Shown here: in pieces, positions 1 through 44,839 of the stretch
Layout: every line of letters starts with the position of its first letter
How positions within the stretch are numbered: the stretch's first letter is position 1
Source of the DNA: Akkermansia muciniphila
Lineage (GTDB): Bacteria > Verrucomicrobiota > Verrucomicrobiia > Verrucomicrobiales > Verrucomicrobiaceae
Direction: 5' to 3'
Length of the DNA stretch: 44,839 nt
NCBI GenBank assembly: GCA_945863205.1
Contig: CAMAZK010000010.1
Coordinates: forward strand, 1-44,839
Made by a program: the position numbers and the translations under genes
Notes under the pieces: model-generated
Told to the model about the DNA's origin: nothing
What the model saw: only the letters and a program-made list of their open reading frames with translations
The model's database searches: none

Positions 1-636
1 CGCCAATCCCAGCGACCACGTGCCCGAGCCACTTTTCACGATGGCCAGTTTCCCGCCAGACGTGCCGTTGGTCAGGACTCGCACCTCGTTGCCGGTCGCC
101 GTATTGCTACCATTGAGATTGAGCGTGGTCGTGTTGCCCGCCGTGGATACGCCGGAAACATTCCCAATAGTCATCAGGCTCGTCCCGGAAGTCGCATTCG
201 CCGTGAACGTCGCCGAGCCGCCATTGCCCTGAATCGTGATAGCGCTCGAGATGGTGTTGGTGTGATTGCCCGTGCCCGAGAGGTTTTGAATCACGCCACC
301 ATTCGTGAGCAGGAGATTGCCGCTCAAAAGGGTGAATCCAAAATTGGACGTGTTGCCAAAGGTGATACCGCCGATGTTGCGATTGGCGTCCACCGTCACC
401 GTGCGTGCCGCTGTGAGCGTGTTGGAGAAAGTGGCGATGTCCGTGCTGTTCAAGATCGAAGTCGAGCCGGGGACACCCGCCGTCCAGCTCCCCGCCGTGC
501 TCCAGTTGCCAGCGGCATCGACATTCCACGAGGAATCGGCAGCGCGCGATGTTAAGGCACTGGCAATGCACGCAACTGCGCACAGAAGTGTGAACACACC
601 TTTCGGTAGGGAACGCTGAAACGGAAACTTTTTCAT
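1..636 (-). CDS. PATR-type (autotransporter-associated beta-strand) surface protein, 5' part only
   Basis: The minus-strand frame is open from an ATG at 636 to the left edge, giving 212 codons; the rest lies outside the window. Residues 1-33 form a signal peptide: basic start MKKFPFQRSLPKG, hydrophobic core FTLLCAVACIASAL, probable cleavage after SRA. The mature part begins with SSWNVDAAGNWSTAGSW, the W-x-x-x-GNWS pattern typical of the start of autotransporter-associated beta-strand repeat proteins. Ser/Thr/Gly/Asn-rich beta segments follow (NGGVIQNLSGTGN, KSGSGTWSLG). Such proteins are exported and probably form beta-helical surface or extracellular fibres. It resembles the 1,640-aa protein at 3238-8160, but its upstream region lacks the long repeat found before that gene. 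It diverges from the LysR gene with 93 bp between them, so LysR control is possible. The C-terminal anchor cannot be seen. Confidence 0.85.
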   Translation of the reverse strand, partial: MKKFPFQRSLPKGVFTLLCAVACIASALTSRAADSSWNVDAAGNWSTAGSWTAGVPGSTSILNSTDIATFSNTLTAARTVTVDANRNIGGITFGNTSNFGFTLLSGNLLLTNGGVIQNLSGTGNHTNTISSAITIQGNGGSATFTANATSGTSLMTIGNVSGVSTAGNTTTLNLNGSNTATGNEVRVLTNGTSGGKLAIVKSGSGTWSLGLA

Positions 637-729
637 AGGCTTGACCAAAAGAGTCCACTCCGCGAAAAAGAGAAAGTTCGTTCCGTAACAATCTCCCTAA
701 ACACCTTTAGTCTTTACCTAATCTTAGCC
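637..729. promoter_or_regulatory. divergent intergenic region between PATR gene and LysR gene
   Basis: These 93 bp must hold the promoters of both divergent genes. They are AT-rich compared with the coding DNA around them. GTTCCGTAAC at 680-689 is nearly palindromic and shares CCGTAAC with the putative ECF promoter block upstream of the three cassette-region genes. On the minus strand it reads GTTACGGAAC, containing GGAAC, a classical ECF -35 core. Whether this is a LysR box or an ECF element cannot be decided by eye. Confidence 0.35.
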
Positions 730-1680
730 ATGGCAACCGAACCCCGCCGCTACTTCAAAGAACTCCGCTTCCGCCAGCTCCGTGCGCTCGTCGAATTGGC
801 CCACAAAGGCAGCTTCACCGCCGTGGCTGAGACCTTGCAAATGTCCGTGCCCTCCGTGTGGCAGCAGATCAAGGCGCTGGAGGATGAGTTTGGTGCTGCG
901 ATGGTGCAGCAGTCCGGCAAAACTGCCGTGCTCACACCGCAGGGTGAGTTGCTCGTGCAATTGTCTCAACCGCTCGTCGAGAGCTTCGACCGCATTCGCG
1001 AACTCTTTGCCGATCAGAACCAAAAGCTCGCCCGCCGCATCAGCGTGGCCACCACGGCGAGCCTGCTGCTGCACGAGCTGCAAAAGCCGCTCGAGATCTA
1101 CCGCAAACGCTTTCCCGAGGTGGAGTTGTCCTTCATCGACCGCCCGTCCGCGATGGCGCGCAAACATCTCGAAGACGGCGAGGCCGATGTCGCCATCATC
1201 GGTCAGATCAATGCACCGAAGCAGCCGCGCATCGAAGTCACACCCGTCACCGCCTATCCCTTCGTGCTCGTGTGCCCGATCGGACATCCATTGCTCAAAG
1301 CAAAGACCCTGAAGCTCACCGACCTCATCAAGCAGCCACTCGTGCTTCCAGGTCCAGGTGCTAACTCACGCCGTCACATTCAAAATGTGTTTGAAGCGGC
1401 CGCGTTGTGGCAAAAGGCCAACATCGCCCTCACCGCGAGCACCTTCGACATCGTCGTCGGCTACGTGCGCATGGGATTCGGCATCAGCGTCACCTCCGTG
1501 AGCCCGATGATTCTCAAAGACGCCGCCCAAGGCCACAGCAGCTATCGCGGCGTCGCCTTCCGCGATCTCTCGAAGCTCTTTGGCAGCGAAGAAGTGGTGG
1601 TGCTCCATCGCAAGGCTAAGGTCGAGCTGCCGCATGACCTCGCGTTTCGCGACATCGTGGTGCAGGCGCTGCGAAGATAA
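730..1680 (+). CDS. LysR-family transcriptional regulator
   Basis: A 316-aa protein, the usual LysR length. Residues 14-75 form the N-terminal winged helix-turn-helix (FRQLRALVELAHKGSFTAVA, then SVPSVWQQIKALEDEFG, then LTPQGELL). Residues 100-316 form a periplasmic-binding-protein-like effector domain (ASLLLHELQKPLEIYRKRFP, GEADVAIIGQI, PFVLVCPIGHPLL). It probably binds the intergenic region shared with the divergent PATR gene, as LysR proteins usually do; the effector is unknown. The ATG at 730 fits the first helix, and an upstream extension would enter the divergent promoter. A second copy of the effector domain without the HTH lies at 27854-28504, about 90% identical in protein by eye. Confidence 0.92.
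   Translation: MATEPRRYFKELRFRQLRALVELAHKGSFTAVAETLQMSVPSVWQQIKALEDEFGAAMVQQSGKTAVLTPQGELLVQLSQPLVESFDRIRELFADQNQKLARRISVATTASLLLHELQKPLEIYRKRFPEVELSFIDRPSAMARKHLEDGEADVAIIGQINAPKQPRIEVTPVTAYPFVLVCPIGHPLLKAKTLKLTDLIKQPLVLPGPGANSRRHIQNVFEAAALWQKANIALTASTFDIVVGYVRMGFGISVTSVSPMILKDAAQGHSSYRGVAFRDLSKLFGSEEVVVLHRKAKVELPHDLAFRDIVVQALRR
1033..1677. repeat. long direct repeat, left copy (inside lysR)
   Basis: This part of the LysR gene matches 27854-28498 at a constant offset of 26,821 bp, with no insertions or deletions visible. It covers the whole effector domain and stops sharply near the domain boundary (CGCCGCATCA at both left ends). The two copies could recombine and delete or circularise the DNA between them. 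Confidence 0.85.
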
Positions 1681-1689
1681 ACAGGACTA

Positions 1690-1710
1690 CAAGCGCTCCA
1701 AGAGCGCTTG
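1690..1710. terminator. perfect 9-bp stem-loop after lysR
   Basis: CAAGCGCTC-CAA-GAGCGCTTG is a perfect hairpin with a 3-nt loop, 10 bp after the LysR stop codon. No T-tract follows, so it may be a non-canonical terminator or an mRNA 3'-end stabiliser between convergent genes. The rest of 1711-1977 contains only the remnant described at 1725-1820. Confidence 0.45.
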
Positions 1711-1724
1711 TTCGAACGCGCACA

Positions 1725-1820
1725 TCAAGGCCATTTCGACGTGACCCACTCCAGATTGAAACGCGCGCAGTCGATGGAGGTGTCTGCTTCATACAGGCAG
1801 AGCACCGTGCCATCTGGCAT
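1725..1820 (-). pseudogene. possible remnant of a small DUF3303-like protein gene
   Basis: A 31-codon minus-strand frame begins MPDGTVLCLYEAD and continues with CARFNLEWVTSKWP before a TGA. The pattern 'xLYEADxxxxxxRFNLEW' looks like the C-terminal half of DUF3303-type small proteins. The expected N-terminal half is not visible upstream, and no start or ribosome site is convincing. I read it as decayed coding DNA. The family assignment is a guess from motif resemblance only. Confidence 0.2.
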
Positions 1821-1977
1821 CACCAACAAAAAAACCCAGCATCGGAATCGCCAAGAAAAGGAAGGGGTGCCCCGTCTCCCGCGTAAGGCTGGCGAGGATG
1901 GGCTTTAGCAAATACAGCCCCACAACTCAGCGCTAAAAGCATTCCGTTAAACGATAAGTCCTTCAAGCAACCAGGAT

Positions 1978-2073
1978 CTATACGCGCTCCTCATCAAAGG
2001 GTGTTGCCAAGACTGGGCTGGCGGCGATGAAGTACTCCCATTCCGCATGCAATAGTGCAGCGAGATGATTCAT
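1978..2073 (-). CDS. possible 31-aa ORF coupled to the ParB-like gene
   Basis: The ATG overlaps the TGA of the ParB-like gene as ATGA, the classic geometry for translational coupling. The peptide begins MNHLAALLHAEWEYFIAASP and ends TPFDEERV, mixed in composition and without a membrane segment. It could be a genuine small protein, the tail of a decayed gene, or chance. I know of no family for it. Between its stop and 1820 I see nothing else recognisable. Confidence 0.25.
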   Translation of the reverse strand: MNHLAALLHAEWEYFIAASPVLATPFDEERV

Positions 2074-2957
2074 GTTCGAGCAAGAGGAGGAATGGGACAA
2101 GCTACGACAGTGAAGTCCTCCGCCTCACGCAGCCCGGAGATGTTGCGGCCATCGAGATGCGCTTGCATGGCGAAGACTGCGCGGCGGAAGATGTAACTCT
2201 GGTTCGCCCCGCCGCATGGCATGGCGGTGGTGACGGTTTCACCGAGCAGGAAGCGGCGCAGGCGCATGGCGGGGTGATCCTGGGTCAGCATCTCGCCAGT
2301 GCGCACGCCTTCGAGAAACTCGACGCATTTGGCGGCATCGATTTCATGGTAAAGCACGGCGGCGGAGAGGAAGGAGGCTTGGCTGAGGCCACGAGTGCTC
2401 TTGTTCGCTCCTTTCATGGCAGCGGTTACGGCGCGGATGTGCTCGAGGTGGCAGTCGAGCGTTTGCTTCACGAGGGAATCGCTGGGAACGACGCCGCTGT
2501 CACTACGCACCAACCTGCGGGTGAGGCAGGTGGCGATCTCCACCTCCTGGCGCTGGATGGCGTGGCCGGCGAGGAAGAGGGCGTCAAACAGCGTGCGACG
2601 GCGCTGGCGATCCACTTTCTCCTGACAGGCGCTGGGCAGGCCGAGGGCGATGAGCATGGGCACGGCTTGATTGGCACGTACGATGGCGCTGAGACGGTGC
2701 TGACCGTCCACCAGCAAGCCATGGTCGTCGAAGCCGATGCCGCCAGGGGTGAGCCGCCACTCACCAGCCTTGATTTCGGCAGCGTATTTTTGGATCACCT
2801 TCTCGGATATCTTGCGGTTGTGCGTGTTGCGTTCCAGCAGGCGCTGGGCCGCCGCGGGAATGAGCTGGACGGCGATGGTCCGAACACCGGAGATTTCTTC
2901 CAGCGAGGACAAGTCAATCGCTGGCGACTGGCCATTGAGTTTGAAAGGAGGGTTCAT
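2070..2957 (-). CDS. ParB/DGQHR-type nuclease-fold protein
   Basis: A 295-aa protein with a ParB/sulfiredoxin-like N-terminal region. Residues 45-95 hold NRKISEKVIQKYAAEIKAGEW followed by LLVDGQHRLSAIVRA. The DGQHRL motif, with the preceding 'K-x-x-x-YAxxIKxGEW' segment, is typical of ParB-N-like proteins common in phage, plasmid and island DNA. The helical C-terminal half (FDALFLAGHAIQRQEVEIAT; SQASFLSAAVLYHEIDAAKC) also fits this family. The role is unknown: DNA or nucleotide binding and nicking are known for relatives, but no chromosome-partition context is present. Its start overlaps the HTH gene by 44 bp, so the two are probably co-expressed. No ParA is nearby. Confidence 0.75.
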   Translation of the reverse strand: MNPPFKLNGQSPAIDLSSLEEISGVRTIAVQLIPAAAQRLLERNTHNRKISEKVIQKYAAEIKAGEWRLTPGGIGFDDHGLLVDGQHRLSAIVRANQAVPMLIALGLPSACQEKVDRQRRRTLFDALFLAGHAIQRQEVEIATCLTRRLVRSDSGVVPSDSLVKQTLDCHLEHIRAVTAAMKGANKSTRGLSQASFLSAAVLYHEIDAAKCVEFLEGVRTGEMLTQDHPAMRLRRFLLGETVTTAMPCGGANQSYIFRRAVFAMQAHLDGRNISGLREAEDFTVVACPIPPLART

Positions 2958-3207
2958 TCGTTTGTGGGGTTTGGGTTAGCGCTCGCTGTATTGACTGTCC
3001 GGATCTTCGGTTGCGCGGCAGCAGCAGTGGCTTGGGTGGGTAGAGTTTGGCCAGGGTGTCATCGCGCAGCCAGGTGCTCAGAGAGGCCAAATTGACACCG
3101 AGGTGCGCGGCGATGAGACGCTTAGGAACGCCGTTTCGCTGCATGGCACGGGCCTCGGCGAGAAATGCGGCTTTTTCTGCCGAGGTGTATTTGGGAGGCG
3201 GTGGCAT
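2914..3207 (-). CDS. small helix-turn-helix protein
   Basis: A 97-aa protein starting MPPPPKYTSAEKAAFLAEAR. Residues 18-50 read as a homeodomain-like HTH: AMQRNGVPKRLIAAHLGV, then NLASLSTWLRDD. This is the type found in transposase-associated and island regulators that recognise DNA before replication or transposition. The C-terminal 30 residues are low-complexity and overlap the ParB-like gene in another frame. A longer form with a GTG start at 3234 would begin 3 bp after the PATR stop; the ATG at 3207 gives a more compact N-terminus. It probably works with the ParB-like protein. Confidence 0.6.
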   Translation of the reverse strand: MPPPPKYTSAEKAAFLAEARAMQRNGVPKRLIAAHLGVNLASLSTWLRDDTLAKLYPPKPLLLPRNRRSGQSIQRALTQTPQTNEPSFQTQWPVASD

Positions 3208-3237
3208 GAAGGGAAGGCGCAGGAAGATCTCCACTGT

Positions 3238-6200
3238 TTAGCATTTTCGGCGACGGCGCGTTACGAGACCCGCGCTGCCGAGCAGCAGCAGCAGCGCCCG
3301 CGAAGGTTCCGGGATGAGGTTGACGGTGGAAATGGTGCCCGCCGTGATGAAGGCGCTGATGTCCCAGCCGTAGCCAGAGGTGCTGATGTCCGGAAGGTCG
3401 AAGCCCAGGTTGTCGTCACCGTTACCGAGAAGATAGCCACTGTAGGATCCGGCTGAGAAGCGGCTATGAAAGGTAGGGGTGCTGAGATTGGCCCAGTCGA
3501 GCAGATTGAAGGTGTCCACACCCACGGGGTTGTAGCCGGGTGCGGTGACACTGAGGTTGCCATTGAAAAGCAGGGTGCCGTTGCTGAGGCCGTCAAAACT
3601 CAGAAGATCGCCAGTGCCGCCAGGATTGAGGCCAAGGACGGCGCTGCTGCCGCTCTGGAAATCAAAACTGCCTGAGCCAGAGGCGGGCGTGAAGGTCAGT
3701 GTGCCGTAGTTGCTCTGCGCGGTGCCATCCCCCGCTTGGACAGTGGAGCCGCTCTGCGCGGTGAAGCTGGTGCCTTGCACGACACCGGTGCCGAGGATGG
3801 TGCCGCCAGTCTGAGCGGTTACAGCACCCGTGCCGGTTTTGCCGACGCCAGCGCTACCGATCTGCAAAGCTCCGTTGCTGATGGTGGTGGTGCCGCTGTA
3901 GGTGTTCGTTCCGGATAGCACCTGTGTGCCGAGGCCGGTCTTGGTCAGGCTAAGCTCCGCGCCATCGCTGATCACGCCGGAATAGGTGTTAGTGACGCCC
4001 GTGCCGGGGTTGAGGGTGAGGCTGTAGAGGCTGCCGACGTAGCCGGTGGTGATGACCGATGTGAGGTTCGTACTTCCCTTGAGGCCGCCAAGGGTGAGGG
4101 CGTTGAGACCGGTGATATTGACGACACCCGCGCCGGAGGTATCGAGCGCGCTGTTTTGCAGGGGCTGGGTGTTGTTCCCGAGAATGAGCGTCCCGGCGCT
4201 CACCTTGGTATCCCCGCTGAACGTGTTGGCAGCCGTGAGCTGGAGGACGCCGGCGCCGGTCTTGTTGAAGCCGCCCGTGCCGGTGATCTGCGAGGTGATC
4301 AAGGCATCCACGGCCTGCGCGCCATCGGCCACGTCGATGGTGCGGACCACTGAGCCGAGATCAAACGTGCGAGCGCCCGGCGTGGTTCCACCAATCTGGA
4401 TGGTCCGATTGGTGCTGGCGTTCGAAGTGAACGAGATATTCCCGCCAGAGCCACTGAGGGCGAGATTCATGTCGAGGGTCTTGCTCGTGTTCGACAGGCT
4501 GTTGTTCAGACTCAGCACATTCCCCGTGGTGCCGGCCAGGGTCAGGGTGCCATCGGAGGAGTTGATGAAACTGACGCCGGTGCCGCCCGTGACGCCACTG
4601 GTGAAGCTGGCCACCGTCTCGTTGAATCCGTTCAGGTTGAGGGTGCCACCCTCCATGATAATCGGCGCGCTGTCATTGATCTGATTGGAGGCCAGCCACT
4701 TGTAGTTCGCGGATACGTTTGCGGTGGATAAGTTGATCCCTCCGGTGCCGATCGCATCGACCCCCGCGGTTTTGTTGAATTCAACCAGACCATTTGCGCC
4801 GAACTGAACCCCGAAGGAGCCGGTGAAGGTGTTCGCCGTGGTGCCGGATAGGCGCAGCGTGGCGGCGCCAGCGTTGGATCCGCTCCCGAGGATGGCGGTT
4901 GAGGCTCCGCTGATGGCCCCGTTGATTTCAAGGGTGGTCGCCGCGCCGTAGGCGTTTTGCCGCGGATTGAGAGTCGCCGTGGCGGCGGAGAAATTAAGGT
5001 TGGCGTTGATCACGGAGGTCACCCCCGTGCCTGCCCCGGAGTTCAGTGTGATGGGGGTGGCCCCCGACAAGGTCAGCGTGCTGCTGTTGCCGCCGTTGAT
5101 GGTGGCACCGGCATCCATGGCCAAGCTAGTGATGGTCTCGTTGAAGCCGTTCAGATCGAGCGTGCCGCCGGATTTCATGGTCATGGCGTTGCTATTGCTG
5201 ATCCGATCGGAAGCGCCCAATCTCATGGTGCCCTCGTTGATGGCCATGTTGCCGGCGGTGCTGATATCGGCGTTGAGCACGAGGGTGCCCTGGTTGACCG
5301 TGGTGAAGCCGGTGTAGGTTTGTGTCCCGCCGAGGGTCAATGTCCCGGGACCGCTCTTGGTGAGAGTGGTGCTTCCCGAGCCGATTGCGCTGTTGATCGT
5401 CAAATTGCCCGAGCCCATCTGCTGGACAATCACCTCGGAGTTAGCCGCGCCAAGCTGGCCGGTGCCTTGAATCGTGAAATCGTTGGACCCAGTCAGCAGA
5501 ACGCCCCGATTGCTCAAAGTCACGGTCCTGCCGTTCAGGTCAAGAAAGTTCGCGCCCGTCGCGCTGGAGGTGTCAATCGTCAGTGTGTTATAGGCCGGGG
5601 TCGCAGCAGTGAGCGAGAGATACGGGCTTCCTGTCGTGCTGGTGCCGCCCGGGGAGGTGATGAAGTCGGTGGGGGAAGCATTGCTGGTAGCGAGCAGCGT
5701 GGTCTGCCCGGTCAGGCGCACCACGTTGGTGCCGTTGTAACGGGCAAAGCCGGTGCCGCTGGCGTCAGTCACCGTGGCCCAGCCGAGCGTAGCCGCGGTC
5801 GCCGTGGTGGTGATGGCGTTGCCATTGGCATTGGCATTTCCGCCCAGGCCCTGGGAAAGGTCGATGTTCATCGTGGCACCGTTGGCGCCACGGGAACCGA
5901 GCCCGGTGGAGGTCAGCGCCAGGGTCGTGGTGCCGGTGCTGCCGTTGTTGTTGACCACGATGCGGCTCAGCCCCGTCGCGTTGGTCATGACCACGGACTG
6001 GCTATTGGTCGCGGCACCGCCTGCGCCCTTGAGGGTGAGTCCGCCGGCGGACATGACCAGCGAGTTGCCGGAATTGATGATGTTGTTGGTCGGGGCGCCC
6101 GCTGCGCTGAAGTCGAGCACGAGCGTGCCGGCGCTGAGCGTTGTCGCGCCGGTGTAGGTGTTCGCTTGGGTGAGCGTGACGTTGCCGCCCCAGATGGTGA

Positions 6201-8160
6201 GCCTGTTGACCCCAGTGCCCGCCCCATTGGCGACGACTCCGGTGATCACAGTGTCGCCCGTGCCGCCGAGGGTCAGGGTGCGGGCCGTGGCACTTACGTC
6301 GTTGGTGATGTTCACAGCGCCCAAGGTTAGCTTTTTGCCGCTGGCCAGGGTGTTTCCAAGGGTGCGATCACCGCCGGTGTTGCCGGTGACTGTCCCGTTG
6401 ATGGTGATATCCTGCGCCCCCTGGAACACCCCTGCAACGCTGGTTGTAGTGTTCAAGAGGACGTTGTTGGAGAGCGTGCGCCCGGCATTCAGGGCCTCAA
6501 TCCTACCCGTCGTGAGGGTGAGCGTGCCGCTGGCCAGGCCGCCGTTGCTGGTGCTATTGAGCTGCAGCAGGGTCGGCAAAAGACCGCCGTTGCCGCCATT
6601 GATCGTTGTCGTGCCTGCCGAGCTGTTGGAACCGGTGAGGGTCAAGGTGCGGCCGCTAAGCGTCGTCAGGCCGTTGTAGCTGTTGCTGCCGGAGAGCGTG
6701 AGTGAGCCCGTTCCATTGTAGGTCAGATTGCGCGTGGTGCCGCCACCGTTTGAGATGGTGCCGGCGACCTCGGTCGCGCCCGAGCCGCTGAACACGGTCG
6801 TCATGCTGGCGGTGGCGGCGTTGTTAAGCACGAAGTTGGTAAACTTCAGGGTCTTTCCCGCGGCGATATTGTTGAGGATCATCTGATTGTCGTTCGTCTG
6901 GTTCACCGTGGCATTGCCGGTGAACTCGATGCTGTTGTTCCCGCTGAACGTGTAGCCGGTGCCGCCGCTGGCGCTCGCGAATGACAATTGGTTGGTGATC
7001 GCGTTCGCGCTCGTGAGATCCGTCGAAGCCTGGAACGTGGATGCTCCACTCAGCCATGACATCGTCCCGGTTCCGAGCGCGTTTTGGTGCCCCAAGATCA
7101 CCGTGATAGCACTCGCTGACCCGATGCTCACCGCTCCGGTCACATTGGCCCCGGCCGCTTCCTTGATCCAGATCGTGCCTGCGTTGCTGCCGTCCCTGAG
7201 CTCTACAGCCCTACCCGAGATGTTAGCGTCGAGCTTTCGCAGCGTCAACCTCCCCCCGGTAACGCTGATAGAGGCAGCATTATTTATGGAGAAGACCCCT
7301 GTCGTTTCGCCGACCCCAGTGGTCCATCTAAAGGTGTTTTGAGTTAAGTTGATGTTATTAGCGAAGGTGACCGCCGCGCCGCTGGTATTGCCCGCCGACC
7401 CGTTGGACCAGGTTAATGTGCCCGTGCCGAGGGCGTTGTTGTTATTGATGTAAAGCACGCCGCTGTGGGCAGCCGTAGCGTTTATACCGCCATTAAACGT
7501 GTTGTTGCCGGAGAGGAGCCACGTGCCGCTGGTGTTTCTGACCAAGCCGAACGTTGTCGCTGAGCCATTGGAGATGTTGCCGGTGACGGTGTTGATGCCC
7601 GTGTTCGTGCCGCCCAAGGTCAGCGTCACCGTGTTGGTGGTCGTCCCGCCGGAAATCGCGCCGCCGAAGTTCAGGGTGTTGGTCGCACTGGTGTTGTTGT
7701 TGGCAAAGGTGTAACTACCCGCTGAGGTCGCGTTAAGCGGCGCCAGCACAATCGGAGCGTTGATGGAAATGGCTTTTCCCGTGCCCGTGAGGCCGGACAG
7801 AATCTGAATCGTGCCGCCATTCGAGAGGGTCAGCTTATTGCCACCCGTGGCACCAATGGCGAAGCCGCCGGAGGCCGTGCCGGCACTGGTGTCAAAGGAA
7901 ATGCTGGTCACCGTCTGGTCGGCCACGGCATTTGCGACCGAGGTGAGGGCCGTGTTAAAAAGGGCCGTGCCCGACGCGGCAGGCTTGCTCCCAGTTGACC
8001 AATTGGTGCCGGTGTTCCAGTCGCCGCCGCTCGTGCCGGTCCAGATGACCTGCGCGGCCGCGGGCCGCGGCAGGCCGAGTAAGATAGCGCTCAGCCCGAG
8101 GGACCCCGCGATGCATGTAGCGAGCGGGCGGATGGAATATCGGCGTCGGTTGGATTTCAT
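3238..8160 (-). CDS. giant PATR beta-strand repeat protein with PEP-CTERM anchor
   Basis: A 1,640-aa exported protein. Residues 1-36 form a signal peptide (MKSNRRRYSIRPL, then a hydrophobic core ending PAAAQ). The mature start VIWTGTSGGDWNTGTNWS is the usual opening of autotransporter-associated beta-strand proteins. The body is Ser/Thr/Gly/Asn-rich with repeats of the form 'GxGTLTLGGTxTYTGxTTVNxGTLVL' (clear examples near residues 920-960, 1310-1350 and 1408-1450). The last 25 residues form a PEP-CTERM sorting signal: IPEPSRALLLLLGSAGL followed by TRRRRKC. Exosortase should cleave and anchor or release the protein at the cell surface, but no exosortase gene is in this window. It probably forms a long beta-helical surface fibre. 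The gene follows repeat R1 and lies downstream of the TIGR03790 gene; the HTH/ParB genes follow almost immediately. Confidence 0.93.
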   Translation of the reverse strand: MKSNRRRYSIRPLATCIAGSLGLSAILLGLPRPAAAQVIWTGTSGGDWNTGTNWSTGSKPAASGTALFNTALTSVANAVADQTVTSISFDTSAGTASGGFAIGATGGNKLTLSNGGTIQILSGLTGTGKAISINAPIVLAPLNATSAGSYTFANNNTSATNTLNFGGAISGGTTTNTVTLTLGGTNTGINTVTGNISNGSATTFGLVRNTSGTWLLSGNNTFNGGINATAAHSGVLYINNNNALGTGTLTWSNGSAGNTSGAAVTFANNINLTQNTFRWTTGVGETTGVFSINNAASISVTGGRLTLRKLDANISGRAVELRDGSNAGTIWIKEAAGANVTGAVSIGSASAITVILGHQNALGTGTMSWLSGASTFQASTDLTSANAITNQLSFASASGGTGYTFSGNNSIEFTGNATVNQTNDNQMILNNIAAGKTLKFTNFVLNNAATASMTTVFSGSGATEVAGTISNGGGTTRNLTYNGTGSLTLSGSNSYNGLTTLSGRTLTLTGSNSSAGTTTINGGNGGLLPTLLQLNSTSNGGLASGTLTLTTGRIEALNAGRTLSNNVLLNTTTSVAGVFQGAQDITINGTVTGNTGGDRTLGNTLASGKKLTLGAVNITNDVSATARTLTLGGTGDTVITGVVANGAGTGVNRLTIWGGNVTLTQANTYTGATTLSAGTLVLDFSAAGAPTNNIINSGNSLVMSAGGLTLKGAGGAATNSQSVVMTNATGLSRIVVNNNGSTGTTTLALTSTGLGSRGANGATMNIDLSQGLGGNANANGNAITTTATAATLGWATVTDASGTGFARYNGTNVVRLTGQTTLLATSNASPTDFITSPGGTSTTGSPYLSLTAATPAYNTLTIDTSSATGANFLDLNGRTVTLSNRGVLLTGSNDFTIQGTGQLGAANSEVIVQQMGSGNLTINSAIGSGSTTLTKSGPGTLTLGGTQTYTGFTTVNQGTLVLNADISTAGNMAINEGTMRLGASDRISNSNAMTMKSGGTLDLNGFNETITSLAMDAGATINGGNSSTLTLSGATPITLNSGAGTGVTSVINANLNFSAATATLNPRQNAYGAATTLEINGAISGASTAILGSGSNAGAATLRLSGTTANTFTGSFGVQFGANGLVEFNKTAGVDAIGTGGINLSTANVSANYKWLASNQINDSAPIIMEGGTLNLNGFNETVASFTSGVTGGTGVSFINSSDGTLTLAGTTGNVLSLNNSLSNTSKTLDMNLALSGSGGNISFTSNASTNRTIQIGGTTPGARTFDLGSVVRTIDVADGAQAVDALITSQITGTGGFNKTGAGVLQLTAANTFSGDTKVSAGTLILGNNTQPLQNSALDTSGAGVVNITGLNALTLGGLKGSTNLTSVITTGYVGSLYSLTLNPGTGVTNTYSGVISDGAELSLTKTGLGTQVLSGTNTYSGTTTISNGALQIGSAGVGKTGTGAVTAQTGGTILGTGVVQGTSFTAQSGSTVQAGDGTAQSNYGTLTFTPASGSGSFDFQSGSSAVLGLNPGGTGDLLSFDGLSNGTLLFNGNLSVTAPGYNPVGVDTFNLLDWANLSTPTFHSRFSAGSYSGYLLGNGDDNLGFDLPDISTSGYGWDISAFITAGTISTVNLIPEPSRALLLLLGSAGLVTRRRRKC

Positions 8161-8306
8161 GGTATAGGGTTAGTTTTCGTATTGGGTTGGCTATCTCCGC
8201 GGAACTGAAAAGGAAGCCGATGTGGAGACGATGGCCCTTTTCTGAAGTGACTCGGGCGCACAAAAGGTTACGGACTTTTTTATTGTCCTGAATGAATGGC
8301 CGTTCG
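8127..8306 (-). repeat. cassette upstream repeat, copy R1 (truncated)
   Basis: Matches copy R3 from the first codons of the downstream gene (shared peptide MKSNxRRxSIxPL) through the 49-bp invariant block at 8228-8276 to GGCCGTTCG at about 8305. There it stops at the 3' end of the TIGR03790 gene. It fills nearly the whole gap between that gene and the PATR gene. Confidence 0.85.
8248..8276 (-). promoter_or_regulatory. putative ECF-type promoter in R1
   Basis: Read on the minus strand: AAAAAGTCCGTAACCTTTT with GTAAC at 8271-8267, then GAGTCA at 8253-8248 after a 13-nt gap. GTAAC resembles an ECF -35 core; the -10 assignment is a guess. Transcription would begin about 80 nt before the PATR start codon. 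The same block occurs in R2 and R3. Confidence 0.45.
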
Positions 8307-8315
8307 AAAACCCGC

Positions 8316-11300
8316 CTACGGCTGCGTGACCTGGACGCGGAGGAAGCGCTTGGTGATTCCCGGGGCGCCGATGACTTCGGTGTCCGGGACGGAGAGAATC
8401 ACGCTGGGGCTCAAGCCGCCGGGATAAGGGTCGGTGGCACTGCTCCAAATATTTGTCCAGTTCGCCAGATCGCTGCTGGCTTGCACGCGATAGGTAATGT
8501 CTGTCGCGTCACGCTGCCGCGGAAAGATGAGCGAGAGCCGGCCATCCACGATTTCCGTGTCAGTCAGGGGGCCGGTGTAGGCCGTCTGCGGATTCAGGCC
8601 AAACGCGTATTTCATCAGGTTGGGCACGCCGTCGCCGGTTGGGTTCGCTGCGGCTGCCATGTAGGCAGGCGGTGTGGTCGGCGGTTGGGCTGCGCAAAGG
8701 TTCGCGATCTCCGTGGCGGTGAGCACGCGGGGGATGAAGGCGACCTCATCCAGCGCGCCGTTGAAGAAGCTGATCGGCGTGGCGCTGCCGTCGGAGCCGA
8801 TCCGGAAGCCGGTGTCGCTGAAGTCGGAAAATGTCGCCACGATATTGCAGTCATTGGTGCCGCGCACATCGAACGTATTGACCTCCACGCCGTCGAAGTA
8901 GAAACGCGTGTAATCCGTTGTCCCAAAGGAGGGTAACTCGGGGACAGTGATCGCCAGGTGATGCCACTGCCCGTCGCAGATGCTGCCGGTGGGCAGATTC
9001 TGCATGGGGATCGAGAAATCGAGCTGCTTGTAATTCACCCCCTGAGGGGAGATGTAAATCCGCACCGCGTGCGGCACGCAGGCGGTGGCGTTGTTGGAGG
9101 CGCGATTGAGGGAAACAAAGAAGGTGGTCGGGCTGGCGTCGAGGCGTTTGCCGCCCACGAGGGTCATCTCGCGGTCGGTGACGCTGGTCTTGACGAACAT
9201 CGAAATCGTGAAGCCGCTCCCGAGCATGGAGCCGAGGCCGTTGGCGGTGCCGCAATTCACGGAAGCGCCGGCTGTGTAGCGTGGCGGCGTCGCGGTAACG
9301 GCCGTGCCGGTCGTGAAACTCAGCGCGTTGTTGCCGCTTTCCAGCCCCGGCCAGAGCGACGGTCGCGGTCCGGCCTGCGCCAGGGTGTAGTTGCCGCCGG
9401 TGCCGTTCTTGCCGAGGGTGCCGGTGGCGACGGTGGCCCCGTCGGCATCCACGCCAACCACGGCCGTGCCACTGGTTTCGCTGAAGCGGAACTCAAACAA
9501 CGGGCTAAGCGAGCGCAGTGCCGTCTCATAATCGAAGAAGAGAGGCAGGGCGGGAATCGCGGACGGCCACCAGGCCTTTTGCCACTGCTGATACGGCGCG
9601 TCCTTGATCGTGACCGTGCAAGCGTAATTCCAGCCAAGGGATGATGGCGTCGTATCCGGCGCCGTCAGAGTGATCGTGAAGGTCTCGTCGCCTTCGACGA
9701 GATTGTCGCTGAGGATCGGCACGCCGATCTGTTTGTCAGCGGTGTCGCCGTTGGTCCAGGTGAGCGTGCCGCTGACTGCGGTGAAATCCTGGCCCGCCGC
9801 CGCCGTCTGGGTTTCGATCGTGTAGTTGACCGTGAGGGGGCCGGCAAAGCTGTTTAAGCGTTGAACCGGAAGCGTAATGGAGCCCGCACTCTCCGTCACC
9901 GTTGCCGCGTCCTCGAAGAAGGCCGCTTGGCCGGCGTTGTCATCATCGAGGATGTAGCACCGAATCGGTTCGTTGGTGCTGCCCACCGGGCCGATTGAGG
10001 CACCGGTGGCGCTCGAGATGTTAAACTGAAATTCCTCGGTGTCTTCCGCGAGCGCGTCATTCACGATCGGCACGGTGATGAGGCGATCGCTGCTGTCGCC
10101 GTCGGCCCAGGTCAGGGTGCCGTTGTAGGAGCCATTGAGGGCCAGATAGTCAGCTCCTCTGGTGGCAGAAAGGGGTGATAAAGTCCAGCGCACCGAAGCG
10201 GCCCCGCTGCTCCCGCCCACGCGCCGGATGGTGAAGGTGGTGCTCCCCGCGTTTTCGGGAATATCCCTGTATTCGTCTCCGGTGCTCAAGACCTCACCGA
10301 TGCGAAGGGTGCCGCCGACAGGATTCACGACGGTGATCGTGGTGGGCACGCCGGTCAAAACGCTGCCGGACCGAGCGATGTTCAAGCGGAACTGGCGGCC
10401 ATTGTCGGCGGCCGTCACCGGGCCGTAGTTGAGAGTGGGGTAGTCGGTCGTCCTAAACACGGAGGTGGTGCCGGACAGGTTCTGCCAGCTCGCGCCGCCG
10501 TCGGCACTGGTCTGCCACTGAAAGGTTTGGTCCCCGTGGGGGAAGGATTTCTGGTAAACCACACTTTGGCCGACGTGGAGGGTCTGGTTGTCTAAAACGG
10601 CCTGGGTTGTCACCGCTCCGGCACCATCCACATGGAAAGTCTGCGTCTGGCTGGCCGTTGTGCCCGCGTGATCGGTCACGTCGAGTCGCACGGTGTAGTA
10701 GCCGGGAGCGGAGGCGATGCCGGAAACCTTAGTCCCTCCATCCGCGCCCAAGGCAAGTGTGCCGCCGGGAGGCGTGGAGAGCACACTCCAGTGGTAAGTG
10801 AGCAAGGCGATCGGGGAGTCCAAAGTCACAGTTCGGAAGCTACTGGTGAAGGTGATGGCGGTGGTATTTCCACTTTGCGCAATGCTGAAGAAGGCGTTTG
10901 GGCTTGCATTGGTCGCGATGGTGAGGTTGGGCGTCGTGGCGGAGCCGGTGCGGCCGTTGGTGCCGGTGGCCGTGAGGGTGCAGGTCGCATTGGCCGTGAG
11001 CGCTGAGAGCGAGACGAATTGCGCGGTCTCGCCGTTGGCGCTGATGTTCTGGAACGAGCCGTTGGGATCGGTGCTCGTCCAATTCACAGTCGGCTGGCCG
11101 GGCACGGTCGGCGTGATGTCGATGCGGCTGCCGAACTGGTCCTTGCTATAGGCCGACACATTCAGCGGCAGACCGCGCAACCAGTCAGTGTAGCCGTTGG
11201 TGGAGAGAACCATCGTCGGAGCACCGGCCTGCACCGTCACGGGAATGGTTGTAAAGGCGCTGTCGGTCGCCCCGGCAACCCTCAGCCCGAACACATAGTT

Positions 11301-13784
11301 GCCCGTCTGGGTAAATGTCACGGTGGTGACCGGCTGGCCAGCCGCGCCGGTTACCGAGAAGGTTACCGGTTCCGGCCCGCTGAGCTGTGACCAGTGATAA
11401 GTCAGGCCGGCCCGCTCCGCTGGCGTGCCGCCGCCAATCGTGGCGTTGGCCGTGAGGGTCATATTTGTGGTGGTGACCGGTGAAGTGGAGGGAGTGATGG
11501 AAAGGATCTGCGGCGTGGTGGCCGGGGAGCCGGTGCCCATGCTGGCAGAGAGCGACGGGATGATAAGGCTGAAATCCTGGCTGCTGCCGCCGCGTAGGCC
11601 AACCTGCGTGGAGGTCCAATTGTTATTGGTTAAAGTTGCCCGCATGCGCAGTTCATGCCAACCGGGAGAAAGTCGTCGTGGCCCAAAAACATAATCATAT
11701 TGTGGCAATGTGACCCCATCGATAGCGACAGAGGCTGTGCCGCTGTTATTCCAGGCTTGGTTCAACACGCCCACTTCATAGAAATCGTCTGTCGGCGCAT
11801 AAAACCAGCACTTCACTTCATAGCCTGGCTTGAGGGTTGCAACCGTCGTGCTATTGAATGTGATTCCGGGAATATTGGTCGGTGTGATAGAGAGGCCTCG
11901 GGTTGACTGAGTTACCCAGACTTGGGATCCTGTTGTGTCATTCCCAGTGAAGGTCGTAGTAACATTCGGCGGGCTCGTATCCCAATTGAATCCTATGCCG
12001 TTCGTGCTGTTGAAGTAGCGCACATTCGCCTGTGCACCGCCGAGCGCCACATTTGTGGCCGCCGGCTGCGCCGGCCAGTCCACCGTTGTGGTGAATGGAG
12101 CGCTCCAAACTTGCTGCCCGTTGCTGCGTGTGCCCACGGCGTAGACGCTCCACTTGTTTGCCAACGGGGCAAGGGAGCCACTGATATTTGCGGAACCACC
12201 GCTGGTCGGCAGTGTGGCCAGCGTGCGGCCATTGGCCTGCAGAGTGAGGGAGGTGAGGTCTCCCAGACCGACCGGCGTCACCGTGAATGTGGCGTTGCCA
12301 TCTGGATTCACGGTGGCTGGTCCGTTTAATGCGAGAGATTGCCCGGCGTTGCTGACTTTGATCGTTCTCACTGCCTCGTTCTGGGTGCGGACGGAATCGT
12401 TGTTATAGGCCACCACACGCACATCGTGCCAACCATCGCCAAGCGTTGCGGTGTTCACGGTGAACCCTCCCACCGTGCGAGTGGCGGAGATGGTTTCTCC
12501 GGCTTGCCCGATGGCGATCCGACGGCCATCGATGAAAAGATCCAGATTCGACTCGAGCGTCTTGCCTCCGGTGGGCGCGGCGGTGGCTGCGATGAGCACA
12601 TTGCCGCTCACCGTTGCCCCCTCAGCAGGCGAGGAAATCGAGACATTTGGGAAATCGGCAAATGTTTGTAGCAGAGGATCGCCGAGGCAGATGATCTCCG
12701 CTGGCAAATCAATGGACTGCCAGAAAGCCTCGACCAGCGATGCGCCGGCGCGCAGATGGGTGTGGATATGCGCATGCGGAAATTTATCAGGAACAGCCAG
12801 GGGCTCTGCGAACGTTCCGGAACTGCCGTCGGCGCCCGCGCGCAGCCATTTGCTGCAAGGGTCCTGGCCCTGCCCGAAGCCGTCAAGCGCGCCGCCCGTG
12901 CTGGTGAGGTGGTCCACCCATGCGCCAGGGAAATACGTGTTGCCTCTATCGGTAAAATGGATGGTGCCTACCACGCCACCCTGGATGTCCGCCCGGTCGG
13001 AAACCCAAGCTTCCCCGACGATGGTGACTTGATAGCGGATGCCCCGCAGCTGCCAGACATCCTTCACATCATCGATTTCGAAGACGCGCGTTCCGCTGCG
13101 GATATCGTTATTCAGCGGCCAGTAGATCGTGCCGCCGGCAGGCTTGGCGCCGTCGCGGGCTTTTGCCCGGGCGATAAAACCGAGGATTTCCCGGAGGCTG
13201 TTACCTCTTTTCCCGGGAAATCCAATGCTGCTGACCGGCCAGTAACGCTTGCCGGAGAAAGTGCTTGTCGCCGTCAGCGCTACCGTGCCATTCGGGGCCG
13301 GGCCATTGATCGCCGCCGGGTTGGCATAGGCGGTATTCCAAGTGGGGCCCCGGGGGGCAGAGGCATAGCTGTAATTCGGAGAGTTATAGAGGAAACTGTG
13401 CAGGGACAGTCCCTCTACATCGGGAGTGGTCGTGGCACTGTTCAGCGGGGTGACCCCGGCGAGCGCGATGCCCTGGAGCTGCGTGTCGAGCCCGCGCGCC
13501 TTGAGCGTCGCACGGAGAGAATACACGAAATCCAATGCCGTCGTCCTGCTGAAGACTGTCGGAAACGCATACGGCACCATGTTGTGCTCCGGGATGCCTC
13601 GCACTTGCTGGTATTCATTGGCGATCGTCACCGACCGCGGATCGTTCGGGTTGTAAACAACAATGATCCCAGTCGGTCCGCCGCCGGCGTGGCCGCGGGG
13701 ACACAATCCAAAGAGAACCGCAAGGGCAACAAACACCCGGAGGAAGGTTCCTTGCATGATTTTCGTGGAGGCAAAAACGAACAT
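8316..13784 (-). CDS. TIGR03790-type giant multidomain secreted protein
   Basis: A 1,822-aa protein. The signal peptide ends near residue 34 (VALAVLFGLCPRGHA). Residues 38-370 form the TIGR03790-type domain: IIVVYNPNDPRSVTIANEYQ, RGIPEHNMVPY, IHFTDRGNTYFPGAWVDHLT, GADGSSGTFAEP, EIICLGDPLLQTF. Then come Ig-like segments (ISSPAEGATVSGNV), a PA14-like region (KCWFYAPTDDFYEVGV near 680), PKD/Ig-like repeats, two Calx-beta domains (ENAGSTTFTIRRVGG and ESAGSITLPVQRLN, about 1180-1430), a LamG/concanavalin-like domain (about 1450-1700, DGQWHHLAITVP) and a C-terminal verrucomicrobial domain (GDGVPNLMKYAFGLNP). TIGR03790 function is unknown. The added domains suggest adhesion or carbohydrate binding outside the cell. 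Alternative start ATG 13757 (MQGTFLRVF) gives a tidier signal peptide. No PEP-CTERM tail is present. Confidence 0.88.
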   Translation of the reverse strand: MFVFASTKIMQGTFLRVFVALAVLFGLCPRGHAGGGPTGIIVVYNPNDPRSVTIANEYQQVRGIPEHNMVPYAFPTVFSRTTALDFVYSLRATLKARGLDTQLQGIALAGVTPLNSATTTPDVEGLSLHSFLYNSPNYSYASAPRGPTWNTAYANPAAINGPAPNGTVALTATSTFSGKRYWPVSSIGFPGKRGNSLREILGFIARAKARDGAKPAGGTIYWPLNNDIRSGTRVFEIDDVKDVWQLRGIRYQVTIVGEAWVSDRADIQGGVVGTIHFTDRGNTYFPGAWVDHLTSTGGALDGFGQGQDPCSKWLRAGADGSSGTFAEPLAVPDKFPHAHIHTHLRAGASLVEAFWQSIDLPAEIICLGDPLLQTFADFPNVSISSPAEGATVSGNVLIAATAAPTGGKTLESNLDLFIDGRRIAIGQAGETISATRTVGGFTVNTATLGDGWHDVRVVAYNNDSVRTQNEAVRTIKVSNAGQSLALNGPATVNPDGNATFTVTPVGLGDLTSLTLQANGRTLATLPTSGGSANISGSLAPLANKWSVYAVGTRSNGQQVWSAPFTTTVDWPAQPAATNVALGGAQANVRYFNSTNGIGFNWDTSPPNVTTTFTGNDTTGSQVWVTQSTRGLSITPTNIPGITFNSTTVATLKPGYEVKCWFYAPTDDFYEVGVLNQAWNNSGTASVAIDGVTLPQYDYVFGPRRLSPGWHELRMRATLTNNNWTSTQVGLRGGSSQDFSLIIPSLSASMGTGSPATTPQILSITPSTSPVTTTNMTLTANATIGGGTPAERAGLTYHWSQLSGPEPVTFSVTGAAGQPVTTVTFTQTGNYVFGLRVAGATDSAFTTIPVTVQAGAPTMVLSTNGYTDWLRGLPLNVSAYSKDQFGSRIDITPTVPGQPTVNWTSTDPNGSFQNISANGETAQFVSLSALTANATCTLTATGTNGRTGSATTPNLTIATNASPNAFFSIAQSGNTTAITFTSSFRTVTLDSPIALLTYHWSVLSTPPGGTLALGADGGTKVSGIASAPGYYTVRLDVTDHAGTTASQTQTFHVDGAGAVTTQAVLDNQTLHVGQSVVYQKSFPHGDQTFQWQTSADGGASWQNLSGTTSVFRTTDYPTLNYGPVTAADNGRQFRLNIARSGSVLTGVPTTITVVNPVGGTLRIGEVLSTGDEYRDIPENAGSTTFTIRRVGGSSGAASVRWTLSPLSATRGADYLALNGSYNGTLTWADGDSSDRLITVPIVNDALAEDTEEFQFNISSATGASIGPVGSTNEPIRCYILDDDNAGQAAFFEDAATVTESAGSITLPVQRLNSFAGPLTVNYTIETQTAAAGQDFTAVSGTLTWTNGDTADKQIGVPILSDNLVEGDETFTITLTAPDTTPSSLGWNYACTVTIKDAPYQQWQKAWWPSAIPALPLFFDYETALRSLSPLFEFRFSETSGTAVVGVDADGATVATGTLGKNGTGGNYTLAQAGPRPSLWPGLESGNNALSFTTGTAVTATPPRYTAGASVNCGTANGLGSMLGSGFTISMFVKTSVTDREMTLVGGKRLDASPTTFFVSLNRASNNATACVPHAVRIYISPQGVNYKQLDFSIPMQNLPTGSICDGQWHHLAITVPELPSFGTTDYTRFYFDGVEVNTFDVRGTNDCNIVATFSDFSDTGFRIGSDGSATPISFFNGALDEVAFIPRVLTATEIANLCAAQPPTTPPAYMAAAANPTGDGVPNLMKYAFGLNPQTAYTGPLTDTEIVDGRLSLIFPRQRDATDITYRVQASSDLANWTNIWSSATDPYPGGLSPSVILSVPDTEVIGAPGITKRFLRVQVTQP

Positions 13785-13804
13785 GTTAAAATGAGCTCGC
13801 TCTT

Positions 13805-13934
13805 ACGATGGCCCTTTTCTGAAGTGACTCGGGCGCACAAAAGGTTACGGACTTTTTAATTGTACTGAAGGAATGGCCGTTCGGGACGGGCTGGAATCCG
13901 ATGCGTTCCCCGTGTCGAGCCGAAAGTGCCCATC
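13805..13934 (-). repeat. cassette upstream repeat, copy R2
   Basis: Shares the invariant block (13805-13853) with R1 and R3 and continues for about 80 bp of further similarity to R3 (GGGACGGGCTG, CGAGCCGAA, GTGCCCATC). It lacks the gene-proximal half present in R1 and R3: similarity stops at ACGATGGCCC, 21 bp before the TIGR03790 start codon at 13784. Confidence 0.85.
13825..13853 (-). promoter_or_regulatory. putative ECF-type promoter in R2
   Basis: Identical block to those in R1 and R3: AAAAAGTCCGTAACCTTTT on the minus strand (GTAAC at 13848-13844) and GAGTCA at 13830-13825. It would give a leader of about 30-60 nt before the TIGR03790 gene, depending on the start codon used. Confidence 0.45.
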
Positions 13935-14059
13935 GCGCACTCGCGCTGTAGTTCGGCTTCCAGCTCGTGTTCCTCGCCGTAGGACATGCCTCCAGCTTGG
14001 CCTGGGGGGCCTCCCTCAGCAAAACCACCAGCCCTATCCGTGACCACATCGTTCACCAT
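13856..14059 (-). CDS. possible 67-aa ORF ending inside repeat R2
   Basis: Starts at ATG 14059, 10 bp after the cassette D stop (MVNDVVTDRAGGFAEGG) and ends ARPERPFLQYN within R2. The last 25 codons are also open in R3 with the same stop. However, about half of the codon differences between the two copies change the amino acid, so protein-level selection is not evident. It may be a by-product of the repeat. I know of no family. Confidence 0.25.
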   Translation of the reverse strand: MVNDVVTDRAGGFAEGGPPGQAGGMSYGEEHELEAELQRECAMGTFGSTRGTHRIPARPERPFLQYN

Positions 14060-14069
14060 TTTCGGCTTC

Positions 14070-14645
14070 TCACGGCCGGAAAGATCTGACATTGCCGTTG
14101 AGCGGGTCGATTTGAATGGTGATGTAGTTCGGCGGAAGCGTGGTGTTCGTGGCCTCTCGATCCCTGACGAGCGTGGCATACCATCGCGACGAAGGGGGCA
14201 GATCCGTCGATCCATCCGGGCGGAACTTGAAGCTGTTGTAGTCGCGGGATGAGGAATCTATGCCCGGACCATTGGTGAGCAGAGTCGAGTAGCTCGTCCC
14301 GTTCATCGTGGCGGTGGACAGGCTGGTGCCGTTGGAAAAATAGGTTAGTTCGGCAAGTTGATTAGTGATGCCGAAATCTGTGATCTGGTAGAGGGCATAG
14401 GCGCAGTAACTCGCCGAAATGCCATCGCTGGGCATAACCTTGTAAAGGCGAAATTCCACGGGGGTGGACTTCGCGAGGGCGAGTTGGCGCGCAAGCCGCA
14501 GGCCGCCGGAAAGGGACTCGGAAGCCGATGTGAGTCGCTGTCCATCCGCAATCCCATTCCAGGCGGGCACAGCGATGGCGATCAATAGGCCGATGATCGA
14601 GATCACGACTAGAAGCTCCACTAGGCTGAAGGCGTTTCTTTTCAT
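14070..14645 (-). CDS. Verru_Chthon cassette protein D (GspH-like pseudopilin)
   Basis: A 191-aa protein with a prepilin leader: MKRNA, then FSLVELLVVISIIGLLIAIA. Cleavage is expected between A5 and F6, leaving N-methyl-Phe and Glu at +5. The next segment, LSGGLRLARQLALAKSTPVEFRL, is the pattern of GspH/FimT-type minor pseudopilins. The C-terminal part (SRWYATLVRDREA, NYITIQIDPLNGNVRSFRP) is a beta-rich globular head. It matches the TIGR02596 concept (cassette protein D). The gene begins 6 bp after cassette C and is the last of the four-gene unit. It is probably an inner-membrane-inserted subunit of a pseudopilus-like assembly. Confidence 0.85.
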   Translation of the reverse strand: MKRNAFSLVELLVVISIIGLLIAIAVPAWNGIADGQRLTSASESLSGGLRLARQLALAKSTPVEFRLYKVMPSDGISASYCAYALYQITDFGITNQLAELTYFSNGTSLSTATMNGTSYSTLLTNGPGIDSSSRDYNSFKFRPDGSTDLPPSSRWYATLVRDREATNTTLPPNYITIQIDPLNGNVRSFRP

Positions 14646-14651
14646 AGGGTC

Positions 14652-15767
14652 TCAATCGTTGCTCCACTTGGCTCCGCGAATAGCAACCACGGTCCGGTAA
14701 ACGCGGTAGTTCACTCTTTGAGCCGTGAGATTCCTTTCCAGTGTTGCGAGGTCGGCATCCACATCCGAAGAGGAGGAAAGGGTTTGGAAAAGATCGCCCT
14801 GCCCGAAATCCGGCGGGTTGGCACCGTTGGCTGCCGCCAGTCTTTGCGCGGAGCTTTCATCGATGACGACCATGATCGCTTCGACCAGCGGCGGCAGTTG
14901 ATGGAGTGTGGTGCCGCTTATTGGCCCTCCGGACGCCGGGGTTGCCGAGAAGGCTTTTGCGGAGCGGGAATCGTAATGGTAGTCGGTCTTTACCAGCGCC
15001 GCACCGCTAGGATCCTCCGTCGAGGAGAGTTTGGGGATGATCACCAGGGCGATCACGTTTTCAGCCAGCACGCTCACAGGCCTGTCTTTTTCGGCCACGG
15101 TAGCGGTAAATCCAAGCGGGTCGGTGAACCACTTCGTGCGCGCGGTCGTCGCATCCGGGGTGTATATCTCCAGGTTCTCCGAGGGCTGTTGCATCTGCAT
15201 CAGCCGATAGCGGTAGCGAAGGGGAATATTCGTCAGGCCAGCCAGAAAATCCGGTCGCAGGTTCTCATCGCTTCCAAATTCCAGGAAGAATCCCACGGCG
15301 TTGAGGATGTTGGTAAGCGGATCGAGCGTGGAGTTCGATGAAAAGCCTGCGGGGACCTGGAAAAATAGGGCACCCGTCGGGCGCTTCAAGGCATCGTTGG
15401 CTGCTCCAAATAAATCCTTTGTCGGACCCGAGCGGAAGTGCAACTCCGACTGCCGCCCATACTTCGCCGGCGTGCCGCTGTATGCGCTGTCGTTGGCGGG
15501 TTTCCCGTCGCTGTCGTAATAGTCCCAGTAAGTGTTCAGGGTCGCCTGGGAGATCGTCCGCGTGAGCGCCTCGAATCCCGCCCGGGCACCCTGATAGCTT
15601 TCCACTTGGTCACGCGTTCTTCTGGTCATCGAAGACACGGTCTGCACCATGGTCGAAACTAAAACGCCCAAAAGAAGCAGCAGCGTCATCGAGACCAACA
15701 GCTCGATGAGCGTGAATGCTCTGTGGCCTTTCCTGGCCAAGCGGCGGCGGCTTTGCTTATCGTCCAT
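14652..15767 (-). CDS. Verru_Chthon cassette protein C (GspJ-like pseudopilin)
   Basis: A 371-aa protein with a prepilin leader MDDKQSRRRLARKGHRA before FTLIELLVSMTLLLLLGVLV, keeping Glu at +5. GspJ-like features follow: a long amphipathic helix (TRRTRDQVESYQGARAGFEA, LTRTISQATLNTYWDYY) and a large beta-rich head. It matches the TIGR02599 concept. The start at 15767 overlaps cassette B by 11 bp; a longer start at 15788 would add MSCSFLT before the basic leader and is less likely. At 371 aa it is much longer than typical GspJ (about 200 aa). It ends 6 bp before cassette D. Confidence 0.85.
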   Translation of the reverse strand: MDDKQSRRRLARKGHRAFTLIELLVSMTLLLLLGVLVSTMVQTVSSMTRRTRDQVESYQGARAGFEALTRTISQATLNTYWDYYDSDGKPANDSAYSGTPAKYGRQSELHFRSGPTKDLFGAANDALKRPTGALFFQVPAGFSSNSTLDPLTNILNAVGFFLEFGSDENLRPDFLAGLTNIPLRYRYRLMQMQQPSENLEIYTPDATTARTKWFTDPLGFTATVAEKDRPVSVLAENVIALVIIPKLSSTEDPSGAALVKTDYHYDSRSAKAFSATPASGGPISGTTLHQLPPLVEAIMVVIDESSAQRLAAANGANPPDFGQGDLFQTLSSSSDVDADLATLERNLTAQRVNYRVYRTVVAIRGAKWSND

Positions 15768-16194
15768 TGTCAGGAATGAACACGACATGGGTTGAGGCCT
15801 CGCTGTTCGTATTGGGGAGGCGATGGATGGCGATCGTCACCGACGCCAACCCGCGGAGAGTGACCGGAGATGTCGAGGAGGGAACGCCCACCAGACCGGT
15901 GCTTAATACCGCCTCGTAGATGGCGTCGGTTGAACTCAACATCCCGCTATTATCAAATTGGTATTTCGTTCCGTTAAGGGTGCCCAACAAAGAGAAATCT
16001 GTTTGCTGTGCGGTGTTGGCGACTGATTTGATAATTTCGGCCCGCAGGGAATCATTTCTCGCATCCCGAATCGTGTTGAGTCCGATCGGCATCAGGCCCA
16101 CCAGCCCCACCAGCACAAAGCTCATCAGGCCGAGAGCCACGACGACTTCGACAAGGCTGAATCCCCTGCGCGCTGTGGAAGGATACGTTTTCAT
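15757..16194 (-). CDS. Verru_Chthon cassette protein B (GspI-like pseudopilin)
   Basis: A 145-aa protein with a prepilin leader MKTYPSTARRG before FSLVEVVVALGLMSFVLVGL. Cleavage is expected after Gly11, with Glu at +5. The length and the helical segment after the membrane stretch (LNTIRDARNDSLRAEIIKSV) fit GspI-type minor pseudopilins and the TIGR02598 concept. Its ATG overlaps the TGA of cassette A as ATGA, and its end overlaps cassette C by 11 bp, so A, B and C are probably translated in a coupled way. Confidence 0.85.
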   Translation of the reverse strand: MKTYPSTARRGFSLVEVVVALGLMSFVLVGLVGLMPIGLNTIRDARNDSLRAEIIKSVANTAQQTDFSLLGTLNGTKYQFDNSGMLSSTDAIYEAVLSTGLVGVPSSTSPVTLRGLASVTIAIHRLPNTNSEASTHVVFIPDNGR

Positions 16195-19100
16195 GGATTG
16201 AACTGCTTTGTGTTGATCACCCGGAACTTGTAGGGCCCGAGCGTTGAGGTTGAGTCGGTGATATCAAATGCCGAGGCCTTTGGATCCAGAAACCGCTCGA
16301 TGATGAATGACCCGCGATACCCGGATGTGACGGTGTCCTTCGTCTGGTCAAATGTCTGCGGATCCGCCCCCCGTCGCTTCTTCAGTTTTTGAACCCGCAG
16401 ATGCACTGTGTAGGTGTTCGATTTCGTCGTCACGCGCGGATAGATGGTGGTGTAGGGGCGCTCCCGGAGATTGTCAGCCGTGCCAGCCCCACCCAAACTG
16501 GTGTTTGCCCAGAAGCCATCCACGTAAGTCTGGACCTGGGAGGCGGTGGCATTTGCGGACAGCGCCGTCTGGAACGGGTTCTTTGAAGCCGGCACGAGCC
16601 CTTTGGCGTTCACATTTTCCGGCTTTGGCACCAGGGGCATCTCGCAGATCTGGGAGGCGGTCAGGAAGGGGGTGTTGTCCGTGAAGCGCTTCTCGAAGAG
16701 CTTCATCGTCGCGTCGCGGTCGATGTTGTAGCGGTAGTTGAAGGTAGCGTCGCTGGAATTCGTCCCGTCCGGATTCAGTGTGATTAAAAAGGCGTTGCTG
16801 GTCGGCACCGCGGTGATCTTTTCCGGATAGAGCACGCCGCGAAGCGCGGTCGAGCGCTTGATGTAGCTGAAGGGGGCGATCTGCCAGTTCAGGTTCACCT
16901 TGCCCGCCGTCGAGAAGGGCTCGCTGATGGCGTAAGGCTCCACCACCGGCATCTGGAAGAGATCCAGGATGAGGTGGTCCGGTGGGTTGACGGCGCCGGG
17001 ATGGGCGGGAGAGTTGGGCCGGAAAAGCAGGGTCTGCCATGGCATCCCGCGCTTGACCCCCACGGGGAGGGAACCGAACATCCCTGGCGAGGGCATCATG
17101 CGATTGGGGGTAAACGCGTTGTCCAGGGAAGCGATCATCGCACTGACTTGGAAGTAAGGAAGTGAGGGCCTGCCGCTGCCATCACGGAAGGACGCCGCGC
17201 CGTCGCTCGGTTTATTGATGAAGGCGCCCGCTTCTGGGAAACCTGCGCCGAAAACGTCGACCCGGGCGACCCCCGCATCCCAGTCGCCGGGGGTGCCATC
17301 GCTCCGGGTCGCGGCAGTCATGGTGCTTGGCAGCCCGAATAAGATCTGGGCGGCGCTTCCTGAGGCGGCGCTGACTCCGGCAACCAAGCTGCCATTCGTG
17401 GCCTGCGGATGGCCCCACAGGCTGTGTGCCTGATTCCTGGCGGAATTATCATATCCCGCACACTTTTGAAAATAGCTGGCCGGGACATTCTGAAGCCCGG
17501 CCACCAGTCGCGCATCGCCATAGGGAACCGCAGAGGCGTTGAGTTCGATGCCCCGAACCGTGTCGAGATTGTTTGGCATCAGGCACATCGCCAGATTGAT
17601 CCCAAGATTTGCGGGGGAAGGTAAAGTATATCTCATGGGGCTGTTTTCACCCCCCGCTCCAAGAGCCACGCGATTATCCCACCGCGTGGTAACTGTCGCG
17701 GTGGTCCCGCTGACTGCCACTTGCCTGCAATCTATTAAGCGAAAAGGGCTTGCTGGCGTCAGCGTAACCGGTGCCCATAGCGGCATGGGAGCGGTGAAAT
17801 TCGGGAACTCCATTTTCACATTCTGCACCACCTGGTTGTCCACAAGGATGTCGATATCCAACGTGCCGCCTGTGAAGTTCAAAGTGTTTCCTGAGACCGG
17901 GATGTTGCTCTGGCTGAAAAAAGGATAAGAGTTGGAATTGGCTCCGGTGGGCGTGATGCCGCCACGCTGAACGGCGTTATAAGTTCGGGTGCTGGGATTC
18001 ACGTTACCCCCGCCAAATAACAGGTTGTCCCAGAGCGCGAGCCCTGATCCTTCCACCGACCGATGGGGAAGGCCCAGGACGCGGTTGATGGCACCATCGG
18101 TCATGTTGGCGGAGGCACCATTGACCTTGAAAGAAGACAAACCGCTATTAACACGGATATCGTAGGTGTGGGTGATCGTCAGCGGCCCCGCAGAGGGGTT
18201 GGCAACCGAAAATAGCAGAACCCCTCGGATTTGTCCGGCGGGTTGCGAATTGTTCGCAGTCCAACTGGCGAGCTGACTTCGAGATAAAGAGTGTGGGCTT
18301 GGAAAAGGTTGATAAGTCATCTTTGCAAAATCAGCGGGAGTTTTTCCCGGATTCGTGTCGGTGGCAAAAAACCCAAGGGTCGCTCCGACAATCGTGGGGA
18401 ATCGGCCGAACCCCCTTGTGGTGCCGCTGGCTGCGGGAGCGCCGATCACTGCGGGGACGACCTGTCCGCCATATGCAGACGCGACATAGTAGGCCAAGGG
18501 CAAATTCCAGACTGCGGGGTCGCGTGGCAACGGGAGTGATTTCAGGCATCCACTGGTATTGCCGGCTCCGACCAAGCGATTGGCCTCATTCCAATAAAAG
18601 AAACGCCCGGTATATGGCTTCGCATTGGCATCGCTGCAGTCGAAGAGGTTGCTGGAGCGGATGTAGTCGTAGATCTCCGTGAGGATCTGATCACTGTCGG
18701 TCCCGAATTTGGAGGCGAGGCTGTCCCCGAAACCGGGGTAGGGTTTGGCCATCAATTCCTTTAGGTAACTGTAGAGGGTGGAATTGTTTGCGGTGAAATC
18801 CAGGGTGGCACTCTGCGAGCCGGTATTGGAGGCTCCTGTAAAGGAGCTGTTATCCACCAATCCGATTTTCATCGGATCGAAAGCCGATCGCTGGAAAATA
18901 TACTCGCGTCCACCGACCTTGGAGCAGAAGGCGATGGTTTTATCGAACACGGTGCGGTCGGTCGCTTTGGAGTCCACGGGCCAAATCGTGACTCGGGGTG
19001 TATTGAAAGCAGTGACTTCAGGGGCGCGGCTGTTTGCCGTGAGGAAGAACCTCGCAAGGCTGAGGTTTACGGGCGTCAGGCTCATCGCGGGTGTTGCGGG

Positions 19101-20249
19101 TGTTGCGGGTGTGCCCGTGCCTGAGGTCGCCATCCCCGTCCTGCTTGTGTCGTCGATTCCAGGCTGTTTGTAGAAGAGCTCATCCACGGTGGCGTAGAGC
19201 CGGTCCTTGTCCAGCGTCACGGTGCCTCCCTTCGCCGTTGTGACGGGGAATTTGGTTCCCAACTCGGAGCCGCCCCAATTGGTGCGGGGCGCGAGTTCGA
19301 GAATTTTCTTGGATCGATCCTCCGCCGTCAGGGAAGAACTGAAGAAGGCGGTGTTGTTAAACACGACGTCCAGCGAAGTCATGGCCGGGTGGCCGGGGTA
19401 TCTCTGAAACTCCCGGACCGCCGGCGGGGAGGAGGCCAGGCCCGTCCTCGTGACAACGGGCAGGCTGTTTGCTGCGCCTGCTGCAAACGTGCCCCGTTCG
19501 AATTGGTTGCCTTTGCCGATCGGTTGATCCCAATACATGCCGGAGCTCGCCGTGTTGATGTTCAGCTTGCAGGTTTCGTCATCGGCCCAGAAAGCGATCC
19601 GGCCCACGATCGGGTTGGTGGCCGAGGCGAGGGTCACTTTGCCCGTGTCATCCATCGCCTGGAGTTGACCGTCTTTGAGCACGTAGAGCCAGCGCACCGG
19701 CATCGGGATTTGTGCTGGATTCCCCTGGATCGTGGTTTTTGCGACCCCGCTGCTTCCCGAGGTTTCGGTGAACCCTTCCACCACATCAAGCGCCGCCGGG
19801 TCCAGGATGGGATAAACCCACGTGCTGTTGACTTTCACCGGCGCATTCAGGTCGGTAAAGAGGTTGCCATTCAACTCTCCTCCACCCGTGGGAACATCTG
19901 CGAGCGATGCCGGATTGAAGGCGCTCCCGGAGACGACCATCTCCTGGGCGGAATAGAGTTTATATACCCGGTCAGGCTGCTTGGCGCCGGTGAAGGTCCG
20001 GATGGCGCCCGGCTGGGAAATCCAGGCGTTGGTTCCCGTGGTGGCCTCGCGGATCTGGGCGGTCACCAGACTCAGGACATTTTCGCTCAAAAGTCGCGTC
20101 TCGGTCTGGTTGATCTGGGAGCCTGCTGCGGTGCGCTCGGTTTTCGCGCTGGCCAGGACGGCGAGTATGAGTACGCTCAAAAGCACGATGGCCGCAAGCA
20201 CCAGCACAAGAGCCATGCCTGAAGAGTGATGGCTGATCCGACGGCGCAT
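16191..20249 (-). CDS. Verru_Chthon cassette protein A (giant GspK-like pseudopilin)
   Basis: From ATG 20249 this is a 1,352-aa protein. The leader MRRRISHHSSG precedes MALVLVLAAIVLLSVLILAV, a prepilin-like membrane helix without Glu at +5, as in GspK of type II secretion. The body is a very large soluble region with repeated beta-strand character and sequences such as GRIAFWADDETCKLNINTAS; 'xDDExxxNINTA' is typical of GspK/cassette A proteins. It matches the TIGR02600 concept. Frame continuity allows an earlier ATG at 20333 (MKSNLRRFSILPL), but those codons belong to repeat R3 and match the leader of the PATR protein, so I prefer 20249. It is the first gene of A-B-C-D and is preceded by the R3 promoter block. 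Confidence 0.87.
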   Translation of the reverse strand: MRRRISHHSSGMALVLVLAAIVLLSVLILAVLASAKTERTAAGSQINQTETRLLSENVLSLVTAQIREATTGTNAWISQPGAIRTFTGAKQPDRVYKLYSAQEMVVSGSAFNPASLADVPTGGGELNGNLFTDLNAPVKVNSTWVYPILDPAALDVVEGFTETSGSSGVAKTTIQGNPAQIPMPVRWLYVLKDGQLQAMDDTGKVTLASATNPIVGRIAFWADDETCKLNINTASSGMYWDQPIGKGNQFERGTFAAGAANSLPVVTRTGLASSPPAVREFQRYPGHPAMTSLDVVFNNTAFFSSSLTAEDRSKKILELAPRTNWGGSELGTKFPVTTAKGGTVTLDKDRLYATVDELFYKQPGIDDTSRTGMATSGTGTPATPATPAMSLTPVNLSLARFFLTANSRAPEVTAFNTPRVTIWPVDSKATDRTVFDKTIAFCSKVGGREYIFQRSAFDPMKIGLVDNSSFTGASNTGSQSATLDFTANNSTLYSYLKELMAKPYPGFGDSLASKFGTDSDQILTEIYDYIRSSNLFDCSDANAKPYTGRFFYWNEANRLVGAGNTSGCLKSLPLPRDPAVWNLPLAYYVASAYGGQVVPAVIGAPAASGTTRGFGRFPTIVGATLGFFATDTNPGKTPADFAKMTYQPFPSPHSLSRSQLASWTANNSQPAGQIRGVLLFSVANPSAGPLTITHTYDIRVNSGLSSFKVNGASANMTDGAINRVLGLPHRSVEGSGLALWDNLLFGGGNVNPSTRTYNAVQRGGITPTGANSNSYPFFSQSNIPVSGNTLNFTGGTLDIDILVDNQVVQNVKMEFPNFTAPMPLWAPVTLTPASPFRLIDCRQVAVSGTTATVTTRWDNRVALGAGGENSPMRYTLPSPANLGINLAMCLMPNNLDTVRGIELNASAVPYGDARLVAGLQNVPASYFQKCAGYDNSARNQAHSLWGHPQATNGSLVAGVSAASGSAAQILFGLPSTMTAATRSDGTPGDWDAGVARVDVFGAGFPEAGAFINKPSDGAASFRDGSGRPSLPYFQVSAMIASLDNAFTPNRMMPSPGMFGSLPVGVKRGMPWQTLLFRPNSPAHPGAVNPPDHLILDLFQMPVVEPYAISEPFSTAGKVNLNWQIAPFSYIKRSTALRGVLYPEKITAVPTSNAFLITLNPDGTNSSDATFNYRYNIDRDATMKLFEKRFTDNTPFLTASQICEMPLVPKPENVNAKGLVPASKNPFQTALSANATASQVQTYVDGFWANTSLGGAGTADNLRERPYTTIYPRVTTKSNTYTVHLRVQKLKKRRGADPQTFDQTKDTVTSGYRGSFIIERFLDPKASAFDITDSTSTLGPYKFRVINTKQFNP

Positions 20250-20299
20250 GGTAAAGGGCCCCATTTTCGGAGCCTCATCGGCCTTCCGGCAGGAGAGCG

Positions 20300-20529
20300 G
20301 AAGGATGGAAAATCGGCGTAGGTTGGATTTCATGGCGTGGGATTAGTTTTCGCAGTGGGCTGGCTATCTCTGCGGAACTAGAAAGGAAGCCGACGTGGAG
20401 ACGATGGCCCTTTTCTGAAGTGACTCGGGCGCACAAAAGGTTACGGACTTTTAATTGTCCTGAATGAATGGCCGCTCGGGACGGGCTGAAATCCGGTGCA
20501 GTCCGCGTATCGAGCCGAACGTGCCCATC
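20300..20529 (-). repeat. cassette upstream repeat, copy R3 (fullest copy)
   Basis: The only copy holding both halves. The gene-proximal half matches R1 (including the MKSNxRRxSIxPL codons and GGCTATCTC), the invariant block lies at 20401-20449, and the distal half matches R2 (CGGGACGGGCTG to GTGCCCATC). R1 and R2 could each be partial duplicates of this unit. The remaining 20530-20678 contains no recognised feature. Confidence 0.85.
20421..20449 (-). promoter_or_regulatory. putative ECF-type promoter in R3 for cassette A-D
   Basis: Minus-strand AAAAGTCCGTAACCTTTT (GTAAC at 20444-20440) and GAGTCA at 20426-20421. It faces cassette A, and the divergent sigma-factor gene lies on the other side of the same intergenic region. 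Confidence 0.45.
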
Positions 20530-20678
20530 TCACCGCTGTGGTGTCCCCTGCTCAGTGAAGTGAAGCAGGTGAAGTGCAGGTTGAAAAGTTTCCCGCACCC
20601 GGGGCGCGGTGGTTGTCATCGCGGCCTCATTGCGTCGGTGCCGGGTTGGGAGATCGCGACTTCTTTTTCGATCCCGGA

Positions 20679-20695
20679 AAAAGTTGGTAACTTTT
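20679..20695 (+). promoter_or_regulatory. palindrome / putative autoregulated promoter of the ECF sigma gene
   Basis: AAAAGTT-GGT-AACTTTT is a perfect 7-bp inverted repeat 25 bp before the sigma start codon. Preceded by one more A, it reads AAAAAGTTGGTAACTTTT. This differs from the R1/R2 block AAAAAGTCCGTAACCTTTT only at two bases and one extra C. It is therefore a candidate -35 element recognised by the sigma factor itself, or an operator. Confidence 0.45.
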
Positions 20696-20720
20696 CGCCA
20701 CCTTTTAACACTACTTCCTG

Positions 20721-21284
20721 ATGCACGATAACTCCGCCCAAGACAGACAGCCCCCCGACGACGCCCTTGATCGGCAGGTGCGGGCCTTTCTCGATTGCCG
20801 CCCGCTCATTGAGGGGCACATCGCCGCGCTCGTGCGGGATCGGGCGTTGGCGGATGATGTCTTTCAGGAAGTGTGGGTGCGTTTCGAGCGCGTGACGCGA
20901 CGCGGCGAAGTCATCGCCAATGTGCCTGCGTGGTGCCGGGCGGCGGCGCGGCTCGTGGCCCTCGAGAGCTGGCGCGAGCAGCGGCGCGAGCAAGGGACGC
21001 CCGATCCCGAACTCCTCTCGCTGGTGGACCGCGCCTACCAGGAGCAGGACGGGCAGGAAGAATTGTGGCACAAGAAATCCGAGGCTCTGGGCACCTGCAT
21101 TGATGAACTCCCGCCGCGCTCACGTGATCTCGTCGTCCGCCGTTACCGCAAGGGCGACCCCATTTCCACCATCGCCGGGCAACTCGGCCAGAGCGTTACG
21201 AGTGTAAAGACTGCGCTCTGCCGCCTGCGCCTCGCGCTCGGCGATTGCGTGCGCAAGAAACTCAACCATTTGGAGGCGATCTGA
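20721..21284 (+). CDS. ECF-type RNA polymerase sigma factor
   Basis: A 187-aa protein of typical ECF length. Region 2: RPLIEGHIAALVRDRALADDVFQEVWVRF (about residues 28-56), with the DDVFQEVW core of region 2.2. Region 4: LPPRSRDLVVRRYRKGDPIS followed by the HTH TIAGQLGQSVTSVKTALCRL (about 130-172). Such factors direct RNA polymerase to specific promoters and are usually held by a membrane anti-sigma factor. The next gene, 1 bp downstream, encodes a FecR-like membrane protein. It is divergent from the cassette A-D operon, whose upstream repeat resembles this gene's own upstream palindrome. ATG 20721 is the only start that keeps the region 2 N-terminus. Confidence 0.93.
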   Translation: MHDNSAQDRQPPDDALDRQVRAFLDCRPLIEGHIAALVRDRALADDVFQEVWVRFERVTRRGEVIANVPAWCRAAARLVALESWREQRREQGTPDPELLSLVDRAYQEQDGQEELWHKKSEALGTCIDELPPRSRDLVVRRYRKGDPISTIAGQLGQSVTSVKTALCRLRLALGDCVRKKLNHLEAI

Positions 21285-21285
21285 T

Positions 21286-22776
21286 ATGAACAAGCAACGA
21301 TTGGAAGAACTCCTCCTCGTTTGGGAGGAAGATCGGCTGACGACGGAAGAGTCGGCCGAGCTCAAGCAACTCCTCACCGCACACCCTGAAGCCCGGCAGC
21401 GGCTCGTGGAGACCGGTGTGCTCAAGAGCGTGGCCGAAGCACGGGTGCATGCGTGGGAAAAATTCGGGACGGGCACGGTTACAAAACACCGCAATGTGAT
21501 CGAATCGCCGCGTCTCGGATGGTTCCGCTGGATACCTTTGGCCGCAGCCGCGTGCGCCGCCATTTTCGCGGGCGTGATGTGGAAGATGGACCCTTCTCCT
21601 TCGAGGGAAGTGGCGCACGGAGCCAGCTACGTGGCGGAGCTCGCGGGCATGGAAGCGGCCGTGTGGGCCGAGGGCTCGCCCCCATTGCATGAGGGGGAAA
21701 ACTTGAAGCCATTGACACTCGAGCTGGTTTCCGGGCGGATCGAGTTGCACTTCATGGAAGGTGCCAGCGTGGCGGTTCAGGGTCCGGCCAAGATCGAACT
21801 GATCAGCGAGAAGCGGATGAGGCTTTTCAGCGGTCGACTCTCGGCGGATGTCCCGACCCGCGCCATTGGCTTCACAGTGGACACACCGGTGTCGGAGGTG
21901 CGCGACCTCGGCACGCGCTTCGGCGTGGCTGTGGCGGATGGCGGCGCGACGGAAACCCACGTTTTCGAGGGTGAAGTGGATGTCATGCCGAATGCCGCCG
22001 TAGATCGGACTGGCAGTGTCAGGCGGCTACAGACCGACCAAGGACTCGCTTTGGCGAAGGGCCAAAAGACGCCGATCGAGATCGTGGCCAATCCCGCCGC
22101 GTTCCCGCTGCCGGAGCGGATCGTGCCAGTTCCCTTGCCGTGTGCGGGCTTCGATCTCAAAGCGCTGGGCTGGAACGCAGGCGACGCTTTCCCACCGAAC
22201 AAATACGATGTGTGGGAAGGCGACTACATCACGCGCGTCGGTGCGGAGCGCGGGATCGTGACCAAAGGTGGCACGGGCATGCTGCGTTTCATGGGAGCAA
22301 TGCGGCCAGGCACCCCGCCGGCCAAAGCCGGGGGAGCTTCCGAACTCTACTGCTGGATCGATTTGCGCCCTTATCAGGCGAAGTGGAAGGGGCGGCGCAT
22401 CATTGCGGAGTTTTCCACGTGGTTCAATCGCATTTCATCCCCTGAGAGCAAACTCACCGCGCCCACCGTCATCGCGGCTACCTATGGCCCGGGAATCCAG
22501 CCGGGCATGGCGGCTTGGGATGCGCGGCTCTACCCCAATAATCCAATGCACGCACTTTCCAACTGCGATGCGCAGATCCGCAGCGACGAGGATCCGACCA
22601 CTTGGGAGCAGGCCACAGCGCGGGTGACCATTGGCCCCGAGGCCGAATTGTTGCTGCTCTCGGTCCGGGTGCGTTCAGACGTGGAGAATCCTGCGGACCG
22701 ACGCTTCGACGATGTTTATGCCGATGAACCGACGCTCACTTTCCGACTCGGCAACGCCATCCCGAATCCCCGCTAA
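21286..22776 (+). CDS. FecR-domain membrane protein, probable anti-sigma factor
   Basis: A 496-aa protein. The N-terminal cytoplasmic part (about 1-80; LEELLLVWEEDRLTTEESAE) is like anti-sigma N-termini that start with a short helical bundle. A single membrane helix follows at about 82-99 (WIPLAAAACAAIFAGVMW). The FecR domain spans about 145-235 (LELVSGRIELHF, GASVAVQGPAKIEL, FTVDTPVSEVRDLGTRFGVA). The rest (about 285-496) is an extracytoplasmic beta-sandwich-like domain with no family I recognise. It should sense an external signal and control the sigma factor encoded 1 bp upstream, as FecI/FecR pairs do. No TonB receptor is present in the window, unlike classical fec systems. Confidence 0.88.
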   Translation: MNKQRLEELLLVWEEDRLTTEESAELKQLLTAHPEARQRLVETGVLKSVAEARVHAWEKFGTGTVTKHRNVIESPRLGWFRWIPLAAAACAAIFAGVMWKMDPSPSREVAHGASYVAELAGMEAAVWAEGSPPLHEGENLKPLTLELVSGRIELHFMEGASVAVQGPAKIELISEKRMRLFSGRLSADVPTRAIGFTVDTPVSEVRDLGTRFGVAVADGGATETHVFEGEVDVMPNAAVDRTGSVRRLQTDQGLALAKGQKTPIEIVANPAAFPLPERIVPVPLPCAGFDLKALGWNAGDAFPPNKYDVWEGDYITRVGAERGIVTKGGTGMLRFMGAMRPGTPPAKAGGASELYCWIDLRPYQAKWKGRRIIAEFSTWFNRISSPESKLTAPTVIAATYGPGIQPGMAAWDARLYPNNPMHALSNCDAQIRSDEDPTTWEQATARVTIGPEAELLLLSVRVRSDVENPADRRFDDVYADEPTLTFRLGNAIPNPR

Positions 22777-22790
22777 CGCATCACTTTTTC

Positions 22791-23528
22791 ATGAAACTCT
22801 CTCTTCTCATCATCACCGCATTTTTGTCCCTGACGCTGGCACCCACCTGGAGTGCCGAACCCGCAAACCCGCCGCCCGTCCCGCTCAAGTCCGACTCAAA
22901 GGAGTGGCGATTTTATCCCGCTGCCCGCGAAGCCGGAAAAGCCCGCGTCCTGCTCATCGGCGACTCGATCATGAACGCCTACCGCCACCGCGTGTCGGCG
23001 GCGCTCAAGAACCGGGCTACAGTGGATGTGTGGCTCACGCCCATCACCATCAAATCGCCGGAATTGTATGATGACCTCCGGACGGTTTTGGAGCAGGGCC
23101 CGTATGACGTGGTGCATTTCAACATCGGCCTCCACGAGTGGATGAAGGGCTACATCCCCGAGGGTCAATACGAGCCGCTGCTCCGTGCTTACGTGAAAAC
23201 GATTCAAGCCCACGCCGGCCACGCAACACTCATCTGGGCGAGCACAACGCAGATGACCGTGAAGGGGCAGCCCACGGCGCTCGACCCCGACAACAACCCC
23301 AGGATCGTCGAGCGCAACGGCATCGCCGCCCGCGTCATGCAGGAAGTCGGGATCACCGTGAATGATCTCTACACTCTCATGGGCGACAAACTCGCGCTCG
23401 GCAAGGGCGACAAATACCACTGGACCCCAGAAGGCTCCGCAGTCCACGCCGACGCGGTGACTGCGAGCATCGGCGCGGCTTTGGAGAAGCGGAGTCCCGC
23501 CTCAACGACCATTTCCGCTCCGCGATGA
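22791..23528 (+). CDS. secreted SGNH/GDSL-type hydrolase
   Basis: A 245-aa protein with signal peptide MKLSLLIITAFLSLTLAPTWSA. Block I: VLLIGDSIMNAYRHRVSAAL with nucleophile Ser in GDSI. A middle block HFNIGLHEWM carries the Asn/Gly position. Block V: DKYHWTPEGSAVHADAV with the Asp-x-x-His dyad. All expected SGNH positions are visible. Relatives act as esterases or acetyl hydrolases on polysaccharides; the substrate here is unknown. It lies 14 bp after the FecR gene and probably belongs to the sigma operon. Confidence 0.85.
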   Translation: MKLSLLIITAFLSLTLAPTWSAEPANPPPVPLKSDSKEWRFYPAAREAGKARVLLIGDSIMNAYRHRVSAALKNRATVDVWLTPITIKSPELYDDLRTVLEQGPYDVVHFNIGLHEWMKGYIPEGQYEPLLRAYVKTIQAHAGHATLIWASTTQMTVKGQPTALDPDNNPRIVERNGIAARVMQEVGITVNDLYTLMGDKLALGKGDKYHWTPEGSAVHADAVTASIGAALEKRSPASTTISAPR

Positions 23529-23557
23529 AATGTTTCCAAACAATCGCCCTGACTCTC

Positions 23558-23625
23558 GGTAGGCTCCCATGCGCTTGGGCGGGACGACACGCGGGGAGCG
23601 GAAGGGAAATTAGGGCTGTCCTACC
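23558..23625. repeat. inverted-repeat element between SGNH and DUF1592 genes
   Basis: The 107-bp gap 23529-23635 holds GGTAGG at 23558-23563 and CCTACC at 23620-23625, with a GC-rich middle (GGGACGACACGCGGGGAGCG). The frame through this gap is open but gives a poor protein (GRLPCAWAGRHAGSGR), so I treat it as an intergenic element, not part of the next gene. Confidence 0.4.
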
Positions 23626-23635
23626 CCGATATAGA

Positions 23636-26395
23636 ATGAAATACGGCCCATCTTCCTTGATCGCTCTCGCGCTGCTGGCGTCTCTCGCGAATCTTTCCGC
23701 CCGCACATTTCACAATGCCAAAGGCCAGGCCATCGATGCCGAGGTGGTCAAGGTGGAAGGCGCGAGCGTGGTCATCAAACGCAGCGACGGGCAGAGCTTC
23801 ACCGTCCCCGTCTCCACGCTCAGCGCGGATGACCAGGCATTCCTCAAGGACTGGAAGCCGTCCTCGCCATCAGTCCCACCAGCGCCCGCGACAGCCTCAT
23901 CCTTAGCTTCCGTCAAGGCGATTGCCGCGTTTGCCGGGAAGCACTGTATCGAGTGCCATGACAAGGACGAGCAGAAGGGCGGGTTCGACATGGAGGATCT
24001 TTTGAAGAGCCCCACCGTCGAAAAGAACCCCGCCGCGTGGCACAGCGTGCTGGAGCGGATTGTCTCCCGCGACATGCCGCCCAAGAAACGCAAGGAACGG
24101 CCGACCGAGGTGGAGTATCAGCAGAGCGAGAACTGGCTGCGTTCCCAGATCGAGGCGCATGAGGCTTTCGCAGCCACCCAGCAGCCCCGACCGATGCGCC
24201 GGCTCAACAGCGAGGAATACAATCTCAGCATCCAGGAGGTGTTCGGAATCCCGGGAATCAAGCCGGCGACAGACTTTCCACCGGACGATGCGTTCGAAGG
24301 CTTCACGAATATCGGTGAGGCGCTCAATCTCTCCACGGTGCTGGTGGAGCAATACCTCGCGGCGGGACGAAAGGTGGCCGATTTAGCGGTCGTGGAGGGA
24401 CAGCAACCGGCATCGAAAACACGGGTTTACACGCATCCCTCGACCGAGCGGGGCAAGACCAAGCCAGCCAACTATGCGGGCGATCTCAGAGGGCACGATC
24501 CCGGTGGTGCGGTCAGCAAGGAGGGGCGCCTCCTTGGTGATCACTTGTTCGTCGAAGCTGGCAATACGCCCGCAGGGACCTACACGGTGCGTCTGCATGC
24601 GACGCCGAAGAACCTCGCGGGCCGCCCCACTTACACCCCGAACTTCCAATACCTCGTGAACGACGTGCGGGCGCATCAAGGTGACGTCCCGATCCGCGAG
24701 GGCGTGCCGATGAAGCAGGAGTTCCAAGTCACGGAACTGAGCGGCCGACTGAAGGTTGATATCCGCTGGGTAAACGGCTTTCCCGACAATAACAACTTGC
24801 GCGCTGAAGGTTTGCGTCTGCCGGAATGGACGGACAAAGAAGCGCACAACCGAAAAGAGGTCTGGAACTATCTCCGCTATGTATGGGAGCCGCAGGTCAA
24901 AGCAGACCCCGCCACGCCGTATCCGTTTCCCTACTTCGAAGATTACTATCTCGAAATAGAAGGCCCGCTCTTTCCCGAGGGCTGGCCGTTGTCGCGATTC
25001 CACCGCGAAAATGCCGAGGCCATCGCAGCAAAGGACGCCAGACGGGTCGCGCAATGGCTCCTGCCCAAGCTTTACCGCCGGCCTGTAACGGCTGATGAAG
25101 TCGCTGATTTCGCCACCTTTGTGGAGCAGTCGGAATCAAGTCTCGCCGACGCCAAACCACAGCCGCTGCCCGTGGAGCGCCGCTTTCCGGAGGCCTTACG
25201 TCTTGGGATCCAGCAGTCGCTCATTTCGCCGCATTTCCTCTTCATCGTGGAACCAGGCCCCATGGGCCGCCCGCTCACCGATCCCGAACTCGCCACGCGT
25301 CTGGCCTATTTCCTTTGGAGCGCGCCCCCGGATGAGGAACTCGCGAAGCTTGCTGCGGATGGCAAGCTCCGCCCTGCTCTCGGTGCGCAAACCAAACGGA
25401 TGATCGCCGACCCGCGCAGTGCGGTATTTGTGGACCGCTTCATTCGTGAATGGCTCGGGCTCGCGAAACTTTCCACGATCATGCCCGAGATGTCGCTCTT
25501 CAAGCGCTTCGATAATCAGGCGATGCTCGCACAGTCCATGGCCGCAGAGCCACGCGCCATGCTTGGTCATCTGCTCCGGGAAAACGCATCGCTCTACGAT
25601 CTGCTCGATGCGAACTACACCTTTCTCAATGATCGCCTCGCCGACTTTTACCACCTGCCTTCGCTGTGGTCGATGGCCCCCATGAAGCGCGAAGGTTTTG
25701 CTCCTGTCTCCGGTGGCGACATGCAAAAAGTGACGCTTCCCGACAAGCGCCGCGGCGGCCTCGTGACGATGGCGGGAGTGCTCGCGCTGACGAGCGAGAA
25801 CACGCGAACCTCAGCTGTGCGACGCGGTATTTGGATCCTGGAGAAAATCTTTAACCGCACGCCGCCGCCGCCACCACCGAACGTCAATGGCACCCTGCCC
25901 CCGACGAGCGAAGGCAACACAGCGGCCGAGAAGATCAAGCTCCACCGCAATGCTCCCAACTGCGCAGGATGCCATGAGCGCATCGACCCGCTCGGCGTCG
26001 CACTGGAGAACTTCGACACCATCGGCGAATGGCGCGACACGGAGCCGCCATGGATCGATCCCGCCAATCCCAATTCCACGCTCGAAGCCGTCCGCGCGAA
26101 GCTGAAACTCGGCAAATATGATCCGCTGCCGACTTACCCCATTGACGTGTCCTTCAGCATGGGCGGCGTCGAAGGACAAGGGGTGGAAGCGCTCAAGCAA
26201 TTCCTCGTCGCCAACAAGGATCGCTTCGCACGCGGCTTCATCGAAAAACTCGCCACTTACGCGACGGGTCGCAAGCTGCTGCTCACCGACGATGCGGAGA
26301 TCAAGAAACTCCAGAACGCCGCAATGAAGGATGACTTCCGTTTTCAAACCCTGCTGCTTGCACTCGTGCAGAGCCGCATTTTCCAAACCCACTGA
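23636..26395 (+). CDS. DUF1592-family planctomycete-type cytochrome-like protein
   Basis: A 919-aa exported protein from ATG 23636 (signal peptide MKYGPSSLIALALLASLANLSA). Order: SHD1-like domain (about 22-80, ARTFHNAKGQAIDAEVVKVE); a c-type heme motif CIECHDK (CxxCH, near residue 102); DUF1587 (RRLNSEEYNLSIQEVFGI); DUF1595/DUF1592 (WLLPKLYRRPVTADEVADFA; QSLISPHFLFIVEPG; RLAYFLWSAPPDEEL); DUF1588 with a second CxxCH (PNCAGCHERIDPLG); DUF1585 (GRKLLLTDDAEIKKL). These proteins are expanded in Planctomycetes and Verrucomicrobia and sit in the periplasm; function is unproven, and polysaccharide breakdown or electron transfer has been suggested. A start at 23525 would overlap the previous stop but would add a non-signal extension. 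It is co-directional with DUF1552 6 bp downstream. Confidence 0.9.
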   Translation: MKYGPSSLIALALLASLANLSARTFHNAKGQAIDAEVVKVEGASVVIKRSDGQSFTVPVSTLSADDQAFLKDWKPSSPSVPPAPATASSLASVKAIAAFAGKHCIECHDKDEQKGGFDMEDLLKSPTVEKNPAAWHSVLERIVSRDMPPKKRKERPTEVEYQQSENWLRSQIEAHEAFAATQQPRPMRRLNSEEYNLSIQEVFGIPGIKPATDFPPDDAFEGFTNIGEALNLSTVLVEQYLAAGRKVADLAVVEGQQPASKTRVYTHPSTERGKTKPANYAGDLRGHDPGGAVSKEGRLLGDHLFVEAGNTPAGTYTVRLHATPKNLAGRPTYTPNFQYLVNDVRAHQGDVPIREGVPMKQEFQVTELSGRLKVDIRWVNGFPDNNNLRAEGLRLPEWTDKEAHNRKEVWNYLRYVWEPQVKADPATPYPFPYFEDYYLEIEGPLFPEGWPLSRFHRENAEAIAAKDARRVAQWLLPKLYRRPVTADEVADFATFVEQSESSLADAKPQPLPVERRFPEALRLGIQQSLISPHFLFIVEPGPMGRPLTDPELATRLAYFLWSAPPDEELAKLAADGKLRPALGAQTKRMIADPRSAVFVDRFIREWLGLAKLSTIMPEMSLFKRFDNQAMLAQSMAAEPRAMLGHLLRENASLYDLLDANYTFLNDRLADFYHLPSLWSMAPMKREGFAPVSGGDMQKVTLPDKRRGGLVTMAGVLALTSENTRTSAVRRGIWILEKIFNRTPPPPPPNVNGTLPPTSEGNTAAEKIKLHRNAPNCAGCHERIDPLGVALENFDTIGEWRDTEPPWIDPANPNSTLEAVRAKLKLGKYDPLPTYPIDVSFSMGGVEGQGVEALKQFLVANKDRFARGFIEKLATYATGRKLLLTDDAEIKKLQNAAMKDDFRFQTLLLALVQSRIFQTH

Positions 26396-26401
26396 CTCGC
26401 T

Positions 26402-27790
26402 ATGAAATCACCCATCACCCGCCGTCACGCCCTGCGCAGCATCGGCTCGCTCATCTCACTGCCATTTCTGGAATCAATGCTGCCCTCGGGCCTACGGGCT
26501 GCCGCATCCGTCAAGCCACCCGTGCGCCTCGTCTGGCTTTATGCGGGCAGCGGCATGTTCATGCCCGCTTATAAGCCTGCCGCCACCGGGCGCGCGTGGG
26601 ACAACTCCAAAGAAATCGCCGCCAGTGCCGCGATCACTTCTCCATTGGCTGAGGGAATCAAACCGCTCTCCACACTCGATCCGCTGCTGCCCTTCAAGGA
26701 CGATGTTAGCATCCTCAGCGGATTGCTCCACGCAGGTGCCTTCACACGGGGCACGGTGGTGAGACATGGGCAGGATCCGATGTGTCATCTCACCGCTGTC
26801 GATCTGTTCCGCATCCCCGGCGTTGCCAGCCGCAACGGCGTCTCCATCGATCAAGTCGCAGCGCGCCACCTCGGTCAGCACACACGCATTCCTTCGCTGG
26901 CCCTGTCGCATGATCGCAACATGACGATCAACTACACTGACACCGGATCGCCCATCCCCGCAGACTGGAATCCTACCGAGGTCTTTAACCGCCTTTTCAC
27001 CGGCCCCAGCGCCGCAGACAAGGCGAGCGCGGAGACACGTTTCCTCCAAAAGAAAAGCGTCCTCGACAGCGTGCTAGCGCAGACCGCGAAACTAAAATCC
27101 AGCGTCGGTGCCGGTGACCGAGAGCGGCTCGACGAATACCTCACGCGACTCCGCGAGATCGAAGTCCGCGCTGAGCAATCGCGTAAATGGGATGCCGTGG
27201 AACTGCCACCCATCCCCGCGGGTGCCCAGCTACCGAAGGAAATCTCCGGTGCCGGCCAGAGCCTGAGCCTCGGCAACACACAAGCCGCAGCAGGAAACTT
27301 CGGCCCGAGGATCCGACTCATCCTGGACATGCTTGTGCTCGCCTTGCAGACGGACCAGACCCGGGTCGCCACGGCGATTCTCGGACACATGGGCGACGTT
27401 TACAAAGAAGAGAAACTCAACGACTCCTACCACGCCTACACACACAAAATCAGTGAAGCGGGCGGGCAGCTCGGCATGGCAAAGCTGGACCAGTTCCGCA
27501 TTGGCCACGTTGCTTACCTTTTGGAAAAGATGAAAGCCATCAAGGAAGTGGACGGCTCAACCCTGCTCGATAACTCGGTCGTCCACTTCGGCGGCGGCAT
27601 GGGCACCTGGCACGAATCCACCGACCTCGCCAACCTCATCGCCGGCCACGGCGGCGGACGTCTCAAACTCGGCGAGCACGTCCAGTTTAAACAAGAACCG
27701 CTGGCCAATCTCTATGTGATGATGCTCCAAGCCGCCGGCGTGCCTGTGAAGACATTCGTGGACAGCAAAGGCCCGCTGGGGATTGCGTGA
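26402..27790 (+). CDS. DUF1552-family exported protein
   Basis: A 462-aa protein with a Tat-like leader (SPITRRHALRSIGSLISLPF) and the DUF1552 pattern: PVRLVWLYAGSGMFMPAYKP, LPFKDDVSILSGLLHAG, GVSIDQVAARHLGQ, VHFGGGMGTWHESTDL. DUF1552 proteins regularly follow DUF1592-type proteins, as here (6 bp apart), and are thought to act together in the periplasm. No activity is established. The TGA at 27788 is in frame with the truncated LysR copy that follows, so one frame runs on with a single stop between them. Confidence 0.9.
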   Translation: MKSPITRRHALRSIGSLISLPFLESMLPSGLRAAASVKPPVRLVWLYAGSGMFMPAYKPAATGRAWDNSKEIAASAAITSPLAEGIKPLSTLDPLLPFKDDVSILSGLLHAGAFTRGTVVRHGQDPMCHLTAVDLFRIPGVASRNGVSIDQVAARHLGQHTRIPSLALSHDRNMTINYTDTGSPIPADWNPTEVFNRLFTGPSAADKASAETRFLQKKSVLDSVLAQTAKLKSSVGAGDRERLDEYLTRLREIEVRAEQSRKWDAVELPPIPAGAQLPKEISGAGQSLSLGNTQAAAGNFGPRIRLILDMLVLALQTDQTRVATAILGHMGDVYKEEKLNDSYHAYTHKISEAGGQLGMAKLDQFRIGHVAYLLEKMKAIKEVDGSTLLDNSVVHFGGGMGTWHESTDLANLIAGHGGGRLKLGEHVQFKQEPLANLYVMMLQAAGVPVKTFVDSKGPLGIA

Positions 27791-27853
27791 TGTCGTGAGA
27801 CGTTCATTCGCGGTGCGGGCATTGGAGCCTACGGCGCTGAAGATTCACATGCT

Positions 27854-28504
27854 CGCCGCATCACCGTGGCCACCAAGGCGAGCCTCTTATTGCACGAACT
27901 TCAAAAGCCGCTCGAGATCTACCGCAAACGCTTTCCCGAGGTGGAGTTGTCCTTCATCGACCGTCCGTCCGTGATGGCGCGGAAATACCTCGAAGATGGT
28001 GAGGCCGATGTCGCCATCATCGGCCAGATCGATGCGCCGAAACAGCCGCGCATCGAAGTCACGCCCGTGACCGCTTATCCCTTCGTGCTCGTGTGTCCGG
28101 TCGGGCATCCATTGCTCGAAGCGAAGCCCCTGAAGCTCACCGGCCTCATCAAGCAGCCACTTGTTTTGCCCGGCAAAGGCGCCAATTCACGCCGCCACAT
28201 TCAAGATGTGTTTGAAGCGGCCGCGTTGTGGCAAAAGGCCAACATCGCTCTCACCGCGAGCACCTTCGATATCGTCGTAGGCTACGTGCGCATGGGCTTC
28301 GGCATCAGCATCACCTCCGTGAGCCCGATGATTCTCAAAGAAGCCGCCCAAGGCCACAGCAGCTATCGCGGTGTCGCCTTCCGCGATCTTTCGAAGCTCT
28401 TCGGCCGCGAGGAGGTCGTGGTGCTCCATCGCAAAGCCAAAGTCGAGCTTCCACACCATGTGGCGTTTCGCGAGATCGTGGCGGGCGCGCTGCGCAATGA
28501 CTGA
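27854..28504 (+). pseudogene. 5'-truncated LysR copy (effector domain only)
   Basis: Homology to the LysR gene at 730-1680 begins at CGCCGCATCA (27854), precisely at the start of the effector-binding domain, and continues to the end with no frameshift. It encodes about 212 codons from GTG 27866 (ATKASLLLHELQKPLEIYRK to AGALRND). The DNA-binding wHTH is absent, and the sequence upstream (27791-27853) is unrelated to LysR, so it cannot act as a normal regulator. About 20 amino-acid differences from the full copy, mostly conservative, suggest recent decay, or retention as a ligand-binding or dominant-negative protein. It is convergent with the MBL-fold gene, 9 bp away. Confidence 0.8.
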
Positions 28505-28513
28505 TACGCAAGG

Positions 28514-30403
28514 TCACTCCCGTGCCTGAATGATAAAGTCGAAGAGCTGACCGTACTGCTTTCCGTCGAGTGTGATGTCCATCGGCACCATTTGCACACC
28601 CGCAGGCACTTGGGCGGGGTCGGCGGAGAGTTTGATCTTGAAACTCTGGCGCGATTTTGAAGCGACAGTGCCCACGAGTTCGGCGGGTTCGGCTTTCACG
28701 CCGGGAGGGAGCTGAAGGACGACGCGATGCTGCTGCAAGGTGTCGCGGAAGTTGCGCACGGTGATGCTGACTTCGGCAGGCTGCGCGACATCGACGCGAT
28801 ACGGATAAGCGCTGACCCAGTAGGGATCGAAGAGGTACTCATAGTTCGCGTCGGGCAGAAGGTCCTTGTATTTGCGGATCGCCCGCAGCGCCCAGTCGTG
28901 ATAGCGCTCGATGAAGGCGGCGGGCTCGGTCATGAGCACGCCGTGCGCGCCCATGATGATGTCGGGCTGAAGCTTTTGCAGATACTTCGCGGCGACGAGG
29001 TAGCCTTCGTCGATGATGGCGCTGTTGCGCGCGTTCACGCACTCGTGGCCGTTCTGCGCTGCATCGGACGGATCGCCGAAGAGGTTGTCGCCGGTGAAGA
29101 CGACCTTCTTGCCGTCGAGTTCGAGCCACAGCGCGTTGCCAAACTCCGTCTGGCCGGGCATCCAGTCGATGTGCAGCTTGTAGCCTTCCCATTCGATCAC
29201 GTCTCCTGCTTTGAGGATGCGGTCGATCTTGGCGTTCTCGAATCCGGCGTTGTAGGCGCCGATCATGGCCGGGTAGTCGTAGTAGCGCGGGTTCTCGCAC
29301 TTGTCGGCGATGCTGTCCATGGTCCAGAACTTCACGCCGTGGTCCTTCAGTGCCGGAAAGAGCGTGAAGTGATCGCCATGCGAGTGAGAGATCCAGCAAG
29401 CGTCGATCTGCTTGAGGCCGAGGTGCTCCTTCATGTCGCTGATGATGCGTTCCAGCACGAGCTTCGGGAAAAGGCCGCAGTCCAGCAGCAGCGCGTGGCC
29501 GCTGTCGGCGATGAGGATGGCGAAATTCTTCCCCGCCATCTCCGGGCCGAACATGTAGAGATGCGGCGTCACCTGCACGATGTAATGCGCCTTCGTCGGT
29601 TTCGTGGCCGGATGCGGACCACGCTTGGAGAGGTCGTTCACGGGGTAGCCGCGGACGTAGTCCGGCCGGAAATCGACGAGCTTCTTCTCGTAAGCCGCAA
29701 ACTGCTTCGTCGCCTCAGGAATGACCGGCCCCTGCGATGGGAAGGCCGTTTCGATGCCCAATTTGGCGAGTTTTTGCACGGAGGCGGTGAGCGCGTCGAG
29801 TCCTTTGGCGAAGCCGTAATCCCACTCGGTGTCGAACCAGTTGGTCATCTTCGAGCCATCGTGCATCACGCCGCCGAGGAACACCTTGTCGCCCAAAAGA
29901 TAGCTCATCCCGCCCGGCGAATGTCCTGGAGTCGCGAGGCATTGAATCTGCCTTCCGTGCCAGTCAAACACGTCATCTGCCGCTAGCCAACGATCCACCT
30001 TCATCGGCTGCGAAGGTGGGCGAACGTAGCTGGAGCCATGCACCGAGTATTTGTCGCCGAGTCGCGGATGCCACTTCCGAAACTGCGCGGGCTTCTCCAG
30101 CAGTTCCCGCTCCTCATTCGGCGCGGCGATCTGCGTGATCGCGCGGTCCAGTCGCGACGCGCCTTGCAGCAGTTCGCGATGATGCCCGGTGAGCAGCAGC
30201 CATTCGACCTTCTTCACACCAATCTCGCTCAGGTGATCCAGAACACTGCCATCACCAATGTCGATCATCAGCGCCGCATCGCCGTCACGAAGGACGTAGC
30301 AGTTGCAGGTGCTGCGCCAGACGAAAAGATCGGGTCCGGCTTGCTCAAAGGCCGCATGCACGGTCGCATGCAGCAGTGAGAGAGCGATGAGAGCGCGTTT
30401 CAT
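28514..30403 (-). CDS. exported protein with two metallo-beta-lactamase-fold domains
   Basis: A 629-aa protein; signal peptide MKRALIALSLLHATVHA. Half 1 (about 20-245): LLLTGHHRELLQGA stands where HxHxDH is expected, while CLATPGHSPGGMSYLLGD keeps the third metal motif. Half 2 (about 270-510): ISHSHGDHFTLF is a complete HxHxDH, VVFTGDNLFGD keeps the Asp and IIMGAHGVLM keeps the last His, but the third motif reads MPGQTEFGNALW without His. A beta-sandwich-like tail follows (about 530-629). Members hydrolyse diverse substrates; this one is unassigned. An earlier ATG at 30424 overlaps the SASA stop as ATGA, but it would put acidic MIESNTL before the signal peptide. Confidence 0.85.
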   Translation of the reverse strand: MKRALIALSLLHATVHAAFEQAGPDLFVWRSTCNCYVLRDGDAALMIDIGDGSVLDHLSEIGVKKVEWLLLTGHHRELLQGASRLDRAITQIAAPNEERELLEKPAQFRKWHPRLGDKYSVHGSSYVRPPSQPMKVDRWLAADDVFDWHGRQIQCLATPGHSPGGMSYLLGDKVFLGGVMHDGSKMTNWFDTEWDYGFAKGLDALTASVQKLAKLGIETAFPSQGPVIPEATKQFAAYEKKLVDFRPDYVRGYPVNDLSKRGPHPATKPTKAHYIVQVTPHLYMFGPEMAGKNFAILIADSGHALLLDCGLFPKLVLERIISDMKEHLGLKQIDACWISHSHGDHFTLFPALKDHGVKFWTMDSIADKCENPRYYDYPAMIGAYNAGFENAKIDRILKAGDVIEWEGYKLHIDWMPGQTEFGNALWLELDGKKVVFTGDNLFGDPSDAAQNGHECVNARNSAIIDEGYLVAAKYLQKLQPDIIMGAHGVLMTEPAAFIERYHDWALRAIRKYKDLLPDANYEYLFDPYWVSAYPYRVDVAQPAEVSITVRNFRDTLQQHRVVLQLPPGVKAEPAELVGTVASKSRQSFKIKLSADPAQVPAGVQMVPMDITLDGKQYGQLFDFIIQARE

Positions 30404-30420
30404 GAGCGTGTTGGATTCGA

Positions 30421-31173
30421 TCATTCCGGCCTGCCGTTCTCTGCGGGCTTGCGGCCTTCGATCAGCAACTTCGCCTGACGCACATAGCGCTCGCCGAGGA
30501 GTTTGTAGCCGGGCTTGGTGTAATGGAGGTCGTTGGTCATCACGCCTTTGACCTCTTTGTTGTTCAGATCATCGCAATCGACCCATGCGCCGTGCGGATC
30601 GGTCTTCGCCACTTCCACCTGGGCTTCGCGCACGACCTTCCACGCGGGTGGATTGATGCGGTCGTGGTCGCTGATGCGGCCGATGACGACGTTCATGTCA
30701 GGCCGCTTCAGATCGCGGCGCAGGTTGGCGATGAGCTGCTTCAAGGCGTCGGCGTAGGGGGCATGGAGGCCGGTTTTGGAGTCGTTCTCGCCCTGCATCC
30801 AGCAGAAGGTGACCGAGGCGGGATTCGGGTGCTGCTTCAGCAGTTGCGCGAACTGCTCCAGGACTCGCGGGTAGAAGATCGTCCCCTTGCTCTTGTCCTT
30901 CTCGCGGGCCTTGGCGACATCCACGCCGTGTTTCGTCGCGATGTCATCCCACTCGTCCACCCAGTAACGAATGGGCATGCCGCCGACGGCGACCTTGATG
31001 TAAGCGACATCGGCATCCGGAAAGAGCTTCTTCGCCTCCGGTTCGAAACCGAGCTTTGGATCCATGCCCGCCATGTTTGACTGGCCGGTGAGGATGAAGA
31101 GATGCGCCGGCTTTTCGGCGGCGAGGGTAAAACCGGGGAATAGAACGGCGAGTGCGAGGAAGAGTCGTTTCAT
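30421..31173 (-). CDS. SASA-domain carbohydrate esterase
   Basis: A 250-aa protein with signal peptide MKRLFLALAVLFPGFTLAA. LFILTGQSNMAGMDPK contains the GQSN block with the catalytic Ser. FCWMQGENDSKTG contains the QGExD block. NDLHYTKPGYKLLGERY contains the Asp-x-x... His region. This is the sialate O-acetylesterase-like (SASA) family, which removes acetyl groups from carbohydrates such as xylan or sialic acid; the substrate here is unknown. Its stop overlaps an ATG of the MBL-fold gene, suggesting co-transcription. Confidence 0.87.
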   Translation of the reverse strand: MKRLFLALAVLFPGFTLAAEKPAHLFILTGQSNMAGMDPKLGFEPEAKKLFPDADVAYIKVAVGGMPIRYWVDEWDDIATKHGVDVAKAREKDKSKGTIFYPRVLEQFAQLLKQHPNPASVTFCWMQGENDSKTGLHAPYADALKQLIANLRRDLKRPDMNVVIGRISDHDRINPPAWKVVREAQVEVAKTDPHGAWVDCDDLNNKEVKGVMTNDLHYTKPGYKLLGERYVRQAKLLIEGRKPAENGRPE

Positions 31174-31242
31174 GGCTGGAGATGCGTCGGGTTTCCAACG
31201 CAGGAGCAGGGCTCAACCTTCAGCGAAGCGCGAAGTGGGCCG

Positions 31243-32673
31243 TCACTTCTTTTCCCACATCGATTTCAAAGCCTCCACCGTGCGCTCGACGAGCAACTGG
31301 CCGCCGTCGGGGCCGATCTGGCTGCTCTGGATCACCGCACCGTAGCCGCCGTGCTTCATGGCGCGTTCGGAGGGCAGGTAGGTGCCGGGGCCGGCGAGCT
31401 GGATGACAAAGGTCTGGATGGCGGGGCTGCGGGCTTTCATCTGGATGCCGAAGTCGGTGTAGAGCTCGAATTCGTTGGTGCAGATGGCGATGTCGCCCAG
31501 GCGCAGCGCGTGCAGTTCCATGATATAAGGCGGCTGCGTGCCGGCCTGCTGTGCTTCAAAGCGGTCAACGACGCGCTGGTTCCAGCCGTGGTTCCACTTC
31601 TGCTTGGGATCGTCCTTGTATTTGGCCGACTCGGTCATGGCGGCGGCTTTTTCGAGAATGGTGACTTTGCGATACGGAAGGTCGATGTCCTGAACGTGAT
31701 GCCGGAAGGCCACATCGTCACGAATGTCGTGCTGTGCGCCTTCCAGCGCCTCCTCCCATGCATGGGTGATGCGGCGCGCCATTTCATCGAGACGTGAAAT
31801 GCCGCCGCGCAGCTTGCGCATGCGCTCGTCGGCATCGCGACCGTAGGCGAGGCGCGACGTCACGTCACCGCCCGCGCCGGTCCAGGCGAGGACGTGCAGT
31901 TCCTTGCCATGCTTCTCACGGAGACGCGCACGCACCGGATCCCAGAAGTCGGCGTGAATGGCGGAGTTGCCGCCGACTTCCTGCGAGGGGCAGGCCACGT
32001 TGATCACGGTGGCGACCAGTTTGTCCGCAGCATCCCAGAAGTAGAGCACCTCGAGATTGTGGTCTTCGTAGCTCTCGATGCCGCGGAAGTTCGGAGAGTC
32101 GGGCTTCCCATACATCACCGCCGTGCCGTCGGCGTAATACGGGCGGCGGTTTTGTGCAATCACTGCCTGCGCCTGCCCCCACGCCACTTTGCCGGGCCGC
32201 CGCTTCTCCCACGCCGTGACGATGCCGTCGGCCACCTGGGCCGTCATCCACTCCGCGTACTCGCCGGGCTGCATGATGCCGGTTTCCGGCAGGGCGTACT
32301 TGCCGTCGGTCGTCACCGGCGCGGTGTGGGTGTGCGTGGCGTTGAGGAAGATCTTTTTCAAATCGAAGCCGGGCAGGCGGTTGCCGATCTTCTCACGCAC
32401 CTTCGCCAGAATGCCCTGCCGGATCGCCACAAGATCGCAGGACACCATGATCGCCTGGTCGAGCGCAGCGTCCCCTTCCCGTGATTCGAGAGCGAGCACG
32501 GTGGCGAAGATGTGAGTGACGGGCTTCTTCGAGATGCGGATGCTGCGCTGGCCGTCGAGCGCGACCGGTTCGTCCGGTGTGATGTCGATCGTCGTCGCGC
32601 CGATGTGAAGCTGCGCGGCGTGGAGCGAGGTGCAGGCGGCAAGGAGGAGCGGAAGCAGGGGCCGGATGGTCAT
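31243..32673 (-). CDS. neutral/alkaline ceramidase-like exported protein
   Basis: A 476-aa protein with signal peptide MTIRPLLPLLLAACTSLHAA. The mature start LHIGATTIDITPDEPVALDG and the block IFLNATHTHTAPVTTDG match the N-terminal domain of neutral/alkaline non-lysosomal ceramidases (THTHS/T-type zinc ligand region). INVACPSQEVGGN and IHADFWDPVRARL fit the next conserved stretch. The family is common in Planctomycetes and Verrucomicrobia, often as a stand-alone N-terminal domain, and ceramidase activity is usually unproven. A TTG start at 32682 would add three residues; I prefer ATG 32673. Confidence 0.78.
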   Translation of the reverse strand: MTIRPLLPLLLAACTSLHAAQLHIGATTIDITPDEPVALDGQRSIRISKKPVTHIFATVLALESREGDAALDQAIMVSCDLVAIRQGILAKVREKIGNRLPGFDLKKIFLNATHTHTAPVTTDGKYALPETGIMQPGEYAEWMTAQVADGIVTAWEKRRPGKVAWGQAQAVIAQNRRPYYADGTAVMYGKPDSPNFRGIESYEDHNLEVLYFWDAADKLVATVINVACPSQEVGGNSAIHADFWDPVRARLREKHGKELHVLAWTGAGGDVTSRLAYGRDADERMRKLRGGISRLDEMARRITHAWEEALEGAQHDIRDDVAFRHHVQDIDLPYRKVTILEKAAAMTESAKYKDDPKQKWNHGWNQRVVDRFEAQQAGTQPPYIMELHALRLGDIAICTNEFELYTDFGIQMKARSPAIQTFVIQLAGPGTYLPSERAMKHGGYGAVIQSSQIGPDGGQLLVERTVEALKSMWEKK

Positions 32674-32711
32674 GGCATTCAAACGCCCGTCAGCCGCTGT
32701 TTCTGCTTCAT

Positions 32712-33419
32712 TCAGTCAGCCGATGGCGGCACGGGCTCGCGATTGAGCGGCTCGACCATCGACTGGATCGCCTTGTCCTTGCCGTAGGCGGTCAGGACAT
32801 CTCCGGCCTCAATCATGTCGGAAGGCCCGGGCAGTCCAGGGTTGAGTTTCCCCTCCCGTGTGATCGAAAGAATGATAACGCCGCGATCCCAGGGGCGTGA
32901 ATCGCGGAGCGTGCGTCCGGCCAGGTAGGTTCCCGGCAGCACCTCGATCTCGGACACGACGTAGCCGTGCTGAATGCGCAGCAGCAGCTCGTAATCGAGC
33001 ACGCGCACCATGCCGGTGCGTTCAAGGGTGTAATGAATGACGCGGTCGAGCTGCTTCTGAAACCAGCCCAGACGCGACACGAAAAGCAGCAGCAGCAGGC
33101 CGCCGACGAGCCATCCGAGCCGCAGCCACGAGTGGCCTTCGGAGCCGGTTTGCAGCAGAGTGACGACGAGCGTCGCGAGTGCGGAGGTGAGCCCCACATT
33201 GCCGGCCAGAATGAGATCGCGGATGATGCGGCGGCGCACGGGATGGTTCACGACCATCTCCGCCTCCTTGGTGGTGAAGCCGACGCCGAAAAACGCGGAG
33301 TAGGCCTGGAAGCTGGCGGTGTCCCAGCTCAACCCGGTCATCATCAGCGCGGTGGCGCCCACCCGCACCGCCAGCAGCGAGACGAGGGCGATGACGAGGA
33401 GGGCGATGACGGGAGCCAC
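32712..33419 (-). CDS. membrane protein with TrkA-C (RCK_C) domain
   Basis: A 235-aa protein from GTG 33419. Three hydrophobic segments (VIALLVIALVSLLAV, LILAGNVGLTSALATLVVTL, LGWLVGGLLLLLFVSRLGWF) lie in the first 130 residues. A cytoplasmic RCK_C/TrkA-C domain follows at about 150-225: YVVSEIEVLPGTYLAGRTL, RGVIILSITREGKLNPGLPG, DMIEAGDVLTAYGKDKAIQS. TrkA-C domains gate ion transporters by binding ligands; no pore domain or transporter is encoded beside it. It lies between the ceramidase-like and lipoprotein genes. Confidence 0.8.
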   Translation of the reverse strand: MAPVIALLVIALVSLLAVRVGATALMMTGLSWDTASFQAYSAFFGVGFTTKEAEMVVNHPVRRRIIRDLILAGNVGLTSALATLVVTLLQTGSEGHSWLRLGWLVGGLLLLLFVSRLGWFQKQLDRVIHYTLERTGMVRVLDYELLLRIQHGYVVSEIEVLPGTYLAGRTLRDSRPWDRGVIILSITREGKLNPGLPGPSDMIEAGDVLTAYGKDKAIQSMVEPLNREPVPPSAD

Positions 33420-33465
33420 GTGGAGAAAATGACGAATGAGGAAAGCAGAATGACGAACGGCAGAC

Positions 33466-33843
33466 TTAGAGATGCTTCTCGCTGACGGATTTGTCGTGAT
33501 CGTAAACCTGCTCCTTGGTCTGCTTGCCCTTCATGTCCCAGTAGCGGTTGAGCCCGTGGCGCTGACCGTGGTCGAAACTCGTTTCAGAGGACTGCTGGCC
33601 GTTTTCCCACCACTCCTTCATCACGCCGTGCATCTTGCCGCCGACATAGGGGTACTCGCCGGCGGGCTTGCCGTTGGAGTGCGTGTTGCGGACAGTGCCG
33701 GTGTAGGGCTTGCCCTTGTAGTTCGCCTCTTTGCCTTCATTGATCAGTTCGACGTCCTTGTCGGCAAAATCGACCTCAGCAGGCTGTTTTTCGCAGGACG
33801 CGAGGCAGAAGGAGCAAAGGAGCAGGGTGAGGAGTGTCTTCAT
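33466..33843 (-). CDS. MORN-motif lipoprotein
   Basis: A 125-aa protein with a lipoprotein signal MKTLLTLLLCSFCLASCEKQP; the lipobox LASC makes Cys17 the lipidated residue. The mature part has YKGKPYTGTVRNTHSNGKPA, HGVMKEWWENGQQSSETSF and RHGLNRYWDMKGKQTKE, the 'G-x-x-x-x-WxxNGQ' pattern of MORN_2 / YwqK-like proteins. Such proteins are small periplasmic or membrane-anchored beta-hairpin repeats without known catalytic role. No partner toxin is visible, so I do not call it an antitoxin. Confidence 0.82.
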   Translation of the reverse strand: MKTLLTLLLCSFCLASCEKQPAEVDFADKDVELINEGKEANYKGKPYTGTVRNTHSNGKPAGEYPYVGGKMHGVMKEWWENGQQSSETSFDHGQRHGLNRYWDMKGKQTKEQVYDHDKSVSEKHL

Positions 33844-33891
33844 CGGTTCATGGTTGATGCCTGCGGATGATTTTCAACCCGCGTCGCCGGC

Positions 33892-35130
33892 TCATTTCAA
33901 AAACGGGCTCACGATCTTCGTCCAGATCGCGTAGCCCTTCGCATTCATGTGCAGGTCGTCTCTGAGAAAGATGCCCGGAAGCGGCAGGCCGTCCGCGCCA
34001 AGCATGGCGTCGTGGGTGTTGATGAATTCGAGACGCGGATCGGTCTTCGTGAACTGCTCCACGAGGCGGTTGGCCTCCCGCATCTTGTCCACCACCGCCC
34101 AGCGCTTCGGATTCGGGGCGTTGGAAATGTAGCTGATGCGGCAGTCAGGCAGAGCGGTATGAACCCTGGCGGCGAACGCCTGGAAATCGGCGAGCACGCG
34201 TTGCGGGGTCTTGCCGGCGTTGATGTCGTTGCTGCCGGAATACATGACGATCTGCCGCGGACGGTGCTTGATGACGAGCTGATCCACAAAGGTCACGGCA
34301 TCAAAGAGCTCCGAGCCGCCGAAGCCGCGATTGATGACCGGCAGGCCGGGAAAATCCTCCGCCAGCGTCTTCCACATGCGGATGCTGGAGCTGCCGGTGA
34401 AGATGATAGGAGCAGCAGGCGGCGGGTTCTCCGCATCCTGCTTTTCGAAGGCACGGATGTCGCTCTGCCAGCGGATCGCCGAGGTGACGACGTCGTAACC
34501 GGTCTCGCTGAGATGCAGCTTGTCTTCGACATAGCACTCCGGACGCGGCTGGCCGTCGGCACCGAGCAGCAGCGGGAAGGTGTCGATGAATTCGAGGCCC
34601 GTCTGGCCTGCGATGAAGTCGGCGATGAGGCGGTTCGTCTTTTTCACCAGTTCCACCTCGTCCCAGCGTTTCGGGGACGGTGGGATGGAGAGGAAGGAGA
34701 GCTGCGTTTTCGGCAATTCCTGGCGCACCTTGGCCGCAAAGGCCCGAAACGCCGCCAGCACCTCCTCCGGCGTGCGTCCAGCGTGCAGATCGTTGCCACC
34801 GGTGTTGAGGTAGATCTGCTTCGGCCGGTATTTGATGACGATGCGGTCCGCGAAGTGCACCACATCGCTCATCTGCGAGCCACCGAAGCCGCGATTGAGA
34901 ACGGGCGACTTTTTGAAGCGCCCGGGGAGCGACTCCCAGCGGCGGATGTTCGACGCGCCGATGAAGAGCGTCGCGTCCTTTGGCGGAGCCTGGGCCATGT
35001 CTTCAGCCTCGAAGGCGCGGACGGCATTTTCGAAGCGTGCCGGATCGGCCTCCGGAACCGCGAGGAGCGCACCGAAAGGCAGCGTGAGCAGGAGAAGCAG
35101 CGGCAGGCGAAAATCTCGGCGATAATACAT
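33892..35130 (-). CDS. tandem SGNH hydrolase (two catalytic domains)
   Basis: A 412-aa protein with signal peptide MYYRRDFRLPLLLLLTLPFG. Domain 1 (about 30-220): TLFIGASNIRRW (block I Ser), VLNRGFGGSQ (Gly), YLNTGGNDLHAG (Asn), EDKLHLSETGY (Asp-x-x-His). Domain 2 (about 230-412): IIFTGSSSIRMW, VINRGFGGSE, VMYSGSNDINAG, RDDLHMNAKGY. Both domains keep all four blocks, so both may be active. They probably act as extracytoplasmic esterases. The ATG at 35130 directly precedes the signal peptide; longer starts on the same frame add unlikely sequence. The plus-strand GlgX gene begins 34 bp away. Confidence 0.85.
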   Translation of the reverse strand: MYYRRDFRLPLLLLLTLPFGALLAVPEADPARFENAVRAFEAEDMAQAPPKDATLFIGASNIRRWESLPGRFKKSPVLNRGFGGSQMSDVVHFADRIVIKYRPKQIYLNTGGNDLHAGRTPEEVLAAFRAFAAKVRQELPKTQLSFLSIPPSPKRWDEVELVKKTNRLIADFIAGQTGLEFIDTFPLLLGADGQPRPECYVEDKLHLSETGYDVVTSAIRWQSDIRAFEKQDAENPPPAAPIIFTGSSSIRMWKTLAEDFPGLPVINRGFGGSELFDAVTFVDQLVIKHRPRQIVMYSGSNDINAGKTPQRVLADFQAFAARVHTALPDCRISYISNAPNPKRWAVVDKMREANRLVEQFTKTDPRLEFINTHDAMLGADGLPLPGIFLRDDLHMNAKGYAIWTKIVSPFLK

Positions 35131-35164
35131 AGCGCTCTGGCAAACGTTGTGCGTGATAAGGCTC

Positions 35165-37360
35165 ATGCAGTCATTGCTCAAAAGCTGGAAACGAAAATTC
35201 GCCCCCTCTGCCGTGGTCCGCGCGGCGGGGAGCGTGGACTTCTCCCCCACCGACATTCCGCTGCGCCCGGGAGTCACGCTGCTCGACGACGGCGCCCAGT
35301 TCGTCGTGCGCGCCCGGCACGCGGACGCCGTGGACCTCTGCCTCTACGATCCGGCAGATCCGGCTGCCGAAACGGCCCGCGTGCGCATGCGGCTGACGGA
35401 GTGCGGGCTCTGGCACGCCCGCGTGGGAGGTGTGCGCCCCGGCGCCCTCTACGGCTACCGCGTGCACGGCCCCTGGCGCCCCAAGAACGCGATGCGCTTC
35501 AACGCCAACAAGCTGCTGCTGGATCCCTACGCCCGCGCCATCCTGGGCACGCCGGACGCAGCCGAGCACATGCGCAGCGCACCCGATCCGCAGCACACGC
35601 CGGGCTCCATCGACAACGGCGCCCTGGCGCTGAAGAGCGTGGTGATCGACGAGTCCTTCGAATGGGGCGGCGACACCCTGCCGCGCATCCCGTGGAGTGA
35701 CACGGTGATCTCCGAACTGCATGTGAAGGGCTTCACAAAAACGCACCCGCAGGTCCCCGCCGCTCTGCAGGGCACCTATGCCGGGCTGGCGCATCCGGCC
35801 GTCATCGCCTACCTGCGCGACCTCGGCATCACCAGCGTGCAACTGCTGCCGGTGCATCAGCATCTGGACGACGCCTTTCTGCTGGAACGCGGCCTGACGA
35901 ACTACTGGGGCTACAACACGATCGGCTTCTTCGCGCCGCACAGCACCTACGCCAGCGTGAGCGACCCGCAGGAGCAGGTGCGGGAGTTCAAGGCGATGGT
36001 GAAGGCCTTCCACGCCGCCGGCATGGAGGTGATCCTGGACGTGGTTTACAACCACACCGCCGAGGGCAACGAAAACGGCCCGACCCTCATGTTCCGCGGC
36101 TTCGATGACTACGGCTACTACCGCCATGACTTCGGCAGGCATGGCGCCAGCTACTTGAACGTGACCGGCTGCGGAAATTCGGTCGATTCCGCCAGTGCGG
36201 CGGGCCTGCGCCTCATCCTGGACAGCCTGCGCTACTGGGTCACGGAGATGCACGTGGACGGCTTCCGCTTCGACCTGGCCGTGACCGTCGCCCGCAATGA
36301 GCGGCATGAGTTTCATCCGCAGTCCCAGTTCCTCAGCGCCGTGGCGCAGGATCCGGTGCTCTCGCAGGTCAAGTTGATCGCCGAGGCCTGGGACATCTCC
36401 CGCATGGACAGCTACCAGGTGGGGCACTTCCCGGAGCCGTGGCGGGAGCTGAACGGCAAGTTCCGCGACACCGTGCGCTCCTGGTGGCGCGGAGACGCGG
36501 GAACCACGCCCGACTTTGCCAAGCGTCTCACCGGCAGCTCGGGCACCTTCGGCTGGAATCAGCGACCGCCCACCGCCAGCGTCAATTTCATCACCTCCCA
36601 CGACGGCTTCACCCTGACCGACCTCGTCAGCTACGAGCACAAGCACAACGAGGCCAACCACGAGGGCAACCGCGACGGCGACGACAACAACCACAGCAGC
36701 AACTGCGGCGAGGAGGGACCGACCGATTCGGCCAAAATCAACGAACTCCGCGACCGGATGCGGCGCGGCATGATCGCCTCGATGATGTGCTCCCTCGGCG
36801 TGCCCTTTTTCACCGCCGGGGACGAGCGCGGACGCACCCAGAGCGGCAACAACAACGCCTACTGCCAGGACAGCCCCCTCAGCTGGCTCGACTGGTCCGC
36901 CTGCGACGAGGAGATGCTGGAGTTCACCCGCCGCATGGCCGCCTTCCGCCGCAGCATCCCGGCCCTGCGCCGCCACAGCTACTTTGACGGGAAGCTCAAT
37001 CCTGCCACCGGCATGCGTGATGTCGCCTGGCTGGACGGCAACGGCACCCTGCTCTGCCACGACGAGTGGCACGACCCGGAGCGCACCTATTTCGGCGCCC
37101 TGCTGGATGCCGAGTGCGCGGAGCCCCGGGTGCTACTGCTGCTCTTCAACAACGGCCTCCATCCGCACCCGTTTGTGCTCCCTGGACTGCCTGAAACCCG
37201 CTGGGCGGTGGTGTTTGACACCGCGCTGAGCCCCTCCTTCCCGGAGGGTCCAGCGCCCACTTTCCAGGGAACCGGTGCCTACGACCTCCACGGACGCACC
37301 TTCGCCTGCCTCCGGCTCGAAGCCGGCCGCTGCGAGGATCTGGAGCCGCTGGCTTGCTGA
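35165..37360 (+). CDS. glgX: glycogen debranching enzyme (isoamylase-type)
   Basis: A 731-aa cytoplasmic protein. An N-terminal CBM48-like domain (LYGYRVHGPWRPKNAMRFNA, about 75-95) precedes the GH13 TIM barrel. Catalytic blocks: DVVYNHTAEGNENGPTLMF (region I), MHVDGFRFDLAVTV (Asp nucleophile), KLIAEAWDISRM (acid/base Glu) and FITSHDGFTLTDLVS (third Asp). GlgX-type enzymes cleave alpha-1,6 branches of phosphorylase-limit glycogen. NCGEEGPTD matches the family block usually written NCGxEG. The start at 35165 is an ATG; a TTG at 35147 would add six residues. It is divergent from the tandem SGNH gene. No other glycogen gene is in the window. Confidence 0.93.
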   Translation: MQSLLKSWKRKFAPSAVVRAAGSVDFSPTDIPLRPGVTLLDDGAQFVVRARHADAVDLCLYDPADPAAETARVRMRLTECGLWHARVGGVRPGALYGYRVHGPWRPKNAMRFNANKLLLDPYARAILGTPDAAEHMRSAPDPQHTPGSIDNGALALKSVVIDESFEWGGDTLPRIPWSDTVISELHVKGFTKTHPQVPAALQGTYAGLAHPAVIAYLRDLGITSVQLLPVHQHLDDAFLLERGLTNYWGYNTIGFFAPHSTYASVSDPQEQVREFKAMVKAFHAAGMEVILDVVYNHTAEGNENGPTLMFRGFDDYGYYRHDFGRHGASYLNVTGCGNSVDSASAAGLRLILDSLRYWVTEMHVDGFRFDLAVTVARNERHEFHPQSQFLSAVAQDPVLSQVKLIAEAWDISRMDSYQVGHFPEPWRELNGKFRDTVRSWWRGDAGTTPDFAKRLTGSSGTFGWNQRPPTASVNFITSHDGFTLTDLVSYEHKHNEANHEGNRDGDDNNHSSNCGEEGPTDSAKINELRDRMRRGMIASMMCSLGVPFFTAGDERGRTQSGNNNAYCQDSPLSWLDWSACDEEMLEFTRRMAAFRRSIPALRRHSYFDGKLNPATGMRDVAWLDGNGTLLCHDEWHDPERTYFGALLDAECAEPRVLLLLFNNGLHPHPFVLPGLPETRWAVVFDTALSPSFPEGPAPTFQGTGAYDLHGRTFACLRLEAGRCEDLEPLAC

Positions 37361-37472
37361 AGGGCATGCTGCGCGTCGTGAGGTTTTGTGAGTTTGCAGT
37401 TCCTCATCCTTGTCCTGTTCCTTGTCTTCATCCTCCGGGAGAAGGTTGAAGACGTGGAGATGCAGCCAAGGA

Positions 37473-37514
37473 CTGGGGGACTCCGTTCCCCAGAACGACG
37501 GGGACAGAGTCCCC
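37473..37514. terminator. two adjacent hairpins after glgX
   Basis: Hairpin 1: CTGGGG (37473-37478) with CCCCAG (37488-37493). Hairpin 2: GGGGAC-AGA-GTCCCC (37500-37514). The second belongs to the 39-bp repeat at 37497-37535. No T-tract follows. They probably end or stabilise the glgX transcript. The remainder of 37361-37472 is low-information intergenic DNA with no recognisable gene. Confidence 0.4.
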
Positions 37515-37535
37515 TTCACCTTGAGCTTTGGCGCT
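37497..37535 (+). repeat. 39-bp hairpin repeat, copy 1
   Basis: Begins GACGGGGACAGAG and ends with a segment close to TTGAGCTTTGGCGCT. It is nearly identical to the reverse complement of 44482-44520, about 7 kb away on the far side of the polysaccharide operon. Confidence 0.75.
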
Positions 37536-37622
37536 ATCGTCTGGGAAGGAATCACACCAAGGGGTGACGCGAGTTAGACCTTTCCGTCACACCGGGGGAC
37601 CTGAAAAACCCGAAGCGGCGGT

Positions 37623-37651
37623 TTGCTCAAATGTTTTATGGTGTTTATAGT
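37623..37651 (+). promoter_or_regulatory. sigma-70-like promoter of the polysaccharide operon
   Basis: TTGCTC (37623-37628), 17-nt spacer, TATAGT (37646-37651) in an unusually AT-rich stretch. The start codon of the MurJ-like gene is only 9 bp after the -10 box, so the mRNA would be nearly leaderless if transcription begins at about 37658. Confidence 0.5.
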
Positions 37652-37659
37652 TTATGTGA

Positions 37660-39039
37660 ATGCCTGCAATCCGCGTCGCCCTGCCCGCCCCGCTGCGTTC
37701 CCTGGTCGCCCGGGGGGCGGGATCGGCTGTGTTCTCGGGCTTTCTGCTGGTGGCCATGCTCACCATGGTCGGAAAGGTGGTCGCCTTTGCCAAGGACGCC
37801 GTCATCGCGGCCAAAATGGGCACGGCGGACGACCTCGACGCCTTCATGCTGGTGTTCGGCTTTTTTTCCTTCGCCGCGACCGTTTTGGCCGGCGGCCTGC
37901 CGGAGTCCTTCGTGCCCGCTTACGCGGAGCTCCGCGAGCGTCGCGGCCTGCGCCGGGCGGAGCGTCTCGGCGTGCAGTGCGCCGTCTGGCACTTCGCCGC
38001 GCTGCTGATCTGCGGGGTCGGGATTTCGCTGGCCGCACCTGCCCTCGTCGAACGCGCCACCCACGGCTTCACACCGGAAAAACAGGCACTAGCCGTGAAG
38101 CTCCTGCACGGCCTGCTGCCCTTCCTGCTGTGCTTCGGGCTGGCGCATCACCTCTCAGCCTGGCTTCGCGCCGGGAAGTATTTTCTGCTGGCCGCTTCAG
38201 CGCCGCTGCTCGTGCCCTTTGGCATCGTCACCGCCCTCGTGCTGGCGGGTGATCAGGTCAGCGCGTGGACGCTCGTCTCCGGCACGGTCTGGGGCGCGGT
38301 CGCGCACGTCGCGGTGCTTTTGATCGCGCTCACCCGCCGCCTGCCGCACAGCGCCCGCTGGTGGCGCTGCTGTCTGAGGCACTGGGAGCCAGGCCTGCGC
38401 ACCGTGCTGACAAATTCAGTGCCTTACCTCGTCGGCGGGATCGCCTTCGGCAGCGCCGCCGTGGTGGATCAGACGATGGCCGCGTGGCTGACGGCCGGCT
38501 CGGTTTCCGTGCTCGGCTATTCGGAAAAACTGTGCACCGTCGTGCTGGCGATCACCGCCAGTCCCGCCGCCGACGTGCTTTTCCCGCACTTCTCCGAGCT
38601 CGTCGCGCGTCGTGACTGGAAAGGGCTGCGCAAGCGCCTCTTCACCAGCGCCGGTCTCATCGTCGGCGCAGCGCTGCCCATGACGCTGTTCCTCGTCCTC
38701 CTGGCACCATGGATCGTGCGCGTGCTGTTCGAGCGCGGAGCCTTCGGTGCGGATGACACGCAGCGTGTGGCCGAGGTGCTGCGCTTCGCCGCCTTCCAGA
38801 TCCCCTTTTACATCGTCGGCACCGTGGCTGCGCGGGTGGCCGTGTCGCTGCAGGCGGCGCGTTTCATGCTGACCATCGCCTTCAGCGCTCTGGTGCTCAA
38901 TGCCACGCTGAACTGGCTCTTCATGCACCATCTCGGCGTCGCTGGCATCGCGCTTTCCACCGTCTTCGTGCACGCCCTTTCCGCTGCGGCCACCTGCACG
39001 GTCTGCCTCGTCGTCATCCGCCGAAAGGAGGCCGCGTGA
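37660..39039 (+). CDS. MurJ/MviN-like lipid-linked oligosaccharide flippase
   Basis: A 459-aa integral membrane protein with about 12-14 hydrophobic helices. Early segment GFLLVAMLTMVGKVVAFAKD then AVIAAKMGTADDLDAFMLVF; the 'GxSxxxDAFxxA'-type stretch and later FERGAFGADDTQRVAEVL match the MurJ/MviN family of MOP flippases. It may flip lipid II, but its place before a glycosyltransferase, an amidotransferase and an O-antigen-ligase-like gene suggests a flippase for a surface polysaccharide. Its TGA overlaps the GTG start of the next gene. It is shorter than typical MurJ (about 510 aa). Confidence 0.85.
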   Translation: MPAIRVALPAPLRSLVARGAGSAVFSGFLLVAMLTMVGKVVAFAKDAVIAAKMGTADDLDAFMLVFGFFSFAATVLAGGLPESFVPAYAELRERRGLRRAERLGVQCAVWHFAALLICGVGISLAAPALVERATHGFTPEKQALAVKLLHGLLPFLLCFGLAHHLSAWLRAGKYFLLAASAPLLVPFGIVTALVLAGDQVSAWTLVSGTVWGAVAHVAVLLIALTRRLPHSARWWRCCLRHWEPGLRTVLTNSVPYLVGGIAFGSAAVVDQTMAAWLTAGSVSVLGYSEKLCTVVLAITASPAADVLFPHFSELVARRDWKGLRKRLFTSAGLIVGAALPMTLFLVLLAPWIVRVLFERGAFGADDTQRVAEVLRFAAFQIPFYIVGTVAARVAVSLQAARFMLTIAFSALVLNATLNWLFMHHLGVAGIALSTVFVHALSAAATCTVCLVVIRRKEAA

Positions 39040-41282
39040 GAATCGCGTTCATCATTCGCGATCTCGGCCACGGCGGTGCGCAGCGCCAGCTCGTGCTGCT
39101 GGCCGCAGGAATGCGGCGGGAGGGTCATGACGTCAGCGTCATCCATTTTTACGACGGCGCCTTCCGTGCCGAACTCGAAGCCGCCGGCGTGCGCACGGTC
39201 TGCGTCGGCAAAAAGAGCCGCTGGGACCTGCTCGGCTTCTTCTTCCGCCTCGTCAAAGCCGCGCGGACTTCGCGTCCCGACGTCCTGCACGGCTACCTGG
39301 CCGAATCGAACCTCATGGCGCTGTTTTTGAAGCCATTCTGCGGTTTCCCGCGCATCGCCTGGGGTGTGCGCGACTCGCAGACCGACGCGCATCTTTGGGG
39401 CCTTCTCGGCAGGCTCAGCTTCCGTCTGAACTGCCTGCTCGCCCGCTTTGCCGACGTGATCATCTGCAATTCAAGCGCCGGACGCGACTACTACCTGGCA
39501 CGCGGCTATCCCGCGCACAAGACGCACGTCGTGCCGAACGGCATCGACACCGGGCGCTTCCAGCCAAAACCGCACCCGCGCTCCGATGCGCCCACCTTCG
39601 GCCTCGTCGGACGCCTGAGTCCGATGAAGGACCACGCCACCTTCCTCAAAGCAGCGACGCTGGTGCCGGACGCGCGATTCGTCATCGTCGGCAGCGGTGA
39701 TGAAAACTACGCGCAGGAGATGCGCACACTCGCCGCGGCGCTCGGCATCGCGGATCGCGTGACCTGGCTTCCCGCACAAGACGACATGCCGTCCGTCTAT
39801 GCAGGCTTCGACTGCCTCGTGAACGCCAGCGCCTTCGGTGAAGGCTTTTCCAACGTCATCGGCGAGGCCATGGCCTGCGGCGTGCCCTGCATCGCCAGCG
39901 ATGTCGGCGACAGCGCCGCGATCATCGGCGATCCATCGCACATCTTCCCCGCCGGCGATCACGAAGCACTCGCCGGACGCATGCTCGATTTCGCGAAGCA
40001 AAGTAGCCCTCTCGCTCTGCGAGAGGAGCCTGGCGCTCCGCAAAAAGAAAACGCCATCAAGCTCCAAAACGCGCCGCACGCGCGGCCACGCTCAGCTCAT
40101 CTCGCGGAGCGAGATGGCTACTCTGCTGACGCGAAGCCACGCCAACGCATCATCGACGAATTCAGCATCGAGCGTCTCATCGAGCGCACGACAGGCCTCC
40201 TCGGCAAAAAAGTCATGTGGATCACCACCGGCCTGGGCAGCGGCGGCGCGGAGATGATGCTGGCGCAGCTCGTCAGCGGCCTGCCCAAACTTCAGCACGT
40301 CGTCGTCAGCCTCACCCGCGGTGGCAAGCACGCCGCCGCGCTTTCGAACGTCCACAGCCTCGACATGCCCGCAGGCAAACCCACGCTGAAGGCGCTCTGG
40401 AGGCTGCTGCGGATCGTGCGCCGCGAAAAGCCGGACGTGCTCATGGGCTGGATGTATCACGGCTGCCTCGTCGCCGCGCTCGCGAAGTTCATGCGCGTCA
40501 AACGCACGCCGATGATCTGGAACATCCGCCAGAGCCTCTACGACCTGAAACTCGAAAAACGCGGCTCCGCGCTCGTCATCCGCGCCCTCGCCGGTCTCTC
40601 GTGGCTGCCGGACCGCATCACCTACAACTCCCGTCTCAGCTCGCAGCAGCACGAAGCCATCGGCTACCGCGCCTCGAAAACGCAGCTCATCGCCAACGGC
40701 TTCGATCTCACGAAATGGACGCCCGGCACGCCCGCACCGGCGCTCATCGGCCGTTTCGGCCGTAACGCCGCGATGAAGGACTACCCGACCTTCATCGAAG
40801 CCGCGAAACTCATCCACGCGAAGCACCCGGAAGCCCGGTTCATCATCGTGGGTGCGGAAACCGAAACGCTCGACGCACCGCCCTTCATCGAAGTCCTCGG
40901 CGAGCGTGCAGACCTGCCCGCGCTCACCGCCTCGCTGAACATCGCCGTGTCCTCCTCGGCCTTCGGCGAAGGTTTCCCCAACGTCGTCGGCGAGGCCATG
41001 GCCTGTGCCGTGCCCGTCGTCGCCACCGACATTGGCGACACGCGCTGGGTCATGGGCGACAGCGGGCACATCGTGCCGCCGGGTGATCCGCAGGCGCTCG
41101 CTAAGGCCTGCATCGGCATCCTCGAAGCTGGGATCACGCAGGACCACGCCGCCCGTGAGCGCATTGAGCGGCACTTTTCGCTCACCAGCGTCCTCCGGGC
41201 CTTCGAAACACTGCTTTCGACCACCGAATCCCCGACCCACCGACCCACCGTCCTACCGACCTACCAGCCATGTGTGGAATAG
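39036..41282 (+). CDS. fused double GT4 glycosyltransferase
   Basis: A 748-aa protein from GTG 39036, overlapping the flippase gene by 4 bp. Half 1 (residues 1-385): RIAFIIRDLGHGGAQRQLVL, HVVPNGIDTGRF, LVGRLSPMKDHATFLKAA, SAFGEGFSNVIGEAMACGVP (catalytic E-x7-E region). Half 2 (about 392-748): VMWITTGLGSGGAEMMLAQL, LIANGFDLTKW, LIGRFGRNAAMKDYPTFIEA, SAFGEGFPNVVGEAMACAVP. Both halves are complete retaining GT-B transferases, so the enzyme could add two sugars in sequence. An internal ATG at 40215 marks where a separate second gene may once have begun. Residues about 318-366 derive from an inserted palindromic element (see repeat). It overlaps asnB by 13 bp. Confidence 0.88.
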   Translation: MRIAFIIRDLGHGGAQRQLVLLAAGMRREGHDVSVIHFYDGAFRAELEAAGVRTVCVGKKSRWDLLGFFFRLVKAARTSRPDVLHGYLAESNLMALFLKPFCGFPRIAWGVRDSQTDAHLWGLLGRLSFRLNCLLARFADVIICNSSAGRDYYLARGYPAHKTHVVPNGIDTGRFQPKPHPRSDAPTFGLVGRLSPMKDHATFLKAATLVPDARFVIVGSGDENYAQEMRTLAAALGIADRVTWLPAQDDMPSVYAGFDCLVNASAFGEGFSNVIGEAMACGVPCIASDVGDSAAIIGDPSHIFPAGDHEALAGRMLDFAKQSSPLALREEPGAPQKENAIKLQNAPHARPRSAHLAERDGYSADAKPRQRIIDEFSIERLIERTTGLLGKKVMWITTGLGSGGAEMMLAQLVSGLPKLQHVVVSLTRGGKHAAALSNVHSLDMPAGKPTLKALWRLLRIVRREKPDVLMGWMYHGCLVAALAKFMRVKRTPMIWNIRQSLYDLKLEKRGSALVIRALAGLSWLPDRITYNSRLSSQQHEAIGYRASKTQLIANGFDLTKWTPGTPAPALIGRFGRNAAMKDYPTFIEAAKLIHAKHPEARFIIVGAETETLDAPPFIEVLGERADLPALTASLNIAVSSSAFGEGFPNVVGEAMACAVPVVATDIGDTRWVMGDSGHIVPPGDPQALAKACIGILEAGITQDHAARERIERHFSLTSVLRAFETLLSTTESPTHRPTVLPTYQPCVE
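39990..40133. repeat. palindromic element inserted in frame in the glycosyltransferase gene
   Basis: Two imperfect inverted arms: AGTAGCC-CTCTCGCTCTGCGAGAG near 40003-40025, and its counterpart ending CGAGATGGCTACT near 40099-40123. Each arm also contains its own 7-bp hairpin (40009-40025 and 40099-40115). The length keeps the reading frame open, and the encoded stretch (SSPLALREEPGAP to LAERDGYSADAK) is unlike GT4 sequence. It sits in the loop between the last helix of GT half 1 and its closing region. Confidence 0.75.
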
Positions 41283-43213
41283 CCGGCTTCTTCAATCCCT
41301 CCCGCGCCCGTCCGGCGCACGAGATGACCGCCATCGTCACCGCGATGACGGACGCCATCCTTTTGCGCGGACCGGATGATGCCGGCGCGTGGGTGGATGC
41401 GGAAACCGGCATCGCGCTCGGGCATCGCCGGCTCTCGATTCTCGATCTCTCGCCGCTCGGTCATCAGCCGATGGCCAGCGCCGATCAGCGCTTCCAGATC
41501 GTCTTCAACGGCGAGATCTACAACTTCCAGGACCTCCGCTCCGAACTCGAGAAGCACGGCCACACCTGGCGCGGTCATTCGGACACCGAAGTCATGCTGG
41601 CGGCCTTTTGCCAATGGGGCGTCGTCGCCGCCACGAAGCGCTTCAACGGCATGTTCGCCTTCGCCGTGTGGGACCGGCAGGACCGCGTGCTGCACCTCGG
41701 ACGCGACCGCCTGGGCGAAAAACCGCTCTACTACGGCTGGGTAGGAGAGACGTTCGTGTTTGCCTCCGAATTGAAGGCCATCCAGCGCTTTCCCGGTTTC
41801 CACGCCGCCGTGGATCGTGAGGCGCTCACCTCCCTGCTGCGCTACAACTACATCCCCGATCCGCTCTGCATTTACGAGGGCTTCAAAAAGCTGCCGCCCG
41901 CCGGACTGCTCACGCTCAAAGCCCCGGGCGAGCGCCCCGCACCCGGCCACTACTGGAGCCTGCCGCAGGTCGTCGAGCACGGCGTCGACAATCCCTTCCG
42001 CGGATCCGATGCGGAGGCCATCAACGAATTCGAAGCGCTGCTGAAGAAGGCCGTGGGCATGCGCATGATCTCCGACGTGCCGCTGGGTGCGTTCCTCAGC
42101 GGCGGGGTCGATTCCTCGCTCATCGTGGCGATGATGCAGCAGCAGAGTGCGCGTCCGGTGCGCACCTTCACCATCGGATTCCACGAAAAGGAGCACAACG
42201 AGGCCGAATTCGCGAAGGACGTGGCGAAGCACCTCGGTACCGACCACACGGAGATGTACGTCACCGGCGAGGACGCGCTGAACGTCATCCCGCAGCTTCC
42301 GGAACTCTATGACGAGCCGTTTTCCGACTACTCGCAGATCCCGACACACCTGGTCTGCAAAATGGCCCGCGAGCATGTGACGGTCGCGCTCAGCGGCGAT
42401 GCGGGCGATGAACTCTTCGGCGGCTACGAACGCTACGCCGTGGGCCGCAGCCTCTGGAACAAGATTTCCTGGATGCCTTCCCCGGTGAAGAGAATGACCG
42501 CCGGCATGCTGACAGCGCTGCCGCCGAAGGTGCTGAACACTCTGGGCTCAAAGCTCCTGCCGAAGCGCCTGCGCCACATCCCGCTCGGCGACAAGCTGCA
42601 CAAGCTCGCGGAAGTCGTCGCCGCGCCGGGCATGGAGACGCTTTACCTCAATCTCATGTCCCACTGGAAACAGCCGCAGGACATCGTCATCGACGGCAAA
42701 GATCCCGTGACCGCGATCACGGACACCGCCTTTTGGCCGCGCGTGAGCGACTTCACGCACCGCATGATGCACCTCGACATGGAGACCTACCTGCCGGGCG
42801 ATATTTTAACCAAAGTGGACCGCGCCGCGATGGGTGTGAGCCTGGAGGGCCGCATCCCGCTGCTCGACACGGACATCATCGAATTCGCCTGGCGCATTCC
42901 CTTCCACATGAAGGTGCGTGACGGTCGCGGAAAATGGCTGATGCGCGAGACGCTCTACAAGCATGTCCCCAAAGCGCTCATCGACCGGCCGAAGCGTGGC
43001 TTTGGCATTCCGCTGGATGTCTGGCTGCGTGGTCCGCTGCGCGAGTGGGCGGAGGATCTGCTCAGCGAATCGCGCCTGAGACGCGAAGGCTTCTTCCACC
43101 CCGCACCGATCCGCCAAAAGTGGGCCGAGCATCTGAGCGGCACGCGGAACTGGCACTTCTATCTCTGGGACGTGCTCATGTTCCAGGCCTGGCGGCAACA
43201 CACCCTCGCATGA
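41270..43213 (+). CDS. asnB: glutamine-dependent asparagine synthase-type amidotransferase
   Basis: A 647-aa protein starting MCGIAGFFNPSR; Cys2 is the glutaminase nucleophile after Met removal. N-terminal GATase domain: GHRRLSILDLSPLGHQPM, FNGEIYNFQDLRSELE. C-terminal synthase: LSGGVDSSLIVAMMQQ (ATP-binding loop, about 276-290), LPELYDEPFSDYSQIPTHLV, ALSGDAGDELFGGYERY. It transfers amide nitrogen from glutamine to an acid; in exosortase-linked and capsule clusters related proteins amidate sugars or sugar acids rather than aspartate. Position between a glycosyltransferase (13-bp overlap) and a polymerase/ligase (ATGA overlap) favours a polysaccharide role. Confidence 0.9.
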   Translation: MCGIAGFFNPSRARPAHEMTAIVTAMTDAILLRGPDDAGAWVDAETGIALGHRRLSILDLSPLGHQPMASADQRFQIVFNGEIYNFQDLRSELEKHGHTWRGHSDTEVMLAAFCQWGVVAATKRFNGMFAFAVWDRQDRVLHLGRDRLGEKPLYYGWVGETFVFASELKAIQRFPGFHAAVDREALTSLLRYNYIPDPLCIYEGFKKLPPAGLLTLKAPGERPAPGHYWSLPQVVEHGVDNPFRGSDAEAINEFEALLKKAVGMRMISDVPLGAFLSGGVDSSLIVAMMQQQSARPVRTFTIGFHEKEHNEAEFAKDVAKHLGTDHTEMYVTGEDALNVIPQLPELYDEPFSDYSQIPTHLVCKMAREHVTVALSGDAGDELFGGYERYAVGRSLWNKISWMPSPVKRMTAGMLTALPPKVLNTLGSKLLPKRLRHIPLGDKLHKLAEVVAAPGMETLYLNLMSHWKQPQDIVIDGKDPVTAITDTAFWPRVSDFTHRMMHLDMETYLPGDILTKVDRAAMGVSLEGRIPLLDTDIIEFAWRIPFHMKVRDGRGKWLMRETLYKHVPKALIDRPKRGFGIPLDVWLRGPLREWAEDLLSESRLRREGFFHPAPIRQKWAEHLSGTRNWHFYLWDVLMFQAWRQHTLA

Positions 43214-44481
43214 ACTTTCCTGGCACCATGCACCGCCCCTCCGGCTGGACCCGCTTTCGCGAGTGGGTCCTGGTCTGGGTGTGCGGCAGCATGCTGGGTG
43301 CGCTGGCTGCGGATGCGGTCATCGGCAGCTACAACGCGGGCATTTCGCCGATCAAACCGGCGCTCTTCACGCTCGCCTCCGTTTTCATGTGCATCACCGT
43401 CTCGCTTTTCAACAAGCCGCGCCTGTGCCTGGCCACGCTGGGCATCGCCCTGCTGCCGGCGGTGCGTTTTTTTGATGCGGCCGTGCTGCGGCGCTTCGAT
43501 TCGTCCTTCCAGGATCAGATCGCCATGGACCTCGCGCGCATGCTGCTCGTGCTGATCGCGATCATCGCCGTGCTCTCCACGGAAAAGTGGGAAAAGACCG
43601 CCCTCTGGGCCGCCGTCTGCGCCATGCTGCTGACGACCGGTTCGGAAATCTACGAGATGCTCGGCTTCGCCACCTTCACGAGCATTCCCGGACGCTACGC
43701 CGGCTTCAACAGTCATCCCAACTTTCCCCCGGTGCTGCTTTGCGAAATGCTGGGCATCGTCTTCGCCCTGTCGAAAAACTTCCGCTTCAACTGCCTCATG
43801 ATCGCCGTAGCGGTGCCGGGCGTGGCGCTGACCTACGGTCGCAGCGGCATGGCCGTGCTGGCGCTGCTGTGCGGGGCCTATGTGCTGCTGAATCTACGGA
43901 AAAATTTCGGCTTCATCATGCTCGTGGCCTCCATCGCTCTGCCGCTGCTGGGTGTCGGCATGGCCGTGCTGCAAAGCCGCACCGAGCAGGGCGTGATGAA
44001 GGACAAAAACACCGCCGACCGGCTGGATGCGATCTACAACCTCGACTTCGACAAGCTCAAGTCGCCCGAGCGCGTGAAGGATCTCAGTGATGCGTGGGAG
44101 GCCGTCCAGGAGAAGCCGCTCTTCGGCCACGGGACCGGCATCTCCGGAACGCTCTACGCACCGCACAACGAATACGTCTCCATCTGGCTTGAAATGGGCA
44201 TTCCTGGCCTGACGCTCTTTGTCGGGACCTGGCTCTGGCTCATCATCCGCAGCGTCCTGACCGGCGGAAAAGCGGGCTATCTCCTCTTTGCCCTGCTGGC
44301 CTACTCGCCGGTGGGCCAGGGCCGCCTCGAAGTGCCGCACTTCAGCCTCGCCATGGTCGCCGCCGCCTGCATCCTGTGGCCGAAGCGCTATGGCTTCACG
44401 CTGCGCTCGCTGAAGAATGCGGAGGCTGCCCCCAGTCCCTTCAGCCTAGCATCGCCCGCCACGGGGAAGCACTCCGCGTGA
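43210..44481 (+). CDS. O-antigen ligase / polymerase-like membrane protein
   Basis: A 423-aa protein from ATG 43210, overlapping the asnB stop as ATGA. About ten hydrophobic helices (VLVWVCGSMLGALAADAV to FSLAMVAAACILWPKRYGF). LTYGRSGMAVLALLCGAYVL and APHNEYVSIWLEMGIPGLTL are the Wzy_C/O-antigen-ligase signatures, with the periplasmic loop between them (TADRLDAIYNLDFDK). It should polymerise or ligate the polysaccharide flipped by the MurJ-like protein. It is the last gene of the operon; a longer open frame upstream (from 42934) lies wholly within asnB and is not the start. Confidence 0.85.
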   Translation: MNFPGTMHRPSGWTRFREWVLVWVCGSMLGALAADAVIGSYNAGISPIKPALFTLASVFMCITVSLFNKPRLCLATLGIALLPAVRFFDAAVLRRFDSSFQDQIAMDLARMLLVLIAIIAVLSTEKWEKTALWAAVCAMLLTTGSEIYEMLGFATFTSIPGRYAGFNSHPNFPPVLLCEMLGIVFALSKNFRFNCLMIAVAVPGVALTYGRSGMAVLALLCGAYVLLNLRKNFGFIMLVASIALPLLGVGMAVLQSRTEQGVMKDKNTADRLDAIYNLDFDKLKSPERVKDLSDAWEAVQEKPLFGHGTGISGTLYAPHNEYVSIWLEMGIPGLTLFVGTWLWLIIRSVLTGGKAGYLLFALLAYSPVGQGRLEVPHFSLAMVAAACILWPKRYGFTLRSLKNAEAAPSPFSLASPATGKHSA

Positions 44482-44520
44482 AGCGCAAAGACTCAAGGTG
44501 AAGGGGACTCTGTCCCCGTC
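44482..44520 (-). repeat. 39-bp hairpin repeat, copy 2, with terminator-like stem
   Basis: Reverse complement of the repeat at 37497-37535 with only a few differences. It contains GGGGAC-TCT-GTCCCC (44503-44517) and separates the convergent O-antigen-ligase-like gene and the right-edge gene, so it may act as a bidirectional terminator. Confidence 0.75.
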
Positions 44521-44521
44521 A

Positions 44522-44839
44522 TCACCGTCCCGGCGGGTTCACTTCCTTCACCGTCGCTCCATGCGTGTCGCTGAGGATGAGCAGCGCAAGCTTCTCGACC
44601 TCGTTGAGTTCCGCAGGCTTCAGCATCTGGTAATCGAGCCCGTTGGCCGGTGCGGCTTCGTAAGGCGCGGGCTGCGGCACCATTCCTTCCGGCGCATTCA
44701 GGCTGGCGTAGTCAAAGCGGCCGCGGAGGTCGGTGTAGCCGTCTTTGAAGAAGCGGACGGTGCCGTTGTTGAGCTTCGCATAGACCTTCACGTAGGCCTT
44801 CGGCAGCGGTTTGTCGGTGGTGACGTCACGCGTTTCGAG
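44522..44839 (-). CDS. C-terminal end of an unidentified large protein (5' part outside window)
   Basis: The minus-strand frame is open from the right edge to a stop at 44522 (106 codons visible). It reads LETRDVTTDKPLPKAYVKVY and ends VKEVNPPGR. Phrases DKPLPKAYVKVYAKLNNG and FFKDGYTDLRGRFDYASLN suggest the tail of a larger exported beta-rich protein of unknown family. A GTG at 44791 gives an 89-aa internal form, but no ribosome site supports it. It is convergent with the polysaccharide operon, separated by the hairpin repeat. Confidence 0.65.
   Translation of the reverse strand, partial: LETRDVTTDKPLPKAYVKVYAKLNNGTVRFFKDGYTDLRGRFDYASLNAPEGMVPQPAPYEAAPANGLDYQMLKPAELNEVEKLALLILSDTHGATVKEVNPPGR

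Follow-up and report, generated by a model that had tools for sequence, protein, structure and literature searches.

Verrucomicrobiota genomes repeatedly encode Verru_Chthon cassettes, TIGR03790 proteins and PATR/PEP-CTERM proteins, and when they are produced is undescribed in the literature searched. In the window analysed here, that is, the whole stretch of 44,839 nucleotides, units of all three kinds lie on the minus strand, and the same short DNA block stands in front of each of them. What is this block, and which regulator, if any, reads it? The original prediction was that a promoter-like element, held by selection, ties the three units into one regulon. The genes concerned are the following.

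3238 to 8160, minus strand: giant PATR-repeat protein with a PEP-CTERM tail, 1640 aa, candidate target 1 (TIGR02601, TIGR02595, PF12951)
8316 to 13784, minus strand: TIGR03790 protein with PKD and Calx-beta domains, 1822 aa, candidate target 2 (profile matches)
14070 to 14645, minus strand: Verru_Chthon cassette protein D (TIGR02596)
14652 to 15788, minus strand: Verru_Chthon cassette protein C (TIGR02599)
15757 to 16194, minus strand: Verru_Chthon cassette protein B, pseudopilin-like (TIGR02598)
16191 to 20333, minus strand: Verru_Chthon cassette protein A, candidate target 3 (TIGR02600, 871 bits)

The gene identities that had been proposed were borne out by profile matches to PATR repeats and PEP-CTERM, TIGR03790, and Verru_Chthon A, B, C and D. 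The four adjacent Verru_Chthon genes all scored above their respective cut-offs, the TIGR03790 protein exceeded its curated cut-off (70.2 vs 67 bits), and the C-terminus of the PATR protein (residues 1616-1639) passed the PEP-CTERM cut-off of TIGR02595 (21 vs 16 bits). Adjoining the PATR gene, at 2070-2957 on the minus strand, is a gene whose product matches the phage family phrog_5931.

The blocks stand where the original prediction placed them, but their length had been given as 49 bp and is 52 bp: ACGATGGCCCTTTTCTGAAGTGACTCGGGCGCACAAAAGGTTACGGACTTTT, on the plus strand, is identical in the three copies. They face the genes on the minus strand, as had also been stated, with 86, 39 and 86 nt between the putative -10 element and the ATG of the PATR, TIGR03790 and Verru_Chthon A genes, respectively.

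8228 to 8279, minus strand: block R1, candidate promoter of the PATR/PEP-CTERM gene, with the motif GTAACCTTT-N12-TCAC at 8271-8247; identical to R2 and R3
13805 to 13856, minus strand: block R2, candidate promoter of the TIGR03790 gene, with the motif at 13848-13824
20401 to 20452, minus strand: block R3, candidate promoter of the Verru_Chthon A-D cassette, with the motif at 20444-20420
8122 to 8279, minus strand: first copy of a 158-nt repeat holding promoter, leader and first codons
20295 to 20452, minus strand: second copy of this repeat, 91% identical to the first

R1 and R2 are spaced 5577 nt apart, and R2 and R3 6596 nt. A 30-base core of the block matched the window three times at up to three mismatches, and it had no match in 100 dinucleotide-preserving shuffles. 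The genome-wide search that the original prediction called for yielded these three copies only, before the PATR/PEP-CTERM, TIGR03790/Calx-beta and Verru_Chthon A-D units; no fourth core was present in the 4.95-Mb assembly, which is 78.75% complete and could be missing further copies. At up to three mismatches, the core was absent from 55 relatives.

The surrounding DNA is shared as unevenly as had been described, R1 and R3 having the downstream leader in common (the 158-nt repeat) and R2 and R3 the upstream side. Mismatches between R1 and R3 fall at 0 of 49 positions inside the block and at 15 of 109 outside it (Fisher p 0.006). The N-terminus of the Verru_Chthon A ORF, MKSNLRRFSILPL, resembles the start of the PATR protein, MKSNRRRYSIRPL; the promoter was thus copied along with the start region.

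Divergent from R3 lies an operon headed by an extracytoplasmic function (ECF) sigma factor. This sigma gene, the FecR-domain gene behind it and the matching promoter at 20687 had no place in the original account.

20687 to 20711, plus strand: candidate promoter of the sigma gene itself, GTAACTTTTCGCCACCTTTTAACAC; top-ranked site of the window, its motif standing before five orthologues
20721 to 21284, plus strand: ECF sigma factor, 187 aa, with sigma2 and sigma4 only (Pfam Sigma70_r2 and r4_2, TIGR02937, above cut-offs)
21286 to 22776, plus strand: probable membrane anti-sigma factor with a helical N-terminus, one hydrophobic segment and a FecR domain (PF04773)
22791 to 23528, plus strand: GDSL-like hydrolase of the sigma operon (PF13472)
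23525 to 26395, plus strand: planctomycete-type cytochrome/PSD protein (domain matches to PSCyt1, PSD2-5 and PSCyt3)
26402 to 27790, plus strand: DUF1552 protein (PF07586)

ECF systems are marked by a sigma factor with sigma2 and sigma4 alone, an AAC in the -35 element, an anti-sigma factor encoded alongside, and autoregulation (PMC8103513). Pfam places sigma2 at residues 26-89 and sigma4 at residues 121-173, and the two are joined by a linker of fewer than 50 residues, as in Group IV; no PDB chain matched the protein by phmmer at E 0.001. Its candidate promoter aligns without gaps with GTAACCTTTTGTGCGCCCGAGTCAC of the block, and since the putative -10 ends 9 nt before the ATG, the sigma transcript may be nearly leaderless.

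The FecR-domain gene starts 1 nt downstream of the sigma gene, and the domain is above its gathering cut-off (31.7 vs 24 bits). Structure prediction gave four helices at the N-terminus (residues 2-62) followed by a hydrophobic helix (82-100), the model being of modest quality (about 75 over residues 1-42) and the full-length fold unusable (pLDDT 37). In a Foldseek search of the PDB, MucA, RsiW and RslA were among the best resemblances of this N-terminus, all of them weak and non-significant (E >1). The protein is probably the anti-sigma factor of the adjacent sigma.

Five orthologues of the sigma factor were compared, including the window's own (G000, 100%): L103 (93%), G013 (68-69%), G062 (66%) and G120 (59%). 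L103 is contig CANIWM010000022.1 of a Chthoniobacteraceae MAG, whose assembly also bears the labels G495 and G089. Directly upstream of the sigma gene, 5/5 orthologues carry a GTAAC[C/T]TT motif with the same spacing: GTAACTTTTCGCCACCTTTTAACAC in the window's genome, GTAACTTTCCGCCGCCTTTTAACAC in L103, GTAACCTTTATGCCTCTCGCATCAC in G013, GTAACCTTTCCCCGTCTCGCATCAC in G062 and GTAACCTTTTGCAGTCTCGTGTCAC in G120. None of about 37 sigma paralogues (at most 38% identity) has it. The orthologues also share a sigma4 helix, S[VIL]KTA[LM]CR[LV]R, which is different in the paralogues, and other sigma clades have other conserved sequences at the same upstream position. GTAAC, with the AAC expected at -35, occurs in all blocks and sigma promoters, and TCAC or ACAC follows at the spacing expected of a -10; the CGT that is a non-obligatory hallmark of early ECF groups was not found there. 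A search for sigma-70-like promoters at the blocks gave none.

Genome-wide, the exact block-derived motif GTAACCTTT-N12-TCAC has three occurrences in the window's genome, all of them at the blocks. Its sole site in G089 is the PATR promoter, in G013 and G062 it is confined to the sigma promoter, and G120 has it at the sigma promoter and at one other site. This last site (G120:C64) lies at the start of an unrelated ORF and is probably a chance match. A weight matrix was built from the sigma promoters of G013, G062 and G120 alone, with no window sequence in it. Among about 89,600 window positions it ranked the sigma promoter (17.4) and the three blocks (16.8 each) as the top four; the next site, at 14.9, lies inside a gene. 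On about 859,000 unrelated positions, a single site exceeded 14 bits, at 14.6. The motif points toward the gene in 10/10 cases.

We therefore consider it probable, at roughly 85%, that the blocks are ECF promoters of the divergent sigma gene's product and that the three units and the sigma operon make up one regulon. The regulon of the original prediction thus gains support from the motif before the adjacent ECF sigma in five genomes and from the confinement of the exact motif, in its own genome, to the three blocks; the regulator reading the blocks is probably the sigma encoded at 20721-21284. Against this reading count the -10, which is TCAC or ACAC and not CGT, the commonest ECF form, and the absence of the motif from relatives of Verru_Chthon A elsewhere. 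Among the best local matches to Verru_Chthon A (at most 40% identity), neither the motif nor the sigma gene was found nearby, and the Verru_Chthon cassette as such is, judging by these relatives, not a general target of the sigma.

From the sequence we infer sigma binding, the transcription start sites, the action of the anti-sigma factor, its signal and co-expression of the units. The proposed sigma would recognise a -35 GTAAC(CTTT) and a -10 (G)TCA(C) separated by a spacer of 15-16 nt. The membrane FecR-type protein would probably keep it inactive until a surface signal sets it free. Once free, the sigma would drive its own operon from 20687 and would act at the three blocks to drive the PATR/PEP-CTERM, TIGR03790/Calx-beta and Verru_Chthon A-D units. 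The three copies would be duplicates of the original intergenic promoter DNA, made when cargo genes arrived at the locus, with selection preserving the core from then on.

An operator for a dimeric transcription factor could look similar, as GTAAC-N15-GTCAC is an imperfect inverted repeat and the two ends form an imperfect dyad both in the blocks and in G120. The dyad is not kept in the orthologues, however: G013 and G062 have ATCAC as its right half, and G000 and G089 have AACAC. The conserved CTTT is present on the left half only, the orientation is always toward the gene, and the motif tracks the sigma orthologues. The one-sided CTTT, the loss of the dyad and the constant orientation make this explanation unlikely.

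The blocks might also be recent duplications without any shared regulatory role, carried along as flanking DNA when the genes were copied in. In favour of this, R1 and R3 share 158 nt that include the PATR start codons, and Verru_Chthon A and TIGR03790 were beside the sigma gene in none of the other genomes examined; it is thus a single genome that supports their place in the regulon. The sister locus L103 speaks to the matter. Over the sigma operon and the PATR gene it is 83-91% identical to the window in nucleotide sequence (3877-8305 and 20656-27799), and the 30-bp core is observed without a single change among R1, R2, R3 and the L103 PATR promoter, whereas the flanks differ by 13-36% (Fisher p from 0.046 to 1e-5 for core against flank across the four copies). 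The motif, moreover, agrees with the sigma promoters found in other species and families. Duplication without function is thus improbable, about as much so as the dimeric operator or slightly more. The claim that selection holds the core is supported by the L103 comparison, with the amendment that recent promoter duplication explains some of the identity, so R1-R3 are not independent copies.

That the block is the end of a mobile element, a recombination site or an RNA leader element is very improbable: it does lie at the junctions of inserted genes, but it has only three copies in the genome, the motif also stands before sigma genes with no such repeats nearby, there is no Rfam match, and the leader folds no better than shuffles.

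If the blocks are ECF promoters, L103 also hints at how such a regulon grows. Neither TIGR03790 nor Verru_Chthon is present at that locus. Between its PATR and sigma genes lies instead a gene for an 1830-aa LTD/CotH/PKD protein (L103:4336-9828, plus strand). In front of it stands GTAACCTTCCGCCCCCTTTTAACACC, which copies the sigma-type promoter together with the first sigma codons. The weight matrix picked exactly three sites in L103, at the promoters of the PATR gene, the sigma gene and this giant gene. Newcomers to the locus have thus repeatedly come to lie behind a duplicate of one half of the divergent promoter region. The promoter DNA was evidently duplicated along with the cargo genes.

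The locus itself seems to have a different history from its flank. The asparagine synthase gene on the right (41270-43213) is 75-89% identical within the window's genus and 38-39% identical in G495, which belongs to the same class and a different family. The sigma, largely missing from the window's genus, is 93% identical to that of G495. This discrepancy indicates horizontal transfer of the sigma locus between lineages. The whole sigma region of 26 kb lies between an intact LysR-type regulator gene (730-1680, plus strand) and a second copy without its N-terminus (27866-28504, plus strand). The two genes match at 90% identity over 300 nt and may be the borders of an island. We found no empty insertion site, relatives in the genus being syntenic only from about 33,890 on, and no plasmid record encoding a relative. 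Taken further, and offered tentatively as one possibility, the system would be a horizontally moving plug-in regulon, in which the sigma/anti-sigma pair travels between Verrucomicrobiota lineages. Halves of its divergent promoter region would be duplicated together with each newcomer, bringing different giant surface proteins into the regulon, so that the cargo changes and sigma control is kept.

Autoregulated ECF regulons with local targets are clearly a known kind (Group IV; PMC8103513). Like them, the present system combines a sigma2+sigma4 protein with an adjacent probable anti-sigma gene, AAC at -35, a motif before its own gene and target genes nearby. Unlike them, it has TCAC or ACAC in place of CGT at -10, it is predicted to control giant secreted proteins and a pseudopilin cassette, and its promoter DNA is duplicated with cargo genes. 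The best NCBIfam match of the sigma is TIGR02989 (Sig-70_gvs1, the Rhodopirellula/Verrucomicrobium family), which covers nearly its full length at 96.4 bits; this is short of the 124.55 bits of the curated cut-off, and the protein is therefore not a formal member. The order of an ECF sigma followed by a FecR-domain protein recalls FecI/FecR cell-surface signalling; here, however, no transducer receptor is seen beside the sigma, the FecR domain is missing in three orthologues, and the motif precedes the sigma's own gene, whereas autoregulation is said not to extend to FecI-like ECFs (PMC8103513). Control of a PEP-CTERM gene by an alternative sigma factor, as proposed here, is described in Aquincola, where the factor is sigma-54 (RpoN) and not an ECF sigma (PMC9850573).

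Literature searches on Verru_Chthon and on ECF/FecR in Verrucomicrobia returned nothing relevant, and this sigma, its promoter and its targets appear to be undescribed in the literature searched. The locus supplies a candidate for the regulator, an explicit sequence for the promoter and a list of targets that can be tested. It also suggests a route of regulon growth, with promoter DNA copied along with each arriving gene and the locus passing from one lineage to another with changing cargo.

In another sigma clade (L090, L091, L092, L093 and L099), a different conserved sequence, AACTTTGTCCACCTTTCGCGGGTTCATGGAACA, stands just upstream of the sigma start, which suggests that many ECF sigmas of Verrucomicrobiota have autoregulatory promoters specific to their clade.

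Further along the contig that carries the PEP-CTERM gene, the plus-strand genes at 37660-43213 encode a MurJ-like flippase, a double glycosyltransferase and an XrtA/PEP-CTERM-type amidotransferase-like protein, and form part of an exopolysaccharide/exosortase-type cluster. Within the glycosyltransferase gene, a 156-nt direct repeat (39818-39973 vs 40946-41101, 71%) reflects two related glycosyltransferase halves.

Follow-up and report, generated by a model that had tools for sequence, protein, structure and literature searches.

What controls the genes that surround an ECF sigma factor gene in Akkermansia muciniphila, and why does a sequence found in front of that gene recur in front of its neighbours? 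The window analysed here, the whole 44,839-nt stretch, is contig C10 of a 4.95-Mb genome (420 contigs, 79% complete). The sigma gene, whose product has its best NCBIfam match in TIGR02989 (Sig-70_gvs1; 96.4 bits, below the cut-off of 124.55), is followed at close spacing, through position 27790, by genes for a FecR-domain protein, a GDSL-type hydrolase, a DUF1592-type protein and a DUF1552 protein. Divergent from this presumed operon, on the minus strand, lie the four genes of a Verru_Chthon cassette, arranged A-B-C-D in one operon-like run with every product above its curated cut-off, and two genes for giant proteins (Table 1). We consider it probable, from the comparisons made here, that an autoregulated ECF sigma factor with a FecR-type anti-sigma factor drives its own operon, the cassette, the two giant genes and possibly one further operon on contig C67.

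Two copies of a LysR-type regulator gene, one at 730-1680 and a truncated one (the 3' part) at 27851-28494, share 89% identity over 644 nt in direct orientation. They bracket a 26-kb block comprising the giant genes, the cassette and the sigma operon, and may represent a segmental duplication or an island boundary. Elsewhere in the window, a 39-nt inverted repeat (92%; 37497-37535 and 44482-44520) with the palindromic core GGGGACAGAGTCCCC flanks a 7-kb stretch that encodes a MurJ/MatE-type flippase, a glycosyltransferase and an asparagine-synthase-like protein. No Rfam family was found in the window.

Table 1. Genes, candidate promoters and copied blocks of the sigma factor locus (positions in the window)
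Feature	Position	Strand	Remarks
Giant protein 1, 1640 aa	3238..8160	-	autotransporter-type beta-strand repeats, PEP-CTERM tail
Copied block in R1	8122..8306	-	promoter, leader and first codons common with R3; 90.3% over 185 columns
R1 candidate promoter, 28-mer GTAACCTTTTGTGCGCCCGAGTCACTTC	8244..8271	-	before giant protein 1 gene
AAAAAGTYSGTAAC match, R1	8267..8280	-	
Giant protein 2, 1822 aa	8316..13784	-	TIGR03790, Calx-beta and PKD domains
Copied block in R2	13805..13934	-	upstream side and promoter common with R3; 91.5% over 130 columns
R2 candidate promoter, 28-mer identical to R1/R3	13821..13848	-	before giant protein 2 gene
AAAAAGTYSGTAAC match, R2	13844..13857	-	
Verru_Chthon cassette protein D, pseudopilin-like	14070..14645	-	TIGR02596, 128 bits (cut-off 70)
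Verru_Chthon cassette protein C, pseudopilin-like	14652..15788	-	TIGR02599, 305 bits (cut-off 256.5)
Verru_Chthon cassette protein B, pseudopilin-like	15757..16194	-	TIGR02598, 63.6 bits (cut-off 51.4)
Verru_Chthon cassette protein A, 1380 aa	16191..20333	-	TIGR02600, 871 bits (cut-off 332)
Copied block in R3	20295..20529	-	both flanks present
R3 candidate promoter, GTAACCTTTTGTGCGCCCGAGTCACTTC	20417..20444	-	before cassette; 21.0 bits, exact match to ortholog pattern
AAAAAGTYSGTAAC match, R3	20440..20453	-	one mismatch
AAAAAGTYSGTAAC match, sigma gene	20678..20691	+	
Sigma candidate promoter	20687..20714	+	-35 GTAACTTTT 20687-20695; -10 ACACTAC 20708-20714
ECF sigma factor, 187 aa	20721..21284	+	Sigma70_r2 25.5 bits (cut-off 24), Sigma70_r4_2 38.2 bits (cut-off 25.7)
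Predicted membrane anti-sigma factor	21286..22776	+	FecR domain PF04773, 31.7 bits (cut-off 24)
GDSL-type hydrolase	22791..23528	+	third gene of presumed sigma operon
PSCyt1/PSD3/PSD4/PSCyt3/PSD2 protein (DUF1592 type)	23525..26395	+	
DUF1552 (HXXSHH) protein	26402..27790	+	

The initial annotation had placed the shared motif before the ECF sigma gene, and it does stand there, as AAAAAGTTGGTAACTTTT at 20678-20695 on the plus strand, one base ahead of the start at 20679 that had been given. With up to two mismatches, the pattern AAAAAGTYSGTAAC has four matches in the window, a number reached in none of 100 shuffled windows (mean 0.33), and the motif is real rather than a product of chance. The same reading had lined up the sigma site with R1 and R2 by way of two base changes and one extra C, and had regarded the poor likeness of the -10 regions as its weak point. 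That alignment was wrong. We rejected the gapped version because the ungapped one fits both elements, in the orthologs as well. The inserted C had displaced the second element by one base and so hidden it; compared without a gap, the -10 regions agree. The ungapped 28-mer of the sigma site, GTAACTTTTCGCCACCTTTTAACACTAC, agrees with R1-R3 at GTAAC, TTT and CACT.C, giving a consensus of GTAACYTTT-N12-WCACTNC in which both ends match. The AAC is separated from the second element by 16 nt in the sigma site and in R1-R3, and the usual spacing of ECF promoters is 16-17 nt. Elsewhere the sigma site differs from the R sequence at several positions, and it has no CTCG inner element. Its second element ends only 6 nt 5' of the ATG, implying that the sigma transcript is probably leaderless.

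ECF promoters are described, in the sections of PMC8103513 that concern us, as having an AAC in the -35 element and a CGT in the -10, the CGT being no longer required by later ECF classifications. The -35 AAC, as GTAAC, is present in the sigma site, in R1-R3 and in all three orthologous promoters described below; at -10 these sites hold TCACT, TCACC or ACACT instead of CGT.

Is this element a property of the sigma gene, or only of this contig? When 239 genomes of the order were searched, orthologs of the window sigma factor (59-69% identity) came to light in three other genomes from two families, the next sigma match falling to 38%. A scan of named-genome contigs recovered two of the three together with a near-copy of one (L073, nearly identical to G069, so that only three orthologs are independent), and the nearest relatives in that scan are uncultured Verrucomicrobia and Spartobacteria, which together with the Verru_Chthon and PSCyt/PSD families present mark the window's genome as a verrucomicrobial bin. 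The gene is thinly spread: it occurs in 3 of 68 genomes of the family, our own included, and in a draw of 387 genomes from the phylum (E<=1e-45) our own genome alone had it. The initial annotation had suggested comparing orthologous upstream regions, and there a two-part element precedes all three ortholog sigma genes, 42-49 nt before the start, in a form resembling GTAACCTTT-N7-TCTCG-N2-TCAC: GTAACCTTTCCCCGTCTCGCATCACCTT in G145, GTAACCTTTATGCCTCTCGCATCACTAG in G069 and GTAACCTTTTGCAGTCTCGTGTCACTAC in G068. This element is the best common block of the three upstream regions, with 18 of its 28 columns identical, whereas 200 simulations gave 10.8 on average and never more than 14. The neighbours of the orthologs are DUF1592/DUF1552 genes in G069; in G068 they are sulfatase and DUF1501 genes together with one of PSCyt/PSD1 type.

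The conservation of the element bears on one other explanation of the site, by which 20686-20702 would be part of a minus-strand transcription terminator. We regard this as barely credible: one weak hairpin-plus-T match does occur at this place (three G-C pairs among six), but such matches arise at chance level (0.7 per shuffle), and the element is kept before the ortholog genes despite differing flanking DNA.

A matrix built from the three ortholog promoters alone was then run over both strands of the window. Its top four positions are R1, R2 and R3, at 21.0 bits each, and the sigma site at 18.8 bits; the fifth scores 16.6 and the sixth 11.0. In 60 simulated windows the maximum scores averaged 12.2 bits and the largest was 19.55, so that the R sites outscore all of them, whereas at least one of these maxima lies above the sigma site, which is thus not decisive by itself across a whole window. 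Within stretches of 427 nt, the size of the gap region, its score was reached in none of 3000 simulations. Of the 18 invariant ortholog columns, R3 matches 16 (0/5000 simulations) and the sigma site 13 (P=0.006); judged by matrix score, the R sites are closer to the ortholog sigma promoters than is the window's own sigma site. The earlier proposal of an autoregulated ECF regulon, in which the sigma factor would switch on the pseudopilin and giant-protein operons, thus gains support from the element before the three orthologs and from the top ranking that an ortholog-derived matrix gives to R1-R3 and the sigma site.

The likeness among R1, R2 and R3 is a different matter. The stretch common to R1 and R3 extends into the first 14 codons, whereas that common to R2 and R3 extends further upstream; R3 thus has both flanks, whereas R1 has chiefly the downstream one and R2 chiefly the upstream one. 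The three copies do not differ at all over a 52-nt run that contains the 28-mer, and the lack of change in the 28-nt core between copies is weakly significant (P=0.04, 0.06 and 0.26). The alignments indicate that R1-R3 are copies of one promoter block, and their mutual likeness must therefore be counted as one observation, not three. The block is absent from all other genomes searched. The first 14 residues of cassette protein A resemble the N-terminal signal-peptide region of giant protein 1, a likeness explained by the copied block running into codons; the ancestral start of protein A is likely to be an internal ATG near 20252 rather than that at 20333.

Such recent copies would resemble one another without any functional weight, and R1-R3 might thus be a mere duplicated leader with no shared regulation, the likeness upstream of the sigma gene being due to chance in an A/T-rich spacer. 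The several departures of the sigma site from the R sequence would suit this explanation. We nevertheless judge it highly improbable, since the independent three-genome matrix ranks R1-R3 first and the fit of R3 to the ortholog columns was never reached in the simulations.

How far does the element extend beyond the window? When at most two mismatches are allowed, the pattern GTAACCTTT-N6-CYCG-N2-TCACT matches the 4.95-Mb genome at four sites, namely R1-R3 and position 15399 (plus strand) of contig C67. The reversed pattern used as a control gave no match in this genome and one across four genomes, and a single stray two-mismatch match is for that reason unremarkable in itself. The C67 site, GTAACCCTTGTGTGAACCGTTTCACTCC, was however located irrespective of its context, and its gene context therefore counts as support: it ends 13 nt 5' of the start codon of a DUF1592-type gene (15440-17785), and a DUF1552-type gene comes next, so that the pair found in the sigma operon recurs here at only ~28% identity (types assigned from protein matches to the sigma-operon pair). 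Its score is low, at 12.2 bits, when the ortholog matrix is applied. We regard the C67 operon as a likely candidate member of the regulon. A looser pattern, made to include the C67 and sigma sites, finds exactly these two and R1-R3 in the genome, with one control match.

Across the 239 genomes the six exact sites are those from which the pattern was built, and the nine further sites with one mismatch are no more than background, the reversed-pattern control giving 11. The exception is G116, a sister of G145, where ~1.34 kb with the sigma and anti-sigma genes has been deleted (locus L063, near base 1500) and a remnant of the promoter is left. This remnant reads GTCAC and retains 74.5% identity, compared with 96% for the adjoining gene, which fits a promoter that has fallen out of use, although spacer DNA drifts faster in any case.

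Could R1-R3 instead be served mainly by another ECF sigma factor that shares the -35, all four sites still being ECF promoters? The genome has 25 matches to this sigma family, four of them with an AA(A/C/T).TTTT element upstream. One of the 25, a paralogous sigma gene on contig C23 (4070-4546, minus strand), has the upstream element TTAACCTTTTGCCATGCTGTGGCATTTG, which contains TTAACCTTTTGCC and scores 13.6 bits; its product is a possible cross-talk partner. Scoring was extended to the DNA upstream of 47 sigma genes, 25 of them in this genome and 22 elsewhere. The three training genes and the window's own gene came highest, and none of the other 43, members of the wider sigma family (41 correctly placed, L036 and L041 mis-registered), reached 14 bits, the best being 13.6. 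R1-R3 fit the entire 28-nt ortholog element, including the -10 and the inner CYCG, as no paralog upstream region does, and R3 and the window sigma gene are divergent neighbours. A different principal sigma factor for R1-R3 is thus improbable, and we retain the sigma factor encoded beside them.

The link between sigma factor and cassette does not extend to the cassette family. Verru_Chthon cassettes occur in 63 of the 68 family genomes, and those closest to the window's are only 37-43% identical to it. In the 1.5 kb upstream of 35 other cassettes (less for one on contig C305) the site is absent, with a best score of 10.8 bits; a promoter of this type is likewise lacking before this genome's two further cassettes, on C305 and C12. 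Both of the latter lie directly 3' of reading frames with PEP-CTERM-like tails. The 35 cassettes without a site, and the contrast between 63 of 68 genomes for the cassette and 3 of 68 for the sigma factor, indicate that the link is local to this locus and that the cassette family is not generally run by this sigma factor.

The adjacent gene had been taken to encode a FecR-like membrane protein, the expected anti-sigma factor. The FecR domain is present above its cut-off, in a protein with a predicted N-terminal helical domain and one predicted membrane helix (approximately residues 82-101) beyond which the FecR domain would lie outside. In all four loci the partner gene lies directly 3' of the sigma gene and its N-terminus is conserved, the first ~95 residues of the window protein sharing 39-44% identity with the corresponding part of each ortholog partner, as would be expected of a cognate anti-sigma factor. 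The remainder differs among the loci, and the two ortholog partners examined with Pfam (G069 and G068) have no FecR match where the window protein has its FecR domain. This pattern would suit a protein whose sigma-binding end is conserved while its sensor can be exchanged. Class I anti-sigma factors carry an N-terminal four-helix domain; a structure model of the window protein, with a mean pLDDT of 34, predicts helices at residues 3-14, 20-32 and 34-60 and is of fair confidence no further than about residue 40.

How does this arrangement compare with known systems? Most ECF factors have an anti-sigma partner and about 55% are autoregulated, as stated in part of PMC8103513. The window resembles autoregulated ECF/membrane anti-sigma pairs in its two-domain sigma gene with a membrane partner directly 3', in its AAC -35 and in an own promoter that resembles the target promoters; it differs in a -10 of TCACT rather than CGT, in its Verrucomicrobia-type targets and in a probably leaderless sigma transcript. 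It shares with FecI/FecR an ECF gene followed by one for a FecR-domain membrane protein. FecI-like ECFs, however, are described as not autoregulated (PMC8103513, in the portion cited), and at this locus no TonB-dependent receptor gene lies 3' of the pair, where GDSL, DUF1592 and DUF1552 genes are found instead; the absence of FecR from two ortholog partners is a further difference. A further parallel is offered by the TIGR02989 ECF family of Rhodopirellula and Verrucomicrobium and by the ECF gene beside PSD/PSCyt genes in Rhodopirellula baltica, the common feature being a sigma gene that adjoins planctomycete-specific cytochrome/PSD genes. In R. baltica the ECF factor RB10049 was suggested to regulate the PSD1/PSC2 gene RB10051 (an excerpt of PMC2754498, after Studholme et al.). 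The window sigma factor differs in scoring below the family cut-off and in the addition of a Verru_Chthon cassette and giant proteins. The cassette itself is typical in its four proteins and their order, and stands out in being divergent from an ECF operon and preceded by its candidate promoter, a site that the 35 others lack.

We conclude that this is a well-supported candidate for an autoregulated ECF regulon of ordinary design, as far as sequence comparison can tell, and that the novelty lies in its targets, the cassette and two giant proteins apparently recruited through promoter copying. From the element, its spacing, its conservation before the ortholog sigma genes and its match at R1-R3, all of them directly seen, we infer binding and autoregulation. 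The site at 20687-20714 would be an ECF-type promoter recognised by the sigma factor encoded just downstream. In the absence of a signal the FecR-domain partner would sequester the sigma factor at the membrane, and a signal outside the inner membrane would release it. Free sigma factor would then transcribe its own operon, presumably extending from the sigma and anti-sigma genes through those for the GDSL hydrolase, the DUF1592-type protein and the DUF1552 protein; the four-gene cassette from R3; the two genes for giant proteins, secreted or on the surface, from R1 and R2, all three promoters having probably originated through copying of one block; and possibly the second DUF1592-DUF1552 operon on C67. 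Its own operon and possibly the C67 operon, which had no place in the initial annotation, would thus belong to the regulon as well.

What might such a regulon be for? In part of a study of Verrucomicrobia MAGs, PSCyt/PSD genes of unknown function stand beside sulfatases and are thought to serve carbohydrate use (PMC5615132). Our literature search found no paper naming the Verru_Chthon cassette or its TIGR models. A tentative and rather doubtful possibility is that a sensory ECF promoter, associated elsewhere with gene sets for planctomycete-type cytochromes and sulfatases, spread as a small portable block by being copied onto the cassette and the two giant genes, so that a single extracellular signal would command a surface-assembly cassette as well as a degradation operon, and that the LysR-bracketed 26-kb set moves or duplicates as a unit.

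The block copying points to a way in which an ECF regulon may grow, the promoter itself being duplicated before new genes. Finally, a widespread but functionally uncharacterised cassette would gain a candidate regulator in this sigma factor. With its promoter defined, such a regulator would offer a direct handle: switching it on may reveal what the cassette and the giant proteins build.
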